Position numbers and translations under genes: made by a program. This document shows, in pieces, positions 1 to 64,000 of a stretch of DNA of 64,000 bases. Source of the stretch: Sphingomonadaceae bacterium (GTDB lineage Bacteria > Pseudomonadota > Alphaproteobacteria > Sphingomonadales > Sphingomonadaceae). The notes below the pieces were generated by a model, which was not told where the DNA came from, made no database searches, and saw nothing but the letters and a program-made list of their open reading frames with translations. Position 1 is the first letter of the stretch. Each line of letters opens with the position of its first letter. Location of the stretch: positions 1 to 64,000 of the forward strand of contig RFPL01000016.1 in assembly GCA_009926135.1 (NCBI GenBank), written 5' to 3'.

Positions 1-99
1 CGGGTCCTTGTCGATGCAGACCACTTCGTGCCCGAAATCGGCAAAGCAGGCCCCGGAAACCAGGCCCACATAGCCCGAGCCGACCATCGCAATCTTCAT
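1..99 (-). CDS. ugd: UDP-glucose 6-dehydrogenase, N-terminal fragment
   Basis: This is the start of a gene that runs off the left edge; only the first 33 codons are present. They begin [20 protein letters not shown], the classic Rossmann GxGxxG dinucleotide-binding start of UDP-glucose/GDP-mannose dehydrogenases, and continue into [12 protein letters not shown], where the acidic residue after the second strand favours NAD. The family oxidises UDP-glucose to UDP-glucuronate for surface polysaccharides. A close relative such as GDP-mannose dehydrogenase cannot be excluded from this fragment. Confidence 0.85.
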
Positions 100-102
100 C
101 GC

Positions 103-897
103 CTATCCCTCTGTCTTGACGCGAATTGCGTCGTCATGCGCTGCTGCCGTTAGCAGCCAGCGGGTTGTTCCTTCCAGCCCCAACGCGGTCAAGCGCCCGC
201 TGCTATAGGCGCCGGTATCTATGCCGATCCGGTTGGCGCGGAATTCGGGTTGCTCGGTAATCGTGTGGCCGTGGATCACCACTGCGCCAAAATCGCCGGC
301 ATGATCAAGGAACGGCTCGCGGATCCAGCGCAGGTCGGAGATCTTCTGCTCGTTCAGCGGCAGGCCGGGCCGTACCCCGGCATGGACGAAGTGGTAATCG
401 CCGATGTTCACCTGGTCTTCAAAGCTGGCCACGAAATCCAGATCGGCTTGCGGGATCGCAGCCTGGGCCAGGTCCATGACCTCCGCGATTTCGGCGCGGG
501 CATAGGCCGCCGGCTCGATCGGGTAGGATAGCAACGTCTCCCGACCGCCAAAACGCAGGAACGGGCGCATCACGCTGGGTTTGCGCAGTGCGGCCAGGAA
601 CATCTCCTCGTGATTGCCCATCAGGATCCGCACGCACCGGCGCGCTTGCCAGTCGCGCGCCAGGCGGATCACGCCGGCACTGTCCGGGCCGCGGTCGATC
701 AGATCACCCAGCAGGATCACAGTGGTCCGCGCGGCGCCGCGGTGCGCGTCATCGGCTTCGATTGCGGAAATCAGCGCGGCGAACAGATCGGCACGGCCGT
801 GGATGTCACCAATCGCATAGACCCGTTCCCCCGCCGGAATCGCGGCAGCGGGGGTGGGCGGAGCGGCCCCAAGCAGTTGGCGCAGGCGGGAAAACAT
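103..897 (-). CDS. Metallophosphoesterase, serine/threonine phosphatase-like
   Basis: A 264-residue calcineurin-like phosphoesterase. The metal-binding motifs are all present: GDIHG at about residues 30-34, GDLIDRG at 64-70, GNHE at 94-97, and later FVHAGVRPG and HGHT. These match the PrpE/ApaH-like group of protein phosphatases and diadenosine tetraphosphatases, so the substrate is uncertain. I chose the ATG at 897 because the conserved domain begins just after it. The frame stays open to 1284, but that extension would run across the promoter region of the divergent porin gene and carries no domain. It starts 3 bases downstream of ugd's start region on the same strand, so the two genes may be cotranscribed. 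Confidence 0.85.
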   Translation of the reverse strand: MFSRLRQLLGAAPPTPAAAIPAGERVYAIGDIHGRADLFAALISAIEADDAHRGAARTTVILLGDLIDRGPDSAGVIRLARDWQARRCVRILMGNHEEMFLAALRKPSVMRPFLRFGGRETLLSYPIEPAAYARAEIAEVMDLAQAAIPQADLDFVASFEDQVNIGDYHFVHAGVRPGLPLNEQKISDLRWIREPFLDHAGDFGAVVIHGHTITEQPEFRANRIGIDTGAYSSGRLTALGLEGTTRWLLTAAAHDDAIRVKTEG

Positions 898-1150
898 CAG
901 GTCCGCGCCTATAGCCCCGCAGCCCTTGGGCGGCAATGATCGGCAGAACGGGGGCGGAACCACCCCGGGCGGCCACCGTTGCCCGAAAGGCACAGTCTGG
1001 CCTTGAGGTAATCTTTGTGCCCGAATCCTCTTGTGCAGTGCAACAAAGCTGTGCCACCCAACCCTTGTCCGAACCGAATGCTGCCAAAACGAGCAGCAAG
1101 GAGCGGACGCAGGTGGGACGAAGCACCAACAATCGCATAGGAAGATTGAC

Positions 1151-1906
1151 ATGCTCACGTCCGTCCGCAGCCTTCTGGCTGCAACCCTTCTTGCCGGCAC
1201 TGCGCTGGCTGCTACCCCCGCACTGGCCGATGAAACCGATGCTCCGGCCGATCTGACCGTTACCGGCAACGTTGCCCTGGTCACTGATTACCGCTTCCGC
1301 GGTGTCTCGCTTTCCGCTGGCGATGTCGCGGTGCAGGGATCGATCAACCTCAACCATTCTTCCGGCCTCTATGTCGGCACCTGGGCTTCCAGCCTGGAGC
1401 AGGATGCGCTCGACATCTACGGCTCGACCGAAGTCGATGTTTACGCGGGCTGGACCGGCAAGGTCAGCAGCGGCCTGACCGCCGATGTCGGCCTGCTCTA
1501 TTACGTCTATCCGTCGGGCAGCTTCGGTGATGGCAATGTGTTCGAACCTTACGCGTCGCTTACCGCCGCGATCGGTCCGGCCACGGCCAAGGTCGGCATG
1601 AACTATGCCTGGAAGCAGGATTCGCTGGGCGGTGACGACAATCTCTACGTCTACACCGACTGGTCGCTGGCCGTGCCGAGCACGCCAATCACCGTGACCG
1701 CGCATGCCGGCTTCACCGATGGCGCGCTTTCGCCCAAGCGACTGACGCTGGCGGGCACCGGCGGCGGCTGGGATTACAGCCTTTCGGCCAGCGCCACGCT
1801 TTACAAGGGCCTTTCGCTCGGCGTCGCCTATGTCGGTGTCGACGGCAATTCGATTGGCGGCTTCTCGGACGATGCCGTGGTCGGCACGCTCAAGTACAGC
1901 TTCTGA
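1151..1906 (+). CDS. TorF family putative porin (TIGR02001-type outer membrane protein)
   Basis: A 251-residue outer membrane beta-barrel protein. A Sec signal peptide is clear, with a hydrophobic core at residues 6-20 and a likely cut after ALA at about residue 26. The mature part has the family's opening VTGNVALVTDYRFRGVSLS, alternating beta strands and a C-terminal aromatic residue (KYSF), as expected of a BAM-inserted barrel. The family is common in proteobacteria and its transported substrate is not established. Start chosen at the ATG at 1151, which gives the signal peptide; the frame upstream to 1031 is open but has no such signal. Confidence 0.85.
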   Translation: MLTSVRSLLAATLLAGTALAATPALADETDAPADLTVTGNVALVTDYRFRGVSLSAGDVAVQGSINLNHSSGLYVGTWASSLEQDALDIYGSTEVDVYAGWTGKVSSGLTADVGLLYYVYPSGSFGDGNVFEPYASLTAAIGPATAKVGMNYAWKQDSLGGDDNLYVYTDWSLAVPSTPITVTAHAGFTDGALSPKRLTLAGTGGGWDYSLSASATLYKGLSLGVAYVGVDGNSIGGFSDDAVVGTLKYSF

Positions 1907-1982
1907 ACCGTTACCCCACGGGGTGAGCAGGGCGACCCGTTCCGGGAAACCGGGGCGGGCCGTTCCGCATCAGGGCAGATAT

Positions 1983-2738
1983 TCAACGCAAGTAAAAGTC
2001 TACCGTCGTGACGACCCGGACCTTTTTATAAGGCGTGTCGGATTGGCCCCACCCACCGCCCGAATCGCCATCGCGCGCGGTCACTTCGAAGTAGCCCTGG
2101 GTGGCGCTCTTGATGTTGCCAACGCTGGTGCCGCTGTCTTGGGCGAACTGCTGGGCCGAGGCGCGCGCGTCCTTGGTTGCGGCTGCTACCATCTCGGGCT
2201 TGATCGCGTTGAGCTTGGTATAGGTGAAGGCGATGCCTGAGCCTTCCTCCAGTACCACACCCCGACGGACCAGCTCGAACTGCCGCCGCACTGCGGCCTG
2301 GGCGCGCTTGATGTCAGTGGTGCGCAGCGTCATGCGCTGCCGCACGGTAAAGCGCTGGACCCCATTGTCGCTGAACTGGTTGACGTTGACCCCGGTCGGC
2401 TGGAGTTCGCTGGCCGGAAAGCCGAGTTCGCGGAAGAACGCGCGGATCGAATCGGAATCCCGGTCAACGCTGGCCTGGGCCGTTGCGAGATCAGGCGCGG
2501 AGGCCGAATAGGCAATCGTCCATGTGGCAAGGTCGGCCGTCACTTCGCGCTCTGCCAGGCCGCGCACAGTGACTGAGCGATCGGCATCCCTGGCCCGGAC
2601 CAGCCCGTTACCCAGCAGATAGCCGCCGGCGATCAGACCCAGCGTCAACACCCCGGCACTGGCGAGCCAGCGACGCGTGACAGTATCGTGCCAGAAGGGG
2701 CTGGCGGGTGAGGGCGGATCGGCACTATGGTCAGGCAT
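1983..2738 (-). CDS. SIMPL domain-containing membrane-anchored protein
   Basis: A 251-residue protein with one N-terminal membrane helix (about residues 26-45) followed by a SIMPL (DUF541) domain. It opens with RSVTVRGLAEREVTADLATW, the typical start of that fold, and ends in a strand with the pattern KKVRVVTTVDFYLR. The bulk should face the periplasm. SIMPL proteins form oligomeric channel-like or scaffold structures, and their roles are poorly defined. It converges with the porin gene, with about 76 bases between them. Confidence 0.8.
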   Translation of the reverse strand: MPDHSADPPSPASPFWHDTVTRRWLASAGVLTLGLIAGGYLLGNGLVRARDADRSVTVRGLAEREVTADLATWTIAYSASAPDLATAQASVDRDSDSIRAFFRELGFPASELQPTGVNVNQFSDNGVQRFTVRQRMTLRTTDIKRAQAAVRRQFELVRRGVVLEEGSGIAFTYTKLNAIKPEMVAAATKDARASAQQFAQDSGTSVGNIKSATQGYFEVTARDGDSGGGWGQSDTPYKKVRVVTTVDFYLR

Positions 2739-2834
2739 GGCAGGTCTCCTGTTCTGGCCTTCCGGACGTGCATCTGGCCGCCTTTCTGCACGATGAACTG
2801 TTTTATATTAGCGACGAACTGAGTTGGAGCTGCC

Positions 2835-3269
2835 GTGACCCGTTACTTGCACACCATGATCCGCGTGACCGATCCTGCCGCGACGGTCGCCTTTTTCGAA
2901 CTGATCGGGCTGCAGGAAGTGCGCCGTTTTTCCAGCGAGCAGGGCCGCTTCACGCTGATTTTCCTGGCCGCGCCGGGGCAGGAAGGCCTGGCCGAGGTTG
3001 AGCTGACCTACAACTGGCCGCCCGAGGATGGCGAAGGCGAAGTCTATACCGGCGGTCGCAATTTCGGCCATCTCGCCTACCGGGTGGAGAACATCTACGC
3101 GACCTGCCAGGCACTGCTTGATGCCGGGCATACGCTCCATCGTCCGCCGCGCGACGGGCACATGGCGTTCGTCAAGTCACCCGACGGGATTTCGGTCGAG
3201 CTGCTGCAGGATGGCAATCTTGAACCGCAGGAGCCCTGGGCCTCGATGCCGAACATCGGAACCTGGTAA
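2835..3269 (+). CDS. gloA: Lactoylglutathione lyase (glyoxalase I)
   Basis: A 144-residue vicinal-oxygen-chelate enzyme that would convert the hemithioacetal of methylglyoxal and glutathione to S-lactoylglutathione. The four metal ligands expected of GloA are visible at matching spacing: H6 in LHTMIRV, E56 in AEVEL, H79 in FGHLAY and E122 in SVELLQ. The start is a GTG at 2835, the only start that leaves the first His ligand near the N-terminus. The stop lies three bases before the convergent nhaA stop. Confidence 0.9.
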   Translation: MTRYLHTMIRVTDPAATVAFFELIGLQEVRRFSSEQGRFTLIFLAAPGQEGLAEVELTYNWPPEDGEGEVYTGGRNFGHLAYRVENIYATCQALLDAGHTLHRPPRDGHMAFVKSPDGISVELLQDGNLEPQEPWASMPNIGTW

Positions 3270-3272
3270 GCG

Positions 3273-4448
3273 TCAGGCGCGCGGCGGGGCCAGCCTGAGC
3301 AGCGCGAAGCCGCAGGCAGCCGACACCAGCGAGCCGGCCAGCACGCCAAGCTTGGCCTCGTCGATCAGTGCTTGCTGGCCGGGGAAGGCGAGAGCACCGA
3401 TGAACAGGCTCATCGTGAAACCGATCCCGCACAACATGGCCATCCCGGCCAGCTGCTGGCGGTCCTCGACCGGCGGCTCGGCCAGGCGCAGCTTGGCGGC
3501 CAGCAGGATCGCGCCAAGGATTCCGATCGGCTTGCCCAGCAGCAGACCCAGTGCGATGCCCAGCGGCAGTGGGCCAAACGTTGCACCACCGTCCAGTTCG
3601 ACCCCGGCATTGGCAAACCCGAACAGCGGCACGATCAGATAGGCGCTCCACGGCACCAGCGTGTGCTCCATCCGCAGCAGCAGACTGTCTCCCTGCTGAT
3701 CCAGCCGCAGCGGGATGGCAAAGGCGGCCAGCACGCCGGCGACAGTGGCGTGGACCCCTGACAGGAGGACGCAGTACCAGGCAGCGATCGCGAGCAGCGT
3801 GTAGATCCACCCGTTCCTGATCCTTGACCGGCCCAGCAGCGCCATTGCCGCCAGCACGGCCAGCCCGCTCGCCAGCCAGGCCAGCTTGAGCTGCGCCGTG
3901 TAGAACAGCGCGATGATTGCCACCGCGCCCAGATCATCAACGATCGCCACAGTGAGCAGGAACAACCGCAAGGCTGGCGGGACCCGCTTGCCGAGCAGGG
4001 CGAGGATGCCGACGGCAAAGGCAATATCCGTCGCCGCCGGAATTGCCCAGCCGCGCACCAGGCCGGGTTCCGATCCGGCCACCGCCAGGTAGATCATCGC
4101 TGGCACCGCCATGCCGCCGATTGCGGCGAGAACCGGCAGGCGGCGTTGTGCCGGGGTAGACAACTGGCCAACCAGCAACTCGCGCTTGATCTCAAGCCCG
4201 ACGACGAAGAAGAACACTGCCATCACCGCATCGTTGATCCACAGGTGCGCGGTGTCCAACTTGGGAATCGGCGTCCACGGCAGCGGCGCGTGAAGCAGGG
4301 CGTGATAAGCGCCTGACAGCGCCGAATTGGCAGAAAGCATGGCCAGGACCGCGGCCAGGATCAGCAACAGACCGCCCCCGGCCTCGCCCCCGAACAGGCG
4401 CGAAAGGGCCCGGGCAAAGCGAGCGGCAGCATGGCGGCTTGTTGGCAT
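3273..4448 (-). CDS. nhaA: Na+/H+ antiporter NhaA
   Basis: An inner membrane antiporter of about 391 residues that exchanges cytoplasmic sodium for external protons. The family's ion-binding elements are clear: the TDIAFAVGIL motif (Thr-Asp of the unwound helix) and the paired aspartates in VAIVDDLGAVAII. About a dozen hydrophobic helices follow, and the length is normal for the family. Two in-frame ATGs lie close together, at 4448 and 4460, and neither has a strong ribosome site. I use 4448; an upstream frame extension to 4679 would overlap the divergent glycosyltransferase and looks spurious. Confidence 0.92.
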   Translation of the reverse strand: MPTSRHAAARFARALSRLFGGEAGGGLLLILAAVLAMLSANSALSGAYHALLHAPLPWTPIPKLDTAHLWINDAVMAVFFFVVGLEIKRELLVGQLSTPAQRRLPVLAAIGGMAVPAMIYLAVAGSEPGLVRGWAIPAATDIAFAVGILALLGKRVPPALRLFLLTVAIVDDLGAVAIIALFYTAQLKLAWLASGLAVLAAMALLGRSRIRNGWIYTLLAIAAWYCVLLSGVHATVAGVLAAFAIPLRLDQQGDSLLLRMEHTLVPWSAYLIVPLFGFANAGVELDGGATFGPLPLGIALGLLLGKPIGILGAILLAAKLRLAEPPVEDRQQLAGMAMLCGIGFTMSLFIGALAFPGQQALIDEAKLGVLAGSLVSAACGFALLRLAPPRA

Positions 4449-4549
4449 GTGGAAGAACATGCCCGCAATCGCGTCTGCGTTGCAAGCTTTGCCGAATCTG
4501 GTTACGCTTCCGACCTTTGGCGCACAGCAGGGGGCGCTCCAGGCAGGCA

Positions 4550-5968
4550 ATGACCGGATCGGCAGGCGAAATCGGCTGGGCGCTTGAAGCGGTGCTGCTG
4601 GCAGAGCGCGAGCTGCTGCTGTTCGCTGGATTCTGGATTGCGGTCGGCCTGATCGACGAGCTGGCAATTGATCTGTCATGGCTGTGGCTCAAACTGACGG
4701 GCCGCGCCCGCACCCGCACGCTGCCAGCCGGCTATGGTGACGCGCCCTTGGCCGGCCCCCTGGCGGTCTTCATTCCGGCTTATGCTGAAAGCGCAGTGAT
4801 CGGCGTGACAATCCGGCATCTGCTCAAGACATGGCAGCAGGACGCGCTCCGGCTTTACGTCGGATGCTATCGCAACGATCCGGCTACCCTCGCTGCCGCG
4901 GTCGCAGCCGCCGCTGGTGATCCCCGCTTGCGCGTGGTGCTGGTTGACGCGGCGGGGCCGACGACCAAGGCCGATTGCCTCAACCGGCTCTACGCAGCGC
5001 TGCAAGCCGATGAAGGGAGGGGCGCGCGGCGGTTCCGCGGAGTGATCCTCCACGATGCCGAGGATATGGTTCACCCCGCTGCGCTCCAGGCGATCGACGC
5101 GGCGCTGGGTGCGGTTGATTTCGTCCAGCTGCCGGTCCGTCCGGTGTGTGTCAGCGGCAACACCTGGATCGCCGGCCATTATGCCGACGAATTTACCGAA
5201 AGCCACGCCAAGACCATGGTGGTGCGCAATGCCCTTGGCCTGGCTCTGCCGGCCGCGGGGGTGGGCTGCGGGCTGTCGCGCGGTGCACTGGATCGCCTGG
5301 TTGCCCTGCAGGCGGAGCACGGCCAGGCCGGACCATTCTCGCCAGAGGCGCTGACCGAAGATTACGAGATCGGCCTGATCCTCTCAAATGGCGGACGAGG
5401 CAGCGCCTTCCTGCGCCTGCGCGCGGCTGATGGCAGCCTGGTGGCCACAGCCAGCTGCTTCCCTAGCACGCTGGCCGCCGCCGTGCGGCAGAAAACCCGG
5501 TGGATCCATGGAATTGCTTTCCAGGGCTGGGACCGCCTTGGCTGGAGCGCCCGTCCGCTGGAGTGCTGGATGGCCCTGCGTGATCGCCGCGGGCCGTTGA
5601 CCGCGCTGGTCCTCGCCGCGGCCTATGCGCTGCTGGCAATCGATGCGGTGCTGGTACTTGGCCAGCTTGGCGCGCTGGTGCCGAGCGTGCCGCTCACGGA
5701 AACGCATCGTCTGTTGCTGGCGCTGGGACTGATCGGCCTGGCCTGGCGGGCCTTGTTCAAGGTTCTGTTCGTCGGCCAGGAATATGGCTGGACCGAAGGA
5801 CTGCGCGCCGTGCTGCGCATACCTGTTGCCAATGTCATCGCGATCATGGCCGGGCGGCGCGCGCTGCTGGGCTATATCCGCAGCCTGGGCGGCCAGCCCG
5901 TTGGCTGGGACAAGACCGAACATTTCGCCCATCCCGCAGCCGCCGGTCTGCATGAGGTGGCTGCGTGA
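4550..5968 (+). CDS. NfrB-like family 2 glycosyltransferase (membrane)
   Basis: A 472-residue membrane glycosyltransferase. It has an N-terminal hydrophobic helix (about 22-46), a GT2 domain opening with VFIPAYAES, an acidic HDAED motif at 168-172, a TED motif at 269-271 and QKTRW at 314-318, the processive-synthase QxxRW signature. C-terminal hydrophobic helices begin around residue 350. The whole matches the glycosyltransferase part of E. coli NfrB (phage N4 adsorption protein B), but the C-terminal c-di-GMP-binding region of NfrB is absent. The next gene overlaps by four bases and resembles the end of NfrA, so the pair probably makes and exports a surface polysaccharide. Confidence 0.75.
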   Translation: MTGSAGEIGWALEAVLLAERELLLFAGFWIAVGLIDELAIDLSWLWLKLTGRARTRTLPAGYGDAPLAGPLAVFIPAYAESAVIGVTIRHLLKTWQQDALRLYVGCYRNDPATLAAAVAAAAGDPRLRVVLVDAAGPTTKADCLNRLYAALQADEGRGARRFRGVILHDAEDMVHPAALQAIDAALGAVDFVQLPVRPVCVSGNTWIAGHYADEFTESHAKTMVVRNALGLALPAAGVGCGLSRGALDRLVALQAEHGQAGPFSPEALTEDYEIGLILSNGGRGSAFLRLRAADGSLVATASCFPSTLAAAVRQKTRWIHGIAFQGWDRLGWSARPLECWMALRDRRGPLTALVLAAAYALLAIDAVLVLGQLGALVPSVPLTETHRLLLALGLIGLAWRALFKVLFVGQEYGWTEGLRAVLRIPVANVIAIMAGRRALLGYIRSLGGQPVGWDKTEHFAHPAAAGLHEVAA

Positions 5969-7113
5969 GCACGCTAGCGCCCCGAGCAGCGCGCCGGGGG
6001 CAGCCATTGATCGTGCTTGGCGCGCTGCTGCTCGGCTGGCTTGGGCTGCGGATCGCATTGTGGGAGGACATCGCCCTCCCGACCTTGCCCGATGCGGTTC
6101 AATCGGCCGTCGCCAAGGCCTCGCCGCCGCCAGCTGCGACCACCCCACCGATGCTGGACAGGCTAGCGCCAATTCCGCCGCAACCGGCCGCGACGGCACC
6201 CTATGCCCCTCCGCCGGCGCTGGTTCGTTCCGCACCGTCGCTACCTGTTGCGCCAGCCCCCTTGCCGGAATTCACGCCCGCTGGCGGCGCATTTGACAGC
6301 CCGCATGTTGCCGCAGCGCACCAGCTAGCCTGGATGGCCGGGGTGGCACAGCTGCCGGTGCCCAGTTTTGTGATGAACCGGCTGGGCACTAAGGATCGCA
6401 CCGCCAGCCTGACCCCGGCCGAGGCCCGGCAGGCGCGCCTCGGCCCGGCCTTGGCCGGGCAGCGGTGGTCGATCGATGGCTGGCTGCTGCTGCGCCAGGG
6501 CGGCGCGGGGCTGACCGCAACGGGATTGCCATCGCCGTCCTATGGCGCGAGCCAGGCCGGGATGGTGATCCGCTATCGCCTGGCGCCCCCCAGCCGCCAG
6601 CGGCCCGCGCTTTACCTGCGGGCGACCAGCGCGGTGCAGGCCCCGCGCGGTGAAGAGTTGGCCGTTGGCTTGTCGGCCCGCCCGCTTGCTGGGCTGCCAG
6701 TTGCGGTCCAGGCCGAATTACGCGCCACCCGGCAGGCTGCGGGCACGACGCTGCGTCCGGCGCTGGGTGCCGTTACCGAATTGCCGCGCTTTGATCTGCC
6801 CGCGGGGCTGGCGGGTGAGGTCTATGCGCAGGCTGGCTACGTCGGCGGCCGCGATGCCACCGCCTTTGTCGATGGCCAGATCCGGGTTGAGCGGCGCATC
6901 GCGCGGCTCGGGCGGGGGGAATTGCGCGCCGGGCTGGGCGCTTGGGGCGGGGCGCAGCGCGGCGCGAACCGCATTGATATCGGGCCCAGTGCAACGCTCG
7001 ATTTCCCGCTCGGCGGCGGGCAGGGCCGGGTCTCGGCGGACTGGCGGCTGCGCGCCGCCGGCAATGCCGCACCGCAGTCCGGACCAGCGCTGACTCTGTC
7101 CGCAGGTTTCTAG
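5965..7113 (+). CDS. NfrA C-terminal-like membrane-anchored protein
   Basis: A 382-residue protein that starts with GTG inside the stop of the glycosyltransferase gene (GTGA overlap), so translation is probably coupled. Residues about 14-32 form one membrane helix. A Pro/Ala-rich stretch follows to about residue 110, then a Gly-rich beta-strand region ending in GF. Near the C-terminus the pattern VYAQAGYVGGRDATAFVDGQ resembles the NfrA C-terminal domain. Full NfrA is a far larger outer membrane protein with tetratricopeptide repeats; those are missing here. The NfrA link rests on one short region plus the neighbour. Confidence 0.55.
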   Translation: MSTLAPRAARRGQPLIVLGALLLGWLGLRIALWEDIALPTLPDAVQSAVAKASPPPAATTPPMLDRLAPIPPQPAATAPYAPPPALVRSAPSLPVAPAPLPEFTPAGGAFDSPHVAAAHQLAWMAGVAQLPVPSFVMNRLGTKDRTASLTPAEARQARLGPALAGQRWSIDGWLLLRQGGAGLTATGLPSPSYGASQAGMVIRYRLAPPSRQRPALYLRATSAVQAPRGEELAVGLSARPLAGLPVAVQAELRATRQAAGTTLRPALGAVTELPRFDLPAGLAGEVYAQAGYVGGRDATAFVDGQIRVERRIARLGRGELRAGLGAWGGAQRGANRIDIGPSATLDFPLGGGQGRVSADWRLRAAGNAAPQSGPALTLSAGF

Positions 7114-7163
7114 GCGTCTGCGCCTTTTTTCCGCCGCCCTGCTGGGCTAGCTGTGGTCCGCAG

Positions 7164-8078
7164 ATGGATGTCTATCTTCCCATTGCCAATCTGGCGGTCA
7201 ACGGTCTGGTCATTGTCGCGCTTGGCGCGCTGACCGGGATCCTGTCCGGCATGTTCGGCGTCGGCGGCGGGTTTCTCACCACCCCGTTGATGATCTTTTA
7301 TGGCATCCCGCCAACGGTTGCCGCAGCTTCGGCCGCCAGCCAGGTGACCGGCGCCTCGGTTTCAGGCGTCTTTGCCCATGCCCGGCGCGGCGGGGTCGAT
7401 TACCACATGGGCGGCGTGATGGTGGCTGGCGGGGTTATCGGCACTGGTATCGGTGCGATCCTGTTCCGGCTGCTGCAGCAGTGGGGCCAGATCGATATCG
7501 TCATCAACCTGCTCTATGTCGGCCTGCTTGGCACGATCGGCACGCTGATGGCGCGTGAGAGCTGGCAGGCGCTCAAGGCGCAAAGGACCGGCGTTCCGCT
7601 GCCGGCCCGCAAGCGCCGGCACCACCCGATGGTGGCCAATCTGCCACTGCGCTGGCGGTTCTACCGCTCCGGGCTCTACATCTCGCCGCTCGCGCCGCTG
7701 CTGCTGGGGGTGTTCACGGGCGTGCTGACCATGCTGATGGGGATCGGCGGCGGCTTCGTGCTGGTTCCGGCCATGCTCTACATCCTGGGGATGAGCGCCA
7801 ACGTGGTGGTCGGCACCTCGTTGTTCCAGATCCTGTTCGTGACGATGATCACCACGATGATGCATGCGCTGACCACCAAGGCGGTCGATATCGTCCTGGC
7901 CGTGCTGCTGCTGATCGGTTCGGTTTCAGGCGCGCAGATCGGCTCGCAACTGGCGCAGAAACTGCCAGCCGAGCGGCTGCGGTTTGTCCTCGCCGCGATT
8001 GTGCTGCTGATCGCGCTGTGGATGCTGATGGGTCTCGCCTGGCAGCCGGACGAGATCTATACGGACTCGCCGCTGTGA
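7164..8078 (+). CDS. TSUP family sulfite/sulfonate exporter (TauE/SafE-like)
   Basis: A 304-residue inner membrane protein with about eight hydrophobic helices. It carries the two repeated glycine-rich TauE/SafE signatures, GMFGVGGGFLTTPLM near residue 30 and MGIGGGFVLVPAMLY near residue 190. The family exports sulfite, sulfoacetate or related organosulfur compounds. The next gene overlaps by four bases and belongs to a family that commonly accompanies these exporters in alphaproteobacteria. Confidence 0.85.
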   Translation: MDVYLPIANLAVNGLVIVALGALTGILSGMFGVGGGFLTTPLMIFYGIPPTVAAASAASQVTGASVSGVFAHARRGGVDYHMGGVMVAGGVIGTGIGAILFRLLQQWGQIDIVINLLYVGLLGTIGTLMARESWQALKAQRTGVPLPARKRRHHPMVANLPLRWRFYRSGLYISPLAPLLLGVFTGVLTMLMGIGGGFVLVPAMLYILGMSANVVVGTSLFQILFVTMITTMMHALTTKAVDIVLAVLLLIGSVSGAQIGSQLAQKLPAERLRFVLAAIVLLIALWMLMGLAWQPDEIYTDSPL

Positions 8079-8827
8079 GAGCGTTGTTGGCATTGCTCTG
8101 CCTGATCCTGCTGAGCGGTGCGCGCGATCCGATCCTGGTACCTGAAGTTTCGCAGCACGAAATCCAGGTCCGCCAGGGCTTCACTGGTACCGAACTGCTG
8201 CTCTACGGGGCGATCCTGACGCCCGAAGGCAGTCGCGCCGGGCAGGACTATGATATCGTCGTTGTGCTCAAGGGGCCGACCAACGCCATTATCCTGCGCG
8301 AAAAGCAGCGGATTGCCGGTATCTGGGTCAATGCGGCCAGCGCCGAATTCCGCTCGGCGCCCTCGTTCTTCGCGGTTGCCTCGTCGAAGCCGATCGACAG
8401 GATTGTCGACCAGAAGACCGCCGCGATTTACGAGCTGGGCCTGCCCTGGCTGCAGCTTTCCCCGATTGGCGCATTCGATCCGGCCGAACAGCGCCGTTTT
8501 TCGGCTGGCCTGGTCGAACGGCGGGTGCGCGAGGGGGTCTACAAGGAGGCTCCGAACGGCGTACAGGTCAGCGAACAGGTGCTCTATCAGGCGCGGATCA
8601 GCTTGCCGTCATCGGTCCAGACCGGAACCTACACTGCCGAGACCTTCGCGATCAGCCGGGGCCGGGTGGTAGCCTCGGCGATCGCCCGGGTCGAAGTGCG
8701 CAAGGTCGGGTTTGAGCGGCTGGTCGCCCAGTTCGCCGATAACAACGGGTTCCTCTATGGTTTGCTTGCCGTGCTGGTTTCGGTCGGCATGGGCTTTATC
8801 GCCGGGCGGCTGTTCGCTCTCGTTTAA
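8075..8827 (+). CDS. TIGR02186 family protein, TSUP exporter partner
   Basis: A 250-residue protein that starts with GTG overlapping the exporter's stop (GTGA). A hydrophobic signal segment occupies residues 2-15, and the last 25 residues form a second membrane helix followed by a short tail. The middle is rich in beta strands, opening with SQHEIQVRQGFTGTELLLYG. The family has no established biochemical role; the exporter partnership is inferred from the conserved gene order. An upstream ATG at 8018 lies within the exporter gene and would abolish the signal segment, so I rejected it. Confidence 0.8.
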   Translation: MRALLALLCLILLSGARDPILVPEVSQHEIQVRQGFTGTELLLYGAILTPEGSRAGQDYDIVVVLKGPTNAIILREKQRIAGIWVNAASAEFRSAPSFFAVASSKPIDRIVDQKTAAIYELGLPWLQLSPIGAFDPAEQRRFSAGLVERRVREGVYKEAPNGVQVSEQVLYQARISLPSSVQTGTYTAETFAISRGRVVASAIARVEVRKVGFERLVAQFADNNGFLYGLLAVLVSVGMGFIAGRLFALV

Positions 8828-8883
8828 GCGATCTTAACCGCGAAGGCCTACGCGTTCCCTGCGCCATAATAGCAGGGGACGGC

Positions 8884-10581
8884 ATGGGCATGGACGGTTT
8901 GAATAACAGCGGTTTCGGGCAGCGCGACAGCCAGACAGAGGCGGATGCGCCGGCTGCTGCCGCTGCTTCGGATATCGACAATGCCCGCGAACCGATCGGA
9001 ATCGTCCTCGAAATCGCCGGGTCAGGCTCGGCCATTGCGCTGGATCTCCAGCGTTTGCAGGAATGCATCGAAGATGCCGATCCGTCAGTTGCACTGGCCG
9101 GCCAGGTCGGCAGCCAGATCAAGATCCGCGTCGGCAAGGGCTGGCTGCTCGCCTCGGTCCGCACCCAGCGTCAGGATGCCAAGACCCCCGGAGGGATCAT
9201 GGCCCAGATCGACTTCCTGGGCGAAGGCGATGAAGAGCGCCTGACGGGCCGCATCCACTCGTTCCGCCGCGGTGTGACGCGCTACCCGATCCCCGGTGCG
9301 CTGATTTACCCCGCGACCAGCAACGACCTAAAGCAGATCTATGCCAGTGATGGCCGCTCCAGCATCCAGGTCGGTACTGTCTTCCCGACCAAGGACATCC
9401 GGGCCGGGCTCTACATCGACTCGATGCTGGGCAAGCACTTCGCTCTGCTCGGCTCAACCGGTACCGGCAAGTCGACCAGCGCGGCGCTGATCCTCCACCG
9501 GATCTGCGAGTCTGCGCCCGAAGGTCACATCGTGATGATCGACCCGCACGGCGAATATTCCGCCGCGTTCAAGCAGACGGGCATGATCTTCGACGTGTCC
9601 AACCTGCAGATGCCCTACTGGCTGATGAACTTCGAAGAGCACTGCGAAGTGTTTCTGACCTCCAGCGGCAATGACCGGCAGGAGGATATGGACATCCTTG
9701 GCAAGTGTCTGCTCGCCGCGCGGTCCAAGAACCGGTTGGCCGAAGGCATGGGCAAGATCACGGTCGACAGCCCGATCCCCTACCTGCTCTCCGACCTCAC
9801 CAACAATATCCAGACCGAGATGGGCAAGCTCGACAAGGCAACCTCATCGGCGCCGTTCATGCGGATCAAGAACAAGATCGATGAGCTGAAGGCCGATCCG
9901 CGCTTCCAGTTCATGTTCTCCGGCATGCTGGTCGGCGATACGATGGCGGAGTTCATTGCGAAGATCTTCCGCCTGCCGAGCCGCGGCAAGCCGATTTCGA
10001 TCATCGACGTGTCGGGCGTGCCGTCCGACATTACCGCCACCGTGGTCGCCGTGCTTAGCCGCATGGTCTTCGACTTCGCGATCTGGGCGCGTGACGAGAA
10101 GACCCGGCCGGTGCTGCTGATCTGCGAAGAAGCGCACCGCTATGTGCCTAACGAGAAGAACGCCGATGGGTCCTCGGTCGGCCGGATCCTCGGCCGGATC
10201 GCCAAGGAAGGTCGTAAGTACGGCGTCAGCCTTGGCCTGATCACGCAGCGCCCGTCGGACCTGGCCGAAGGCGTGCTTTCGCAGTGCGGCACGATCATCT
10301 CGATGCGCCTCAACAACGACCGCGACCAGGCCTTCGTGAAGGCCGCCATGCCCGAAGGCGCGCGCGGCTTCCTCGATTCGATCCCGGCGCTCCGCAACCG
10401 CGAATGCATCATCTGCGGCGAGGGCGTTTCGATCCCGATCCGGGTCGCCTTTGACGACCTTGAAGAGATGAAGCGTCCCGCCTCGGCCGACCCGTCGATC
10501 AGCGAGCTGTGGCGTGATGCCGGCGGCGAAGAGGAAATGGTCCAGCGCACCGTTCAGCGCTGGCGCGCGCAGGGTCGGTAA
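8884..10581 (+). CDS. HerA-like (DUF87) DNA translocase ATPase
   Basis: A 565-residue hexameric-type P-loop ATPase. A 40-residue low-complexity leader is followed by a HAS-barrel-like beta domain, then Walker A GSTGTGKST at 190-198 and Walker B LLICEEAH at about 411-418, which contains the paired acidic residues typical of HerA. SNRLNNDRDQA-type segments and a terminal HerA_C-like region follow. HerA pumps DNA and usually works with the nuclease NurA; no NurA gene is near. A strong GGGG-rich ribosome site precedes the ATG at 8884. Confidence 0.8.
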   Translation: MGMDGLNNSGFGQRDSQTEADAPAAAAASDIDNAREPIGIVLEIAGSGSAIALDLQRLQECIEDADPSVALAGQVGSQIKIRVGKGWLLASVRTQRQDAKTPGGIMAQIDFLGEGDEERLTGRIHSFRRGVTRYPIPGALIYPATSNDLKQIYASDGRSSIQVGTVFPTKDIRAGLYIDSMLGKHFALLGSTGTGKSTSAALILHRICESAPEGHIVMIDPHGEYSAAFKQTGMIFDVSNLQMPYWLMNFEEHCEVFLTSSGNDRQEDMDILGKCLLAARSKNRLAEGMGKITVDSPIPYLLSDLTNNIQTEMGKLDKATSSAPFMRIKNKIDELKADPRFQFMFSGMLVGDTMAEFIAKIFRLPSRGKPISIIDVSGVPSDITATVVAVLSRMVFDFAIWARDEKTRPVLLICEEAHRYVPNEKNADGSSVGRILGRIAKEGRKYGVSLGLITQRPSDLAEGVLSQCGTIISMRLNNDRDQAFVKAAMPEGARGFLDSIPALRNRECIICGEGVSIPIRVAFDDLEEMKRPASADPSISELWRDAGGEEEMVQRTVQRWRAQGR

Positions 10582-10587
10582 AAGGAC

Positions 10588-12009
10588 TTATGCTGGCTGC
10601 GCCTCGTCCGCTGCGGCGGCGATGCGCGCGAGCATCCGCTTGCGCCACGGCAGGCGGAAATAGACCGTAAGCGTCAGCGCTAGCGATACGACTGAGCTCA
10701 GCAGGAACGAGTACCACAGCGCGTCCGGACCGATCAGCGGGTATAGCAGGAAATAGGCCCCGAGCCGCACCAGGTACATCGAGGCGATCAGCACCCCCAG
10801 CGTCGCATAGTTCGCCCCATAGGCGCGCAGCGTGCCGAACAGCACGATGGTGACGCCAAAGGGCAGGTAGGTCCAGATTGCCAGGTCCTGGATGTGCAGC
10901 GCGGCCGCGACCGAAGGGCTTGTCGCCCCCAGGAACAGTTCCAGCACTGGCCGGTCGAACGGCACCAGCGCGGCGATCATCACCCCGGTCATCGCCAGGT
11001 TGGCCAGGCTGCCGGCGCGGCTGATCGCATCGATCCGGTCTTCGCGCGCGGCGCCGATGTGCTGGGCCACCATTGCGCTGACCGCCCCGCCAATCGCCAT
11101 GGCGGGCATGCCGATGTAGTTCCAGATCTGCAGCAGCGCGCCATAGGCCGCCGCCGTCACCAGTCCTTCACGGTTGACCAGCCCGATCATGATCACCCCG
11201 GCGCCCGAGATGACCAGCATCTGCGCGCCCATCGGCAGCCCGTTGGACAGCAGATAGCGGGTCTCTTCCCAGCGCGGCTTCAGCCAGGCCAGTTCCGCCC
11301 CGCGCAGCCGCAGCGGCAGGTCCTTGGCATAGATCCACACCAGCATCGCGCCAAAGCCGATGGTCGTGGCGATCACCGTGGCCCAGGCCGATCCGGCAAT
11401 GCCCAGCGCCGGGGCGGGGCCAAGGCCCAGGATCAGGATCGGATTGAGGATCACGTCGAGCACGGTCGCCAGGATCATGAACCGCAGCGGCGTTGCCGCA
11501 TCGCCCGATCCGCGCAGGCCCATCGCGATCATCGTGGTAAGCGTCGCGATCGGGTTGGCGATGAACACCACGCGCAAGTAAGCCAGCGCCTGATCATGCG
11601 CCGCGCCGGGCGTGGCCAGCAGGTCCAGCACCTTGTCCGCGAACAGAATGCCCAGCGTGGCCATGACCAGCGAGATCATGCCCGTCAGCCCAAGCGCCGC
11701 GCCCAGCACCCGGCGCGCGGCAATCACGTCTTTCGCGCCCCAGGATCGCCCGATCCGCACGGTCGCCGCCATGCCGAAGCCGAAGACCAGCGCGAACAGC
11801 AGGAACATCAGGATGTTCGAATTGGCCGTGGCGGCCAGCGCCTCGTCGCCCAGCAATTGCCCCACCCAGACCGCGTTGATCGAGCCGTTGAGGCTTTGCA
11901 GCACATTGCCGACCAGTTGCGGCAGGGCAAAGACCAGCAAGGTGCGCGCCAGCGGCCCCTCGGTCAGGTTGCCCTTCAGCGGGCCGGTGGCGGGCAGATC
12001 ATCGCTCAT
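10588..12009 (-). CDS. MATE family efflux transporter
   Basis: A 473-residue inner membrane transporter with about twelve helices in two related halves. The opening GPLARTLLVFALPQLVGNVL and the conserved DAVWVG-like NAVWVGQLLG are typical of MATE (NorM/DinF) proteins, which export cationic drugs and metabolites using sodium or proton gradients. The start overlaps the queE stop by four bases, so the two genes are probably cotranscribed; a shared function is not obvious. The stop lies six bases from the convergent HerA-like gene. Confidence 0.88.
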   Translation of the reverse strand: MSDDLPATGPLKGNLTEGPLARTLLVFALPQLVGNVLQSLNGSINAVWVGQLLGDEALAATANSNILMFLLFALVFGFGMAATVRIGRSWGAKDVIAARRVLGAALGLTGMISLVMATLGILFADKVLDLLATPGAAHDQALAYLRVVFIANPIATLTTMIAMGLRGSGDAATPLRFMILATVLDVILNPILILGLGPAPALGIAGSAWATVIATTIGFGAMLVWIYAKDLPLRLRGAELAWLKPRWEETRYLLSNGLPMGAQMLVISGAGVIMIGLVNREGLVTAAAYGALLQIWNYIGMPAMAIGGAVSAMVAQHIGAAREDRIDAISRAGSLANLAMTGVMIAALVPFDRPVLELFLGATSPSVAAALHIQDLAIWTYLPFGVTIVLFGTLRAYGANYATLGVLIASMYLVRLGAYFLLYPLIGPDALWYSFLLSSVVSLALTLTVYFRLPWRKRMLARIAAAADEAQPA

Positions 12010-12737
12010 GTGCCGCGGGTATCACCATAGAGATGGATGTGCATCCTGTCGGAAAGGCGTAGCCCGTGTTGCAGCGCCAGCGGGGCCAGCCAGCGCTCGC
12101 GGGTCCGCAGCGTTTCGCTGTCGGTCCCTTCGGGCATGACGAAGGTCCGGTGGCGCGGCAGGGCGTGGGCTTCGATCAGGCCGAGCACCTCGGACAGGTC
12201 CTCGGGCGTCGCCACGACAAACTTGAACCAGGCTTGAGGTTTCTGACTCCACTCCGCCAGCCGTTCGGGAATCTGTGCAGACTCAACGGGATTCCCCGAA
12301 TGCTTCAGTTTCGGGCTGATATTGTACTGGCTGACCAGCGGATCGAGCGCAGGATGTGGGGCAACCGTGCCATTGGTCTCAATCTCCACGCTCATGCCCT
12401 GCAGCAGGGCAACCATCCGGGCCAGCGCCGCCCCTTGGAGCAGGGGTTCGCCCCCGGTGATCACCAACCGGTCCTGCCCCAGCGCCATAATTCGCGCGGC
12501 TACCTCGGCCTCGTCCAGCACCACCTGGTTGGCCTGCCGTTCAAAGGCCAGCCCGTCGCGGTGCGGGCGGTTATCGCCCGTGAAGCGCCAGGTATAGGCG
12601 GTGTCACACCAGGTGCAGGCCAGGTTGCACCGGGATAGCCGCACGAAGGCCACCGGCCGCCCCATGCTCGCGCCTTCGCCCTGCAGCGAGGCGAAGATTT
12701 CGGGTTCTCCCGGCGTGGTGGTGGCGAGCGTCAGCAT
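12006..12737 (-). CDS. queE: 7-carboxy-7-deazaguanine synthase
   Basis: A 243-residue radical-SAM enzyme of queuosine synthesis that makes 7-carboxy-7-deazaguanine from 6-carboxytetrahydropterin. FASLQGEG at 15-22 and the cluster-binding CNLACTWC at 37-44 are present; the three cysteines are C37, C41 and C44 with the CxxxCxxC spacing. VITGGEPLLQ follows. No other queuosine gene is in the window. Two tandem GTTGACAC repeats lie just upstream of the start. Confidence 0.92.
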   Translation of the reverse strand: MLTLATTTPGEPEIFASLQGEGASMGRPVAFVRLSRCNLACTWCDTAYTWRFTGDNRPHRDGLAFERQANQVVLDEAEVAARIMALGQDRLVITGGEPLLQGAALARMVALLQGMSVEIETNGTVAPHPALDPLVSQYNISPKLKHSGNPVESAQIPERLAEWSQKPQAWFKFVVATPEDLSEVLGLIEAHALPRHRTFVMPEGTDSETLRTRERWLAPLALQHGLRLSDRMHIHLYGDTRGT

Positions 12738-12756
12738 GGCGCAGTGCCACGCTCAG

Positions 12757-12773
12757 GTTGACACAGTTGACAC
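12757..12773. repeat. Tandem GTTGACAC direct repeat upstream of queE
   Basis: Two copies of GTTGACAC, at 12757-12764 and 12766-12773, are separated by one base. On the minus strand this reads GTGTCAAC twice, 20 to 36 bases before the queE start. It could be an operator or a promoter element. The repeat is seen directly; its role is a guess. Confidence 0.45.
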
Positions 12774-12943
12774 TGCGTCCGCTTATTCCAACAGGCCGAA
12801 AGCGGTGCAATTCTGCCGCAAACTGCATGCAGCAGGGCTGTCTTCCCGGTGCGGAAAGAAAAAAAGCCGGATTCAAAAGAGACGAGTGCAAGCGGCATGG
12901 CGCAGCGTCCTTGGCAGATTTGGACCGAGTAGGACAGGGGCAC

Positions 12944-13121
12944 ATCTTTCCCCCTTGATGGGGGAAGGATGCGCAGACTTGGTGGCTGTGCCGCCTAGTC
13001 GCAGCTGGAAGGGGGTGAGCGGGCAGGGTGGGCGCTCAGGTCGCGTCATCACCCCCACCCAACCTGCGCTAGGCGCTGGCGCGCCAAGCTGCGGTATCCC
13101 TCCCCCATCGAGGGGGAGGGG
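12944..13121. repeat. Intergenic element bounded by two inverted hairpins
   Basis: The left hairpin has arms 12944-12954 and 12960-12970 (ATCTTTCCCCC / GGGGGAAGGAT, one G-U pair) around loop TTGAT. The right hairpin has arms 13098-13106 and 13112-13120 around loop ATCGA. The right one read in reverse (CCCCCTCGATGGGGG) nearly equals the left (CCCCCTTGATGGGGG), so the block is an inverted pair with about 125 bases between. The form resembles REP/BIME-type intergenic repeats. The right hairpin may also end valS transcription, although it lacks a clear T-run. Confidence 0.6.
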
Positions 13122-13125
13122 ATGG

Positions 13126-15813
13126 TTACCCCAACCGCGCCAGCGCTGCCGCCAGCCTTTCAGCCTCGGCCTGATGCATGGCATGATCGGCCCGGGCCTT
13201 TTCAACCGCTTCGGGCTTGGCTTTTTCGACGAAAGCCGGGTTGGAGAGCCGGCCTTCAAGGCTCTTGGCTTCCTTGGTCGAGAGTTCGAGCGCCTTCGCC
13301 AGACGGGTCTTCTCGGCGGCGATGTCGATCACGCCTTCCAGCGGCACGATCACATTCGCATCGCCCGCGCCAACCTGCATCGCCGCGCCCGCCGGGGCAG
13401 CTTCAAAGCGGATGCCGTTGAGCCGCGCCAGCCGCTCGATTGCCGCCGGATTGCGCTCGATGATCCCGCGCGTCGCCGCGCTCGGTTCGGGCAGGAAAGC
13501 GTCGAGCTTGGCACCGGGCGCGATGCCGAGTTCGTTCTTGGCAGTGCGCAGATTGCCGATCAGGGCGATCAGCCAGTCGACCTCGGCCTTGGCTGCCGCA
13601 TCCACGCTGGCACCGGGCTGCGGCCATTGCGCCGTGATCAGCGGATAGTCCGGTCGGTCACCCAGCTTGGACCACAGCTCTTCGGTCACGAAGGGCATGA
13701 AGGGGTGCAGCATGACCAGGATCTGGTCGAGCACCCAGCCGGCGACGGCCTTGGTCTCGGCGTCGAAGTTGCCCTTGATCAGTTCGATGTACCAATCGCA
13801 GAACTGGTCCCAGACGAAGTGATAGACGGCATTGGCCGCCGCATCGAAGCGCAGGTCGGCCATCGCCTTGTCCAGCTCGGCCAGGGTTTCGACGACTTCG
13901 CCGATGATCCACTTGTTGACCGCCGTGGTCGCCGCCGGGGCGGCAACCGCAGTGCTGCCGCCGATGCCATTGCTCTGGCAGAACCGCGCCGCGTTCCACA
14001 GCTTCGTCGCGAAATTGCGGTAACCCTCGACCCGCTTCTCATCCATCTTGATGTCGCGGCCCTGGCTTTCCATCGCCGCCATGAAGAAGCGCAGCGCATC
14101 GGCGCCGAACTGGTCGATCAGGCCCAGCGGATCGACCACGTTGCCCTTGGACTTGGACATTTTCTGCCCGTCCGGCGCGCGGACCAACCCGTGCAGGTAC
14201 AGGCGCGGCCAGGGATTTTGCCCGGTCATTGCCTGTCCCATCATCATCATCCGCGCATCCCAGAAGAACAGGATGTCGAAGCCCGAGATCAGCAGGTTGT
14301 TGGGGTAATGCTTGTTTAGCAGCGGCGCATCGGCCTCTGGCCAGCCGAGCGTGGCGAAGGGCCACAGCGCGGAGGAGAACCAGGTGTCGAGCACGTCTTC
14401 ATCGCGGGTCAGGTCGCGGTCGCCGGCAAGTGCCTTGGCCGCTTCCTCGGTTTCCGCGACGAAGACCTGGCCCTCAGCATCAAACCACGCCGGAATCCGG
14501 TGACCCCACCACAGCTGGCGCGAAACGCACCACGGCTGAATGTTCTCCATCCAGTTGAAGAAGGTCTTTTCCCAGGTCCTGGGCACGATCTCGACCGCGC
14601 CGCTCTTCACCGCCTCGATCGGTGCCTTGGCCAGTTCGGCGGCGTTGACGTACCACTGATCGGTCAGCCACGGCTCAATCGGCACGCCGCCGCGGTCGCC
14701 ATAGGGCTGCTGGATCACGCGGGGTTCGAAATCGGCTTCGGCTTCGACTCCGTCCTTGTCCTTGACGACGTGCGGGATCAGGCAGCCGGCGGCCTTCATG
14801 TCGGCCACGATCAGCTCGCGCGCCACGAAGCGGTCGAGCCCGAGGTATTTGGCTGGCACCAGCCCGTCAGCGGTCTGGACCACGCGGGCCTCATCATCGA
14901 ACATGTTGAGCATGTCGGCGGGTTTGATCCCGGCGCGCTTGCCCACTTCAAAGTCGTTGAAGTCATGCCCCGGGGTGATCTTGACCACGCCGCTGCCCAG
15001 TTCGGGGTCAGCGTGCTCATCCGCCACCACCTTGAAGCGGCGGCCGGTGATCGGCTGGAGGATTTCCTTGCCGATCACGCCGGCATAGCGCGCGTCTTCG
15101 GGGTTCACCGCCACGCACATGTCGGCCAGCATGGTTTCGGGCCGGGTGGTCGCAACCTCGACGTGGCCTGAGCCGTCGGCGAAGGGATAGCGGAAGCGCC
15201 AGAATCCGCCCTTGACCTCGCGGGTCTCGACCTCAAGGTCGGAGATCGCGGTCTTGAGCTTGGGGTCCCAGTTGACCAGTCGCTTGTCGCGGTAGATCAG
15301 CCCCCGGTTGTAGAGATCGACGAAGACCTTCACCACGGCGCGGGTAAAGTGCGGGTCCATCGTGAACTGTTCGCGGGACCAGTCCATCGAGCAGCCCAGC
15401 CGGCGCAGCTGGCCGGTGATGGTGCCGCCGCTCTCGGCTTTCCATTCCCACACCTTGTCGACGAACTGCTCACGCGTGTAATTGGTGCGCTTGTCCTGCC
15501 GCTGCTCAAGCTGGCGTTCGACCACCATCTGCGTCGCGATCCCGGCATGGTCCGTGCCGACCACCCACAGCGCATCCTTGCCGCGCAGCCGCTCGTACCG
15601 GATCACCACGTCCTGCAGCGTATTGTCCAGCGCGTGGCCAATGTGCAGGCTGCCGGTCACGTTCGGCGGCGGATTGACGATCGTAAAGGGCTGGGCGTCC
15701 GGGCGTTCCGGGCGGAACAGGCCGTTGGTTTCCCAGTGTTCGTACCACTTCGCCTCGATCGCGGCGGGGTCGAAAGTCTTGGGCAGTTCGGAGCTGGGCA
15801 TCGTTTCGGTCAT
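13126..15813 (-). CDS. valS: Valyl-tRNA synthetase
   Basis: A class I aminoacyl-tRNA synthetase of 895 residues that charges tRNA-Val. The HIGH signature lies at 57-60 (SLHIGHAL) and KMSKS at about 551-555 ([10 protein letters not shown]). The opening [17 protein letters not shown] is typical of ValS, and a C-terminal coiled-coil arm rich in Lys, Glu and Ala ends the protein. I chose the ATG at 15813, which has an AAAGG stretch upstream; the frame extends to 15921 without supporting signals. Confidence 0.95.
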
Positions 15814-15920
15814 CGTCCGGGGCCTTTGCCAGTGCTGAACCCGCCGCGCAAGGCGCGTGGAGCCGCCATTCGGCCCGGCTTCCCTTGTCGGCGCGGCTTT
15901 TTTCCCGCACCATAGGGGCA

Positions 15921-17033
15921 ATGCGCGTTTGGGCCGACTTTACCCTGGAACAGGATGATGCCGGCAAGGCTGTCCTCACGCTGTCCGGCCCGCTCACCGT
16001 GTCCTCGATCGGCGTGGTCGACCGCGCATTGCGCGAATATGGCGGCGAAGTGGCCAGGGTCGATATCTCGGCCGTGCCGGAAATCGACACGGTCGGGGCC
16101 TGGACTGTCTGGCGGGTGCTGCGCGATCACGAAGCGCAGCTGGTCGGCGCCAGCGACAAGGCGGAGCGGCTGATCGCCGCGGTCAGCAAATCCAGGGGTG
16201 ATGGCCAGACCGGCGCACACCGCCTGCCGCTGGTCGCGCGGACCGCCGAAGGGGTCGGACTGCTGGTCACCGGCTGGGGCGCGGGCACTGTCCGGATGCT
16301 GGGGTTCCTGGGCGCCGTGCTGGTTGCTGGATGGTCGATCCTGCGCAGCCCTTCGCGGATGCGCTGGCTGGCCGTGGTCCGCCAGGCCGAGCTGGTCGGC
16401 ATTTCTGCGCTGGGGATCATCGGCCTGATGAGCTTCCTGGTCGGCATCGTCATCGCCCAGCAAGGCGCGGTGCAGCTTGAGCAATTCGGGGCGGAAATGC
16501 TGACGGTGAACCTCACCGGACGGATCTCGCTGCGCGAACTGGGGGTGCTGATGACCGCGATCATGGTCGCGGGCCGGTCCGGCTCGTCGTTTGCCGCGCA
16601 GATCGGAACGATGAAGCTGACCGAGGAAATCGATGCGATGCGCACGATTGGCGTCTCCCCGGTGGAGGCGCTGGTGATCCCGCGGATCCTGGCCGCCGTG
16701 GTGATGATGCCGCTGCTGGGCTTCTATGCGGCGCTCGCGGCGATTGTCGGCGGGGCCTTCATCTCGTCGTTTACGCTGGGCATTCCGTTCATGACCTTTC
16801 TGCTGCGGGTGCAGGAAGTGGTGCCGATCCATGATGTCTGGGTCGGCCTGGTCAAGGCGCCGTTCTTCGGCCTGATCATCGCCATGGCCGGCTGCTATCA
16901 GGGCATGCAGGTCAAGGCGAATGCCGAGGAAGTCGGCTTGCGCACCACCATGGCGGTGGTCCAGGCGATCTTCATGGTGATCGTGCTCGATGCCTTCTTC
17001 GCGGTGTTCTTCACCGAAGTGGGCTGGGGATGA
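15921..17033 (+). CDS. mlaE: MlaE-type ABC permease with N-terminal STAS domain
   Basis: A 370-residue inner membrane permease of the Mla/MCE lipid transport system. Residues 1-95 form a STAS domain, with a [14 protein letters not shown] segment where anti-sigma-factor antagonists carry their key loop. The rest is the MlaE permease, with about five helices and the signature [20 protein letters not shown]. In E. coli the STAS component is the separate protein MlaB; fusion to the permease is frequent in alphaproteobacteria. The gene leads a four-gene operon. Start chosen at the ATG at 15921. Confidence 0.88.
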
Positions 17034-17040
17034 CACGGCC

Positions 17041-17937
17041 ATGAACGAGAGTGACATCGAGGATATCCGCGAAGACGTGGCCGATGCCGCGCACAACCGG
17101 ATGCCGGGGGCGTTCAAGGGTGAATTCCCGATCGTCGTTGAAGGGGTGCGCAACGCCTTTGGCGAGCAGGTGATTCACGAGAACCTCTCGCTCAAGGTCC
17201 GCCGGGGCGAGATCATTGGCGTGGTCGGCGGATCGGGCACCGGCAAGTCGGTGCTGATGCGCTCGATCATCGGCCTGCAATTGCCGACCGAAGGCACGAT
17301 CGAGGTGCTGGGCGAAGATATCACCGCCGCCCGCGACGATGCCGATATCGACATCCGCAGCCGCTGGGGCGTGCTGTTCCAGGGCGGGGCGCTGTTTTCC
17401 ACCCTGACTGTGGCGGAGAATGTCGAAGTCCCGCTGCGCGAATTCTACCCTGAGATCAGTGATGAACTACGGCGCGAGATCGCGCGGTTCAAGGTGGTCC
17501 TGTCCGGCCTGCCAGAGGATGCGGCGAACAAGTATCCGGCCGAACTGTCCGGCGGGATGCGCAAGCGTGCCGGCCTGGCCCGCGCGCTGGCGCTCGATCC
17601 CGAACTGCTGTTCCTTGACGAGCCGACCGCCGGGCTCGATCCGATCGGGGCTGCCGCCTTCGATGCCCTGACCAAGGAGCTGCAGGATACCCTGGGGCTG
17701 ACGGTGTTCCTGATCACGCACGATCTTGATACCCTGCACGAGATCTGCGACCGGGTGGCCGTGATCGCCGACAAACGGGTGATTGCGGTCGATACGATCG
17801 AAAACCTGCTGACGCTCGATCATCCGTGGATCCAGGAATACTTCAACGGCCCGCGCGGGCGCGCGGCCCACGCCGCGCAGCACCAGAGCGAACGTCCCGA
17901 CAAGACGATGGACAAGCCGGCCAAGGCGGGGGATTAG
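17041..17937 (+). CDS. mlaF: Mla-type ABC transporter ATPase
   Basis: A 298-residue ATP-binding subunit that powers phospholipid movement across the envelope. Walker A GGSGTGKS lies at 63-70, the signature LSGGM at 169-173 and Walker B LLFLDEP at about 189-194, followed by an H-loop in ITHDLD. The first 30 residues are an acidic leader outside the ATPase fold. The gene begins seven bases after mlaE and ends six bases before the MCE gene. Confidence 0.9.
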   Translation: MNESDIEDIREDVADAAHNRMPGAFKGEFPIVVEGVRNAFGEQVIHENLSLKVRRGEIIGVVGGSGTGKSVLMRSIIGLQLPTEGTIEVLGEDITAARDDADIDIRSRWGVLFQGGALFSTLTVAENVEVPLREFYPEISDELRREIARFKVVLSGLPEDAANKYPAELSGGMRKRAGLARALALDPELLFLDEPTAGLDPIGAAAFDALTKELQDTLGLTVFLITHDLDTLHEICDRVAVIADKRVIAVDTIENLLTLDHPWIQEYFNGPRGRAAHAAQHQSERPDKTMDKPAKAGD

Positions 17938-17943
17938 GCAGTC

Positions 17944-18882
17944 ATGGAGACAAGAGCCAACTTTGTCTGGGTCGGGGCAGTCACGCTGGGCCTGATGGCC
18001 GTGCTCGCCGCCTTCATCATCTGGATCGCGCGCTGGAATGAAACCAGCCAGAATGCCTATGACATCTTCTTCAAGCAGTCGGTCGATGGCTTGTCAAAGG
18101 GGGCCTCAGTTTCCTTTCAGGGCGTTCCGATCGGCCAGATCGAATTGATCGAGCTGTGGCCCAAGGATCCCAGTTTTGTGCGGGTCAGGATCGCCGTCGA
18201 TGAGAAGGTGCCAATCCTGCAAGGGACAACCGCGACGCTGCAAAGCAGCTTTACCGGAACTTCGAACGTTCTGCTCGAAGGGGCCGTGAAGGGCGCGCCG
18301 CCAATTGTTGAAAAAGGGCCGGAAGGCGTTCCGGTAATTCCGACCAAGCGCGGCGGGCTGGGAGCGCTGCTCAACACCGCACCGGTCCTGCTCGATCGTC
18401 TGGCGACAGTTTCGGAGCGGCTCAATGATGCGCTATCTGACCAGAACCTCAAGCGGATCGACAATATCCTCGCCAATACCGAACGGATGACCGGCGGGCT
18501 GGCCAATGCCTCGCCGCAGGTGACCCGGACGCTGACCGACTTGCAGGTAACGCTGAAGCAGGCATCGACCACGCTGACCGAGTTCGAGAAGGTGGCGAAC
18601 AACGCCAATGCCTTCCTGGCCGGAGATGGCGAAGCGCTGGCCCGCGACCTGCGCGCAACCTTGAAATCGGCCAGCAATGCCGCGCGTGAGCTGGAAGGCA
18701 CCCTGGCCAGCGCCCGCCCGGCGGCGCAGCGGCTCAATGACCAGACCCTGCCCCAGGCGGAAGCCGCGATGCGGGACCTGCGCGCCACCAGCAAGGCGCT
18801 GCGTGATCTCACCGAAAAGATCGATGACGGCGGCGCCGGGGCGCTGCTGGGGGGCAACAAATTGCCGGAGTACAAGCAATGA
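17944..18882 (+). CDS. mlaD: MCE-family lipid-binding protein
   Basis: A 312-residue periplasmic protein anchored by one N-terminal helix (about residues 8-28). A single MCE domain follows (about 38-115), including SFQGVPIGQIELIEL and a FTGTSNVLLEG element. The long C-terminal part is predicted helical and rich in Ala, Leu and Thr, consistent with a tunnel-forming needle. It would carry lipids between the MlaEF complex and the outer membrane. The stop overlaps the start of the next gene by four bases. Confidence 0.88.
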   Translation: METRANFVWVGAVTLGLMAVLAAFIIWIARWNETSQNAYDIFFKQSVDGLSKGASVSFQGVPIGQIELIELWPKDPSFVRVRIAVDEKVPILQGTTATLQSSFTGTSNVLLEGAVKGAPPIVEKGPEGVPVIPTKRGGLGALLNTAPVLLDRLATVSERLNDALSDQNLKRIDNILANTERMTGGLANASPQVTRTLTDLQVTLKQASTTLTEFEKVANNANAFLAGDGEALARDLRATLKSASNAARELEGTLASARPAAQRLNDQTLPQAEAAMRDLRATSKALRDLTEKIDDGGAGALLGGNKLPEYKQ

Positions 18883-19472
18883 CCAAGCGTTTGCCGGCCG
18901 GCCTCCTGTCGCTCTCGCTGGCGCTGCTGCTGGGCGGTTGCCTCGGCCTTGGCGGCGGCAAGCCCCCGGCAACGCTGATCTCGCTGACCTCGACCCAGGT
19001 CCCGGCCGCCGGGACCGGGGTGACCGGCAGCCTCGATGATGCCCTGGTGGTGCTGGAGCCCGATGTCGATCGCAAGCTGGCCGTGCTGCGCGTGCCCGTC
19101 CGCGTCAGTGGGTCAAGCATCGCCTACCTGGCCGATGCTGCCTGGGTGGAACGGCCGGCACGGCAGTTCCGCGGGTTGCTGGCCGAAACGCTGCGTGCCT
19201 CGGGCAAGCGGCTGGTGCTGGAGGATGACGGGACCGGCGGCCCGGCCGCGCACCGCCTGGGCGGGCGGCTGATCGATATGGGTTATGACGCGGCCGAACA
19301 GGCCGTGGTCGTCCGGTTTGAGGCGGTCCGCAGCGTCAGGGGCGGGGCCGTGGAAACCCGCCGGTTCGAAAGCATTGTCCGCGGGGTTTCGGCCGAGCCT
19401 GAGGCGATTGCCCCGGCGCTTAACCGTGCCGCCAATGCCGTTGCTGCCGATATTGCCGCGTGGATGGGATGA
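18879..19472 (+). CDS. ABC-type transport auxiliary lipoprotein (PqiC-like)
   Basis: A 197-residue lipoprotein with a signal peptide ending in the lipobox LLGGC, so Cys21 would be lipidated. The mature part fits the ABC-transport auxiliary family (PF03886), with a YLADAAWVERPARQFRGLLAE segment that resembles the conserved core of PqiC. It overlaps the MCE gene by ATGA and completes the operon, where it likely forms the outer-membrane end of the lipid path. Confidence 0.8.
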   Translation: MTKRLPAGLLSLSLALLLGGCLGLGGGKPPATLISLTSTQVPAAGTGVTGSLDDALVVLEPDVDRKLAVLRVPVRVSGSSIAYLADAAWVERPARQFRGLLAETLRASGKRLVLEDDGTGGPAAHRLGGRLIDMGYDAAEQAVVVRFEAVRSVRGGAVETRRFESIVRGVSAEPEAIAPALNRAANAVAADIAAWMG

Positions 19473-19511
19473 TCGGCTGGCGTTCAGCTTGCCCTTGCTA
19501 GACCGCCGGAA

Positions 19512-19886
19512 ATGAAACTCCGCCTGCTCCCGCTCGCCCTGCTGGCCGCGCCGCTCTCCGCCCAGAGCGCCGCGCCGCCGCTGCCCGTTGAACTGCAAGC
19601 CGGGCTGCGCTGCGCCGCGCTGTTCTCGCTCGTCGCCGCCGATCAGGCGCGCGGCGCTCCGGGGGCAAGCGAGTGGCCGCCGCTGGCGCAGCGGGGCCGC
19701 GAATTCTTCGTGCGGGTCAGCGCCCGAGCGATGGACGCGGGCAAGCTTGATCGTGCAGCCCTGCAAGCGCGGATGCAGACCGAGGTTTCAGCGCTCCGGG
19801 CGAATGACCGCCGCGCCGCACTGAAGGCTCCATGCCTTGCCATGCTGGATGCCAATCTTCCCAAGTCTGGCGGGCAACACCCTTAG
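19512..19886 (+). CDS. Small secreted protein of unknown function
   Basis: A 124-residue protein with a signal peptide (MKLRLLPLALLAAPLSAQS) and a helical, Ala/Arg-rich mature part. Two cysteines, in GLRCAAL and KAPCLAM, could form a disulfide in the periplasm. I do not recognise the family. It follows the Mla operon by 39 bases in the same direction and might be cotranscribed. A GC-rich stem-loop (GAGGCC/GGCCTC inside GGGCG/CGCCC) starts at its stop codon. Confidence 0.6.
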   Translation: MKLRLLPLALLAAPLSAQSAAPPLPVELQAGLRCAALFSLVAADQARGAPGASEWPPLAQRGREFFVRVSARAMDAGKLDRAALQARMQTEVSALRANDRRAALKAPCLAMLDANLPKSGGQHP

Positions 19887-20121
19887 GGGCGTGGCAGAGG
19901 CCCGTGGGTGGCCTCTCGCCCCAGTTCATGAAGGCCAGCGGCCCGGCTACCGGCAGCATCGTTCAGCACCCGTCAAGCCGCCCTTGCCTAGATTGCGGGG
20001 ACCGAGCGAAGCGGACTGGGTCTGGCTCCCTCCCCCTGGCCAGACCTTTCCCCCGCTTTTTGCGCCCCGTCCCCCGTAACCCGGTGGACGGCGCGCTTTG
20101 GCTTGGGCATTGCGGTCGCCC

Positions 20122-20793
20122 ATGTGGCAGCTTTACCAGTTCCCCCTCTGTCCGTTCAGCCGCAAGGTCCGGCTGCTGATGAGCGAAAAAGGCGTCGCCT
20201 ACGAACTGTGGCGTGAGAACCCGTGGGAAGGGCGTGACGAATTCTTTGCACTGAACCCGGCCGGCCGCACGCCGGTGCTGCACGATCCGGCCAAGGGCAT
20301 CACCCTGTGTGACAGCCGCGCGATCTGCGAATATTTCGAGGAAACGGTCGACAAGCTGCCGATGATCAACGGCACGGCAACCAACCGGGCCGAGATTCGC
20401 CGGCTTGTTGCCCTGTTTGACGAAAACTTCTTCGGCGATGTCACCGCTCCCCTGCTGCACGAGCGGATGAAGAAGCGGCTGGTCTATCGCCAGTCACCCG
20501 ATAGCCGCGTGCTGCGCGAGGCGATGAAGCTGGCGCATGAACACCTCTATTACATCGACCACCTGGTCGATCATCGCCCCTGGCTGGCCGGCGCGACGAT
20601 GAGCCTGGCCGATCTTGCCGCCGCCGCGCAGATCTCGGTTGCGGATTACCTTGGCGGGCTGGACTGGTCTGGCCACGAACAGGCCGCTGCCTGGTACGCC
20701 GTGTTCAAAAGCCGGCCCAGCTTCCGGCCGCTGCTGTCAGAGCGGATGGAAGTGATCCAGCCGCCCAGCCACTATGGTGACGTGAACGCCTGA
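20122..20793 (+). CDS. Glutathione S-transferase family protein
   Basis: A 223-residue cytoplasmic protein with an N-terminal thioredoxin-like GST domain (MWQLYQFPLCPFSRKVRLLM, NPAGRTPVLHDP, CDSRAICEYFEE) and a C-terminal all-helical domain from about residue 90, including LVDHRPWLAGATMSLADLAA. The CPFS motif suggests a cysteine-type active site, as in beta or omega GSTs. Substrate unknown. Start chosen at the ATG at 20122, where the domain begins. The 235 bases upstream contain no gene that I can support. Confidence 0.85.
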   Translation: MWQLYQFPLCPFSRKVRLLMSEKGVAYELWRENPWEGRDEFFALNPAGRTPVLHDPAKGITLCDSRAICEYFEETVDKLPMINGTATNRAEIRRLVALFDENFFGDVTAPLLHERMKKRLVYRQSPDSRVLREAMKLAHEHLYYIDHLVDHRPWLAGATMSLADLAAAAQISVADYLGGLDWSGHEQAAAWYAVFKSRPSFRPLLSERMEVIQPPSHYGDVNA

Positions 20794-20806
20794 GCGTGCG
20801 TTGACC

Positions 20807-20827
20807 GGTTCTTGCTCGCGCAAGACC
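20807..20827. terminator. Possible stem-loop between convergent genes
   Basis: GGTTCTTGC, loop TCGC, then GCAAGACC forms an eight-pair stem with one bulged T. It sits between the stops of the GST gene and the convergent NDUFA9-like gene. There is no T-run, so termination is uncertain. Confidence 0.3.
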
Positions 20828-20841
20828 TCGCGCACCGACAA

Positions 20842-21801
20842 TCAGGCAGCGGCCTTGTCGCCAAAGCGGCCGTGCTTGCGGTAGCGGACCATCCAGCGAT
20901 CGAGGAACAGGCTGAGCGGACGTGGCGCGATGCCCAGCGCCTTGCAGCCCTTCGCCTTGGGGGCGACCACGTTCCCGGCCTTCAGCAGCGACCACTGCTG
21001 CCGGGTCAGGGGCGCGAGCGGCAGCCAGCCGGTCAGCGTCGCGAAGGCGCCCGAGACGCCATCGGGGAGCGGCAGGAACAGCGGGCTGCGACCTTGCGCC
21101 TTGGCGATCCGCTGGTTGATTTCCTGCATGGTCAGCACTTCCGGCCCGCCCAGCTCATAGGTCTTGCCGCCGTGCTCCTTGGGATTGCCCAGCGCGGCCA
21201 CCACCGCCAGCGCCGCATCGTCGACGAACAGCGGCTGAAGCTGCGCCGCGGGGCCGAACACCGGCATCACCGGGAAGGCGGCCAGCAGGCCGGCGAACAT
21301 GTTGATGAACTTGTCGTCCGGCCCGAACAGCACCGAGGGCCGCAGGATCGTTGCCGTGGGGAAGGCGCCAAGCACCGCCGCTTCGCCGGCAGCCTTGCTC
21401 TGGGCATAGGCGGTCGTGCCTGCGACATCCGCCCCGATGGCGGATACATGGACAAAGCTCTGCGCACCGGCCTCCTGCGCCAGTCGCGCCAGCGTCCCGG
21501 CGCCGTGGCCCTGGACAGCATCGAGATTGCCGTCGAAGGCACCCACCAGGTTCACGACCGCATCGGCCCCGGCCACCACGCGCGCCAGCGATTCCGGCTT
21601 GGTCATGTCGCACCGCGCAAACTGGACCTGACCCAGGCCTGCCAGCGGCTTCAGCTTAAACGCGCGTTCCGGATTGCGGCTGGCGATCCGCAGCCGCGCG
21701 CCGCTGCTGAGCAGTTCCTGCGCGAGATGCGTGCCGAAGAAGCCGCTGCCCCCGACCAGGACGACCAGTTTGCCTTCAAGCGAAGTGCCGTTGCGTGCCA
21801 T
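20842..21801 (-). CDS. NDUFA9-like NAD(P)-binding protein (atypical SDR)
   Basis: A 319-residue atypical short-chain dehydrogenase/reductase. The Rossmann motif VVLVGGSGFFGTHLAQEL sits at the N-terminus and the core has VHVSAIGA and AYAQSKAAGE. This pattern matches the complex I NDUFA9 subunit family of alphaproteobacteria and mitochondria, where the protein binds NADPH and stabilises complex I. No nuo genes lie in the window, so the complex I role rests on family resemblance. Start chosen at the ATG at 21801; the longer frame to 21933 has no domain. Confidence 0.8.
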   Translation of the reverse strand: MARNGTSLEGKLVVLVGGSGFFGTHLAQELLSSGARLRIASRNPERAFKLKPLAGLGQVQFARCDMTKPESLARVVAGADAVVNLVGAFDGNLDAVQGHGAGTLARLAQEAGAQSFVHVSAIGADVAGTTAYAQSKAAGEAAVLGAFPTATILRPSVLFGPDDKFINMFAGLLAAFPVMPVFGPAAQLQPLFVDDAALAVVAALGNPKEHGGKTYELGGPEVLTMQEINQRIAKAQGRSPLFLPLPDGVSGAFATLTGWLPLAPLTRQQWSLLKAGNVVAPKAKGCKALGIAPRPLSLFLDRWMVRYRKHGRFGDKAAA

Positions 21802-21940
21802 GATTGCCAGTCCCTTGCCCTGGCCTTGCGCCAGGCTTTCACGCGCCGCCCTTGGCACAAAGCCGCCCGGTTGGGCAACTGCGCGCGAAGCCTCGGCCAG
21901 ACCTTTTTGAAGCAGCACCAGTAAAAGCGCCACTGGGCCG

Positions 21941-21969
21941 TTGACACCCGCAATGCCCCCCGCTAGTGG
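21941..21969 (+). promoter_or_regulatory. Candidate sigma-70-type promoter for tRNA-Leu
   Basis: A perfect TTGACA (21941-21946) is followed after 17 bases by TAGTGG (21964-21969), preceded by GC. The distance to the tRNA start (22012) leaves a short leader. The weak -10 is acceptable for a stable-RNA promoter in this group, but it is not proven. Confidence 0.45.
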
Positions 21970-22011
21970 CCCCCTCCTACCCGGCAGCGGCGCTTCGGCC
22001 TTCTGCCCCGT

Positions 22012-22098
22012 GCCCAGATGGCGGAATTGGTAGACGCACCAGCTTCAGGTGCTGGCGCTCGCAAGGGCGTGGAGGTTCGAGTCCTCTTCTGGGCACCA
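22012..22098 (+). tRNA. tRNA-Leu (anticodon CAG)
   Basis: The acceptor stem GCCCAGA (22012-22018) pairs with TCTGGGC (22088-22094), followed by discriminator A and an encoded CCA (22096-22098). The anticodon stem CCAGC/GCTGG encloses loop TTCAGGT, giving anticodon CAG at 22046-22048, which reads CUG. A long variable arm (GGCGCTCGCAAGGGCGT) and a GGTTCGAGTCC T-arm identify a class II leucine tRNA. Confidence 0.97.
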
Positions 22099-22156
22099 TT
22101 TCTGCTTGCATTGCTGGACGGATTCACGCCTTTTGGGCGGAGAACAGGGGTCTTTG

Positions 22157-22831
22157 ATGCAATCGGCCAAACCGGCCTCCACTGAACTTGCGACGATCGC
22201 TGCGGCCTTTGGCTGTGGCGAGGCTTTGGCGCGGACGATCGGTGGTCTGGGGCGCGGCGGGGAGCATGGGCGGGGGCAGGTGCTCTATCCGCTGCCCGAC
22301 CGGGAGGAGACTTCGCTGCTGCTCGCCGGGATGGCGCAGGAAGCTGCCTATGGCCGCGAGGGCGGGGTGCTGGTGCTGCATCAGTTTGGACCCGGGGAAT
22401 TCTATGGCAGCCTGATCGGCCAGGGTGACGGGCGCGGCGAGACGCAGGTTGAGGCGCTGAGCGATGGCCGCGCGCTGCACTATGGCGAGGAAACCGTGAT
22501 CCGGCTGATGGAGAGCTATACCGGGGTGGCCGTGGCGATGACGCGCCAGCTGGCCCGGCGGTTGGCAGCCATGCGCCAGCGCATGGTCGAGGCGACCTTG
22601 CTGTCCGCTACCGGGCGCATCTGCGCGGAGCTGCTGCGGCTGTCGCGCCAGTCCGATGACGGCGTGATTCGCCCGCTCCCGGTCCTGGCCGAGCTGGCCC
22701 AGCGGGTGCAATCGACGCGCGAGACCGTGTCGCGCACCGTTTCGCAGCTTGAGCGGCGCGGGATCCTGAAGCGGCAGGACGGCGGGCTGGCGGTGATCGC
22801 CGCGCACCGGCTGGAGGAACTGGTCTTCTAG
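22157..22831 (+). CDS. Crp/Fnr family transcriptional regulator
   Basis: A 224-residue regulator with an N-terminal cyclic-nucleotide-binding-like beta roll (FGPGEFYGSLIG, VEALSDGRALHYGEE), a long dimerisation helix and a C-terminal winged helix. The recognition helix STRETVSRTVSQLE carries E-x-x-S-R, the FNR/FixK-type pattern for TTGAT half sites. The four-cysteine iron-sulfur motif of true FNR is absent: only C20 lies near the N-terminus. Start chosen at the ATG at 22157, since the longer frame reaches into the tRNA. The stop overlaps that of the convergent operon by four bases. Confidence 0.85.
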   Translation: MQSAKPASTELATIAAAFGCGEALARTIGGLGRGGEHGRGQVLYPLPDREETSLLLAGMAQEAAYGREGGVLVLHQFGPGEFYGSLIGQGDGRGETQVEALSDGRALHYGEETVIRLMESYTGVAVAMTRQLARRLAAMRQRMVEATLLSATGRICAELLRLSRQSDDGVIRPLPVLAELAQRVQSTRETVSRTVSQLERRGILKRQDGGLAVIAAHRLEELVF

Positions 22832-24426
22832 TTGCGCGCCAGCAGCATGTGGACCGGGCCGCCGGTGCTGTCATCGCCCAGATGGTAAAGTTCGCTGCGC
22901 ACCATCGCGGCGGGTACCGCAGCCAGCGCCACGGCCAGCGCATCGGAGGCGAGGGCGGTCCCCGGCGGTGCCATGCCCAGCAGTTCGCCGGCCCGCTCGC
23001 GCTCGGGACCATAGGCAACCAGAGCGCCGCTGGCCGGATCACCGATCACCGTGCCGATCGCCTGATGCACTCCGATCGCCGGAGCAGCGCCAGGCAAGGC
23101 GAGCAGCGCTGCAACCAGCGCCAGGGCCTGGTCGCGATCATCCAGCAGCAAGTCCCAGCGACCTGGCGCAGCGCAGATCGCTCCGGCGGGCAGGCGTGCT
23201 TCGGCGATGGTGCGGGCCACCTTGTCGATCGCCGGGGTGAGCTGGGCAGAGGATGACGGCTCGGCCGGCAGATCGATCCCGATAGCGATCTGGGTCACCA
23301 GTCTGCAGGCCGGATCGGGCGCTTCCGGCGGGAACATCGCCTCGACCGCCGCATCGCGGGCAATCCGGATTCGCTCCTGGCCATTGCCGCTGGCGGGCCA
23401 CAAGGCGGCCTGGCGCGCCGTATTGGGGCCGCCGCCGGCTTCGTCCTCGACCAGCCATTGCCAGCAGGCCGCGCCGAGCCGGCGCGCGTTCAGCACGGCT
23501 CCACCAATGGCGAGCACTCCGGCATGGGCGGTGGCGAGCGGATCGTGGACCGAGGCAGGACTGTATCCAGCCACCCGGAGCGAGATTGCCGCGCCCAGCA
23601 GCCGCTCATAGCGGGCCAGCCAATCCGCCCCGGCCGGCGCGACCGACTGCGCGGCGAAGACTTCCGGTGGGCAGGGCAGGACCACGTTCAGTTCGGCCCC
23701 GGCGGCCAGCAGCCGTTCGGCGATGATGATATCCGCGCCCGCCGCCAGCGCCCCCCAGCCAAACCCGACGCCGCAGCGCGCGATCAGTCCATCGGTTGCC
23801 GCCGCCAGGCGGGCTTCGCCAGGGCCGCTGGCAACGATCCCCATGTGGCCGGCGAAATGCAAACTGGCGGGCGGGGCAAAGCGGCTCAGCCACGGCACCT
23901 CGGCGGCTTGCGCGCGTAGGATTTCCCGCAGCTGGGCCAGAGTTATGGCACGATCTTCCCAGCCATCGGGATCGGCGGCGACTGCTGCGGCCAGCGCGCG
24001 TTCGGCGCCAGCCTGATCGTCCAGCAGCAGCAAAGCCTCGGCGCGCGTGGCGGCGAGGTAATAGGGGGTGTCGGCGGCTGGGCCGGAGGCATCCAGCAGG
24101 GCGAGAACAGCGCGTGCGCTCACCGCGGCGGCGGCCCGGTCGCCCGCCAGCAGGCGCGCCGTGGCCGCGTTGATGGCGCGGTATGGCGCCGGGGCAAGGG
24201 CGTGGGCCGCAGCATAGGCATCAGCCGCCGCTGCGAACAGGGCGGTCCGGTCGGCCCCCGAACAGGCCCGCGCGCGGTCCTTCAGCAAGCGCCCCTTGAG
24301 CGACAGTGCGGCGGGATCGTCATCGCGGCCATCCCAGCCGCCGCTGCGGAACAGCTCCCAGGCCCGCGCGCTGGCACCGGCGCGGGTCAGTGCGGCAATG
24401 GCGGCCAGGGACAGCCGGGCAGACAT
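22828..24426 (-). CDS. TPR/TRAFs-binding-like protein with SLOG-like and degenerate nucleotidyl cyclase-like domains
   Basis: A 532-residue soluble protein, the last gene of a three-gene operon. Residues about 60-175 are Ala-rich helical repeats like the TRAFs-binding (DUF4071) region. Residues about 188-345 look like a SLOG/LOG nucleotide-binding fold: HFAGHMG, then GALAAGADIIIAERLLAAGAE, VVLPCPPEVF, and a GGGPNTARQAALW segment. Residues about 375-505 resemble the second half of a class III nucleotidyl cyclase (IGVHQAIGTVIGDPASG, then a YGPE-RAGELLGMAPPG pattern), but I cannot place the metal-binding aspartates, so it is probably a sensor and not an enzyme. The domain calls are by eye. Confidence 0.6.
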   Translation of the reverse strand: MSARLSLAAIAALTRAGASARAWELFRSGGWDGRDDDPAALSLKGRLLKDRARACSGADRTALFAAAADAYAAAHALAPAPYRAINAATARLLAGDRAAAAVSARAVLALLDASGPAADTPYYLAATRAEALLLLDDQAGAERALAAAVAADPDGWEDRAITLAQLREILRAQAAEVPWLSRFAPPASLHFAGHMGIVASGPGEARLAAATDGLIARCGVGFGWGALAAGADIIIAERLLAAGAELNVVLPCPPEVFAAQSVAPAGADWLARYERLLGAAISLRVAGYSPASVHDPLATAHAGVLAIGGAVLNARRLGAACWQWLVEDEAGGGPNTARQAALWPASGNGQERIRIARDAAVEAMFPPEAPDPACRLVTQIAIGIDLPAEPSSSAQLTPAIDKVARTIAEARLPAGAICAAPGRWDLLLDDRDQALALVAALLALPGAAPAIGVHQAIGTVIGDPASGALVAYGPERERAGELLGMAPPGTALASDALAVALAAVPAAMVRSELYHLGDDSTGGPVHMLLARN

Positions 24427-25145
24427 CAGGGATTGTTACCCATGCCGTTGCCGGTATCCGGATCGATCACGATCGGCAGCGGCTGCTGGCCCGGCAGGGT
24501 CACATGATAGTTCAGCGAATATTTCGCCGCCTTGCCGGGAGCGTCGGCGGGGCGGGGCGTGAAGGCGCTGCCATCGAAGATCGTGTTGTAATTCTCGATC
24601 CGGATCAGCTTGCCTTTCAGCGGCGCATCGAGCCGGTCATCGCCGACCCGCGCGACGAAGAAGCTGTCATTACCGGCGGCCGGAGTGCCGTTGGCCAGCG
24701 CCGCGCCGAACGAGATCAGCAGCGTGTCATCCAGCGTCACGTCGGCGCTGTCGTAATAGACAAAGATTTCGTGCTGGCAGTTGAAGCCGAGGTCAACGAA
24801 GTCGTCGCGGTCAAAGGTGCCATCCGGGCGCTGGTATAGCCGGGCTTCGGCATCGGGCTGGCCCGGACGCAGGTCTGCCAGCTTCTTGCGGTTGCCGGTG
24901 CCGTTCGGGCTGACCTTCTTGAGAATCCGCAGCGCCTGGGCCAGCCGGGCTTCCGCAGTGTTCTGTCCGGGATCGTCGATCGCGAAGCTGGCGTGGTTGG
25001 CGCTGATCCGCCAGGCGCGCGGCGAATCGATGCGGATCACGGTGATATAGGCCGGGGCAAAGGGAATGTTGCCGGGCCGCCGGGCGAGGTCGTGCGGATC
25101 GATCCCCGCTGTAGTGTCATTCGTCCAGCCACTGGTATTGCTCAC
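24426..25145 (-). CDS. Protein of unknown function, middle gene of TIR operon
   Basis: A 239-residue soluble protein with no signal peptide or membrane helix. It starts with GTG inside the stop of the TIR gene (GTGA overlap), and its stop overlaps the next start (TGATG), so it is translationally linked on both sides. The second half is predicted beta-rich, including VDLGFNCQHEIFVYYDSADV and a C-terminal LPIVIDPDTGNGMGNNP tail. I do not recognise the family. Its fixed position between a TIR protein and a putative nucleotide sensor suggests a linked role, but the sequence alone gives no function. Confidence 0.6.
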   Translation of the reverse strand: MSNTSGWTNDTTAGIDPHDLARRPGNIPFAPAYITVIRIDSPRAWRISANHASFAIDDPGQNTAEARLAQALRILKKVSPNGTGNRKKLADLRPGQPDAEARLYQRPDGTFDRDDFVDLGFNCQHEIFVYYDSADVTLDDTLLISFGAALANGTPAAGNDSFFVARVGDDRLDAPLKGKLIRIENYNTIFDGSAFTPRPADAPGKAAKYSLNYHVTLPGQQPLPIVIDPDTGNGMGNNP

Positions 25146-26839
25146 TTGCGCGTTCCTTGTGTGATGCGGGTCATCATGGTGTCGAAGCGGGTCATTTCCT
25201 CTGCCGGATATGCGCGCTGTAGCCTGGTGTAATAGCCGCGGGCTTCGGCTTCGAGGGCGGCGGCCTGGGGGTGACGACCAGCCTGTGCGGCCTTGGCTGC
25301 CAACCAGACGAGGCGGAACTGCTGAACCGTCAGCGAGAGATCGTCCGGCCGCAGCGCGGCGAGCCGGGCATAATCGGCCAGCGCGAGCCGGACCCGGGCA
25401 AGGCCCGGTTCGAACCGGCCCGCAGCGAATTCGAGTTCGGCCGCGCCGATTTCGGGCCAGAGCCGGCGTTCGCGCAGCTGGCGGTTTTCAGGCTCGGCCT
25501 TGAGCAGGGCGGCAATGATTGCTGCTTCCTCGCGCCGCAGCGCCAGCGCGCGGTCAAACTGGCGGTCCTTGCCGACCACGTCAGCCTGCCAGCCGAGGCG
25601 ATTGGCGAGATCGAGCTGGTTCTGCCGCGTCGCTGCCGGCAATCGTGCCGCCTGCCGCATCAGCCCGGTGGCCTTTTCGCACCAGGGCAGGGCCTGGCGG
25701 GCATCCCTGGACTGGCGCATGGTCAGTTCGCACAGGTTGCCATTGGCATAGCCCAGTTCCATCAGCGCGCGCCGGCTGCCCGGCTCACGCAGGGCAAGTG
25801 CCTCGGCCTGGGCCAGGTAGGCGCGCCAGTGGCGCTGTGTCGTCACAAGGTCGGACTGCTGCCAGGCCGCGAAACCGGTCCAGAACTCACTCTGGGCATG
25901 GGCAAAGATGGCTTCGGGATCACTGGGGCGCTGGGCCAGCACGGCAGCCGTGGTGCGCGCGGCTTCTTCGAACTTGGTCTCGGCCTCGGCAAAACGGCCG
26001 CGCTGGGCCTCGTCCTCGCCCATCGCCTGAAGCAACCGGGCGCGCCGGGTCAGGCTGCCGGCTGGCAAGGCAGAGAGATCCTGCTGCGAATAGTGCGCCA
26101 TGGCCCGCGCGTTGACCTTGTCCATGACGCTTAGGCCTGCCGCGCCTTTCAGCTCGCTCCGCAGATCGGTCAGCATGAATTCGACCATCCCCTCGGCGCT
26201 GGCGCGCTGCCGTTCCGCTTCGGTGCGGGCGCGGATCGCCACCACCAGCAGAGCCGCCAGCACTATACTGAGCAGCAGCGCCGCCGCCGTGACGGCCATC
26301 ACGCGGCGCTGGCGGGCCTGGGCATCGCGCTGGACCAGCCGGTCGAGCGGTTGCCCGGTCAGTCCCGCCACCATCTTGAGCAGGCCCAGCCGCTTGCCAT
26401 CGGCGCCTTTGCGGAAATCGGCCGCCAGCGGCTCAACCGCGCGGCCCTGATACTCGACCAGCGCTTGCGGAAAGGCCTCGGCCGGCTCGCCCGCGATCAA
26501 GGCGGCCAGAACCGGCCGGTCAGGGTGGAGCGAGCGAAACAGCGCGATCTCCTGATCGACCCAGCGGCTGGCCCGGGCCTGGGGGCTGGCCACCACGATC
26601 AGCGCGGCGGACTGCGCCAGCGCCGCGCGCACCTGATTGGTCAGATCGGGCGCGGCCGCCAGTTCCGCCCGGTCGATGAACACCGGGGCCAACCGCTGGT
26701 CCGGCCCGGTGGTGCCGGGGGGCAGCCGGTACCGCTCGATCCGGCGGTGCAGCCAGGAGGCGAAGGGGGCGTCGGCGTGGCTGTAACTGATGAAGGCGCG
26801 GTACCGGGGCGCCGCAACCGGCGCTGCATGCTGGCTCAT
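25142..26839 (-). CDS. TIR domain protein with membrane anchor and helical repeats
   Basis: A 565-residue protein. Residues 12-130 form a TIR domain: YRAFISYSHADAPFASWLHR, FIDRAELAAAPDLTNQVRAAL, and SRWVDQEIALF, where E97 aligns with the catalytic glutamate of NAD-cleaving TIR enzymes such as SARM1 (WVHKEI). One membrane helix spans about 180-202, and the rest is TPR-like helical repeats ending at residue 565. The TIR domain precedes the helix and should be cytoplasmic. A GGGGAG ribosome site precedes the ATG. It leads a three-gene operon with overlapping cistrons. NADase activity is plausible but untested. Confidence 0.8.
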   Translation of the reverse strand: MSQHAAPVAAPRYRAFISYSHADAPFASWLHRRIERYRLPPGTTGPDQRLAPVFIDRAELAAAPDLTNQVRAALAQSAALIVVASPQARASRWVDQEIALFRSLHPDRPVLAALIAGEPAEAFPQALVEYQGRAVEPLAADFRKGADGKRLGLLKMVAGLTGQPLDRLVQRDAQARQRRVMAVTAAALLLSIVLAALLVVAIRARTEAERQRASAEGMVEFMLTDLRSELKGAAGLSVMDKVNARAMAHYSQQDLSALPAGSLTRRARLLQAMGEDEAQRGRFAEAETKFEEAARTTAAVLAQRPSDPEAIFAHAQSEFWTGFAAWQQSDLVTTQRHWRAYLAQAEALALREPGSRRALMELGYANGNLCELTMRQSRDARQALPWCEKATGLMRQAARLPAATRQNQLDLANRLGWQADVVGKDRQFDRALALRREEAAIIAALLKAEPENRQLRERRLWPEIGAAELEFAAGRFEPGLARVRLALADYARLAALRPDDLSLTVQQFRLVWLAAKAAQAGRHPQAAALEAEARGYYTRLQRAYPAEEMTRFDTMMTRITQGTRK

Positions 26840-26988
26840 CGCGACTCCCCGCCTGATTGATCGCCAGAACTAGGCGCTCCGGCCTGCTTTGCAATGCTAG
26901 TTTTACGCGGCTTCAGGCCGCGCGGGCCGGGCTGGTGTGACACTTACGCTACGTTTTGCGGCCATTCTAACCAATCGATTAAAACTGG

Positions 26989-27017
26989 TTGTCATTCGGG
27001 CGACTCGGTGTTCTATT
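26989..27017 (+). promoter_or_regulatory. Candidate sigma-70-type promoter for the TonB receptor
   Basis: TTGTCA (26989-26994) and TCTATT (27012-27017) are separated by 17 bases, matching TTGACA/TATAAT at 5 and 4 positions. Transcription would start near 27024, leaving a leader of about 45 bases with an AAAGGAGAG ribosome site. The rest of the 230-base divergent region (26840-27069) holds a CGCGGC/GCCGCG stem near 26910 and no gene. Confidence 0.45.
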
Positions 27018-27069
27018 CCGACCTGCAACCGCCCGGGAAAAGGGACGGGCATAAAAGGAGAGTGGGCTG

Positions 27070-30000
27070 ATGAGGGGTAAGCTGACCCTATTGGCTGGCG
27101 TCTGCGCCAGTGCAATTGCAATTCCTGCCTATGCGCAGGGTACCAATGCGGCTGATGACGAAAACGTGATCATCGTCACCGCGCAGCGTTCCAACGAACG
27201 CCTGCAGGACGTGCCAATCGCGGTTTCGGCGTTCAACGCCGAAGCGCTGGAAAAGCAGCAGATCAAGAATACGTCGGACCTGCAGCTTACCCTGCCGAAC
27301 GTTACCTTCACCAAGGGCAACTTCACCGGATCGAGCTTCACCATCCGCGGGATCGGTGACCTTTGCGTCGGCGTGACTTGCGACAGTGCCACCGCGATCC
27401 ACATGAACGACGCGCCGCTCTATGCGACCCGTTTGTTCGAAGGTGAATTCTATGACCTGGCGCAGATCGAAGTGCTGCGCGGTCCGCAGGGTACCCTGTT
27501 CGGCCGCAACGCGACCTCGGGCGTGGTCAACTTCCGCTCGGCTCGTCCGGACCTGTCCGCTTCGTCGGGCAACTTCGAAGCCGAATACGGCAACTACAAC
27601 AGCTTCAAGCTGAAGGGCATGGTCAACGTGCCCGTGGGTGACACGGTCGGTATCCGCCTGGCCGGGTTCTACCTGAACCGCGAAGGCTACACGACCAACC
27701 TGTTCGACAATTCGAAGATCGATGACCGCGATATGTGGGGCGCCCGTGCCTCGATCCGGTTCGAGCCCAGCTCGTCGACCACGATCGACCTGATGGCGCA
27801 GTACTTCCACGAAAAAGACAACCGCATGCGGATCCAGAAGCAGCTGTGCCAGCGCGACCCGACGGGCGTGATGGGCTGCTTGAACGGAAGCCGCGACTAT
27901 TCGACCACAAATGCGAACTCGTCGTTCGTTGGCGTGCTCACTTCGCGCGAATTCCTCGCCGCGAACGGGATTCCGGCGGCCTTCGGTCTGGGCAGCCTCT
28001 ACGGTCCCGATCCCTATGCCACCGTCACCAACCCGGCGGACCCGCGCGTGGTCAACACCGACTACACCCCGCAGTATTTCGCGGAAGAGTGGATTGTTCA
28101 GGGCTCGATCCAGCAGGATCTGGGCGGCGGCCTGAATGCGAAGCTCAGCGGCAACTGGGAACAGACCAAGGTCGACTCCTCGCAGGACTACAACAACTCG
28201 GTCCAGAACCGCGCCGGCTTCGCCACGGGTCTGAACACGCTTGCTGCGGCTGCGGCCGGCCTGGTCCCGGGCCTGCCCGCGTCGTACTTCGCACCGATCG
28301 CTTCGGCCCTGATCCCGAACGGCGCGAACGGCGTGCTCTGCACCTCGCTGGCGGAACCGAGCGGCATGGGTGCCTATGGCGCAAACCGCCAGCGGCTCTG
28401 CTCGCAGACTCCGCAGGACTTTGACCGTTCGAACCAGGATACCGAAAACTGGTCGGCGGAATTGATCCTGTCGTCCGACTGGGACGGGATGTTCAACTTC
28501 CTGCTCGGCGGCATCTACGGCAAGGCGTCGATGAGCGAGAACAGCTACTATGTTAACTCGTTCGGCATTGACTACCTGACCGGTCTGCTTGGTACCTTCA
28601 ACGCCCTTGGCCGGGCTGGCCTGGCCGCGATCCCCGGTGCCACGCCGCCTGCGCCGGGCTTCCTGGGTACGCCGACCTATCGCAACAACAGCGACCAGCT
28701 CGACGTGAAGACCTACGGGATCTTCGGTGAAGCCTACTTCAAGTTCAACGATCAGCTGAAGCTGACCGTGGGCCTGCGGTACAACAACGACGACAAGACG
28801 GTTAAGGCCCGCACCACGCTGGCCAACTTCCTGACGCCGTTTGGCGGAACCGATGTGTTCAACTCGCCGTACGTCTATGGCTACGCGGTTACCGGCGCGC
28901 CGGTGGCTTCGCGGCTCCAGCCGTTCGACGCCGATCCGGCCACGGCCTGCTCGATCACCAGCACCACCGCTAGCGGTGTGCTGACTGCCGCCAACGTCTC
29001 GGGCTGCGAACTCTTCCAGGTTCGCAACGTGAAGTTCAGCGAGTGGACCGGTCGTGCGGTGCTGGATTACCAGATCACCCCGGACAACCTGGTCTATGCC
29101 TCGTTCTCGCGCGGCTACAAGTCGGGTGGTGTCAACCCGCCGCTGTCGCCGGTCTTCGCCGTGCCTGAAGGCTTCGGTCCGGAAACGGTCACCGCCTTCG
29201 AAGTGGGTTCGAAGAACACCTTCGGCAACATCCAGCTGAACGTGACCGGCTTCTACTACAAGTACAACGACCTCCAGCTGTCGCGCATCGTTGCCCGTAC
29301 CTCGGTCAACGACAACGTCAGCGCCAATGTCTGGGGTCTTGAAGCCGAAGCGATCTTCCGTCCAACCCGCGCGCTGGCGATCAACATGAACGCCAGCTAC
29401 CTGAACACCAAGGTTTCGGAAGACAAGCTGCTGTCGAACCCGCGTGACTTCGGGGCCGGCCGTGCGGACGCGGTGATCATCAAGGACATCACCAACGGTG
29501 CGAACTGCGCCGTGGCTTCGAACTCGGGCAGCGCCACTGGCGTCAACGGGTTCGTCAACCAGGTGAACACCCTGATCAACGCTGGCGCGGTCACCGGCAA
29601 CGCCGGTGCCGGTCTCCAGCCGACCACCGCCTTCCCTTCGGGCAGCGGCCTGGCTTCGACCGGGGCCTTCAGCATCTGCGCCGCGCTCAATGCGCTCGCG
29701 CCGTCTGTTGGAGCCAGCTTCGGCGGCGTCACCGTCTACTCGTCGGGTATCCCGGTGAACATCAAGGGCAACAAGCTGCCTGGCGCTCCGGACTACAAGT
29801 TCTCGGCCGGCGTGCAGTATGACATCCCGGTTGGCGACATGTCGGTGACCCCGCGTGCGGACTTCATCTACACCGGCAAGTCGTTCGGCAACATCTTCAA
29901 CGGTTCGATCAACGAGATCCCGAGCTACACCCAGGTGAACGCTCAGATCCAGCTCGATGGTGCCGACAAGAAGTGGTTTGCCCGCGTCTGGGTGCAGAAC

Positions 30001-30120
30001 CTGTTCGACAAGGACGCGATCACCGGTCTCTACGTGACCGACCAGTCCTCGGGCAACTACACCAACATCTTCACGCTTGAACCGCGTCGCTTCGGCCTCA
30101 CCGCCGGCATCCGCTTCTAA
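27070..30120 (+). CDS. TonB-dependent outer membrane receptor
   Basis: A 1016-residue outer membrane receptor. A signal peptide runs to about residue 22 (IPAYAQ), followed by a TonB-box-like ENVIIVTAQRSNERLQDVPIAV stretch and a plug domain. The plug includes RGPQGTLFGRNATSGVVN, a hallmark of the large sphingomonad receptor family. A 22-strand-type barrel with many aromatic-girdle motifs ends in GIRF. Such receptors import siderophores, plant-derived aromatics or other large nutrients, and the ligand cannot be read from sequence. Loop-located cysteines (CVGVTC, LCQRDPTGVMGC) may form disulfides. A strong terminator follows. Confidence 0.92.
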   Translation: MRGKLTLLAGVCASAIAIPAYAQGTNAADDENVIIVTAQRSNERLQDVPIAVSAFNAEALEKQQIKNTSDLQLTLPNVTFTKGNFTGSSFTIRGIGDLCVGVTCDSATAIHMNDAPLYATRLFEGEFYDLAQIEVLRGPQGTLFGRNATSGVVNFRSARPDLSASSGNFEAEYGNYNSFKLKGMVNVPVGDTVGIRLAGFYLNREGYTTNLFDNSKIDDRDMWGARASIRFEPSSSTTIDLMAQYFHEKDNRMRIQKQLCQRDPTGVMGCLNGSRDYSTTNANSSFVGVLTSREFLAANGIPAAFGLGSLYGPDPYATVTNPADPRVVNTDYTPQYFAEEWIVQGSIQQDLGGGLNAKLSGNWEQTKVDSSQDYNNSVQNRAGFATGLNTLAAAAAGLVPGLPASYFAPIASALIPNGANGVLCTSLAEPSGMGAYGANRQRLCSQTPQDFDRSNQDTENWSAELILSSDWDGMFNFLLGGIYGKASMSENSYYVNSFGIDYLTGLLGTFNALGRAGLAAIPGATPPAPGFLGTPTYRNNSDQLDVKTYGIFGEAYFKFNDQLKLTVGLRYNNDDKTVKARTTLANFLTPFGGTDVFNSPYVYGYAVTGAPVASRLQPFDADPATACSITSTTASGVLTAANVSGCELFQVRNVKFSEWTGRAVLDYQITPDNLVYASFSRGYKSGGVNPPLSPVFAVPEGFGPETVTAFEVGSKNTFGNIQLNVTGFYYKYNDLQLSRIVARTSVNDNVSANVWGLEAEAIFRPTRALAINMNASYLNTKVSEDKLLSNPRDFGAGRADAVIIKDITNGANCAVASNSGSATGVNGFVNQVNTLINAGAVTGNAGAGLQPTTAFPSGSGLASTGAFSICAALNALAPSVGASFGGVTVYSSGIPVNIKGNKLPGAPDYKFSAGVQYDIPVGDMSVTPRADFIYTGKSFGNIFNGSINEIPSYTQVNAQIQLDGADKKWFARVWVQNLFDKDAITGLYVTDQSSGNYTNIFTLEPRRFGLTAGIRF

Positions 30121-30152
30121 GCGCGAAACCAACTAGTCCTGGGAGGGACACC

Positions 30153-30187
30153 GGGGCTCCGGACTTCGGTCCGGAGCCCCTTTTTCT
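30153..30187 (+). terminator. Rho-independent terminator of the TonB receptor gene
   Basis: A perfect 12-base stem GGGGCTCCGGAC / GTCCGGAGCCCC (30153-30164 and 30169-30180) closes a TTCG tetraloop and is followed directly by TTTTTCTT. This is a textbook intrinsic terminator 33 bases past the stop codon. Confidence 0.92.
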
Positions 30188-30200
30188 TGGCACTTTGGCT

Positions 30201-30232
30201 GCTCCGGACCTCGGTCTGGAGCCGCTATTCTT
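30201..30232 (+). terminator. Second, degraded copy of the terminator
   Basis: GCTCCGGAC / GTCTGGAGC (30201-30209 and 30214-30222, one G-U pair) closes loop CTCG and is followed by CGCTATTCTTGGC. The unit, including the trailing TTCTTGGC-CTTT, repeats the previous terminator after about 46 bases, so it looks like a tandem duplicate whose T-run has decayed. Confidence 0.6.
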
Positions 30233-30376
30233 GGCGCTTTGTCAGTCTTGGGCTTCGACGCGGAGCCAGGTGTCTGCCGCCACCGTGCTTGCCAGCCTCC
30301 AAAAGGAAGCCCCCTTGCCCAGGGGCGGGCAAGGGGGCAGTGCGTGGCTGACCGTCAGGTAGTCGGGGGGCGCCGG

Positions 30377-30979
30377 TCAGGCCACAAGCGAAGCTTCGAT
30401 GGCGATCCGGATCGCTTCCGAGGTGTGCTGGGCCCCCATCTTGGTCAGCATGTTGGCGCGGTGGATTTCGACGGTGCGCGGGCTGATCTCCAGCTGCTCG
30501 CCGATCCGGCGGTTGGATAGCCCGACCGCAACCCCGGCCAGAACTTCGCGCTCGCGCCGGGTCAGGCGCTGGACCCGGCTTCGCGCCCGGGCCTCGCGCA
30601 GCTTGAGGCTGCCAAGTGCTGCTCCGGTCGATTCCGTGCCGATCAGCGCGCCGATGACTTGCGCGGCATCGCACGGCCAGCTGAGGTAATCGACTGCCCC
30701 GGCCAGGACGGCCTTCACGATCTGGTCGGTGCCTGGCTCCTCCGCAAAAGCGATCAGCGGCAGCCAGCGGCCGTTCTCGGCCATCAAACTGACCAGTTCG
30801 GTCACGGCATCCTCGGCATCCTCGACCATGATCGCCTCGGCGCGCGGCCAGGCGTGCGCCAGTTCGTCAATCGTCTCGAACGGTTCGACATGGATGCCGC
30901 TGGCGGAAAAGGTATGCGTCATTGCCGCGCGGCGGCGCGAATTGCAGTCAACGACGGCAATTGTTCGGCGTCTGTCCAT
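30377..30979 (-). CDS. FixJ/LuxR-type regulator with atypical receiver domain
   Basis: A 200-residue protein with a receiver-like N-terminal domain and a C-terminal LuxR helix-turn-helix (LTRREREVLAGVAVGLSNRRIGEQL, residues 139-163, then SPRTVEIHRANM). The receiver keeps Asp11 of the acidic pocket, but the phosphoacceptor region is AIMVEDAED around residues 50-57, and the usual Lys-Pro near the end of the domain is Trp-Pro (W101-P102). It may therefore work without normal phosphorylation. It sits downstream of, and in the same direction as, the flagellar cluster, so a role in motility control is possible but unproven. A 141-base gap with a GCCCCG/CGGGGC stem separates it from fliS. Confidence 0.75.
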   Translation of the reverse strand: MDRRRTIAVVDCNSRRRAAMTHTFSASGIHVEPFETIDELAHAWPRAEAIMVEDAEDAVTELVSLMAENGRWLPLIAFAEEPGTDQIVKAVLAGAVDYLSWPCDAAQVIGALIGTESTGAALGSLKLREARARSRVQRLTRREREVLAGVAVGLSNRRIGEQLEISPRTVEIHRANMLTKMGAQHTSEAIRIAIEASLVA

Positions 30980-31120
30980 CTGTGTGCCCCCTTAGTGGTA
31001 TGTGCCTAGGGATATTGCCCCGAGCCGGGGCCGCCAGCGCGGCGAACTGCCCCGAAATCGGAGGCGGATAGCTGGGGAAAGTCCCTAGTCCGGACGCCCG
31101 GTTCCGCAGAAAAACGGACA

Positions 31121-31519
31121 TCATGATTGATCCAGAATGGAGCGATCGGCGGCGGCACCGACGGCCGCAGCCACCTCCTCCACGTCTCTTTTCGCCGCAG
31201 ACAGTCGCTGCGGGACAAAGTTCGGCACGCTGTCCAGCACGGCCTGGCGCAGTCCGGCGTAGAACAGTTGCAGCGCCGGCGCGGCTGGTGCGCCCGGGTC
31301 AATCCCGATCTGCAAGGCGGTCAGCGCGGCGAGGGCCCGGGTCAGTCCGGCGCTGCGACGCTGGTTGTCGCCCAGCTGGTCGGCCCGGATCGCACTGCCC
31401 AGCGCCAGCGCCAGCTCGTCATAGCACAGCGCCACCAGCTGATCGGGGCGGGCCGCGGCAACGCGCGCATCGAATTCGATCCGGCGATAGGCATCATGGG
31501 GGTTGCGCAAGGCCAGCAT
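31121..31519 (-). CDS. fliS: Flagellar export chaperone FliS
   Basis: A 132-residue helical protein whose N-terminal AYRRIEFDARVAAARPDQLVALCYDEL matches FliS, the cytoplasmic chaperone that holds flagellin subunits before export. Its ATG overlaps the fliD stop (TGATG), the usual order of the capping-protein operon. Length is normal. Confidence 0.85.
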   Translation of the reverse strand: MLALRNPHDAYRRIEFDARVAAARPDQLVALCYDELALALGSAIRADQLGDNQRRSAGLTRALAALTALQIGIDPGAPAAPALQLFYAGLRQAVLDSVPNFVPQRLSAAKRDVEEVAAAVGAAADRSILDQS

Positions 31520-32940
31520 CAGTTACGCCCCGCGTTCCAGGCATCGATCTGGCCCTGGAGGAATGACAGGGTCGAGCGCGAAGTGCCGACCCGGCTGTCG
31601 GCACTGGCAAAGCGCTTGTTGAGCTGCGCGCGCAGTGCTTCCTGTGCATCGGCCAGGGCAGAGCGTTCGGCAGTCAGATCGGCCTGCTTCGCGGTAAAGC
31701 GCGCCAGCGATCCCCCCAGCGAACCGGGATTGCGGGTCGTGCTGGTGTTGCGGGCCAGCCGGTCGATTGCCGCGAACACTCCGTGGATCCCGGCGGTGAA
31801 CATGGCGGTAACGCCATCGGGCGAGGCCTTGATCGTGGCCGTGAGGCGCGCGGGATCAAGCCGGAAGGTTCCATCGCGGTTGGTCGCCAGGCCCAGTTCG
31901 CCCAGGGTCCGCGGCTCGCCAGTGGCGGCGTTCGGCATGATGCTGGTGCTGGCCAGCTGGGCGAAGGCGCTGCGCAGTGCGCGGGCGCCGCCGTCGCGCG
32001 CCAGATCGCCGTCCTGCGGATTGGTCGCCGCATTAAGCGTCGTCATCAGCTCGTTCAGGGCCGAGGTCAGGTCCTGCATGAAGGTGCTGACCGCGCTGCC
32101 CGGATCGCTGAAGCGGATCGTGGTCGGGCTGCCGGCATTGGTTCCGGCCAGCCGCAGCGATAGGCCGGGCACCGCGTTCTCGATCATGTTCGACTTGCTG
32201 GTCATGGCGACGCCATCAAGCTTGAAGGCCGCATCGCCCGCGGCGCTCACCAGCCGCACCGGGTCGGGCGTGCCATTCCAGGCCAGCCCGGCCAGGCCCG
32301 GATTGGCGGGATCCTCGCTCGCTTCGAGGACAAAGGCGTTCGCCGCGCCCTCGCTGCCTTTCAGCACCAGTTGCGCCCCGCTCGCACCATTGGCGACATA
32401 GGCTGTAACCCCTGCGCCAGCGGCATTGATCGCGGCGGCGGCATCACTGAGCGTCGCGCCGGCCGCCAAGGTGATGGTGGGGGCAGGGCGGGACGGATCA
32501 GCGGTAAAGGTGCCGGCCGAGAAACTGCCGAAACGCAACGTCAGTGTCCCCGCGCCGACCGGGGTGATGGCGCTGGCGATGGCCGGGCGGACCAGGGTCT
32601 GCGCGGTGGCCAGGGCCGTCACTTCCAGGCTGTAGCTGCCGCTGCCCGCGGCCACGCCGCGACTGACGCTGGCGACAGCGCCATTGGCGATGGCCGGCTG
32701 GCTGGAAAGGTCGCCGGTCCGCACCCGGTCGCCGATCGACGCAGCCAACTGCATCAGCTGGTTCTTGAGCGTGGAGGCCGCCGAAACCTGCCGATCAAGC
32801 AGCTCGCTGCGGCTGTCGATCCGGGACAGCCGTCCGGCGAATTGCGCCTCGGCCAGGTTGTTGGCCAGCGCTGTCATGTCGATCCCGCTGCCCCCGCCCA
32901 GGGCCGTGACGATCGAACTGGTGGCGCTGGTAGTGACCAT
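31519..32940 (-). CDS. fliD: Flagellar filament capping protein FliD
   Basis: A protein of about 473 residues that caps the growing filament and helps flagellin polymerise. The N-terminal ALGGGSGIDMTALANNLAEAQFAGRLSRIDSR and the C-terminal helical ends (TLSFLQGQIDAW) are FliD hallmarks, with a beta-rich middle. I chose the ATG at 32940 over a TTG seven codons upstream (32961); neither has a strong ribosome site. The stop is shared with the fliS start. Confidence 0.88.
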   Translation of the reverse strand: MVTTSATSSIVTALGGGSGIDMTALANNLAEAQFAGRLSRIDSRSELLDRQVSAASTLKNQLMQLAASIGDRVRTGDLSSQPAIANGAVASVSRGVAAGSGSYSLEVTALATAQTLVRPAIASAITPVGAGTLTLRFGSFSAGTFTADPSRPAPTITLAAGATLSDAAAAINAAGAGVTAYVANGASGAQLVLKGSEGAANAFVLEASEDPANPGLAGLAWNGTPDPVRLVSAAGDAAFKLDGVAMTSKSNMIENAVPGLSLRLAGTNAGSPTTIRFSDPGSAVSTFMQDLTSALNELMTTLNAATNPQDGDLARDGGARALRSAFAQLASTSIMPNAATGEPRTLGELGLATNRDGTFRLDPARLTATIKASPDGVTAMFTAGIHGVFAAIDRLARNTSTTRNPGSLGGSLARFTAKQADLTAERSALADAQEALRAQLNKRFASADSRVGTSRSTLSFLQGQIDAWNAGRN

Positions 32941-32970
32941 GCCTCGGAGAACGTCAGCCAAGGCTGCTTT

Positions 32971-34113
32971 TTAAGTCCGCGCGGCGGGATCCAGCCGGCC
33001 GGCGGCATCAAAGCGCAGCGCGATCGGCACTTCGATTGCCGGAGGCTGCGGCTGTTCTCCGCGCTTGAGCGACAGGACAAAAGCCAGCACCCCGGCAACG
33101 GCGGCATAAAGCTCTTCGCGGATCACCTGATTCTCGCGCGTGGTGAAATAGACTGAGCGGGCGAGCGCCGGGTATTCCAGCGTCGGCACCTGCAGTTCGG
33201 CGGCCAGTTCGCGCATCGCCAGCGCCTTTTCGCCGCGCCCCTTGGCCAGCACGATCGGCGCAGATGCCTTGGCCGGGTCATAGGCCATGGCGACCGAAAA
33301 GTGGCTCGGGTTGGTCAGGACGAACTGCGCGTCACGCATCGCCTTGGCAACGCCGCCCATGGCGAGCTGGCGCTGCTTGTTGCGGATCGCCATCTTCTTT
33401 TCGGGCGATCCTTCCGCTTCCTTGTGCTCGTCGCGCATTTCCTGCGCGGTCATCTTGAGCCGCTGGTTGCGGCGCAGCCACTGCACCGGCCAGTCGATCA
33501 GCGCGACGAGGACCAGCCCTGCGGCCAGGGCCAGGATCAGGCTAGTGATTGCCTCCCAGGCAAGCGTAAGCTGCTGGCCGATGGCTGCCCCGCGCCCCAG
33601 GGCGAACAGGCGCACGAGCCAGTCCTGTCCCCAATACCAGGCGATCGTGCCCAGCAGGGCAAGCTTGAGCAGGCCCTTGCCGGCCTCGATCCAGCCGGCC
33701 GCCCCGAACATCCGCTTGAGGCCGGCCATGAGATCGAGCCTGCTGGCCTTGGGCAGGGCGTTGGCCCCGACCCAGCGCCCGTCCCCGCCAGCCAGCGATC
33801 CGGCCAGCGTCAGCAGCAGTACCAGTCCGGCCAGCGTCAGCACCGGCGGCATGACCGCCAGCACGGCGGCAAGCAGGGCCTGGCCCGGGGCAAAGTCGTC
33901 AAGCGCACGCCGATCCCAGATGAAGCCGGCGCGCAGGGTGCCTTCAAGCGAGCCGAGCAGCCAGGGGCCGGCAAATGACAGCCAGGCCGCGCCCGTCAGC
34001 ACGGCGATTGCCGTTGCCAGCTCGCGGCTGCGCAGAACATCGCCCTTTTGCGCGGCGTCTGTCTTGCGCTTCGGGGTCGGATCGAAGCTCTTCTCGCCGC
34101 CCTGTTCGCTCAT
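32971..34113 (-). CDS. flhB: Flagellar export switch protein FlhB
   Basis: A 380-residue inner membrane component of the flagellar type III export gate that switches substrate class after self-cleavage. It opens with GEKSFDPTPKRKTDAAQKGDVLRS, has four hydrophobic segments and a cytoplasmic domain. The cleavage motif reads N268-P269-S270-H271, not the usual NPTH. Asn-Pro is kept, so cleavage should still be possible. The start overlaps the fliR stop by four bases. Confidence 0.92.
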   Translation of the reverse strand: MSEQGGEKSFDPTPKRKTDAAQKGDVLRSRELATAIAVLTGAAWLSFAGPWLLGSLEGTLRAGFIWDRRALDDFAPGQALLAAVLAVMPPVLTLAGLVLLLTLAGSLAGGDGRWVGANALPKASRLDLMAGLKRMFGAAGWIEAGKGLLKLALLGTIAWYWGQDWLVRLFALGRGAAIGQQLTLAWEAITSLILALAAGLVLVALIDWPVQWLRRNQRLKMTAQEMRDEHKEAEGSPEKKMAIRNKQRQLAMGGVAKAMRDAQFVLTNPSHFSVAMAYDPAKASAPIVLAKGRGEKALAMRELAAELQVPTLEYPALARSVYFTTRENQVIREELYAAVAGVLAFVLSLKRGEQPQPPAIEVPIALRFDAAGRLDPAART

Positions 34114-34892
34114 GGCTGCAGCAGGCTCCGGGCCTGTTCGAGCCCCTGCGCGGAAAGATCGCCGAACTGTTCGACCAGCAGCGGCACGGCCATGATCAGC
34201 GCGGCCAACCCGGCCAGCACGCCCAGCGGCAGGCCAAGCGCAAAGAGATTGAGCGCCGGGGCCGAGCGGCTGATTACCCCGGTCAACACCTGGACCAGCA
34301 ACAGGACCAGCGTGACCGGCAGGGCGATGGCGAGCGCGGCGACGAACATGTCACTGCCGAAGCCGGCAATCACGGCGAGCCGCTCCGCCCCCAGCCACGT
34401 CGCGCCCTGCGGAAAGGCCGTGTAGCTTTCGATCACCAGGGCAATGAATTGCAGATGTCCGCCCAGGCCCAGGAAAACCAGCGTCAGCAGCACAGTGAAG
34501 TATTGCCCCAGCGCCGGTGATTGCACGCCGCTGACCGGATCGACTGCGGTCGCCAGGCTGAGGCCCATGGCACCGCCAATCTGTTCGGCGGCAAGGACCG
34601 GCGCGGCGAAGCAAAGTTGCAGCACAAAGCCCAGCGCCAGACCGACCAGCACCTCGCCCGCGATCATCAGCAGGCCCTGGGCCGACAGTAGCGCCGCCGG
34701 AACCTGCACCGGCACCCAGGCGCAGACCAGCACGGCCACTGCCGCAGTGATCGCGACGCGCAATTGCACCGGCACGGTCGCCGCGCCAAAGAACGGCGCG
34801 GCCAGCAGCGCGGCCCCGATCCGGGTCATTACGAAGACCAGCTTCCACAGCTCGACCTCAAGCGCGCCGAAGCCGAAAGTCATGCCGATCAT
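34110..34892 (-). CDS. fliR: Flagellar export gate protein FliR
   Basis: A 260-residue inner membrane protein of the FliPQR export gate, with several hydrophobic helices and the family's GEVLVGLALGFVLQLCFAA and SRSAPALNLFALGLPL segments. I chose the ATG at 34892, which overlaps the fliQ stop (ATGA). The frame upstream to 35117 lies inside fliQ and is not coding. Confidence 0.9.
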   Translation of the reverse strand: MIGMTFGFGALEVELWKLVFVMTRIGAALLAAPFFGAATVPVQLRVAITAAVAVLVCAWVPVQVPAALLSAQGLLMIAGEVLVGLALGFVLQLCFAAPVLAAEQIGGAMGLSLATAVDPVSGVQSPALGQYFTVLLTLVFLGLGGHLQFIALVIESYTAFPQGATWLGAERLAVIAGFGSDMFVAALAIALPVTLVLLLVQVLTGVISRSAPALNLFALGLPLGVLAGLAALIMAVPLLVEQFGDLSAQGLEQARSLLQP

Positions 34893-35161
34893 CGCGGTCC
34901 ACCGGCGATCGTGGCGAAGATTTCCTGCGTGAAATCGCTGACCAGGCCGATCATCGAGGCACCGAATACGACGAGGACCAAGGCTGTCACCGCCAGCTTC
35001 GGCACAAAGGTCAACGTCTGTTCGTTGACCGAAGTCGCCGCCTGAACGATCCCGATCACGATCCCGACGGCAAGGCTGGCCAGCAGGATGGGCGCCGCCA
35101 CCAAGGCGGTCACCCACAGCATCCGGTCGGCCAGCGAGAGCAGGGCGGCGGTATCGTCCAT
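34889..35161 (-). CDS. fliQ: Flagellar export gate protein FliQ
   Basis: A 90-residue protein with two membrane helices and the typical core ASLAVGIVIGIVQAATSVNEQTLTFVPK. FliQ wraps the FliP/FliR pore. It starts four bases after the fliP stop and overlaps fliR by four bases. Confidence 0.93.
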   Translation of the reverse strand: MDDTAALLSLADRMLWVTALVAAPILLASLAVGIVIGIVQAATSVNEQTLTFVPKLAVTALVLVVFGASMIGLVSDFTQEIFATIAGGPR

Positions 35162-35165
35162 GATG

Positions 35166-35936
35166 CTATCCGAAGCTCGCCGCGAGGCTGCCCATCAGCA
35201 GCGCCCAGCCATCGACCAGCACGAACAGCAGCAGTTTGAACGGCAGGCTGACGATGGTCGGGCTCATCATCATCATCCCCAGGCTCATCAGCACCGATGA
35301 GACCACGAGGTCGATCACCAGGAAGGGCAGGAACAGCATGAAGCCGATCTGGAACGCGGTCTTCAGCTCGCTGGTGACGAAAGCGGGTAGCAGGATCGAA
35401 AAGGGCACGTCCTCGCCCCGCGCGAACTTGGGCGCCTTGGCCATGTCAGCGAACATCGCGAGGTCGCTCTTGCGGGTCTGGCGCAGCATGAAGGCATGGA
35501 ATTCCTTGCCGCCACTGGCGATCGCCTGCTCGGCGTTGATCGTGCCGGCGGCATAGGGCGCGATGGCGGTCTGATTCACCCGCTCGAGCGTGGGGGCCAT
35601 GATGAACAGTGACAGGAACAGGGCCAGCCCGATCAGCACCTGGTTGGGCGGGCTCTGCTGCAGGCCCAGCGCCTGGCGCAGGATCGACAGGACAACCAGG
35701 ATCCGGGTGAAGCTGGTCATCATCAACAGCAGCCCCGGCAGGATCGTGAGCAGCCCCATCAGCAGCATGATCTGGAGCGAGAGCGAAAGGCCCGAACCCT
35801 GCGCGCCGCCAATCGCTCCAAATGCGCGGTCGAGCGCGCCCGGCACGGCGGCCTGGCCGGCCACCTGGGCGTGAGCGATCGTGGGCAGCAGCAGGGTTGT
35901 CAGAAGCAGCGAGTGTAGAGCGAGCAGCTTCCTCAT
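35166..35936 (-). CDS. fliP: Flagellar export gate protein FliP
   Basis: A 256-residue export gate component. It has an N-terminal signal-like helix (about residues 4-23), then the highly conserved [24 protein letters not shown] and [20 protein letters not shown] segments and further helices. FliP forms the core of the export pore. Start chosen at the ATG at 35936, which overlaps the fliO stop. Confidence 0.95.
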
Positions 35937-36202
35937 CGACGAACCTCCCGCGCCGGAGCCTCGGCCAGCCGGGTCAGCCCCGCGCGCGAGGCGGAAACCA
36001 GGATCTCGCGCCCGTGGAATTCGATCACCGCCAGCTTGAGCGTGGGCGAAAGCATGGTGGTTTCGATCACCCGCACGGCCTTTCCGCCCTGGGGATCCGG
36101 AGCGAAACGGGCTTGAGCCTTGGCGGCGAGCTTGAGCGAGCCCCAGGCCAGACCGGCGATCAGCGGCAGCAGCAGGACCAGCTTGAGGATATACCAGCCC
36201 AT
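35933..36202 (-). CDS. fliO: Flagellar biosynthesis protein FliO
   Basis: An 89-residue protein with one N-terminal membrane helix (about 6-28) and a short cytoplasmic domain, [27 protein letters not shown], typical of FliO. It assists FliP complex assembly and is poorly conserved in sequence, so the call leans on its place between fliN and fliP. Confidence 0.8.
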
Positions 36203-36477
36203 CAGGCCTCTCCCTCAACGGCAGCGCCATTGCCGCCCGCCATCTCGACGATCCGCAGGCCGAAGCGGTTGCCCTCGGCCACGATCTCGCCCCGCGCGAT
36301 CAGCTTCCCGTTGACGAGGACGTCGAGCAGGTCGTCGGTCAGCCGGTCGAGCATGACGACCGATTCCTCGCCCAAGGCGAGAACGTCCTTCAACTTCATG
36401 TCAGTCTTGCCGAGTTCAACCGAGAGGCGGACGTCGACTTCCCTGAGCAGGTCGAAGCCGCGGGTATGAATGGTCAT
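36202..36477 (-). CDS. fliN: Flagellar motor switch protein FliN
   Basis: A 91-residue SpoA-domain protein of the cytoplasmic C-ring. [32 protein letters not shown] and the terminal IVEMAG follow the FliN pattern. It has almost no N-terminal extension. The stop overlaps the fliO start by one base. Confidence 0.9.
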
Positions 36478-36492
36478 GGGAGAGGGTTCCTG

Positions 36493-37356
36493 TCAGGCAA
36501 TCTGGGTGAGTTTGAGGGCGACGCAGTCGTCCTGGTGGCCGACCGTGCCGCGCGCGATCACGCTGCCGCCGGCAACCAGCGGCACGGCGCGCGCAACCGC
36601 AACCGGCAGCACCATGCCGGGCACCAGGCTGGCGGCGATGTTCAGCGGCACGCGCATGTCGACCAGCGTGGCGCTGAGCGGTAGCGGCACATCGGCAAAG
36701 GGCAGCGCGGCGGGGTTCGCCGCGCCGCCAGTGCCGCGCGGCCGCTGGAAAGCGCCGACCAGCCAGCCGTCCAGCGCGGCAGCGGGCAGGGCCAGCGTCA
36801 GCGGCCAGGCCGGATTGCCTGCTTGCCCTACGCTGAGCGTCAGGACTGCGGTTGTTTCGGTGCTGGCGGGGAAAGCCGTGGCCCGCTTGGCACTGTGGTA
36901 AACCGCCAGCACATCGGCCGCGCACGGCAGTGCCTCGGCCAGGGCGGCGCAGACGATACCTTCGATCCGCTGGGCCAGCAGGAGGGCCGAGGCCGGCAGC
37001 CGGGCTGGCGCGGGCTGCGGGGCCTGACCCCGTCCGCCAAAGGCACGATCGACGAGCTGCAGCAGCGCCGTGCCATCGATCGCCAGATGGAGCAGGCCCG
37101 GACAGCCTTCGCGCGCGATCAGGGCATGGGCGGCAAGATCGGGTGGCATCCGCTCGCTGACTTCGGCCTCGATCTGCGGCTCCGGGCCGCCGAGCAGCGG
37201 CGCAAGTCGGGGCGCGAGGGCCTCTGCCAGAACCGGGCCGAGCGCAGCCCAGCGGGCGCGCAGTTCGGTTGGATTGACGCCGCGCGGTGCGGTCAGTTCC
37301 GGGCAATGCTGCGCGGCGCGGCCGGCGGCACGAAAACGGTGATGCGGCTGGCTCAT
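36493..37356 (-). CDS. fliM: Divergent flagellar motor switch protein FliM
   Basis: A 287-residue C-ring protein. The middle domain keeps the FliG-contacting loop GGRG at 107-110 (VDRAFGGRG), and the C-terminal 70 residues form a SpoA domain (LPLSATLVDMRVPLNIAASLVPGMVLPV). The N-terminal CheY-binding motif (LSQDEIDALL-like) is missing: the protein opens MSQPHHRFRAAGRAAQH. Typical FliM is about 330 residues. Identification rests on the two domains and its position between fliL and fliN. Confidence 0.8.
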   Translation of the reverse strand: MSQPHHRFRAAGRAAQHCPELTAPRGVNPTELRARWAALGPVLAEALAPRLAPLLGGPEPQIEAEVSERMPPDLAAHALIAREGCPGLLHLAIDGTALLQLVDRAFGGRGQAPQPAPARLPASALLLAQRIEGIVCAALAEALPCAADVLAVYHSAKRATAFPASTETTAVLTLSVGQAGNPAWPLTLALPAAALDGWLVGAFQRPRGTGGAANPAALPFADVPLPLSATLVDMRVPLNIAASLVPGMVLPVAVARAVPLVAGGSVIARGTVGHQDDCVALKLTQIA

Positions 37357-37363
37357 CGCGGCC

Positions 37364-37951
37364 TCACTGCACCAGGAAGGACTTGAAATAGACCGCGTCG
37401 ATCCCGCCGAAGCCTTCGTTGGCGGCCAGCACCTTGTTGATCGCCTCGGCCAGCCGCTTTTGCAGCCGCTGCTTGCCTTCGGGGGTATAGACGTCTTCCT
37501 CGGGCGTGTCGGCCAGGACCACCAGGATCTCGCTGCGGATCGCCAGTTCGTGCTTCTTGAGCCACATCAGCACGCGCCCGTCGCGGCGGGTCGAACAGGC
37601 CAGGTTGATCTGCACCAGCGCGGTCGAGTTCTTCAGGTTGGACGTAAAGTCCTCGGTGAAATTGTAATAGCTGGTGCGATACTCGCTGCCGCCTTCGCCT
37701 TCGACATCCGCGCCGCCCTCGCCCTCCTTGGCTTCGGTCTTGGGGGCATAGGGGTCCTCCTCGCCCTTGCGGACCAGCTTGGGTTCGTTGCTCTCCTTCT
37801 TTGCCGGTTCGTGGCTGCCGCCGATCATGCCCGACTGGACCAGGGCAAAAGTACCGCCGCCGCCCGCGCCGATCAGCACCACGGCGCCGATCAGCTTGAT
37901 CAGCAGGCCCTTGCCCTTCTTTTTCGGCGGGGTCTCGGTCTTGTCACTCAT
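37364..37951 (-). CDS. fliL: Flagellar basal body protein FliL
   Basis: A 195-residue inner membrane protein with a Lys-rich cytoplasmic start, one helix (about 16-38), an acidic Glu/Lys-rich linker to about residue 88, and a periplasmic FliL domain ending in GIDAVYFKSFLVQ. FliL supports stator function and motor torque. It lies seven bases upstream of fliM. Confidence 0.88.
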   Translation of the reverse strand: MSDKTETPPKKKGKGLLIKLIGAVVLIGAGGGGTFALVQSGMIGGSHEPAKKESNEPKLVRKGEEDPYAPKTEAKEGEGGADVEGEGGSEYRTSYYNFTEDFTSNLKNSTALVQINLACSTRRDGRVLMWLKKHELAIRSEILVVLADTPEEDVYTPEGKQRLQKRLAEAINKVLAANEGFGGIDAVYFKSFLVQ

Positions 37952-37981
37952 TGTCTGGTCCTGTGTTCACGGTGCTGGAGT

Positions 37982-39091
37982 TCAGGCGAAGATGCCCGCC
38001 GCACGGCCGCTATCGGCCTTGCGCGGGGCGGAATTGGTGGCTGCCCGGCCGGCCTGCGGCTCGCGCCGGGCAGCGTGTCGGCCCTGCTGCTGGCCGGCGA
38101 AGCTCTCAGCCTGCGCGCCGGGCTGGCCGTGCTGGCGGCCCTGCGCGGCATGGCTGTCGCTGCTTGCCAGTACCGGGGGGGCCGCAGCCTGGACGGCGCG
38201 GGCGAAATCCGGGTCGGCGCTGGCCATGGCCACCGACAGGTTGCCCGCGTCGCTGGCAAAGCGCAGTTCGACCCGCCCGAAGTCGGCATGGGCCAGGGCA
38301 AGGGTCGCCGCCTGTGGTTGGGTGCTTTCGCGCGCGGCCACCAGCCGGTCGATCAACTGGGCAAAGTCATGTCCTACCGGCATGACAGCGGGAGCGGTGG
38401 ACGGGGCATTCGCAGGAACCACAACCGGGACTGAACCAAATGCCAGCGTCTGGTTGGGAAGGGTCTGGGGTGTCGCGGTAACTGGCAGTTCGGGTGCGGC
38501 GCTCACCGCGCTGTCAGCGGTAGCCTCTGCCAGCAGCCGCAACGTGGCTGCAACGCGCGGGGGCGGGGACTGGCGCGGCCCGTCCGGCAACAGCGCGACC
38601 GCCGGTAGCGATGCAGCGGCCATGGGCGGCATCTGCGGCAGCGGCAACGGCGCGGGCTGTGAAGGTTCGATCATGGCCTGGCCCGGCGCAACGCGCGGCA
38701 ATAGCTGATCCGGCATCAGGTTCATTGTCGGCACTGCGGCTGGCTGTGAATGATCGACGCCGGGCTGCACCGGCGCGGCCGGGCTGGCCGTGGCGGTGAG
38801 CAGCGGCAGCAGCGGAAGGATTGTAACGGCCGGCACTGCCGTGCTGCCGGGCTCTGCCGCTTCCGGCAAATCCTTGCCGCTTTCCGGCAATTCGGCATCC
38901 TCCGCAGTTGTCGTTTCCGGATCGGCCGCGCGGTCGCGCAGCTTGTCCAGGGGCACTGTCTTGGCAGCGGCGTTGTTTGCCAGGATCGTTTTGAAATCGC
39001 CTTTTTCTGCCGCTTGCGGGCCATTTGGCAGGGCAGTTTCGATGGGCGCGGGACCGGTCATCAGCGCAGGCAGGGTAGCAGTGGGCAGCAT
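37982..39091 (-). CDS. fliK: Flagellar hook-length control protein FliK
   Basis: A 369-residue Pro/Ala/Thr-rich protein that is probably the secreted molecular ruler of hook length. The C-terminal third has the FliK-type switch domain, with QPQAATLALAHADFGRVELRFASDAGNLSVAMA. The tail after about residue 300 is unusually rich in Gln, His and Arg. The low-complexity N-terminal two thirds carries no motif; the call depends on the C-terminal domain and on the position between fliJ and fliL. Confidence 0.75.
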   Translation of the reverse strand: MLPTATLPALMTGPAPIETALPNGPQAAEKGDFKTILANNAAAKTVPLDKLRDRAADPETTTAEDAELPESGKDLPEAAEPGSTAVPAVTILPLLPLLTATASPAAPVQPGVDHSQPAAVPTMNLMPDQLLPRVAPGQAMIEPSQPAPLPLPQMPPMAAASLPAVALLPDGPRQSPPPRVAATLRLLAEATADSAVSAAPELPVTATPQTLPNQTLAFGSVPVVVPANAPSTAPAVMPVGHDFAQLIDRLVAARESTQPQAATLALAHADFGRVELRFASDAGNLSVAMASADPDFARAVQAAAPPVLASSDSHAAQGRQHGQPGAQAESFAGQQQGRHAARREPQAGRAATNSAPRKADSGRAAGIFA

Positions 39092-39121
39092 CGGTCCGGA
39101 TCCTCTCGCGGGTTCGCAGAC

Positions 39122-39550
39122 TTACTGTTCAAGAGCCGTGCCAAGTGCCTTGCGGGGTGCGAGGGCCGGCACCTTGCCGCGCTGCGCCTGGGCCTTGATC
39201 TCTGCCGCGACCCGCCCTTCCACCGCGGCGCGACTGCGCTCGGCCCGGGCCAGGTCCTGCTGGCGCTGATCGGCCAGGCTGCGCGCGGTCACGGCATCGC
39301 GCGTAGTGGCCGTGCCGATCGCGGCGATGCCTTCGACAAAGCCGGTCAGGCGCCTGAGGTCAGCGCCGGTGTGGCAATCGCGGCGGGCGCGGTAATCTTC
39401 GGCGATCCGGGCGGTGCGTTCGGCCAGCGCGTTGAGCTGGGCGAGATGCCCTTCGGCTTCGGCGGCGGCGCGCAGGGCATCCTGCTTGGCCAGCGCGCGA
39501 ACCCGCTCCAGCCGGGTGAGCCGGCGCAGGCGCGCGGCTTCAGGCCGCAT
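39122..39550 (-). CDS. fliJ: Flagellar export chaperone FliJ
   Basis: A 142-residue, almost wholly helical and coiled-coil protein rich in Ala, Arg and Glu. It is the expected FliJ, which links the FliI ATPase to the export gate. The first in-frame ATG at 39550 overlaps the fliI stop by 11 bases. The sequence is low in distinctive motifs, so the call leans on the fliI-fliJ order. Confidence 0.75.
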   Translation of the reverse strand: MRPEAARLRRLTRLERVRALAKQDALRAAAEAEGHLAQLNALAERTARIAEDYRARRDCHTGADLRRLTGFVEGIAAIGTATTRDAVTARSLADQRQQDLARAERSRAAVEGRVAAEIKAQAQRGKVPALAPRKALGTALEQ

Positions 39551-40868
39551 CGCCCAGCAGCCCCTGCAGCGCCGCCAGGCTTGCGTCCAGCGATACCGTG
39601 CTGCGCGCCGGCTGCGAAAGGAAGTCGACCAGCCGGTCGTGCATGGCAATCGCACGGTCGAGCTGCGGGTCGGCTCCGGGGCGATAGGCCCCCATCAGGA
39701 CGAGATCGCGGTTGGCCTCGAACGCGGCAACCAAGGCGCGGAATTCCCGCGCCAGGGCCAGGTGATCGGACCGGGCGATATCGGCCATGACCCGGCTTAG
39801 CGAGGCGGCGATATCGATCGCCGGATATTGCCCGCGCTGGGCCAGTTCGCGGCTGAGGACGATGTGCCCGTCAAGGATCGCGCGGGCCGTATCGACCACC
39901 GGGTCGTCCTGCGCATCCCCATCGGCCAGCACGGTATAAAGCCCGGTGATCGACCCGCCCGAAGCGGCAGAATTGCCGGCCCGTTCGACCAGCTTGGTGA
40001 TGGTCGCGAGCGCTGAGGGCGGATAGCCCCGCGCGGCGCCCGGTTCGCCCAGCAGCAGCGCAATTTCACGCCCCGCGTGGGCAACGCGGGTCAGGCTGTC
40101 CATGATCAACAGGACTTGCCGACCTTGCGCACGGAAGTGTTCGGCCAGGCTGGTGGCCAGCATCGCTCCGCGCAGGCGCAGGTTGGGGGCGTGATCGGCG
40201 GGCACGGCAATCACGGCGGTGCGCGCGCGCTTGGCCCCCTGCATATGGCGTTCGACAAAGTCCGAGACTTCGCGGGCGCGCTCCCCGATCAGGCCGACGA
40301 TCACGATTTCCGCCTCGGCTCCGGTCGCGATCATGTCGAGCAGAACTGATTTGCCCACCCCCGATCCGGCCATGATCCCGATCCGCTGGCCGACGCCGAA
40401 AGTGGTCAGTGCGTTAAGCGCCCGCACTCCCGTATCGAAGGGCACGCGCACCGGGCTGCGATCGAGCGCACCGGCCCGCTTTCCGCCGGCGGGCCAGAGC
40501 GCGCGGGCATGGAGCGGCGGACCGCCGTCAATCGGCTGGCCGGAACCATCGACCGCGCGGCCAAGGTAGGCCTCGCCCACGGCGACCATGCCGGGCTGGC
40601 CGCGCGCGCGGACCCGTGCGCCGGGCCGCAGCATCACCGTATCGCCCAGCAGCATCAGCAAGGAGCGGCCATTGCGGAAGCCGATCACTTCGGCCGTCAG
40701 CGGCGCGACCCCGTGCGAGACTTCGCACAGCGCCGCGATGGGCGCGTTCAGCCCGCTGACCTCTAGCAGGCCGCCATCGCAGGCAGCGACCAGGCCATAG
40801 CGTGCCGGGGCCAGGTCAAGCCGGGCGTCGGCCAGATCGTCCAGCAGGGCAGCATGATCGCTCAGCAC
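39540..40868 (-). CDS. fliI: Flagellum-specific ATPase FliI
   Basis: A 442-residue hexameric ATPase of flagellar protein export. Walker A GSGVGKS lies at 168-174, and the body shows GERAREVSDFVE, the Walker B strand VLLIMDSLTRVAHAGREIAL and the terminal lid region. The start is a GTG at 40868 that overlaps the fliH stop by seven bases; an ATG eleven codons upstream lies inside fliH. This length agrees with the family. Confidence 0.93.
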   Translation of the reverse strand: MLSDHAALLDDLADARLDLAPARYGLVAACDGGLLEVSGLNAPIAALCEVSHGVAPLTAEVIGFRNGRSLLMLLGDTVMLRPGARVRARGQPGMVAVGEAYLGRAVDGSGQPIDGGPPLHARALWPAGGKRAGALDRSPVRVPFDTGVRALNALTTFGVGQRIGIMAGSGVGKSVLLDMIATGAEAEIVIVGLIGERAREVSDFVERHMQGAKRARTAVIAVPADHAPNLRLRGAMLATSLAEHFRAQGRQVLLIMDSLTRVAHAGREIALLLGEPGAARGYPPSALATITKLVERAGNSAASGGSITGLYTVLADGDAQDDPVVDTARAILDGHIVLSRELAQRGQYPAIDIAASLSRVMADIARSDHLALAREFRALVAAFEANRDLVLMGAYRPGADPQLDRAIAMHDRLVDFLSQPARSTVSLDASLAALQGLLGDAA

Positions 40869-41431
40869 GGCCCCAGCGCCTCGGCCAGTGCGCGGCGCCA
40901 TTGCGCCGGGCCATCCTCGATCCCGCCGGCCTGGCCTTCGAGGCGCAGGTTGCCGCGTTCCAGCGCCGGATCGGGCTCGGTCGTCAGTCCCGCCGGCAGT
41001 CGTTCGGCAATCAGCGCGAGGTCGTCGGGATGGAGCCGCAGCACGGCTGCATCGTCGGCGCGGGCCAGCATGGCGGCAGCACGGCCGGCACGTTCCGCCA
41101 GCGCCGCTGGATCGATCGCCAGCGGGGCCAGAGCGGCATTGCACAGCGCTGCGACTGTTTCGACCAGTCGTTGGCGCACCGCTTCCTGCTGTTCGGCGTT
41201 CAACCGGGCAAGGCTCAGCTCGATCTGCTGCCACGCAGCGGCTTCCTCGGCGCGGCGCTGGGCGGCTTCGGCCTGGGCCTCGGCGATGCCGGCGGCGTGG
41301 CCCTCGGCCCAGGCCTCTGCCACGGGATCGGTGTCGCCAGTGGCGGCTGCGCGCAGCGCCGGGGCGGCAAAGCGCGGATCGCTGGCAAACCCGCCATGGC
41401 TGCCCAGCGCCGCGAAGGGCAGGCTAGACAT
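40862..41431 (-). CDS. fliH: Flagellar assembly protein FliH
   Basis: A 189-residue helical protein that regulates FliI. The N-terminal half carries an Ala/Glu-rich region with AWAEGHAAGIAEAQAEA, which shows the small-residue spacing expected of FliH helices. The C-terminal half includes VLRLHPDDLALIAERL. It overlaps fliG by eight bases and fliI by seven. Confidence 0.82.
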   Translation of the reverse strand: MSSLPFAALGSHGGFASDPRFAAPALRAAATGDTDPVAEAWAEGHAAGIAEAQAEAAQRRAEEAAAWQQIELSLARLNAEQQEAVRQRLVETVAALCNAALAPLAIDPAALAERAGRAAAMLARADDAAVLRLHPDDLALIAERLPAGLTTEPDPALERGNLRLEGQAGGIEDGPAQWRRALAEALGPC

Positions 41432-42437
41432 ATTCGTCTTCCCCGCCGCCAGATCCGAACACGATCACGCCATCCGCAGCCAGACGGCGGGCCGCTGCAA
41501 CAATCGCGCGCTGGGCTTCCTGCACCTCAGCCAGCTTGAGCCGGCCGCGCGCAGCAATCTCGTCGCGCACGCCATCGGCAGCGCGGCTGGACATGGCCCG
41601 GAAGAACACGTCGCGCTGGTCTTCGGCAATGCCCTTCAGCGCATCGATCAGCACCTCGCTCTCGACTTCGCGCAGCAACGCACCCATCGCTTGCGGATCG
41701 AGCGCGAAGAGGTGTTCGAACTTGAACATCTCGCCCTCGATGGTCCGGGCCAGTGCCTTGTCGATCCGGTTGAGCTCCGGCATGATCCGCTTTTCAGCGA
41801 CTTTGCCTGCGCTGTTGATGATCCCGGCAGCCTCGCGCGGGCCGCCGATGGTCAGTGCTGCAGCGCCATGGCTGGCGGCGATCCGCTGTTCGAGCAGCGC
41901 ATCCAGCATGGCCAGCGCCTCGGGCGAAACCGGCCCCATGGTGGCAACGCGGTGCATTACCTGCGGTTGGATGGCGGGGGGCAGGGCGCGCAGCACTTCG
42001 GCGGCCACTTCCGGCCGAAGCTGCAGCAGCAGCACGGCAATTGCCTGGGGGTGTTCGTGCTCGACCAGCGGGATCAGGGCATCGGCGTTGAGCCAGCGGG
42101 CCAGTTCGATCGCCGGACCGGTTGCCTCGCCCTCGGGCATGATCCGTTGCATCAGGTTCTGCGCCTTGGCCGGGCCGACCGCCTCGCTCAGCAGGCTGCG
42201 CACCCGCCAAGGGCGGTTCTCGGGACCGATCCCCGGCCGGTCGGCATGGGTCACGAAACCGGCAATCGAATCGCGGATCAGGTCTGGCCCGATCTCGCCC
42301 AGCGCGACCATCTTCTCGCCCAGCAACTGCAGTTCCAGCGGATCAAGCCGCGCCAGAATTGCCGCCGCCTTGCCCTCGTCAAGCAGCATGACCATCACGG
42401 CGGCGCGTTCGGCATCGCTGAGAGTGGGCAGGGTCAT
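41424..42437 (-). CDS. fliG: Flagellar motor switch protein FliG
   Basis: A 337-residue rotor protein that connects the MS ring to the C-ring and receives stator force. The EHPQ motif lies at 128-131, and the C-terminal domain carries the charged torque helix DVFFRAMSSRAADGVRDEI. It overlaps the fliF stop by four bases. Confidence 0.93.
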   Translation of the reverse strand: MTLPTLSDAERAAVMVMLLDEGKAAAILARLDPLELQLLGEKMVALGEIGPDLIRDSIAGFVTHADRPGIGPENRPWRVRSLLSEAVGPAKAQNLMQRIMPEGEATGPAIELARWLNADALIPLVEHEHPQAIAVLLLQLRPEVAAEVLRALPPAIQPQVMHRVATMGPVSPEALAMLDALLEQRIAASHGAAALTIGGPREAAGIINSAGKVAEKRIMPELNRIDKALARTIEGEMFKFEHLFALDPQAMGALLREVESEVLIDALKGIAEDQRDVFFRAMSSRAADGVRDEIAARGRLKLAEVQEAQRAIVAAARRLAADGVIVFGSGGGEDEYV

Positions 42438-44026
42438 GGCTGTGCCTCGGCCGGTTTCAGCATCCGCCGCAGCGCGACAAGGGCCTCCTCGGGCTTTTCA
42501 TCGACCAGCCGCTGCGCAAGCTCGACCTGCTTGCCCAGCAACGCCTGCTCGGTGCCGGCTTCTTGCTGCGCCGGGCTGGGCGGGGCCAGACCCGGCAAGC
42601 GCGGTGCAAGTTCGCCGTCGGCGCCGTTGTCCGCAGGTGCATTGCCCTTGAGCTGGCGCAGCAGCGGGCGCACGGCCAGCAGCAGGACCAGCAGCACGGC
42701 CAGCAGGCCGACCAGGCTGCGCAGCGCCAGCGGGAACCACGAAGCCTCGTAAAAGGCTGGAGCCACTTCCGCGGCGGGTTCGAACGGGCGGGCGAGGACG
42801 GCAACCTGGTCCCCGCGCTGGATATTTGCGCCGACCGCCGCGCTGACCAGGGCCTTGAGCGCCTCGATATCGGTGGGGCGGCCCTGCTTCTTCATGGCTT
42901 CCTGGCTGATCGCCACGGCGACCGAGAGCCGCTTCACCTTGCCCGGTGCGGCATTGCTGACCGCCACTTCGCGGCCCAGTTCATAGGTCCGGTTGGTGCT
43001 CGATTCGGTAGTCGGGGCAGCGCCCGCAACGGCTCCCGGAACAGTCGCTTGCGGTGCGCCGGGCTGGAGCGTGGTGGCTGGCGGCGGCGTATTGGCGAGC
43101 ACGCCGGGAACGCCGCCGACCGTGTTCGTTCCGCCTTGCGACTGCGCCTGGCTCTCGGAGCGGACCACACCCTCCTTGTCATAGCTCTCCCGCGCCGAGG
43201 TGACCTCGTCCATGTCGAGTTCGATCTGGATCTCACTGGAAAACTGCCCCGGACCCAGGATCGGGGTCAGCAACTGATCGATCTGGCCGCGCAGCTTGGT
43301 CTCAAGCCGGGTTTGCAGTTCGATCCGGTCATTGTCCTTGCCGGTTTCCGGATCTGAGAGCAGCCGGCCCTGCTGATCGACCACCCGCACCGCATCGGGG
43401 CTCATCCCGGGGGCCGAGGCCGCGACCAGGTTGACGATCGCGGCGACCTGGCTGGCAGCCAGCTGCCGCCCGCGTGCCATGCGCACCATGACCGAGGCGG
43501 TCGGCGGGGCATCGTCGCGCACGAAGACCGACTTGTTGCCTTCGGCCAGATGCACCCGGACGCTTTCGACCCCGTCGATCTCCTTGATCGTCAACATCAG
43601 CTCGTGCTCGCGCGCGGTGCGCAGGCGCTCTCCCTCCAGGGTCCGGCTGGCCCCCATCGGCAGGCTGTCGAGCGAGGTCTGGGCGTCCGGGACGGCCAGG
43701 GCTCCATCAGCGGCCACCGCCATCCGCGCCCGGTAAAGCTGGTCCTCGGCCACGGTCAGCGCGCCAGTGGCGTTGTCGATCGAATAGGCGATCCCGGCGC
43801 TGTCGAGCGCGGTGACGACTCCGGCGCGCTGGGTGTCGTCAAGCTGGGCATAGAGCTGGCGCTGCGGCGGGGCCGAGACTACGGCCCAGGCCAGCGCTGC
43901 TGCGCCCAGCGCGCCGGCACCGATGAACCACGGCACGGCGCGGCGCAGTGCGGGCTGGGCGGTCAGGCTGCGCAGCCGCTCAAGCGATGCGCCGGCCAGC
44001 GGCGGCGCGGGAACCAGGTCAGCCAT
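42434..44026 (-). CDS. fliF: Flagellar MS-ring protein FliF
   Basis: A 530-residue inner membrane protein that forms the MS ring. One helix lies near residues 31-52 and a second near 430-455 (LRSLVGLLAVLLVLLLAVRP). Ring-building motifs between them include LDSLPMGASRTLEGERLRTAREHEL and an NKSVFVRDDAPPTASVMVRM stretch. The C-terminal tail after the second helix would bind FliG. Confidence 0.93.
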   Translation of the reverse strand: MADLVPAPPLAGASLERLRSLTAQPALRRAVPWFIGAGALGAAALAWAVVSAPPQRQLYAQLDDTQRAGVVTALDSAGIAYSIDNATGALTVAEDQLYRARMAVAADGALAVPDAQTSLDSLPMGASRTLEGERLRTAREHELMLTIKEIDGVESVRVHLAEGNKSVFVRDDAPPTASVMVRMARGRQLAASQVAAIVNLVAASAPGMSPDAVRVVDQQGRLLSDPETGKDNDRIELQTRLETKLRGQIDQLLTPILGPGQFSSEIQIELDMDEVTSARESYDKEGVVRSESQAQSQGGTNTVGGVPGVLANTPPPATTLQPGAPQATVPGAVAGAAPTTESSTNRTYELGREVAVSNAAPGKVKRLSVAVAISQEAMKKQGRPTDIEALKALVSAAVGANIQRGDQVAVLARPFEPAAEVAPAFYEASWFPLALRSLVGLLAVLLVLLLAVRPLLRQLKGNAPADNGADGELAPRLPGLAPPSPAQQEAGTEQALLGKQVELAQRLVDEKPEEALVALRRMLKPAEAQP

Positions 44027-44029
44027 CTA

Positions 44030-44382
44030 TCAGACACCCATCCGCATGATATCCTGGTAGGCCGAGAGCAGGCGATTGCGCACCTGCAGCGTCGCTTCGA
44101 AGGCGATCCCGGCTTCCTGACGGGCGAGCATGACCTTGGCGATGTCGGACACTTCGCCCTTTTCGTAGGCTTCGGTCAGGGTCGAAGACTTGTTCTGGAC
44201 TTCGCTGACCTGCTCCAGCGCGCCTTGCAGGGCGGCTCCGAAGCCGCCAGCCGGGGCCGCCGCCTCGGTCGGTGCGGCTGGCTGCTGCAGCTGCTGGAGC
44301 AGCTGTGACCGGTCGACGATCTGCTGGCGCAGCGCCAGGATCTGCTGAACGCTGCCGGCATTGCCAATTCCGCCGATCCCGC

Positions 44383-44386
<4 letters not shown>
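44030..44386 (-). CDS. fliE: Flagellar hook-basal body protein FliE
   Basis: A 118-residue small rod-junction protein. The C-terminal ARQEAGIAFEATLQVRNRLLSAYQDIMRMGV is the classic FliE ending. It starts at an ATG that overlaps the stop of the sigma-54 activator gene (ATGA) and ends three bases before fliF. Confidence 0.93.
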
Positions 44387-45630
<1,244 letters not shown>

Positions 45631-45716
45631 TTGCGGTAACCCCCGAGTTAACCATTTCCTTCGCGCCCAGTCATGCGCGATTCCAAGGAAACGGCGCGCA
45701 AACAGTCACATCCGGT

Positions 45717-45731
45717 TGGCTACCTAGTTCC
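45717..45731 (+). promoter_or_regulatory. Weak sigma-54-type promoter candidate for fliC
   Basis: TGGCTACCTAGTTCC resembles the consensus TGGCACG-N4-TTGC, with correct spacing but TTCC in place of TTGC. A sigma-28-like TAAATTTC at 45754-45761 with GTCGCTCT at 45772-45779 is an alternative. Neither is convincing alone. The 213-base divergent region (45631-45843) holds no gene. Confidence 0.25.
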
Positions 45732-45843
45732 GGCGATATCTGGCGCCCCCGCTTAAATTTCGGCCGGGCCGGTCGCTCTAGGGGCTGGCAGCCGCACCGG
45801 ATGGTCCGCTGGCGGTTTGCGAGATGATCACGGGAGTATTTTC

Positions 45844-46680
45844 ATGGCTGTTATCAACACCAACATCAGCGCCATCAAGGCCGCCAATGCTTCGAACACC
45901 GCCAGCAAGATGCTGGGCACCGCGATGGAGCGCCTGTCGACGGGCAAGCGCATCGCCAGCGCCAAGGACGACGCTGCGGGCCTGGCGATTGCCACCTCGA
46001 TGACTTCGCAGGTACGCGGCATGAACCAGGCGATCCGCAACTCGAACGACGGCATCAGCCTCGCCCAGACGGCGGAAGGCTCGCTGAACGAGGTTACCAA
46101 CATGCTGCAGCGTGTCCGCGAACTGGCCACCCAGTCAGCCTCGGGCACTTACCAGGATGCCACCGACCGCGCCTACATGCAGACCGAAGTTGATGAATTG
46201 ACCTCGCAGATCGACCAGGTCATCACCAACTCGACCTTCAATGGCGTCAAGCTGTTCGATGGTTCCACCGCAGCCGTGACCGTGCAGACCGGCGCGAACT
46301 CGGCCGATTCGGTTGACCTCGTCATGGCTGACCTCACTTCGCTGGCCGCCAGCGGCGGTGCTGCCAGCTCCTACGACGTGTCGACCGCGACCGCGGCCAA
46401 TGCACTGCTTGATCCCACCACCGGCATCGATGCCGAAATCAACGCGATCTCGTCGGCCCGCGCGGCACTGGGTGCCGGTCAGAACCGCCTCGAAACGGTC
46501 GTCAACAACCTGACCAGCAATGTGACCAACCTGTCGGACGCCCGTTCGCGGATCGAAGACACCGATTACTCGGCCGAAACGACTGCCATGGCCAAGGCCC
46601 AGATCCTCTCGCAGGCATCGACCGCGATGATCGCCCAGGCCAACCAGAGCCAGCAGAACGTCCTGTCGCTGCTGCGCTAA
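45844..46680 (+). CDS. fliC: Flagellin
   Basis: A 278-residue flagellin. The N-terminal helix region ([20 protein letters not shown], with [20 protein letters not shown]) and the C-terminal region ([26 protein letters not shown], ending in LSLLR) form D0 and D1. The middle is only about 100 residues, so the variable D2/D3 domains are mostly missing and the filament should be thin-surfaced. It is divergent from the flagellar cluster and is the only flagellin in the window. A GGGAG ribosome site precedes the ATG at 45844. Confidence 0.95.
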
Positions 46681-46700
46681 GCCTGAATGCCACAGCGGGA

Positions 46701-46731
46701 AGGGGCCGTGCCTTGCGCGCGGCCCCTTTCG
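46701..46731 (+). terminator. Terminator of fliC
   Basis: AGGGGCCGTG (46701-46710) pairs with CGCGGCCCCT (46718-46727), one G-U pair, around a seven-base loop, and is followed by TTCGCTTG. The position 21 bases after the flagellin stop supports an intrinsic terminator. Confidence 0.8.
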
Positions 46732-46771
46732 CTTGCCCCGCGCAAATGGGAGGTTTAAGGGCCGCCGCATC

Positions 46772-47950
46772 ATGCTCAGCACGCTCACGCCCCAGCCCGC
46801 CGATGCGCTTCTTGCGCTGATCAAGCTCTATGCCGCCGATCCGCGCGCCGACAAGATCGACCTTGGCGTCGGCGTCTACCGCACCGATACCGGCGCGACG
46901 CCGGTCTTCGCCGCGATCAAGGCCGCTGAACAGAAGCTGGTCGATGGCCAGACTTCCAAGAGCTATTTGGGCCCGGAAGGCGACATGGGCTTCGTCCATG
47001 CGCTGATGCCTTATGTGTTCGGTGCAGCCAATCCGACCATGGACGGCCGGATCGAAGGGATGCAGACCCCGGGCGGTACCGGCGGTGTCCGCGTGGCCGT
47101 GGCGCTGGCCAAGCGGGCCGGTGCGCCGAAGATCTGGATGGGTACGCCGAGCTGGCCCAACCACGCTCAGATCTTTGCCGACGTCGGGCTGGAACTCAAG
47201 GCCTTCGCCCATTCGACCAAGGATGGCGAAGTCGACATGGACGCGCTGCGCGCCGCGATCGCAGCGGCTGACGCCGGTGATGCCATTCTGCTGCACGGCT
47301 GCTGCCACAACCCGAGCGGCATCGATTACAGCGAAGCCCAGTGGGACGAGATTGCCGCCCTGGTGGCCGAAGCAAAGCTGCTGCCAGTGCTGGACCTGGC
47401 CTATCAGGGCCTGGGCCAGGGTATGGAAGCCGATGCCTATGGCCTGCGCCGCGTCCTTGCCGCTGTGCCGGAAGCGCTGATTGCCTATTCCTGCGACAAG
47501 AATTTCGGGATGTACCGGGACCGCGTCGGTGCGGTCTATGCCATGGTGTCGGATCCGGCGCAGCTGAACGCGGTGCTTTCGCACGGTTACGCTCTGGCCC
47601 GCGCTGCCTGGTCGATGCCGCCAGATCATGGTGCCGCTGCCGTCCGCCTGATCCTGGAAGACCCCGCGCTGGTGAAGCTGTGGCTGGATGAGCTCGACAC
47701 CATGCGCACCCGCATGCGTCAGGTCCGCACGCGGCTGGCCGAAGCCGGCATGGCCGGCAGTGTCAACATGGTCCCGCTGGGGTCGCAGAACGGCCTGTTC
47801 TCGATGCTGCCGCTGTCGGGTGAGCAGATCCTCAAGCTGCGCGAAGACCACGCGATCTACATGGCAGGTTCGGGCCGGATCAACGTGGCCGGCCTGACCA
47901 TGGGCAATATCGACAAGTTCATTGCTGCGGTCGCAGCCGTCAGCGCCTGA
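46772..47950 (+). CDS. Aromatic/aspartate aminotransferase
   Basis: A 392-residue PLP enzyme of the class I aminotransferase AspC/TyrB subgroup. The PLP lysine is K243 in YSCDKNFGMYRDRVG. The N-terminal KIDLGVGVYRTDTGATPVFAA and the LHGCCHNPSGIDYS motif are characteristic. It would transfer amino groups between aspartate or aromatic amino acids and 2-oxoglutarate. TyrB-like or AspC-like preference cannot be fixed from sequence alone. Start chosen at the ATG at 46772. Confidence 0.9.
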   Translation: MLSTLTPQPADALLALIKLYAADPRADKIDLGVGVYRTDTGATPVFAAIKAAEQKLVDGQTSKSYLGPEGDMGFVHALMPYVFGAANPTMDGRIEGMQTPGGTGGVRVAVALAKRAGAPKIWMGTPSWPNHAQIFADVGLELKAFAHSTKDGEVDMDALRAAIAAADAGDAILLHGCCHNPSGIDYSEAQWDEIAALVAEAKLLPVLDLAYQGLGQGMEADAYGLRRVLAAVPEALIAYSCDKNFGMYRDRVGAVYAMVSDPAQLNAVLSHGYALARAAWSMPPDHGAAAVRLILEDPALVKLWLDELDTMRTRMRQVRTRLAEAGMAGSVNMVPLGSQNGLFSMLPLSGEQILKLREDHAIYMAGSGRINVAGLTMGNIDKFIAAVAAVSA

Positions 47951-47951
47951 G

Positions 47952-48485
47952 ATGGATCGCCAGCCGGTCCTCGAGGGGGAGCGGCTGCTGCTGAGGCCGC
48001 TGCGCGAAGATGACTGGGACGCGCTGTTCGCCGTCGCCAGCGACCCGGAGGTCTGGGCGATCCATCCGCAGCATGATCGCTGGCAGGAGCCGGTGTTTCG
48101 CCGGTTCTTTGCCGACGCCCTGTTGCGCGGCGGAGCGCTGGTCGTGATCGACAAGGCGAGCGGCGCGGTGGTTGGTTCTTCGCAATACAAACCCGAAGCC
48201 GATGGGACGGTCGAGATCGGCTGGACCTTTCTCGCCACCGGCCACTGGGGCGGAAGCTATAACCGCGAGATGAAGCGGCTGATGCTGACCCACGCCTTCA
48301 GGTTCGTGGACTGCGCCCAATTCCGCGTCGGCGATTGCAACCTGCGCTCGCAGCGGGCCATGGAAAAGATCGGCGGGCGCCTCACCGACCGCTTCGACAT
48401 GGTCGAAACGCCGGACGGACCCATGCGTCACGTCATTTTCGAAATTACCCGCGATAGCTTCGCGAGCGGGCCGCTCAGCCTCTGA
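47952..48485 (+). CDS. GNAT family N-acetyltransferase
   Basis: A 177-residue acetyltransferase of the RimJ/RimL-like group, starting LEGERLLLRPLREDDWDALFAV. Acetyl-CoA-binding elements include the ATGHWGGSYNREMKRLMLTHAF segment, and RSQRAMEKIGGRL follows. Substrate unknown. It begins one base after the aminotransferase stop and its 3' end overlaps the convergent ribE by 11 bases. Confidence 0.85.
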   Translation: MDRQPVLEGERLLLRPLREDDWDALFAVASDPEVWAIHPQHDRWQEPVFRRFFADALLRGGALVVIDKASGAVVGSSQYKPEADGTVEIGWTFLATGHWGGSYNREMKRLMLTHAFRFVDCAQFRVGDCNLRSQRAMEKIGGRLTDRFDMVETPDGPMRHVIFEITRDSFASGPLSL

Positions 48486-49092
48486 GCGACTGCATCCGCT
48501 GGAGGTAGCGCGCCAACACGTCGATCTCCAGGTTCACGGCATGGCCGGTCTGAAGCTCACCCAGCGTGGTCACTTCCCAGGTGTGCGGGATGATGTTGAG
48601 CATGAAGCGGCAGGTGCCGTCGGGCGCGTCCGTCACTTCATTGACGGTCAACGAAACGCCATCGACCGTGATCGACCCCTTGGGCGCGACATAGGGGGCG
48701 AGGTCCTTGGGCGTGGCGATCCAGAACTGGATCGAGCCGCCGGCATCCTCGCGGCTGACAACCCGGCCCACGGCATCGACGTGGCCGGTGACGATATGCC
48801 CGCCCAGCTCGTCACCCAGCTTGAGCGCCTGTTCGAGGTTGAGCTTGCGCCCCACTGTCCACTGATCGTTAGCTGTGCGGCTGACGGTTTCGCCCGAAAC
48901 ATCGACGGCGAACCACGCGTCACCCGCCGCCCCGCCGCGTTCGACCACGGTCAGGCACACGCCCGAGCAGGCGATCGAGGCCCCGATGGCGATTCCAGCA
49001 GGATCGTAAGGGCAGGCAATGACAATCCGCAGGTCGCCCTGCTGGCGGACTTCGCGGATCGTGCCGACGGCGGTGATAATTCCGGTAAACAT
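48475..49092 (-). CDS. ribE: Riboflavin synthase alpha subunit
   Basis: A 205-residue enzyme that dismutates two lumazines into riboflavin and a pyrimidine. The two tandem barrel repeats are visible: MFTGIITAVGTI with SIACSGVCLTVVE, then LGGHIVTGHVDAVG with SITVDGVSLTVNEV. The start shares one base with the ribD stop (TAATG), so translation is likely coupled. Confidence 0.93.
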   Translation of the reverse strand: MFTGIITAVGTIREVRQQGDLRIVIACPYDPAGIAIGASIACSGVCLTVVERGGAAGDAWFAVDVSGETVSRTANDQWTVGRKLNLEQALKLGDELGGHIVTGHVDAVGRVVSREDAGGSIQFWIATPKDLAPYVAPKGSITVDGVSLTVNEVTDAPDGTCRFMLNIIPHTWEVTTLGELQTGHAVNLEIDVLARYLQRMQSLRG

Positions 49093-50057
49093 TACTTGTG
49101 CTCGTAGACATCGAGACAGTCGTTGCCAAGCGGGCGGCTGTCCGTGCGCACCCATTCCGCTGCAACGGTCAGGATGTCCGCGCCAAGTTCCGGCAAGGCC
49201 GCACCATTCCCGCCGACTTCGCGGGGTGCGCGGTAGAGCATCATGCGGTCGACCAGTCCTGCGGTGAGGAAGGCCCGCGCGGTCTGTGCGCCGCCTTCGA
49301 TCATCAGGTATTGCGCCGGCGCAATCATGGCGAGGTCTTGCGGCGAGGGCAGGGCGCCCCAGCCCGCAGGCGCGGTCCCTCTGGTCAGCAGCCAACGCTC
49401 GGGGCTTCGCTCGGACAGGCCCGGCAGGCGCACGTCGAGGCGCGGACTGTCAGCCTCAAGCGTGCCGCGCCCGACCAGGATCGCGTCCATCTTCGCGCGC
49501 CAGGCATGGGTATGGGCGCGGGCAATCTCACCGGTCAGCCATTGTCCCTCGCCCGGTGGTGGGGCGAGCCGGCAATCGGCCGAAAGCGCCAGCTTCAGCG
49601 TCACCTCGGGGCGACCAAAGGCGCAGCGGGTCAGGAAGCCCGACAGGCTGGCGCGGCAGGCGGGGTGGTCGATCAACTCAACCGGTGTGCCGGCTGCCTT
49701 GATCCGGGCGATCCCGGCCCCTGACGTGCGCGGATCAGGATCGTGACAACCAACGACCACCCGGGCGAGGCCGGCTGTCGCGACCAGATCGGCACAGGCC
49801 GGTCCGCGCGGGCTCTGATGGGCGCAGGGTTCCAGCGTGACATAGAGCGTAGCACCGCGGGCGGCGTCACCGGCTGCGGCCAGGGCCGCCGCTTCCGCAT
49901 GGGGCCGACCGCCGGTCTGGGTCCAGCCGCGCCCGATGACGCGCCGGTCCTTGACCAGAATTGCCCCGACTGCCGGATTGGGCCGGCTCAGCGGCCGTCC
50001 GCGCGCGGCCAATGCGGCGGCGGCGGCCAGCCAGCGGTGGTCCTGATCAGCGCTCAA
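49092..50057 (-). CDS. ribD: Riboflavin deaminase/reductase RibD
   Basis: A 321-residue bifunctional enzyme. The deaminase domain has the zinc site PHAE (H53, E55) with C78 and C88 in TLEPCAHQSPRGPAC, and the reductase domain follows from about residue 145 (VTLKLALSADCRLA). The start is a TTG at 50057; no ATG or GTG is available before the essential zinc motif, and the start overlaps the next gene's stop by 11 bases. No FMN riboswitch precedes it. Confidence 0.88.
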   Translation of the reverse strand: MSADQDHRWLAAAAALAARGRPLSRPNPAVGAILVKDRRVIGRGWTQTGGRPHAEAAALAAAGDAARGATLYVTLEPCAHQSPRGPACADLVATAGLARVVVGCHDPDPRTSGAGIARIKAAGTPVELIDHPACRASLSGFLTRCAFGRPEVTLKLALSADCRLAPPPGEGQWLTGEIARAHTHAWRAKMDAILVGRGTLEADSPRLDVRLPGLSERSPERWLLTRGTAPAGWGALPSPQDLAMIAPAQYLMIEGGAQTARAFLTAGLVDRMMLYRAPREVGGNGAALPELGADILTVAAEWVRTDSRPLGNDCLDVYEHK

Positions 50058-50496
50058 CCGGCGACTTCGCGGGTTCGACCAGGGCTTCGGCCTTGGCCTG
50101 CGCCTCAGCCGCGGCCTTTGCGCGGTCAGCTTCGGCCTGGGCAGCGATCTTGTCGACGTCCATGCCCGACACCTTGCCCAGCGTCTTCCAGACGTCCTGT
50201 CCGATCTTCTGCTGCTCGGCGATCAGCTTGGCTTCTTCATCCTTGCGGCGCTGGTTTGCGGCGATGAAGGCCTGGGTTTCGGCATCGGTGCGGTCGGCTG
50301 GCCAAGAACTGATGTAAATGATCTCGGGCCGGGCGCGCGGCTTCTTCCAGCTTTCCTGGGCCATGATCGAGAAGATGCCGATAGTGATCGCGGCGGAGGC
50401 CAGCGCGATGCGCCAGCGTTTGCCCCCGGCTTCGCGGAACACGGTGCTGAAATCGGCGATCGCCCCGACCGGGTTGACGTTGCGCAGGAAGTTCAT
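50047..50496 (-). CDS. Membrane-anchored protein of unknown function
   Basis: A 149-residue protein with one helix (about residues 27-45, RWRIALASAAITIGIFSIMA) and a long charged, coiled-coil-like C-terminal part rich in Ala, Glu and Lys. The first 25 residues should be cytoplasmic, with the coil in the periplasm. I recognise no domain. It is transcribed just ahead of ribD and overlaps it. Confidence 0.7.
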   Translation of the reverse strand: MNFLRNVNPVGAIADFSTVFREAGGKRWRIALASAAITIGIFSIMAQESWKKPRARPEIIYISSWPADRTDAETQAFIAANQRRKDEEAKLIAEQQKIGQDVWKTLGKVSGMDVDKIAAQAEADRAKAAAEAQAKAEALVEPAKSPVER

Positions 50497-50535
50497 GGGC
50501 CGAAGATAGGGCCTCGGACGGCAGAGCGCCAGTCG

Positions 50536-51036
50536 TCAGTTGTAATCGACGGTGATCGGGATCCGCCCGCGATAGTTCCCGCCGCGCCCGCTGCGCAGCA
50601 CCAGCCGCGCACCGAAGCTGAATGTCAGCTCGCCATTGGCATCAAGCACGGGGCGAGCGGGGAGATCGGTGGTGAACGAGGTGAGTTCGGCCGTGCCGCC
50701 ATCGGGCGCGGTCATCGGTACCGATTGCGGCAAATCGATCCGCACCTCGCGCAGCGGCACCCCGGTCACGCGTCCGCGTCCGGTCACGACCATGCCGCCC
50801 AGGCTCATGACCGAACCGCCGGTCCGCTTCGAACCGCTCGCCGCATCGACTTCGGCGCTGCCGCCGTCACGCCCGGTGAGGGCCAGTCTGGCAAAGTTGA
50901 GATCGGCAAAGATTTCCAGAGTCAGCGGCCGTTCGCCCGGCTTACCGCTGTCGCTGTAGCACAGCCGGCAGTCGCTCTGCGCCGCCGCCGGGGCCGCCAG
51001 CGCCAGCGCCAGGGTCAAGAACATGGGTCGCACCAT
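50536..51036 (-). CDS. DUF4402 domain-containing secreted protein
   Basis: A 166-residue protein with a signal peptide (MVRPMFLTLALALAAPAAAQ). The mature protein is beta-rich and fits DUF4402: RPLTLEIFADLNFARLAL near the start and GNYRGRIPITVDYN at the end. A CRLC motif at residues 23-26 of the precursor could form a disulfide. The function of the family is unknown. Confidence 0.75.
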   Translation of the reverse strand: MVRPMFLTLALALAAPAAAQSDCRLCYSDSGKPGERPLTLEIFADLNFARLALTGRDGGSAEVDAASGSKRTGGSVMSLGGMVVTGRGRVTGVPLREVRIDLPQSVPMTAPDGGTAELTSFTTDLPARPVLDANGELTFSFGARLVLRSGRGGNYRGRIPITVDYN

Positions 51037-51079
51037 GGCGGGATAGTCCGCCCGGCATGGTTAAGATCGGGTTACAGGC

Positions 51080-51805
51080 TTACCCGAAGTGGGCGTAGAG
51101 GCTGCGCCCGTCGCGCTTGAGCCAGCGATTGGCCGCGCCCACATCGCCTTCGAACAGGCCTTCGAGGTAGGTGTGGAAAGCCGGCGAGTGATCGAAGTGC
51201 GCGAGGTGGGCCACTTCGTGCGCGACGACCGAGCGGCGGACGTAATCGGGCGCCATGATCAGCCGCCAGTTGATCCGGATCGTCCCGTCCGCCGCGCACG
51301 AACCCCAGCGGCGCTGCGCCCGGCTGAGCGTTAGCGGCGGCGCGCGCCGTTCCGCCCGCAGGCAGTAATAGGCCAGGTCATCGGCCAGCAGCCGCAGCGC
51401 CTCGTCCTCCAGCCAGCGCTGCAGGCGGCGATGGAGGCTATCGGCCGGTCCGCCGACGTGAAGTTCGCCGTCACCCAGACGCACCTTGCGCGGAGCCGCG
51501 GCATCGTGCCGCAGCGGCAATGACCGGCCGCGATAGAGCAGGCCGGCGCCATCAATCAGGGCTGGTGCCTGCGGCACCTTGGCCAGCTGGACGGCCAGCC
51601 AGTCTGCCTTGGAGCGGGCGAACTCGAGCGCCTCGGCACTGCGTCCCCAGCGGGGCAGGGTAACGCGGACCTCGCTGCCATCGGGGGCAAGCCGCATCGT
51701 CATCCGCTTTGCCGCCGCGTTGCGCCGCAGTGCCAGCGGCAGCAGCCGGCCATCGATCTCGACCTGCGGTACTTCGTCCGTGCGGCGGCGGAGCCAGTCA
51801 ATCAT
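51080..51805 (-). CDS. YgjP-like zinc metallopeptidase (DUF45)
   Basis: A 241-residue soluble protein with the zinc motif HEVAH at 196-200 and a downstream H206 in FDHSP. The preceding [20 protein letters not shown] is the conserved DUF45/YgjP core. Substrate unknown. The start overlaps the end of the YcgN-like gene by eight bases. Confidence 0.87.
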
Positions 51806-52256
51806 CGGCCAGTTCCATGCCGGGGGGCAGGATGATGTGCTGTTCAAGCGGTCCGGCGAACTCTTCGCCGATCACCTTGCCGCGAACCGATACCCCCGCC
51901 GTGTGGACCGCTTCCGGATCGCCGCAGACCAGGTAATGCCAGTCCGGCAGCGGTTCGCCATCGGCGCGCAGGCGGTAGGCGCAGGTATCGGGCAGCCAGG
52001 ACAGCGTCAGCGCCAGCCTGGGCGTCAGCTTGACGCAATCGGGCACCTGGCGCTTGCGGCCCGGATAGTCGCGGCAGCGGGCGGTCTGCAGGTCCAGCAG
52101 CTTGCACCCAACATTGGTCATGTAGATCGCGCCGGTATCCTCATCCTCGGCCTTGTGGACGCAGCACTGGCCGCAGCCATCGCACAGCGCTTCCCATTCG
52201 GCACGATTGAGCGTTTCGATCCCGCGTTCCCAGAAGCGATCCCTGAGGCCGCTCAT
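51798..52256 (-). CDS. YcgN family cysteine-cluster protein
   Basis: A 152-residue cytoplasmic protein with a cluster of cysteines near the N-terminus (CDGCGQCC) and further cysteines in [13 protein letters not shown] and PDTCAY, typical of the YcgN/YkgJ-type zinc or iron-sulfur cluster family. Function unknown. Its start overlaps the SCO gene's stop by four bases. Confidence 0.87.
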
Positions 52257-52852
52257 CGCACCGCAGCAGCAAGGTCTGAGGCAACCGCATCCGGCCCCTT
52301 GTCGACCGGCAGGATCACGATCGGCTTGCCGTCCGGGTCCATCAGGTAGGCAAAGCGGCTGTGGTCCATCAGGTAATTGCCCTGGCCCAGATCCTTGCCG
52401 CGCGCGGCATAAACGCGGAACGCCTGGGCGGCGGTATCAATCTCTGCCTGAGTGCCGGTCAGGCCCAGCAGCCTGGGATGGAAGCTGTCGGTGAATTCCC
52501 GCACCACTTTCACCGTATCGCGCGCCGGATCGATCGTCACGAACAGCGGCTGGATCTTGGCGGCCTGGTCGGCGTGCTCTTTCTCGAACTTCTGGAAGCC
52601 GCGCATCATTACCGCCACGTCGGTCGGGCAGGCGTCCGGGCAGAAGGCATAGCCGAAGTAGACCATCCGGTACTTGCCCTTGAAATCGTCCCAGGCATAG
52701 CGCTTGCCGTCTTCGCCGGTCAGGGTGAACGGCCCGCCAAACGGCGCGCCTTTGATGTCGGTGCCAATCAGTTCGGCCGGCGGCGCCGATGCCGGCTGGC
52801 AGGCTGAGAGGATCAGGGCGGCGAACAGTACAAAGGGCAGGGGCTTCTTCAT
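52253..52852 (-). CDS. SCO family copper chaperone lipoprotein
   Basis: A thioredoxin-fold lipoprotein of about 199 residues that delivers copper to cytochrome oxidase subunit II. The signal peptide ends in a lipobox LILSAC with Cys18. The copper site is complete: C71 and C75 in CPDAC and H164 in MDHSRFAYL. An ATG five codons upstream (52867) is an alternative start; I chose 52852 because it gives a compact lipoprotein signal. Confidence 0.88.
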
Positions 52853-52933
52853 GGCGCGGCGGTTCATGCTCTGCTAAAGCGCGCCGCGCAAGACGGGCTT
52901 GGGGCGATTCCCGCCGCAACAGGAGGATTTCGG

Positions 52934-53530
52934 GTGCGCAGGTTGATTTTGTCGCTGGCTGGACTCGCCACGCTTTCCGTAGCCACCCCCGCGCTTGCGC
53001 AGTTTTCAGAGAGCTACAAGTTCCTTGAAGCGGTCCGCAAGAAGGACGGCGAAAAGGTGAACGAGGCCCTGGCCGATCCTGCCAGCACCGTGATCAACAC
53101 CCGCGACGTGACCTCGGGTGAAACCGCGCTGCACATCGTCACCAACCGCCGCGACCTGACCTGGATGCAGTTCCTGATTGCCAAGGGCGCCAATGTGAAC
53201 GCCCGCGATGCCAAGGGCGTCACCCCGCTGGTTACGGCGGTCAATGCCAACTTCGCGGAAGGCGTGGAACTGCTGGTCGGCAAGGGCGCGCGGCTGGATG
53301 AGAGCAATAACGCCGGAGAAACCCCGCTGATCACGGCGGTCCATAACCGCAATATCGCCGTAATGCGGCTGCTGCTGAAGGCCGGGGCCGACCCGGACCG
53401 GGCCGACAATTCGGGCCGGACCGCAAAGGACTATGCGCGGCTTGGCGGCGGCAACCTGCTGACCGAGATCGCCAACAACGCCAAGCCCAAGGGCGGCGAC
53501 AAGGCCAAGTCCTATGGGCCGAAGTTCTGA
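52934..53530 (+). CDS. Secreted ankyrin-repeat protein
   Basis: A 198-residue protein with a signal peptide (RRLILSLAGLATLSVATPALA) and about four ankyrin repeats. These include SGETALHIVTNRRDLTWMQFL, KGVTPLVTAVNANFAEGVELL and AGETPLITAVHNRNIAVMRLL. Ankyrin repeats usually mediate protein contacts; the partner in the periplasm is unknown. The start is a GTG with a perfect AGGAGG ribosome site at 52921-52926. Confidence 0.88.
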   Translation: MRRLILSLAGLATLSVATPALAQFSESYKFLEAVRKKDGEKVNEALADPASTVINTRDVTSGETALHIVTNRRDLTWMQFLIAKGANVNARDAKGVTPLVTAVNANFAEGVELLVGKGARLDESNNAGETPLITAVHNRNIAVMRLLLKAGADPDRADNSGRTAKDYARLGGGNLLTEIANNAKPKGGDKAKSYGPKF

Positions 53531-53534
53531 ACCG

Positions 53535-54191
53535 ATGACCACCGATGCTGCCTCGCTTGAAGAGCTGCGCCGCGAACTCGCGCCCGCAATCGCCGATGCG
53601 GCCGTGTTCGACGGCTGGAGCGAGGAAGCGGTAACGGCGGCGGCGGGGCTGCACGGCGTCGACCCGGCCGTTGCGGCCTTTGCCTTTTCCGGCGGGCAGA
53701 TGGCGATGGTCGCCGCCTGGATCGCGGCCTGCGATGCGGCAATGGCGCAAGAATGGCCGGTTGAACGGCTGGCGCAGCTCAAGATCCGTGAGCGGATCCG
53801 CAGCCTGGTGCAGTTCCGGCTCGATTACGTGACCCCGCAACAGGAAGCGCTGGTCCGCGCCCTGGCGATCATGGCCCAGCCGCAGAACGCACCGCAGGCG
53901 CTGAAGCTCGGCTGGCACAGCGCCGACCTGATGTGGCGGCTGGCGGGCGACACGGCAACGGATTACAACCACTACACCAAGCGCACGATCCTGTCGGGGA
54001 TCTATGGCACTACCCTGGCCGTGCTGGCGCTTGACCGCAGCGAAGGACAGGCCGATACCCGCGCCTTCCTGGAGCGGCGGATCGACGGGGTAATGAAGTT
54101 CGAAAAGGCCAAGGCGCAGTTCCTCAACCGCGATTTCATCGGGTTCAGCCCGGCGCGGTTTCTGGGGCGCTTGCGCTATCCGCAGCGCTGA
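53535..54191 (+). CDS. COQ9 family protein
   Basis: A 218-residue protein with the COQ9 domain: GWSEEAVTAAAGLHGVDP, then the membrane-surface region LAGDTATDYNHYTKRTILSG. In mitochondria COQ9 binds ubiquinone intermediates and presents them to COQ7. This is the expected role in an alphaproteobacterium, acting at the inner membrane. It follows the ankyrin gene by four bases. Confidence 0.87.
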   Translation: MTTDAASLEELRRELAPAIADAAVFDGWSEEAVTAAAGLHGVDPAVAAFAFSGGQMAMVAAWIAACDAAMAQEWPVERLAQLKIRERIRSLVQFRLDYVTPQQEALVRALAIMAQPQNAPQALKLGWHSADLMWRLAGDTATDYNHYTKRTILSGIYGTTLAVLALDRSEGQADTRAFLERRIDGVMKFEKAKAQFLNRDFIGFSPARFLGRLRYPQR

Positions 54192-54192
54192 T

Positions 54193-54206
54193 TTGATCCA
54201 GATCAA
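54193..54206 (+). promoter_or_regulatory. FNR/FixK-type box upstream of feoA
   Basis: TTGATCCAGATCAA is a perfect match to the anaerobic TTGAT-N4-ATCAA consensus. It starts two bases after the COQ9 stop and lies about 51 bases before the feoA ATG. Low-oxygen activation of ferrous iron uptake is a known theme. The regulator encoded at 22157-22831 has the ExxSR recognition pattern that fits this half site. Confidence 0.7.
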
Positions 54207-54210
54207 CTAT

Positions 54211-54225
54211 TGCGAATGACTTGCA
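54211..54225. promoter_or_regulatory. Possible iron-regulator (Fur-type) box
   Basis: TGCGAATGACTTGCA contains an imperfect inverted pair (TGC-AA / TT-GCA) typical of alphaproteobacterial Fur/Mur-like sites, between the FNR-type box and feoA. The match is partial, so confidence is low. Confidence 0.3.
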
Positions 54226-54256
54226 TTTGCGCGGTGGTTCTGGCAGCGCGCTGACC

Positions 54257-54496
54257 ATGACACTCGATTCCCTGCCCATCGGCCAGACTGCCCGCATCGC
54301 TGCGGTCGATTGGGCCGTGCTGGCCGAGGAAGAAGGGCAACGGCTGCGGGCGCTTGGTCTGGATGCCGGCGCGCGGGTGGCCGTGGCCCATCGCGGGATT
54401 TTCGGCGGGGCGGACCCGCTGGCCGTTACCATCGGCCGGATGACCGTGGCGCTGCGCCGCGCCCACGCCCGGGCCATGCAGGTCGAGCTGGGCTGA
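54257..54496 (+). CDS. feoA: Ferrous iron transport protein A
   Basis: A 79-residue SH3-like protein that accompanies FeoB. LDSLPIGQTARIAAVDW, then LRALGLDAGARVAVAHRG and VALRRAHARAMQVE, follow the FeoA fold. It lies one base before feoB, so the two form an operon. Start chosen at the ATG at 54257. Confidence 0.88.
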   Translation: MTLDSLPIGQTARIAAVDWAVLAEEEGQRLRALGLDAGARVAVAHRGIFGGADPLAVTIGRMTVALRRAHARAMQVELG

Positions 54497-54497
54497 T

Positions 54498-56339
54498 ATG
54501 GCCGCCCTGCGCAGCGCCGCGCTGGTCGGCAACCCGAACGCAGGCAAGAGCGCGCTGTTCAACGCGCTGACCGGCGCGCGGCAGAAGATCGCCAACTATC
54601 CCGGCGTCACGGTCGAGCGGAAGGCCGGCCGGCTGCCTTTGCCCAATGGCGAGATCATCGAACTGACCGACCTGCCGGGTTCCTATGGCCTTGAGGCGAC
54701 CAGCCCGGACGAGGAAGTGACCCGCAAGGTCGTGCTGGGCGAACTGCCGGGTGAACCGGCACCGCAGGTGCTGGTGATCGTGCTCGACGCCTCGAACCTC
54801 GAACAGCATCTGGTCTTTGCGCAGGAAGTGATTGCCCTGGGCCGCCCGACCGTGGTGGCGCTCAACATGATCGACCTGGCGGAACGCGACGGGCTGGTGC
54901 TCGATCCGGCCGCACTGCAATCCGCGCTGGGTGTGCCGGTCGTCCCGACCGTTGCCGTGCGCCGCCGCGGCCTGGCGGAACTGGCCGCAGCGATCGCCGT
55001 GGCCGAGGAAAACCTGCCTGAACCGCGCCATCCCCACACCACGCTGACCGAGCGGCGGGTTTCCGCCCAGGCGATTGTCGATGCCGCGATCCTCTCGGAA
55101 ACCGCGCAGCATCGGCTCCATGCCAGGCTTGACCAGCTGCTGCTGCATCCCTGGTTCGGGCCGCTGGTCTTGTTTGGCCTGCTGTTCGTGGTTTTCCAGG
55201 CGGTGTTCACCGGGGCAACGCCATTTGCCGATGCGCTGGAGGGCGTGATTGGCGGGGTGGCCGACCAGGTCCGCGCCTCCGTGCCGCAGGGCCTGGTGCG
55301 GGACTTCATTACCGAGGGCGTGCTTTCCGGCGTCGGCTCGGTTGTCGTGTTCCTGCCGCAGATCGTGATCCTGTTCTTCTTCATCCTGGCGATGGAAGCC
55401 TCGGGCTACATGGCCCGCGCGGCTTTCCTGATGGACCGGCTGATGGCCCGCGTTGGCCTCTCGGGCCGCAGCTTCATCCCCCTGCTGTCCAGCTTTGCCT
55501 GTGCCATTCCAGGGATCATGGCGACGCGCAGCATCGCCGATCCCAAGGACCGGCTGACCACGATCCTGATTGCGCCGCTGATGACCTGCTCGGCCCGTCT
55601 GCCGGTCTATGCCGTGATCATCGCCGCTTTCATCCCCAACCGCGCGGTCCTGCCGGGGGTCGGCCTGCAGGGGCTGGTGCTGTTCGGGCTCTATGTGATC
55701 GGCATCGTCGGGGCGATGGTGGTGGCGCTGGTGCTGCGCAGTTCGGTCACCAAGGGCGCAGCTTCGGGTTTCATCATGGAGTTGCCCAAGTATCAGCTGC
55801 CGCGCGCGCGTGACCTGTTGCTGGGCCTATGGCAGCGAGCGTGGATCTTCCTGCGCCGGGCAGGCACGATCATCTTCACGGTCACGGTCATTCTGTGGCT
55901 GCTGCTGAATTTCCCGCGCGCCGGCGAGGGTCAGAATCAGGTCGACGCCTCGATCGCGGGCAAGTTGGCCAATGGCCTTGCCGTGGTGGTGGAGCCGATC
56001 GGCTTCAACCGCGATATCGCCCTGTCGCTGATCCCGGCCATGGCCGCGCGCGAAGTGGCCGTGGCCTCGCTCGCTACCTCCTATGCGGTGGCCGCCGAGG
56101 ACGAGGAACAGGCCGCGCTGGCGCTGGGGGAACAGCTGCGCACCAAGTGGAGCCTGCCAACCGCATTGGCTTTCCTGGCCTGGTTTGTCTTTGCCCCGCA
56201 GTGCATGAGCACCATCGCGGTCACCCGGCGTGAGACGAATGGGTGGAAATGGCCTGCCTTCATGTTGCTCTACCTGTTCTCCCTCGCCTACATCTTCGCC
56301 GGAATCACCTATTGGAGCGCCGTCGCGCTCGGGTTGTAG
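54498..56339 (+). CDS. feoB: Ferrous iron transporter FeoB
   Basis: A 613-residue inner membrane Fe(II) transporter. The cytoplasmic G domain has G1 GNPNAGKS at 11-18, G3 DLPG at 58-61 and G4 NMID at 123-126. The membrane part carries two Gate-type segments, including [16 protein letters not shown] and [15 protein letters not shown]. It is shorter than E. coli FeoB (773 residues), as is common in alphaproteobacteria. Confidence 0.93.
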
Positions 56340-56353
56340 CGGAGCGAGTTTCG

Positions 56354-56884
56354 ATGGCAGGTAGCGTCAACAAGGTAATCCTGATCGGCAATCTGGGCCA
56401 GGATCCCGAGGTCAAGAATTTCCAGAACGGCGGCAAGATCTGCAACCTGCGAATCGCCACGTCCGAAAACTGGAAGGACAAGGCCACCGGGGAACGCAAG
56501 GAGCGGACCGAGTGGCACAGCGTCGTGCTGCAGTCCGATGGCCTGGTCGGCGTGGCTGAGCGTTACCTCAAGAAGGGCAGCAAGGTTTACATCGAAGGCC
56601 AGCTGCGCACCCGCAAATGGCAGGATGCCTCGGGCAACGATCGCTACACCACCGAAATCTCGGTCGGCATGAATGGCGTGCTGACCATGCTGGATGGCGC
56701 GCCTGGTGCGGGCGGCGGTGGCGGCGGCATGGGCGGCGGCCAGCGCTCGGGCGGCGGCGGTGATTGGGGCGGCGGTTCCGGTGGCGGTCAGCGTTCGGGC
56801 GGCAATGACTTTGGTGGCGGTTCGTCCGGCGGCGCTTCGCGCGGCGGCTTCGCCGACGATCTGGACGACGATATCCCGTTCTGA
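56354..56884 (+). CDS. ssb: Single-stranded DNA-binding protein
   Basis: A 176-residue protein with an OB-fold ([20 protein letters not shown], then [33 protein letters not shown]), a long Gly-rich linker of about 60 residues, and the acidic C-terminal tip DLDDDIPF that recruits replication and repair partners. It begins 14 bases after feoB. Start chosen at the ATG at 56354. Confidence 0.95.
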
Positions 56885-56889
56885 TCGGT

Positions 56890-56911
56890 AATGTAAAAAC
56901 CCTTTGACATT
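56890..56911. promoter_or_regulatory. Operator copy 1 of the membrane-protein/XRE operon
   Basis: A 22-base imperfect palindrome AATGTAAAAACC-C-TTTGACATT. It matches copy 2 at all but two positions, and the copies start exactly 33 bases apart. The right half contains the perfect -35 hexamer TTGACA (56904-56909). Confidence 0.75.
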
Positions 56912-56932
56912 CCCCTCCCAGCAATGTAAAAA
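56904..56932 (+). promoter_or_regulatory. Candidate sigma-70-type promoter of the membrane-protein/XRE operon
   Basis: TTGACA at 56904-56909 is followed after 17 bases by TAAAAA at 56927-56932, four of six matches to TATAAT. The -35 lies inside operator copy 1 and the -10 inside copy 2. Predicted transcription start is near 56939. Confidence 0.6.
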
Positions 56933-56944
56933 CCATTTTACATT
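56923..56944. promoter_or_regulatory. Operator copy 2, core of an 18-bp-arm perfect inverted repeat
   Basis: A 22-base near-perfect palindrome AATGTAAAAACC-A-TTTTACATT. It is the centre of a larger perfect inverted repeat: arms 56914-56931 and 56936-56953 around an ACCA loop. The right arm includes the GGGAGG ribosome site of the next gene. It lies over the predicted -10. Confidence 0.8.
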
Positions 56945-56959
56945 GCTGGGAGGTATGCC

Positions 56960-57367
56960 ATGTCGAACGCGCGTTCCTATAAGTCGAAGATGACCCTTCT
57001 GGCGGTGCTTTCGTTCGGAAGTGCGACCCTAGCCGGCTTTCTGGGCAGTCAGCTATTGAACCTGGATGTTCCGCAGGGCGGCTTCTGGCCGGTCTATCTC
57101 GTGCTGCTAGGGCTTTGTGCGCTGGCCATCGGCGCGATGGTGCCGTGGTGGCACAAGCTGGATGACGTGCAGAAGGCAGGTCAGCTCAACGCCTGGTACT
57201 GGGGAGGGCTGATTGGCGGCCTTGTCGTTCTGATGTGGTTGGTGGCGGCAACGGGACGGACCAGCGACTTTTCGCGCGGCGCGCTGGCTTTGCTGCTGGG
57301 CGAGACCGCCGGCTTTGGCATCGCTTGGCTGATCTGGCGCTGGCGCAGCAGCGGGCCGGCCGAATGA
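56960..57367 (+). CDS. Four-helix membrane protein paired with XRE regulator
   Basis: A 135-residue inner membrane protein with four hydrophobic helices (about 12-34, 42-63, 79-98 and 107-126). I recognise no named family. It starts with an ATG six bases after a GGGAGG ribosome site and overlaps the next gene, a small DNA-binding protein, by four bases. This gene order, a short membrane protein followed by a short XRE regulator, recurs in other bacteria, where the regulator controls the pair. Confidence 0.75.
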   Translation: MSNARSYKSKMTLLAVLSFGSATLAGFLGSQLLNLDVPQGGFWPVYLVLLGLCALAIGAMVPWWHKLDDVQKAGQLNAWYWGGLIGGLVVLMWLVAATGRTSDFSRGALALLLGETAGFGIAWLIWRWRSSGPAE

Positions 57368-57561
57368 AGAATTGCCTGCGGGATGTGCGCCGCGCCCGCG
57401 GCCTGAGCCAAGCTGACCTGGCCGAGGCGCTGGAAGTGTCGCGTCAGACAATCATCGCGATCGAGGCGGACAAGTATGATCCGTCGCTGCCGATGGCCTA
57501 TCGACTGGCAGCTTACTTCGAATTGCCGGTGGAAGAGCTGTTCTTCAACCCGTGGCGCTGA
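57364..57561 (+). CDS. Small XRE-family transcriptional regulator
   Basis: A 65-residue protein that is essentially a single helix-turn-helix: RDVRRARGLSQADLAEALEVSRQTIIAIEADKY, ending LPVEELFFNPWR. It overlaps the membrane-protein gene (ATGA), so both are made together. It most likely binds the two AATGTAAAAACC-type operators upstream and represses its own operon. No sensory domain is present, so the signal may come through the membrane partner. Confidence 0.85.
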   Translation: MKNCLRDVRRARGLSQADLAEALEVSRQTIIAIEADKYDPSLPMAYRLAAYFELPVEELFFNPWR

Positions 57562-57562
57562 A

Positions 57563-58072
57563 TCAGTCCGGCTTTTTCAGCGCAGCCAGCGCGGCAAATG
57601 GTCCGCTGGTGTCCTTATCGAGGAGTCCGGCCTTGCGCCGGGCTTCTTCTGCGTTGGGCCCGACCGCATAGGGATCGATCGCAAGTGCCAGCGTCTGGGC
57701 GAGTTCTTCGCCCAGGTCGAACAGGCTGCCGGTAAACTCGATCTCGTCCAGCTCTTCGGCTTCCAGCTCGATTTCCTCGTCCGGGGCCGAAGCAGCGCGG
57801 GCGGGGACGAAGTGCAGATTGACCGGCTCGTCAATGGCGACGGGCAGGTCCTCGCCGCTGACCGCGCAGCTTTGCACGATGTCGGCCGTAAGCCGTCCCT
57901 TCGCGCTGGCCCCGGCGGCTTCGCGGACCAGTTCGATCGTGGCCTCCATCCGGTCGATCCGGACCAGTCCAAAGCGTTTGGCAAGGGCGGCGCGTTCGGC
58001 TTCACTCGCTGCCAGCTCTACCGCGGTACCGGGCAGCATCCGCGGGTCATAGGTGCGGGAAAATTCGCTCAT
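57563..58072 (-). CDS. YceD/DUF177 family protein
   Basis: A 169-residue protein of the YceD (DUF177) family, with an acidic EEIELEAEELDEIEF stretch, then the conserved DLGEELAQTLALAIDPY element. The family includes a 23S rRNA accumulation factor of plants and bacteria; it usually lies beside rpmF, which is not visible here. It converges with the XRE gene with a one-base gap. Confidence 0.82.
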   Translation of the reverse strand: MSEFSRTYDPRMLPGTAVELAASEAERAALAKRFGLVRIDRMEATIELVREAAGASAKGRLTADIVQSCAVSGEDLPVAIDEPVNLHFVPARAASAPDEEIELEAEELDEIEFTGSLFDLGEELAQTLALAIDPYAVGPNAEEARRKAGLLDKDTSGPFAALAALKKPD

Positions 58073-58581
58073 GGCGCGATCTTTCCGGCCAGCAGCCCGG
58101 TCGCGTCGCAGGTGTCCAGCAGATCGGCCAGCGCGCGCATTTCGGCCGCCAGCCCGGCGGCATTGGCCCCTTCGATCAGGGTCATGTTGCGTTCCAGCAC
58201 TGGCTGCATCGGCTCGGTTCCAGCCAGGGCGCTGCGCATGGCATCCATCCGCCCGCCCAGCGCGCCCATCAACTTGCTGACATGCTTGCCCACCACCATG
58301 TCGCCCAAGCCGGTTTCGCGCAGCTGGGCATCCATGTCCGTCACGAACAGTTCGGTCAGCAGGATCGATTTGCTGGCCAGATCCGGCTCGCGCTCCATCC
58401 GCAGCAGAACCAGCGCCATGACCAGCGCCACGGCATCGAACCGGCCCGGCACATTATCGGCCAGGCCCAGTTCCGAATACCAGCGCGGCGTGCGGGCCAG
58501 CGCGACGATGGCGTGCCACAGCGGGCGGACTTCGGCGTGCTCGTCAACCGACTTGCCGAACAGGCGGGCAAACAGACCCAT
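58069..58581 (-). CDS. Ubiquinol-cytochrome c chaperone (CBP3 family)
   Basis: A 170-residue helical protein of the CBP3/UQCC1 family that assists assembly of the cytochrome bc1 complex. GLADNVPGRFDAVALVMALVLLRM, then LFVTDMDAQLRETGLGDMVVGKHV, are the conserved segments. It overlaps the YceD gene by four bases, so the pair is an operon. Confidence 0.82.
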   Translation of the reverse strand: MGLFARLFGKSVDEHAEVRPLWHAIVALARTPRWYSELGLADNVPGRFDAVALVMALVLLRMEREPDLASKSILLTELFVTDMDAQLRETGLGDMVVGKHVSKLMGALGGRMDAMRSALAGTEPMQPVLERNMTLIEGANAAGLAAEMRALADLLDTCDATGLLAGKIAP

Positions 58582-58761
58582 GGGTAAATGTCCTTCAATC
58601 GTTCAGCGGGGATTAAAGCCGCTGTCCCCAAGCGCCTGCTTGCCGCCATTGCGCGGCGCGTCAAGGCGGCCTAAGGCTCAGGCGCGATAGTGCGGGTGCA
58701 CGCTGCGGGCAATCGTCTTGCCTGCCGGGCCCCGAAACTGGAACGACAGGAACGGCAAACG

Positions 58762-59241
58762 ATGCGTGCAGCAGTGGTCAAGGTGATGGTGGTTCTGGCG
58801 GCAGCGGGGACGCTGGGCGCCTGCAACTCGATCAAGGATCACCGCGGCTACATCGTCGATCAGCCGCTGCTCGATTCGGTCCAGCCGGGGATCGACAACC
58901 GCCAGTCGGTCGAACGCACCCTTGGCCGTCCGACCTTTGAAAGTGCCTTTGGCCGCAAGGACTGGTACTACATCTCGTCCAACACGCGTCAGGCCGCCTT
59001 TACCCGGCCCAAGATCAACGAGCAGCTGGTGCTGCGCGTGAGCTTTGACGAGCGCGGCAATGTCGCGGCGATCGAGCGTTCAGGCATCGAAAAGGTCGCC
59101 TTCCTGAATCCAGACAGCGACAAGACCCCGACCCTGGGCCGTGAACGGACCTTCCTGGAAGACCTGTTCGGCAATATCGGCACTGTCGGCACTGGTGCGG
59201 GTGGCCCCGGCGGCGGCGCTGGCGGACCGAACGGCAGCTAA
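58762..59241 (+). CDS. bamE: Outer membrane assembly lipoprotein BamE
   Basis: A 159-residue lipoprotein of the BAM complex. The signal peptide ends in a lipobox GTLGAC with Cys21. The BamE fold follows, with GYIVDQPLLDSVQPGIDNRQSVERTLGRPTF and DWYYISSNTRQ. A Gly-rich tail is added after the domain. Start chosen at the ATG at 58762. The 180 bases upstream hold no gene. Confidence 0.9.
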   Translation: MRAAVVKVMVVLAAAGTLGACNSIKDHRGYIVDQPLLDSVQPGIDNRQSVERTLGRPTFESAFGRKDWYYISSNTRQAAFTRPKINEQLVLRVSFDERGNVAAIERSGIEKVAFLNPDSDKTPTLGRERTFLEDLFGNIGTVGTGAGGPGGGAGGPNGS

Positions 59242-59253
59242 TCTGCCGCTACG

Positions 59254-59280
59254 TTGAAACCGGCGCGGCAGGACATATAT
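59254..59280 (+). promoter_or_regulatory. Candidate heat-shock (sigma-32-type) promoter of hslVU
   Basis: TTGAAA (59254-59259) and CATATAT (59274-59280) are separated by 14 bases and resemble the CTTGAAA/CCCATNT sigma-32 consensus. hslVU is a known heat-shock operon in other bacteria. The start of transcription would fall almost at the ATG, implying a very short or leaderless mRNA. Confidence 0.35.
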
Positions 59281-59287
59281 CCGCCGC

Positions 59288-59851
59288 ATGAACGATTCCA
59301 ACAATAGCCACGGGCTGACCCCCTGGCATGGCACTACCATCATCGGCGTAAAGCTGGGCGGCAAGACCGTCATCGCTGGCGATGGCCAGGTTTCGATGGG
59401 CAACACCGTGATGAAGCCCAACGCCCGCAAAGTGCGGCGGCTTGGTGATGGCTCGGTGATTGCCGGCTTTGCCGGGGCGACGGCCGATGCCTTCACCCTG
59501 TTCGAGCGGCTTGAAAAGAAACTGGAGCAGCACCGCGGGCAGTTGATGCGCGCCGCGGTCGAACTCGCCAAGGACTGGCGGACCGACAAGTACCTGCGCA
59601 ACCTCGAAGCGCTGATGATCGTGGCCGACAAGGACGTGCTGCTGATCCTGACCGGCAATGGCGACGTGCTGGAGCCCGAACATGGCATCGCCGCGATCGG
59701 TTCGGGCGGCAACTATGCGCTCTCGGCCGCCAAGGCGCTGGTCGATTATGAACAGGACGCGGAAAAGATCGCGCGCCGGGCCATGGCGGTCGCGGCAGAG
59801 GTCTGCGTTTTCACCAATGACCGGGTGACCGTCGAAACCATCGACGCCTGA
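59288..59851 (+). CDS. hslV: ATP-dependent protease subunit HslV
   Basis: A 187-residue threonine protease that forms the proteolytic core of HslUV. The catalytic threonine is in HGTTIIGVK (T16 or T17, exposed after removal of the leader). [15 protein letters not shown] and [20 protein letters not shown] are typical. It is followed after 17 bases by hslU. Confidence 0.94.
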
Positions 59852-59868
59852 CGCCCGAAGGAACAGCC

Positions 59869-61170
59869 ATGAACCAGAACCTGACCCCCAAGGCGATCGT
59901 CGCCGCGCTGGACGAGCACATCATTGGCCAGGCCGACGCCAAGAAGGCTGTCGCCGTGGCGCTGCGGAATCGTTGGAGAAGGCAAAGACTCTCGCCCGAG
60001 CTGCGCGACGAGGTGACGCCCAAGAACATCCTGATGATCGGGCCGACGGGCTGCGGCAAGACCGAGATCAGCCGCCGCCTGGCCAAGCTGGCCGACGCCC
60101 CGTTCGTGAAGGTCGAGGCGACCAAATTCACCGAGGTCGGCTATGTCGGCCGCGATGTCGAGCAGATCGCCCGCGACCTGGTCGAGGAAGCGATCCGGCT
60201 GGAAAAGGACCGCCGGCGCGATGCCGTGCGCGAAGCCGCCAGCAAGGCGGCGATGGACCGGCTGCTGAAAGCGCTGGTCGGCGAGAACGCCAGCGAGGCG
60301 ACCCGCGAGAGCTTCCGCCAGCGGATCGTCGAAAACGCGATGAACGGCGTCGAGGTCGAGATCGAGGTCGAGGACACACCGGGCGCGCCGTTCGACCTGC
60401 CCGGAATGCCGGGCGGGGTGGGCATGATCAACCTTGGCGAAATGATGTCCAAGGCGATGGGCCGCCAAAACCTCAAGCGCCGCAAGCTCAAGGTCCCGCA
60501 GGCCTGGGACAAGCTGGTCGACGAGGAAGCCGAAAAGCGGATGGACCAGGATGACGTGGCCCGCGTCGCCCTCGCCAATGCCGAGGCTAACGGCATCGTC
60601 TTCATTGACGAGATCGACAAGATCGCGGTCAGCGATGTGCGTGGCGGCTCCGTCAGCCGCGAAGGCGTGCAGCGTGATCTGTTGCCGCTGATCGAAGGGA
60701 CGACCGTCGCCACCAAGTATGGCCCGATGAAGACCGACCACGTGCTGTTCATCGGCTCGGGCGCGTTCCACCTCGCCAAGCCCAGCGATATGCTGCCCGA
60801 ACTGCAAGGCCGTCTGCCGATCCGCGTCGAGCTAAAGGCGCTGTCGGAAGAGGACTTCGTTCGTATTCTTGCCGAAACCCGCGCGAACCTGGTCGAACAG
60901 TACAAGGCGCTGCTGGGGACCGAGCAGGTCACCATCGATTTCACCCCCGAAGCCGTCCGCGCCGTCGCCCGGATCGCCGCCCAGGTGAACGAAGCGGTCG
61001 AGAACATCGGCGCCCGCCGGCTGCAGACCGTGATGGAAAAGCTGCTTGAGGACCTGAGCTTCGAAGCCGAGGACCGTGAAGGCGAGACCGTCACGATCGA
61101 CGAGGACTACGTCAACGCCCGGCTCGCCGGCCTGGCGCGCGATACCGACCTGTCGAAGTATATTCTGTAG
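59869..61170 (+). CDS. hslU: HslUV unfoldase ATPase HslU
   Basis: A 433-residue AAA+ unfoldase that feeds substrates to HslV. Walker A GPTGCGKT lies at 58-65, and Walker B ([12 protein letters not shown]) follows the helical I domain. The C-terminal LSKYIL tail, which docks into HslV, is intact. Confidence 0.95.
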
Positions 61171-61206
61171 GGTAGGGACAACCTCACAGTTCACTTCGGA
61201 TAAATT

Positions 61207-61244
61207 CGTCATTGCGAGGAGCGCTGCGACGAAGCAATCCAGAG
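61207..61244. repeat. Left 38-base arm of the GIY-YIG cassette
   Basis: The arm is the reverse complement of 61566-61603 with one mismatch (T here at the position that is A in the inverted copy). Confidence 0.85.
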
Positions 61245-61246
61245 GC

Positions 61247-61546
61247 ATGCAGCACATTTTCCAACCAGCGGTTTATATCGTGGCCAGCGCACGCAATGGC
61301 ACGATCTACGTTGGCGTAACCTCTGATCTGGTGAAGCGCGTGTGGGAGCACCGCGAAGGTGCCGTCGAAGGATTCACCAAGCGTTACGGTTGCAAGATCC
61401 TGGTCTGGCATGAACTGCACTCAACCATGGAACATGCCATCGTGCGCGAGAAGCAGCTGAAAGGCGGCTCGCGCAAACGCAAGTTTGCGTTGATTGAGCA
61501 ATCAAATCCGCAGTGGCGGGATATCTATGCGGACATCTGCGGGTAG
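61247..61546 (+). CDS. GIY-YIG nuclease family protein
   Basis: A 99-residue single-domain GIY-YIG endonuclease. AVYIVASARNGTIYVGVTSDLVKRVWEH carries the two signature strands and the catalytic Arg region, and the helix EHAIVREKQLKGGSRKRKF carries the catalytic Glu (E68). The tail LIEQSNPQWRDIY is typical. The gene lies wholly inside inverted repeats, so it may act on that repeat. Start chosen at the ATG at 61247. Confidence 0.88.
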   Translation: MQHIFQPAVYIVASARNGTIYVGVTSDLVKRVWEHREGAVEGFTKRYGCKILVWHELHSTMEHAIVREKQLKGGSRKRKFALIEQSNPQWRDIYADICG

Positions 61547-61565
61547 CCGGTGCAGCGTATGTCCG

Positions 61566-61603
61566 CTCTGGATTGCTTCGTCGCTGCGCTCCTCGCAATG
61601 ACG
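61566..61603. repeat. Right 38-base arm of the GIY-YIG cassette
   Basis: The inverted partner of 61207-61244, located 19 bases after the nuclease stop codon. Confidence 0.85.
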
Positions 61604-61628
61604 AGAAACTTGATGTAACACGCTGACT

Positions 61629-61826
61629 ATGCCGCCACCTGACGACAAGCCGATCTACCGCCTTCTCACCGGCCTTGACGACCGGGCGTTCTGCGAGCGC
61701 GTGTCAGAGGCCTTGGCGCAGGGCTGGCGGCTTTATGGCTCGCCCACGCTGGCCTGGGATCAGGAGGCGGCCTGCATGAAAGCCGCGCAGGCGGTGGTTT
61801 GGAAGGATGCGGACGTAGTAATGTAG
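61629..61826 (+). CDS. DUF1737 domain-containing small protein
   Basis: A 65-residue protein with the DUF1737 pattern: PIYRLLTGLDDRAFCERVSEAL, then GWRLYGSPTLAWD. Function unknown. It converges with the Atm1-type transporter gene, with six bases between stops. Confidence 0.75.
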   Translation: MPPPDDKPIYRLLTGLDDRAFCERVSEALAQGWRLYGSPTLAWDQEAACMKAAQAVVWKDADVVM

Positions 61827-61832
61827 CGCTCG

Positions 61833-63650
61833 CTACTCCGCCGCCTCGCCAAGTTCCTCCATCGCTTCGGCCTGCCGGGCCCACATGTCGGCATAGAGGC
61901 CGCCCTGGCGCAGCAAGTCGCCATGGCTGCCCTGTTCGGCCAACTGCCCGGCATTGAGCACCAGGATCGTATCGGCGTCGGCAATGGTCGAGAGCCGGTG
62001 CGCGATCGACAACGAGGTCCGGCCGGAGCTGACGCGGTGAAGCGTGGCCAGCACGTCCTGCTCGGTCCGGGTATCAAGCGCCGAGGTGGCTTCATCCAGC
62101 AGCAGGATCGGCGGGTTCTTCACCAACGTCCGGGCGATCGCGACGCGCTGCTTCTCGCCGCCTGAAAGCTTCAGCCCGCGCTCGCCCACTTCGGTCTCGA
62201 AGCCTTGCGGCAGGCGGCCGATCAGGTCCATCAGCGCCGCATCGCGCGCGGCCTGCTCGACCTCGGCCGGGCCAGCGCCATCGCGGCCATAGGCAATGTT
62301 GTAGCCGATGGTGTCATTGAACAGCACCGAATCCTGTGGGACGATCCCGATATTGGCGCGCAAGGAGGCTTGGGTGACGGAGCGGATGTCCTGCCCATCG
62401 ATCAGGATCCGCCCGGACCAGGGATCGTAGAAGCGGAACACCAGCCGGGCGATCGTGCTCTTGCCCGCGCCCGAGGGCCCGACCACGGCGACCTGGCTGC
62501 CAGCTGGCACTTCGAATGACAGGCCATTGAGGATCGTGCGGTCACGCTCATAACCGAACACGACATTGTCAAAGGTCAGCGTAGGGCGCCTGACCACCAG
62601 CGCCGGGGCGCCGGGTGCGTCCTGCACTTCGACATCGGTGTCGATCAGCCGGAACATGTCGGCCATGTCGGTCAGGCCCTGGCGGATCGTGCGGTAGACC
62701 ATGCCGAGCATGTCGAGCGGGCGGAACAGCTGGGCGAGATAGGTCTGGACGAAGACCAGCTGGCCGGCGGTATATTCCCCGCGCGCCCAGCCGCGCACGG
62801 TCAGCGCCATGGCCACGGCCATCAGCAGGTTGGTGATGACGGACTGGGCGATGTTGAGGAGGCCGAGGCTGTTCTCGCTCTTCACCGCCGCCGCCGCATA
62901 GGCCTGGGTCGCCTGGGCATAGCGCGCTTCCTCGCGCGCCTCGGCATTGAAGTACTTCACCGTTTCATAGTTCAGCAGCGAATCGACCGCGCGCGACAGC
63001 GCCTGGCCATCCAGCCGGTTCATCTGCTCGCGCAGCGCTGTGCGCCATTCGGTGATTGCGCGAGTGACCCAGCTGTAAGCCACCACCGCCATGGCCGTGG
63101 CAATCACCAGCGGCCAGCCGAAGTTGAGGTAGAAGATCACCGCCACACCCGCGAGCAGGATGATCGTGGGGGCAATGTTGAACAGCATGAAATAGAGCAT
63201 CGTATCGATGCTCTTGGTCCCGCGCTCGATCACCTTGGTCACTTCGCCCGTGCGGCGGGCGAGGTGGAAGCGCAGCGACAAACGGTGCAGGCGGTTGAAG
63301 ACGTTCTCCGCCAGCTGGGCCGTGGCCTGCTGGCCGACCCGTTCGAACACGATGTTGCGCAGGTTGTCGAACACTACGCCGCCCAGCCGCGCGGCCGAAT
63401 AGGCCAGCACAAACAGCATCGCGAAAGTGATGACCCGGTTTCCGGTGACGCTCATCGCGTCGATCGCCCATTTCAGGAAATAGGGCAGGCTGAACTGGGT
63501 GGCGGACGAAGCCAGAATCAGGATCAGCGCGCCGATGATCCGGGCGCGCAGCCGCCAGTCGTGTTCCGGCCACAGATAGGGCAGGAAGCGCCGCAGCGTG
63601 CCCCAGCCATCGTGGCGGGCGTTCTTGTCGGTCGGATTTTCTGGCGGCAT
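61833..63650 (-). CDS. Atm1-type ABC exporter (fused permease and ATPase)
   Basis: A 605-residue half-transporter. Six N-terminal helices (about 35-320) are followed by an ATPase domain with Walker A GPSGAGKST, the signature LSGGEKQRVAIART and Walker B ILLLDEATSALD. DSLLNYETVKYFNAEAREE in the membrane region is diagnostic of the Atm1/HMT1 family, which exports glutathione-linked compounds or metal conjugates. It probably acts as a homodimer. Confidence 0.88.
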   Translation of the reverse strand: MPPENPTDKNARHDGWGTLRRFLPYLWPEHDWRLRARIIGALILILASSATQFSLPYFLKWAIDAMSVTGNRVITFAMLFVLAYSAARLGGVVFDNLRNIVFERVGQQATAQLAENVFNRLHRLSLRFHLARRTGEVTKVIERGTKSIDTMLYFMLFNIAPTIILLAGVAVIFYLNFGWPLVIATAMAVVAYSWVTRAITEWRTALREQMNRLDGQALSRAVDSLLNYETVKYFNAEAREEARYAQATQAYAAAAVKSENSLGLLNIAQSVITNLLMAVAMALTVRGWARGEYTAGQLVFVQTYLAQLFRPLDMLGMVYRTIRQGLTDMADMFRLIDTDVEVQDAPGAPALVVRRPTLTFDNVVFGYERDRTILNGLSFEVPAGSQVAVVGPSGAGKSTIARLVFRFYDPWSGRILIDGQDIRSVTQASLRANIGIVPQDSVLFNDTIGYNIAYGRDGAGPAEVEQAARDAALMDLIGRLPQGFETEVGERGLKLSGGEKQRVAIARTLVKNPPILLLDEATSALDTRTEQDVLATLHRVSSGRTSLSIAHRLSTIADADTILVLNAGQLAEQGSHGDLLRQGGLYADMWARQAEAMEELGEAAE

Positions 63651-63685
63651 CGCCCCTATCTAGGGAGTCGGGGCGAAAAGGCCAG

Positions 63686-64000
63686 TCAGAGCACGCCCGA
63701 TGGCACGTCAAACAGGATCCGGCGCGTGGCAAAATCGATCGCTAGCCGGTCCAGACTGCGCAGGTCGCGCATGCCCAGCAGCAGCGAGGGCCGGCCGTCA
63801 AGCTTCAGCGCCTTGAAGGCGGGCGCATCGGTAAAGGCGATGGCGACATTGTTGAACCGCACATCGCCAATTTCCAGCCAGCGGCTATAGCCCAGGTCGG
63901 CATTGACCTGGTGCCCGGTCACGCTGAGCAGCTCGATTGTCTCGCCCTTGCGCTTCTTTGACAGGGCGCGTTGTAGCGCCAGGTTGCCGATCGAGGTTTC
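63686..64000 (-). CDS. Retropepsin-like aspartyl protease, C-terminal fragment
   Basis: The last 104 codons of a gene that continues past the right edge. The visible part, ETSIGNLALQRALS, resembles the segment just after the Asp-Thr-Gly catalytic triad of clan AA retropepsin-like proteases. VAIAFTDAPAFKALKL and the second conserved motif PSLLLGMRDLRSLDRLAIDF follow. The catalytic Asp itself lies outside the window. Confidence 0.75.
   Translation of the reverse strand, partial: ETSIGNLALQRALSKKRKGETIELLSVTGHQVNADLGYSRWLEIGDVRFNNVAIAFTDAPAFKALKLDGRPSLLLGMRDLRSLDRLAIDFATRRILFDVPSGVL

What the first reader, a model, noticed from the sequence alone, without database searches (positions are those of the whole stretch)
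22828..26839. Three-gene TIR / unknown / SLOG-cyclase-like operon: possible nucleotide-signalling immune or stress system
The first gene (25142-26839) has a TIR domain with the catalytic Glu retained (E97, SRWVDQEIALF), a membrane helix and helical repeats. The third (22828-24426) carries helical repeats, a SLOG-like nucleotide-binding region (HFAGHMG; GALAAGADIIIAERL; GGGPNTARQAALW) and a degenerate cyclase-like domain (IGVHQAIGTVIGDPASG). The middle gene (24426-25145) has no recognised family. All three overlap by one or four bases. In the Thoeris defence system a TIR enzyme makes a cyclic ADP-ribose signal read by a SLOG domain. Here the same pairing occurs, but the SLOG protein has no SIR2 domain and the TIR protein is membrane-bound, so the architecture appears different from the standard one. 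Function in defence is inference.
Basis: partly seen in the sequence, partly recalled or inferred. Interest (0 to 1): 0.8.

Follow-up and report, generated by a model that had tools for sequence, protein, structure and literature searches.

The report
TIR–SLOG signalling cassette with four genes
This is a conserved bacterial gene cassette in which a membrane-bound TIR enzyme probably makes a small signal from NAD that a SLOG sensor protein reads, with a DNA-binding regulator beside it as the likely output; whether it fights phages or senses another stress is unknown.

Summary
The three overlapping genes are real. Gene 1 is TIR, membrane helix, TPR-like tail; the catalytic Glu is kept in 56 of 56 aligned proteins. 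Gene 3 is TPR-S, SLOG and a dead class III cyclase domain: model pLDDT 94, matching YpsA (Z 16.9) and Rv1900c (Z 17.4). The four proteins diverge together. The middle protein evolves fastest; 26 of 48 aligned proteins match Pfam 'pNTSase1' at E up to 1, the window's does not. Weak structural and profile evidence links it instead to the DP-EP family, which (from memory) self-cleaves at Asp-Pro. Thoeris membership is not met: the SLOG protein has no effector domain. Best reading: TIR makes an NAD-derived signal, SLOG binds it, output is transcriptional through the Crp-like protein. Defence is untested; plasmid and phage records gave no match, and some genomes keep SLOG without this TIR.

The parts
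25142..26839 (-). Gene 1: TIR, membrane helix, C-terminal helical TPR-like region (565 aa)
   Evidence: ORF; PF13676 and PF08937; alignment of 56 proteins; TPR-like tail is judged by eye (no Pfam match)
26486..26794 (-). TIR domain (residues 16-118) with catalytic Glu97
   Evidence: one search match range; Glu in 56 of 56
26234..26290 (-). Predicted membrane helix (about residues 184-202)
   Evidence: Kyte-Doolittle 19-residue mean 2.83; stretch at this place at 1.6 or more in 54 of 56
24426..25145 (-). Gene 2: fast-evolving middle protein, beta-rich in a low-confidence model; some relatives match PF20301 pNTSase1; DP-EP-like by weak evidence
24447..24464 (-). C-terminal motif Asp228-Pro229-x-x-x-Asn233, candidate self-cleavage site (inference)
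   Evidence: DP in 47 of 48 aligned proteins, DPxxxN in 35 of 48; DP in 78 of 84 extracted proteins, duplicates included
22828..24426 (-). Gene 3: TPR-S, SLOG, pseudo-cyclase (532 aa)
23878..24426 (-). TPR-S / TPR scaffold (residues 1-183)
   Evidence: PF20308 at residues 10-90; all-helical in the model
23359..23874 (-). SLOG domain (residues 185-356)
   Evidence: YpsA 2nx2 Z 16.9, rmsd 2.6, 153 aligned
22834..23313 (-). Degenerate class III nucleotidyl cyclase domain (residues 372-531)
   Evidence: Rv1900c 1ybu Z 17.4; Ma1120 E 2.3e-7 with the A2 profile; catalytic residues absent
22049..22831 (+). Gene 4: convergent Crp/Fnr-like regulator; true start probably the ATG at 22157 (inference)
   Evidence: PF13545 E 2.2e-10; NCBIfam CRP E 2.8e-9, below that model's cut-off; such a gene within two genes downstream of gene 3 in 57 of 75 testable loci

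Best explanation
A four-gene TIR-to-SLOG signalling cassette, chromosomal and inherited as a unit. Step 1 (inferred from family and conserved Glu): the membrane-anchored TIR protein is switched on through its C-terminal TPR-like region and/or the variable middle protein, and converts NAD+ into an ADP-ribose-type signal. Step 2 (fold shown, ligand inferred): the TPR-S/SLOG/pseudo-cyclase protein binds that signal in its YpsA-like SLOG domain; the cyclase domain no longer makes a cyclic nucleotide and acts at most as a structural or allosteric part. Step 3 (inferred from gene linkage and co-divergence): output is changed activity of the neighbouring Crp/Fnr-like regulator, so the response is transcriptional rather than direct killing. 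The middle protein is probably the recognition part, since it diverges fastest. The biological trigger, phage or envelope/metabolic stress, is open.
For: TIR Glu97 in 56 of 56. SLOG fold by YpsA Z 16.9; PMC9503650 (passages seen) says that the YpsA-like SLOG clade includes members that sense cADPr. TIR upstream on the same strand within three genes in 52 of 67 loci of the set and 41 of 58 of the set; TIR within three genes on either side in 54 of 67 and 50 of 58 (the two sets share several genomes and are not added). Crp-like gene within two genes downstream in 57 of 75 and 30 of 58 (the TIR and Crp profiles were built from members of the second set). Pairwise identities across 37 complete loci correlate: TIR-SLOG r 0.85, SLOG-Crp 0.89, TIR-Crp 0.84, MID-SLOG 0.73, each with 0 of 999 permutations reaching the observed value; shared species history explains part of this. 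The window's flanking genes recur in few of the 140 other loci (at most 6 for any one gene, against 91-130 for Crp, TIR and SLOG). Other SLOG proteins of this family lie beside different membrane TIR proteins, with an SH3-like region in the one scanned (L077), so the TIR-SLOG pairing is wider than this operon. Mean identity 0.20 for the middle protein against 0.36-0.42 for the other three. Recognition helix of the Crp-like protein: R187, E188, S191, R192 each in 59 of 59.
Against: No activity was measured. Among loci with both flanks held, 13 of the 50 with TIR upstream have no Crp-like gene nearby (16 of 41 in the second set), and 4 of 65 and 12 of 58 have neither. Of eight genomes searched with the TIR protein (E limit 1e-8), four keep the SLOG protein without a match (G150, G264, G718, G719), although in G264 a different TIR-domain gene lies four genes upstream; G315 keeps SLOG and Crp beside a TIR remnant. 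So the SLOG protein may work without this TIR. No Crp-type operator with up to two mismatches was found upstream of the window's TIR or Crp gene. The side of the membrane is unsettled: with one helix and TIR inside, the TPR-like tail is periplasmic, while 81 of 84 middle proteins show no export signal; 23 of 56 TIR proteins have a second, weaker hydrophobic stretch before the helix, so a hairpin is not excluded. No complex between the parts was tested.
Confidence: 0.45

Rival explanations
1. A true anti-phage abortive-infection system: TIR makes the signal, the SLOG protein is the effector or activates NAD depletion or killing, the middle protein recognises a phage component, and the Crp-like protein only controls expression.
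For: TIR plus SLOG pairing as in Thoeris; patchy presence (protein 3 in 76 of 298 family genomes and 35 of 96 genera); fast-diverging middle protein.
Against: No effector domain found on the SLOG protein; no match for protein 3 in 72,556 plasmid records (E 1e-10) or 50,697 phage records (E 1e-6); PADLOC gives TIR-type matches, plus one weak HamA match (E 0.008) of a middle-protein relative, L166; Crp co-divergence with the SLOG protein is as strong as that of TIR.
Confidence: 0.3
2. An envelope or nutrient stress sensor: the region after the TIR membrane helix senses a periplasmic condition, and the SLOG and Crp proteins adjust transcription; not immunity.
For: Membrane helix at the same place in 54 of 56 TIR proteins; three of 84 middle proteins carry lipoprotein-type signals; another SLOG partner is a TIR protein with a membrane helix and an SH3-like region (L077); no match on plasmids or phages; a transcriptional regulator is linked.
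Against: 222 of 298 family genomes gave no match to protein 3; fast divergence of the middle protein is unusual for a housekeeping stress sensor; topology is unsettled.
Confidence: 0.25
3. The middle protein is an enzyme that makes a nucleotide (as the Pfam name pNTSase1 predicts) and the SLOG protein reads that product or both products.
For: 26 of 48 aligned proteins match PF20301 'predicted novel nucleotide synthetase' at E up to 1, best 1.1e-66; of 20 scanned singly, 6 match and 4 pass the curated cut-off.
Against: Across 48 aligned proteins only Asp-Pro is near-invariant, too little for a conserved active site; the VIA ranking points to DP-EP and PixA beta-sandwich proteins (low-confidence model).
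Confidence: 0.1

Closest known systems
Thoeris (ThsB TIR + ThsA SIR2-SLOG)
   Same: TIR protein with catalytic Glu encoded next to a SLOG-domain protein
   Different: SLOG protein has TPR-S and a dead cyclase domain instead of SIR2 or another effector; TIR has a membrane helix and a TPR-like tail; extra middle gene and a Crp-like regulator
TPR-S (PF20308) and pNTSase1 (PF20301) proteins; from memory, named in Burroughs and Aravind, J Bacteriol 2020 (not held), which predicts TPR-S to sense NAD-derived signals
   Same: Protein 3 is a TPR-S member above the cut-off; some relatives of the middle protein are pNTSase1 members
   Different: The convergent Crp-like gene, the pseudo-cyclase tail and the DP-EP link come from the analysis here; I could not read that paper, so any of these may be in it
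SLOG superfamily, YpsA
   Same: Fold, Z 16.9
   Different: Embedded between TPR-S and a cyclase-like domain
DP-EP family (PF08985), SO1698; from memory reported to self-cleave between Asp116 and Pro117
   Same: C-terminal DPxxxN motif; top four rows of the VIA second look; local profile score above all 150 controls
   Different: 3-4% identity in the fold alignments; PF08985 not among the Pfam families listed for the 48 proteins; longer protein
ASK (MAP3K5) N-terminal region
   Same: 22 of 34 aligned protein 3 relatives match MAP3K_TRAF_bd at E 0.01
   Different: The window protein itself only at E 0.034, below cut-off; MAP3K5 matches the profile at E 0.31, not significant

Membership tests
Thoeris | TIR protein of ThsB type | tested here: met
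   PF08937 ThsB_TIR 30.7 bits, cut-off 21.2; PADLOC ThsB models only weak, best E 0.0071
Thoeris | SLOG sensor domain in the partner | tested here: met
   YpsA Z 16.9 at residues 185-356
Thoeris | Effector domain (SIR2, membrane, Macro, protease) on the SLOG protein | tested here: not met
   Pfam: TPR-S, plus a sub-cut-off MAP3K_TRAF_bd match; the model is TPR-like helices, SLOG and cyclase-like domain from end to end
Thoeris | cADPR-type signal made by TIR | not testable with these tools
   needs enzymology
TPR-S PF20308 | Curated HMM match above cut-off | tested here: met
   31.3 bits, cut-off 27.6; 34 of 34 aligned proteins match at E 0.01
SLOG superfamily | Rossmann-like SLOG fold | tested here: met
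   YpsA Z 16.9, rmsd 2.6, 153 aligned
Class III nucleotidyl cyclase | Fold | tested here: met
   Rv1900c Z 17.4, 152 aligned
Class III nucleotidyl cyclase | Two metal Asp, transition-state Asn and Arg (roles from memory) | tested here: not met
   window G, G, E, E at the aligned columns; five longer relatives keep Asp, Asp and Arg in 5 of 5 but Asn in 0 of 5
pNTSase1 PF20301 | HMM match of the window protein | tested here: not met
   0 families
pNTSase1 PF20301 | Homology through relatives | tested here: inconclusive
   26 of 48 aligned proteins match at E up to 1; window-type profile (3 sequences) against a broad middle-protein profile: hhalign probability 58.8%, E 9.4e-5 over 33 C-terminal columns
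DP-EP PF08985 | HMM match | tested here: not met
   PF08985 not among the 11 families listed for the 48 aligned proteins at E up to 1
DP-EP PF08985 | Beta-sandwich fold of SO1698 | tested here: inconclusive
   top four rows, Z 4.8-5.3, but the model has pLDDT 55.5
DP-EP PF08985 | C-terminal DPxxxN | tested here: met
   window DPDTGN; 35 of 48 aligned proteins
DP-EP PF08985 | Self-cleavage at Asp-Pro | not testable with these tools
   needs protein
Crp/Fnr regulators | Crp-type HTH | tested here: met
   PF13545 40.8 bits, cut-off 27
Crp/Fnr regulators | Conserved cNMP-phosphate Arg (position from memory) | tested here: not met
   Arg in 12 of 59 at that column, window Glu; the cNMP_binding HMM is below its cut-off (17.4 of 27.5 bits)

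The most novel reading that the evidence does not exclude
The middle protein is a self-cleaving Asp-Pro protein of the DP-EP type that works as the variable trigger of a bacterial membrane TIR receptor: cleavage or release of its C-terminal peptide, or its recognition of an invader, turns TIR on; TIR makes an NAD-derived signal; the TPR-S/SLOG pseudo-cyclase reads it and hands it to a dedicated Crp-like transcription factor. This would be a TIR pathway ending in gene regulation rather than cell death, and would mean that the Pfam label 'nucleotide synthetase' is wrong.
Probability: 0.2. Interest if true: 0.8.

Novelty: new variant of a known kind. Interest (0 to 1): 0.58.

Why it matters
TIR-to-SLOG signalling is known mainly from systems that kill the infected cell (general knowledge). 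A chromosomal cassette that pairs a membrane TIR protein with an effector-less SLOG reader and a co-diverging Crp-like regulator suggests a TIR route to transcription in bacteria. It gives a concrete test for the NAD-sensing prediction attached to TPR-S, a domain type with similarity to the animal ASK kinase region, and shows a cyclase decaying into a pseudo-enzyme within one family. The possible DP-EP link gives the unexplained middle family a simple biochemical test (self-cleavage at Asp-Pro).

Tried and rejected
Cyclase as the output enzyme: rejected for this copy, since all four catalytic positions checked are lost. Phage- or plasmid-borne island: no match for protein 3 or, in plasmids, the middle protein. 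Flagellar link: a flagellar cluster lies next to the operon, but its genes recur in few other loci, so not taken as part of the system. PixA as the relative of the middle protein: profile comparison not significant (E 0.47; only 3 PixA sequences), and the fold row is weaker (Z 4.3). DP-EP link: the local profile score is 22.2 against a maximum of 18.3 in 150 controls (149 column shuffles and one reversal), and the global score 10.1 is reached by 1 of 150. Limits of that test: column shuffling is a lenient control; it used 25 middle proteins picked from the 48, without the window's; hhalign's own probability is only 6.3%; the window-type profile (probability 0.1) and the 48-member alignment (1.6%) do not find the link; an unrelated control, A2, gave 0.05%. 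The DP-EP set was picked by requiring DPxxxN: 32 of 35 loci tried passed; of the 3 left out, two end DPQIIC and DPQVIC and for one only another ORF was read, so DPxxxN within that set is by selection. Foldseek found no confident match for the middle protein (best E 0.11). Crp-type palindrome CGTGA-N6-TCACG: perfect in 15 of 89 Crp upstreams and 5 of 54 TIR upstreams against 47 of 1463 control genes, but with up to two mismatches 29 of 89 and 11 of 54 against 348 of 1463, and absent upstream in the window; left as a lead. PF08985 in 59 family genomes: no match, but the control did not ring either, so this says nothing on absence; in the phylum sample 5 of 299 matched.

Literature: TPR-S with TIR and SLOG, or with Thoeris: no paper; TPR-S alone or a title phrase: 91 papers, the 20 listed unrelated; pNTSase: none; SO1698 or aspartic peptidase, DP-EP/PixA and DUF1888: listings only, nothing seen on SO1698. 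The J Bacteriol 2020 and J Biol Chem 2012 papers are recalled, not read.
Full report
OBSERVATION. The window is part of contig C8 of a 3.4 Mb genome in 93 contigs. The closest named relative of protein 3 comes from a Novosphingobium MAG (80% identity), so the host is probably in or near that genus (inference).

GENE 1. Pfam gives TIR_2 (E 9e-11) and ThsB_TIR (E 4.2e-7), both above cut-off. In an alignment of 56 TIR proteins (window plus 55 from the loci), Glu97 is kept in 56 of 56. A hydrophobic stretch at the place of the window's helix reaches the 1.6 threshold in 54 of 56; in 23 of 56 a second, weaker stretch lies before it, so one helix or a hairpin are both possible in some relatives. A conserved stretch follows the helix (AEGMVEFMLTDLR in the window).

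GENE 3. The 532-residue protein was modelled with an alignment of 68 sequences: pLDDT 94.2, pTM 0.93. Residues 1-183 are helical repeats; TPR-S (PF20308) is above cut-off in the window protein and matches 34 of 34 aligned proteins at E 0.01. Residues 185-356 align with YpsA (Z 16.9, rmsd 2.6, 153 aligned). Residues 372-531 align with mycobacterial cyclase domains at Z 16-17. In the five longer relatives of alignment A1 both metal Asp and the Arg are kept and the Asn is replaced. In the other 29, window included, the two Asp are seen in 7 and 4 and the Arg in 6, on a loosely aligned region; the window has none. So the cyclase domain is a relic here.

NEIGHBOURHOOD. Protein 3 has a match at E 1e-10 in 76 of 298 genomes of the family and 35 of 96 genera. 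The middle protein, which is hard to detect because it diverges fast, matched in 2 of 61 relatives. Gene 3 was called in 77 of these 80 (not in L100, L134, L169). Where at least 3 kb upstream is held, TIR lies upstream on the same strand within three genes in 52 of 67. Where at least 1.2 kb downstream is held, a Crp/Fnr-like gene lies within two genes in 57 of 75, convergent in 54. With both flanks held: both partners 37 of 65, TIR only 13, Crp only 11, neither 4. In the second set (60 loci called, chosen plus G004, distant members included) TIR upstream is 41 of 58, Crp 30 of 58, both 25, TIR only 16, Crp only 5, neither 12. Some genomes occur in both sets, so they are not added. A simple ORF caller and profiles built from members of the second set were used, so the counts are approximate.

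CO-INHERITANCE. For 37 loci with all four genes, pairwise identities correlate: SLOG-Crp 0.89, TIR-SLOG 0.85, TIR-Crp 0.84, TIR-MID 0.80, MID-SLOG 0.73, MID-Crp 0.68; for the four pairs tested by permutation 0 of 999 reached the observed value. Middle ORFs of L167 and L168 were dropped beforehand as spurious. Shared species history explains part of the correlation. The window's flanking genes recur in at most 6 other loci each. In same-genus genome G004 the cassette and its flanks are collinear with the window. In 21 other genomes of the genus, the flanking epimerase was found with no match to the cassette's genes in the 2.7-4.1 kb read around it.

GENE 2. The window protein matches no Pfam family. 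Of the 48 aligned middle proteins (48 of 53 at hand; near-identical and spurious ones left out), 26 match PF20301 pNTSase1 at E up to 1; of 20 scanned singly 6 match and 4 pass the cut-off. It is the most variable of the four (mean identity 0.20 against 0.36-0.42). The one near-invariant feature is Asp-Pro near the C-terminus: 47 of 48 aligned and 78 of 84 extracted proteins including duplicates; 35 of 48 have DPxxxN. The model is poor (pLDDT 55.5) and Foldseek finds nothing. In the VIA second look the four top rows are SO1698, titled an aspartic peptidase, with mutants D37A, D116A, P117A and Q118A, at Z 4.8-5.3, followed by PixA at Z 4.3. Such Z values can arise by chance. Further support: DP-EP sequences (PF08985) share the C-terminal DPxxxN, and the profile comparison exceeds 150 of 150 controls locally and 149 of 150 globally, the global path pairing the two DP motifs. 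Against it: hhalign's own probability is 6.3%, and the window-type and whole-family profiles do not find it. I treat this as a lead, not as membership. Self-cleavage of SO1698 is recalled from a 2012 J Biol Chem paper that is not held.

GENE 4. The Crp-like protein keeps its recognition helix (R187, E188, S191 and R192 each in 59 of 59) but not the Arg that in E. coli CRP holds the cAMP phosphate (position from memory; Arg in 12 of 59). A perfect CRP-type palindrome is commoner upstream of these genes in relatives (15 of 89 against 47 of 1463 controls), less clearly so when mismatches are allowed, and is not seen upstream in the window.

MECHANISM. Shown: sequence, folds, conservation, linkage. 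Inferred: TIR activity, ligand, Crp output. The simplest model is TIR signal, SLOG sensing, Crp-like transcriptional output. Defence is possible but untested. Four of eight genomes searched (G150, G264, G718, G719) keep the SLOG protein without a match to this TIR at E 1e-8, G264 having a different TIR-domain gene four genes upstream, and G315 has a TIR remnant beside SLOG: the SLOG protein can outlive this TIR.

LITERATURE. PMC9503650 and PMC7159879: passages seen; 'TPR-S' does not occur in the second. No listed paper names this cassette under the terms tried (listings only). TPR-S and pNTSase1 already exist as Pfam families, so the parts were predicted before; the reports behind them could not be read here.

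Noticed in passing
window 30377-46680: A flagellar gene cluster (flagellin at 45817-46680; names by eye) borders the operon beyond a TonB receptor (27070-30120, by eye). In same-genus genome G010 (L228) the epimerase lies directly beside a homologue of the window gene at 46733, as if the whole block from the cassette to flagellin were absent there.
   Followed up: partly
L034 / L240 (G315:C6:106854-107081): A remnant of the TIR gene (residues 171-246, 71% identical) sits just before an intact SLOG gene and Crp gene: apparent deletion of most of TIR and of the middle gene.
   Followed up: partly
L074:8468-9304, L162:5285-6097, L165:7018-7845: Three middle proteins begin with a lipoprotein-type signal (one also Tat-like, by eye); the other 81 of 84 scanned do not. 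Unexplained for the site of action.
   Followed up: partly
L075, L077, L078, L079: SLOG proteins of this family paired with different membrane TIR proteins; an SH3-like region was matched in the one scanned (L077), the others judged by eye.
   Followed up: no
L035:7210-7677 and L037:7374-7763: In loci without TIR directly upstream, a small secreted protein (UrcA-like, by eye) precedes the SLOG gene.
   Followed up: no
window 26288-26303: Perfect CGTGA-N6-TCACG palindrome inside the TIR coding region, at the start of the membrane helix.
   Followed up: no
L047, L063, L081, L084, L091, L149: Middle proteins that lack the C-terminal Asp-Pro; five of the six have H(D/G)GIHP near the end instead; L063 and L149 show the same C-terminus.
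   Followed up: no
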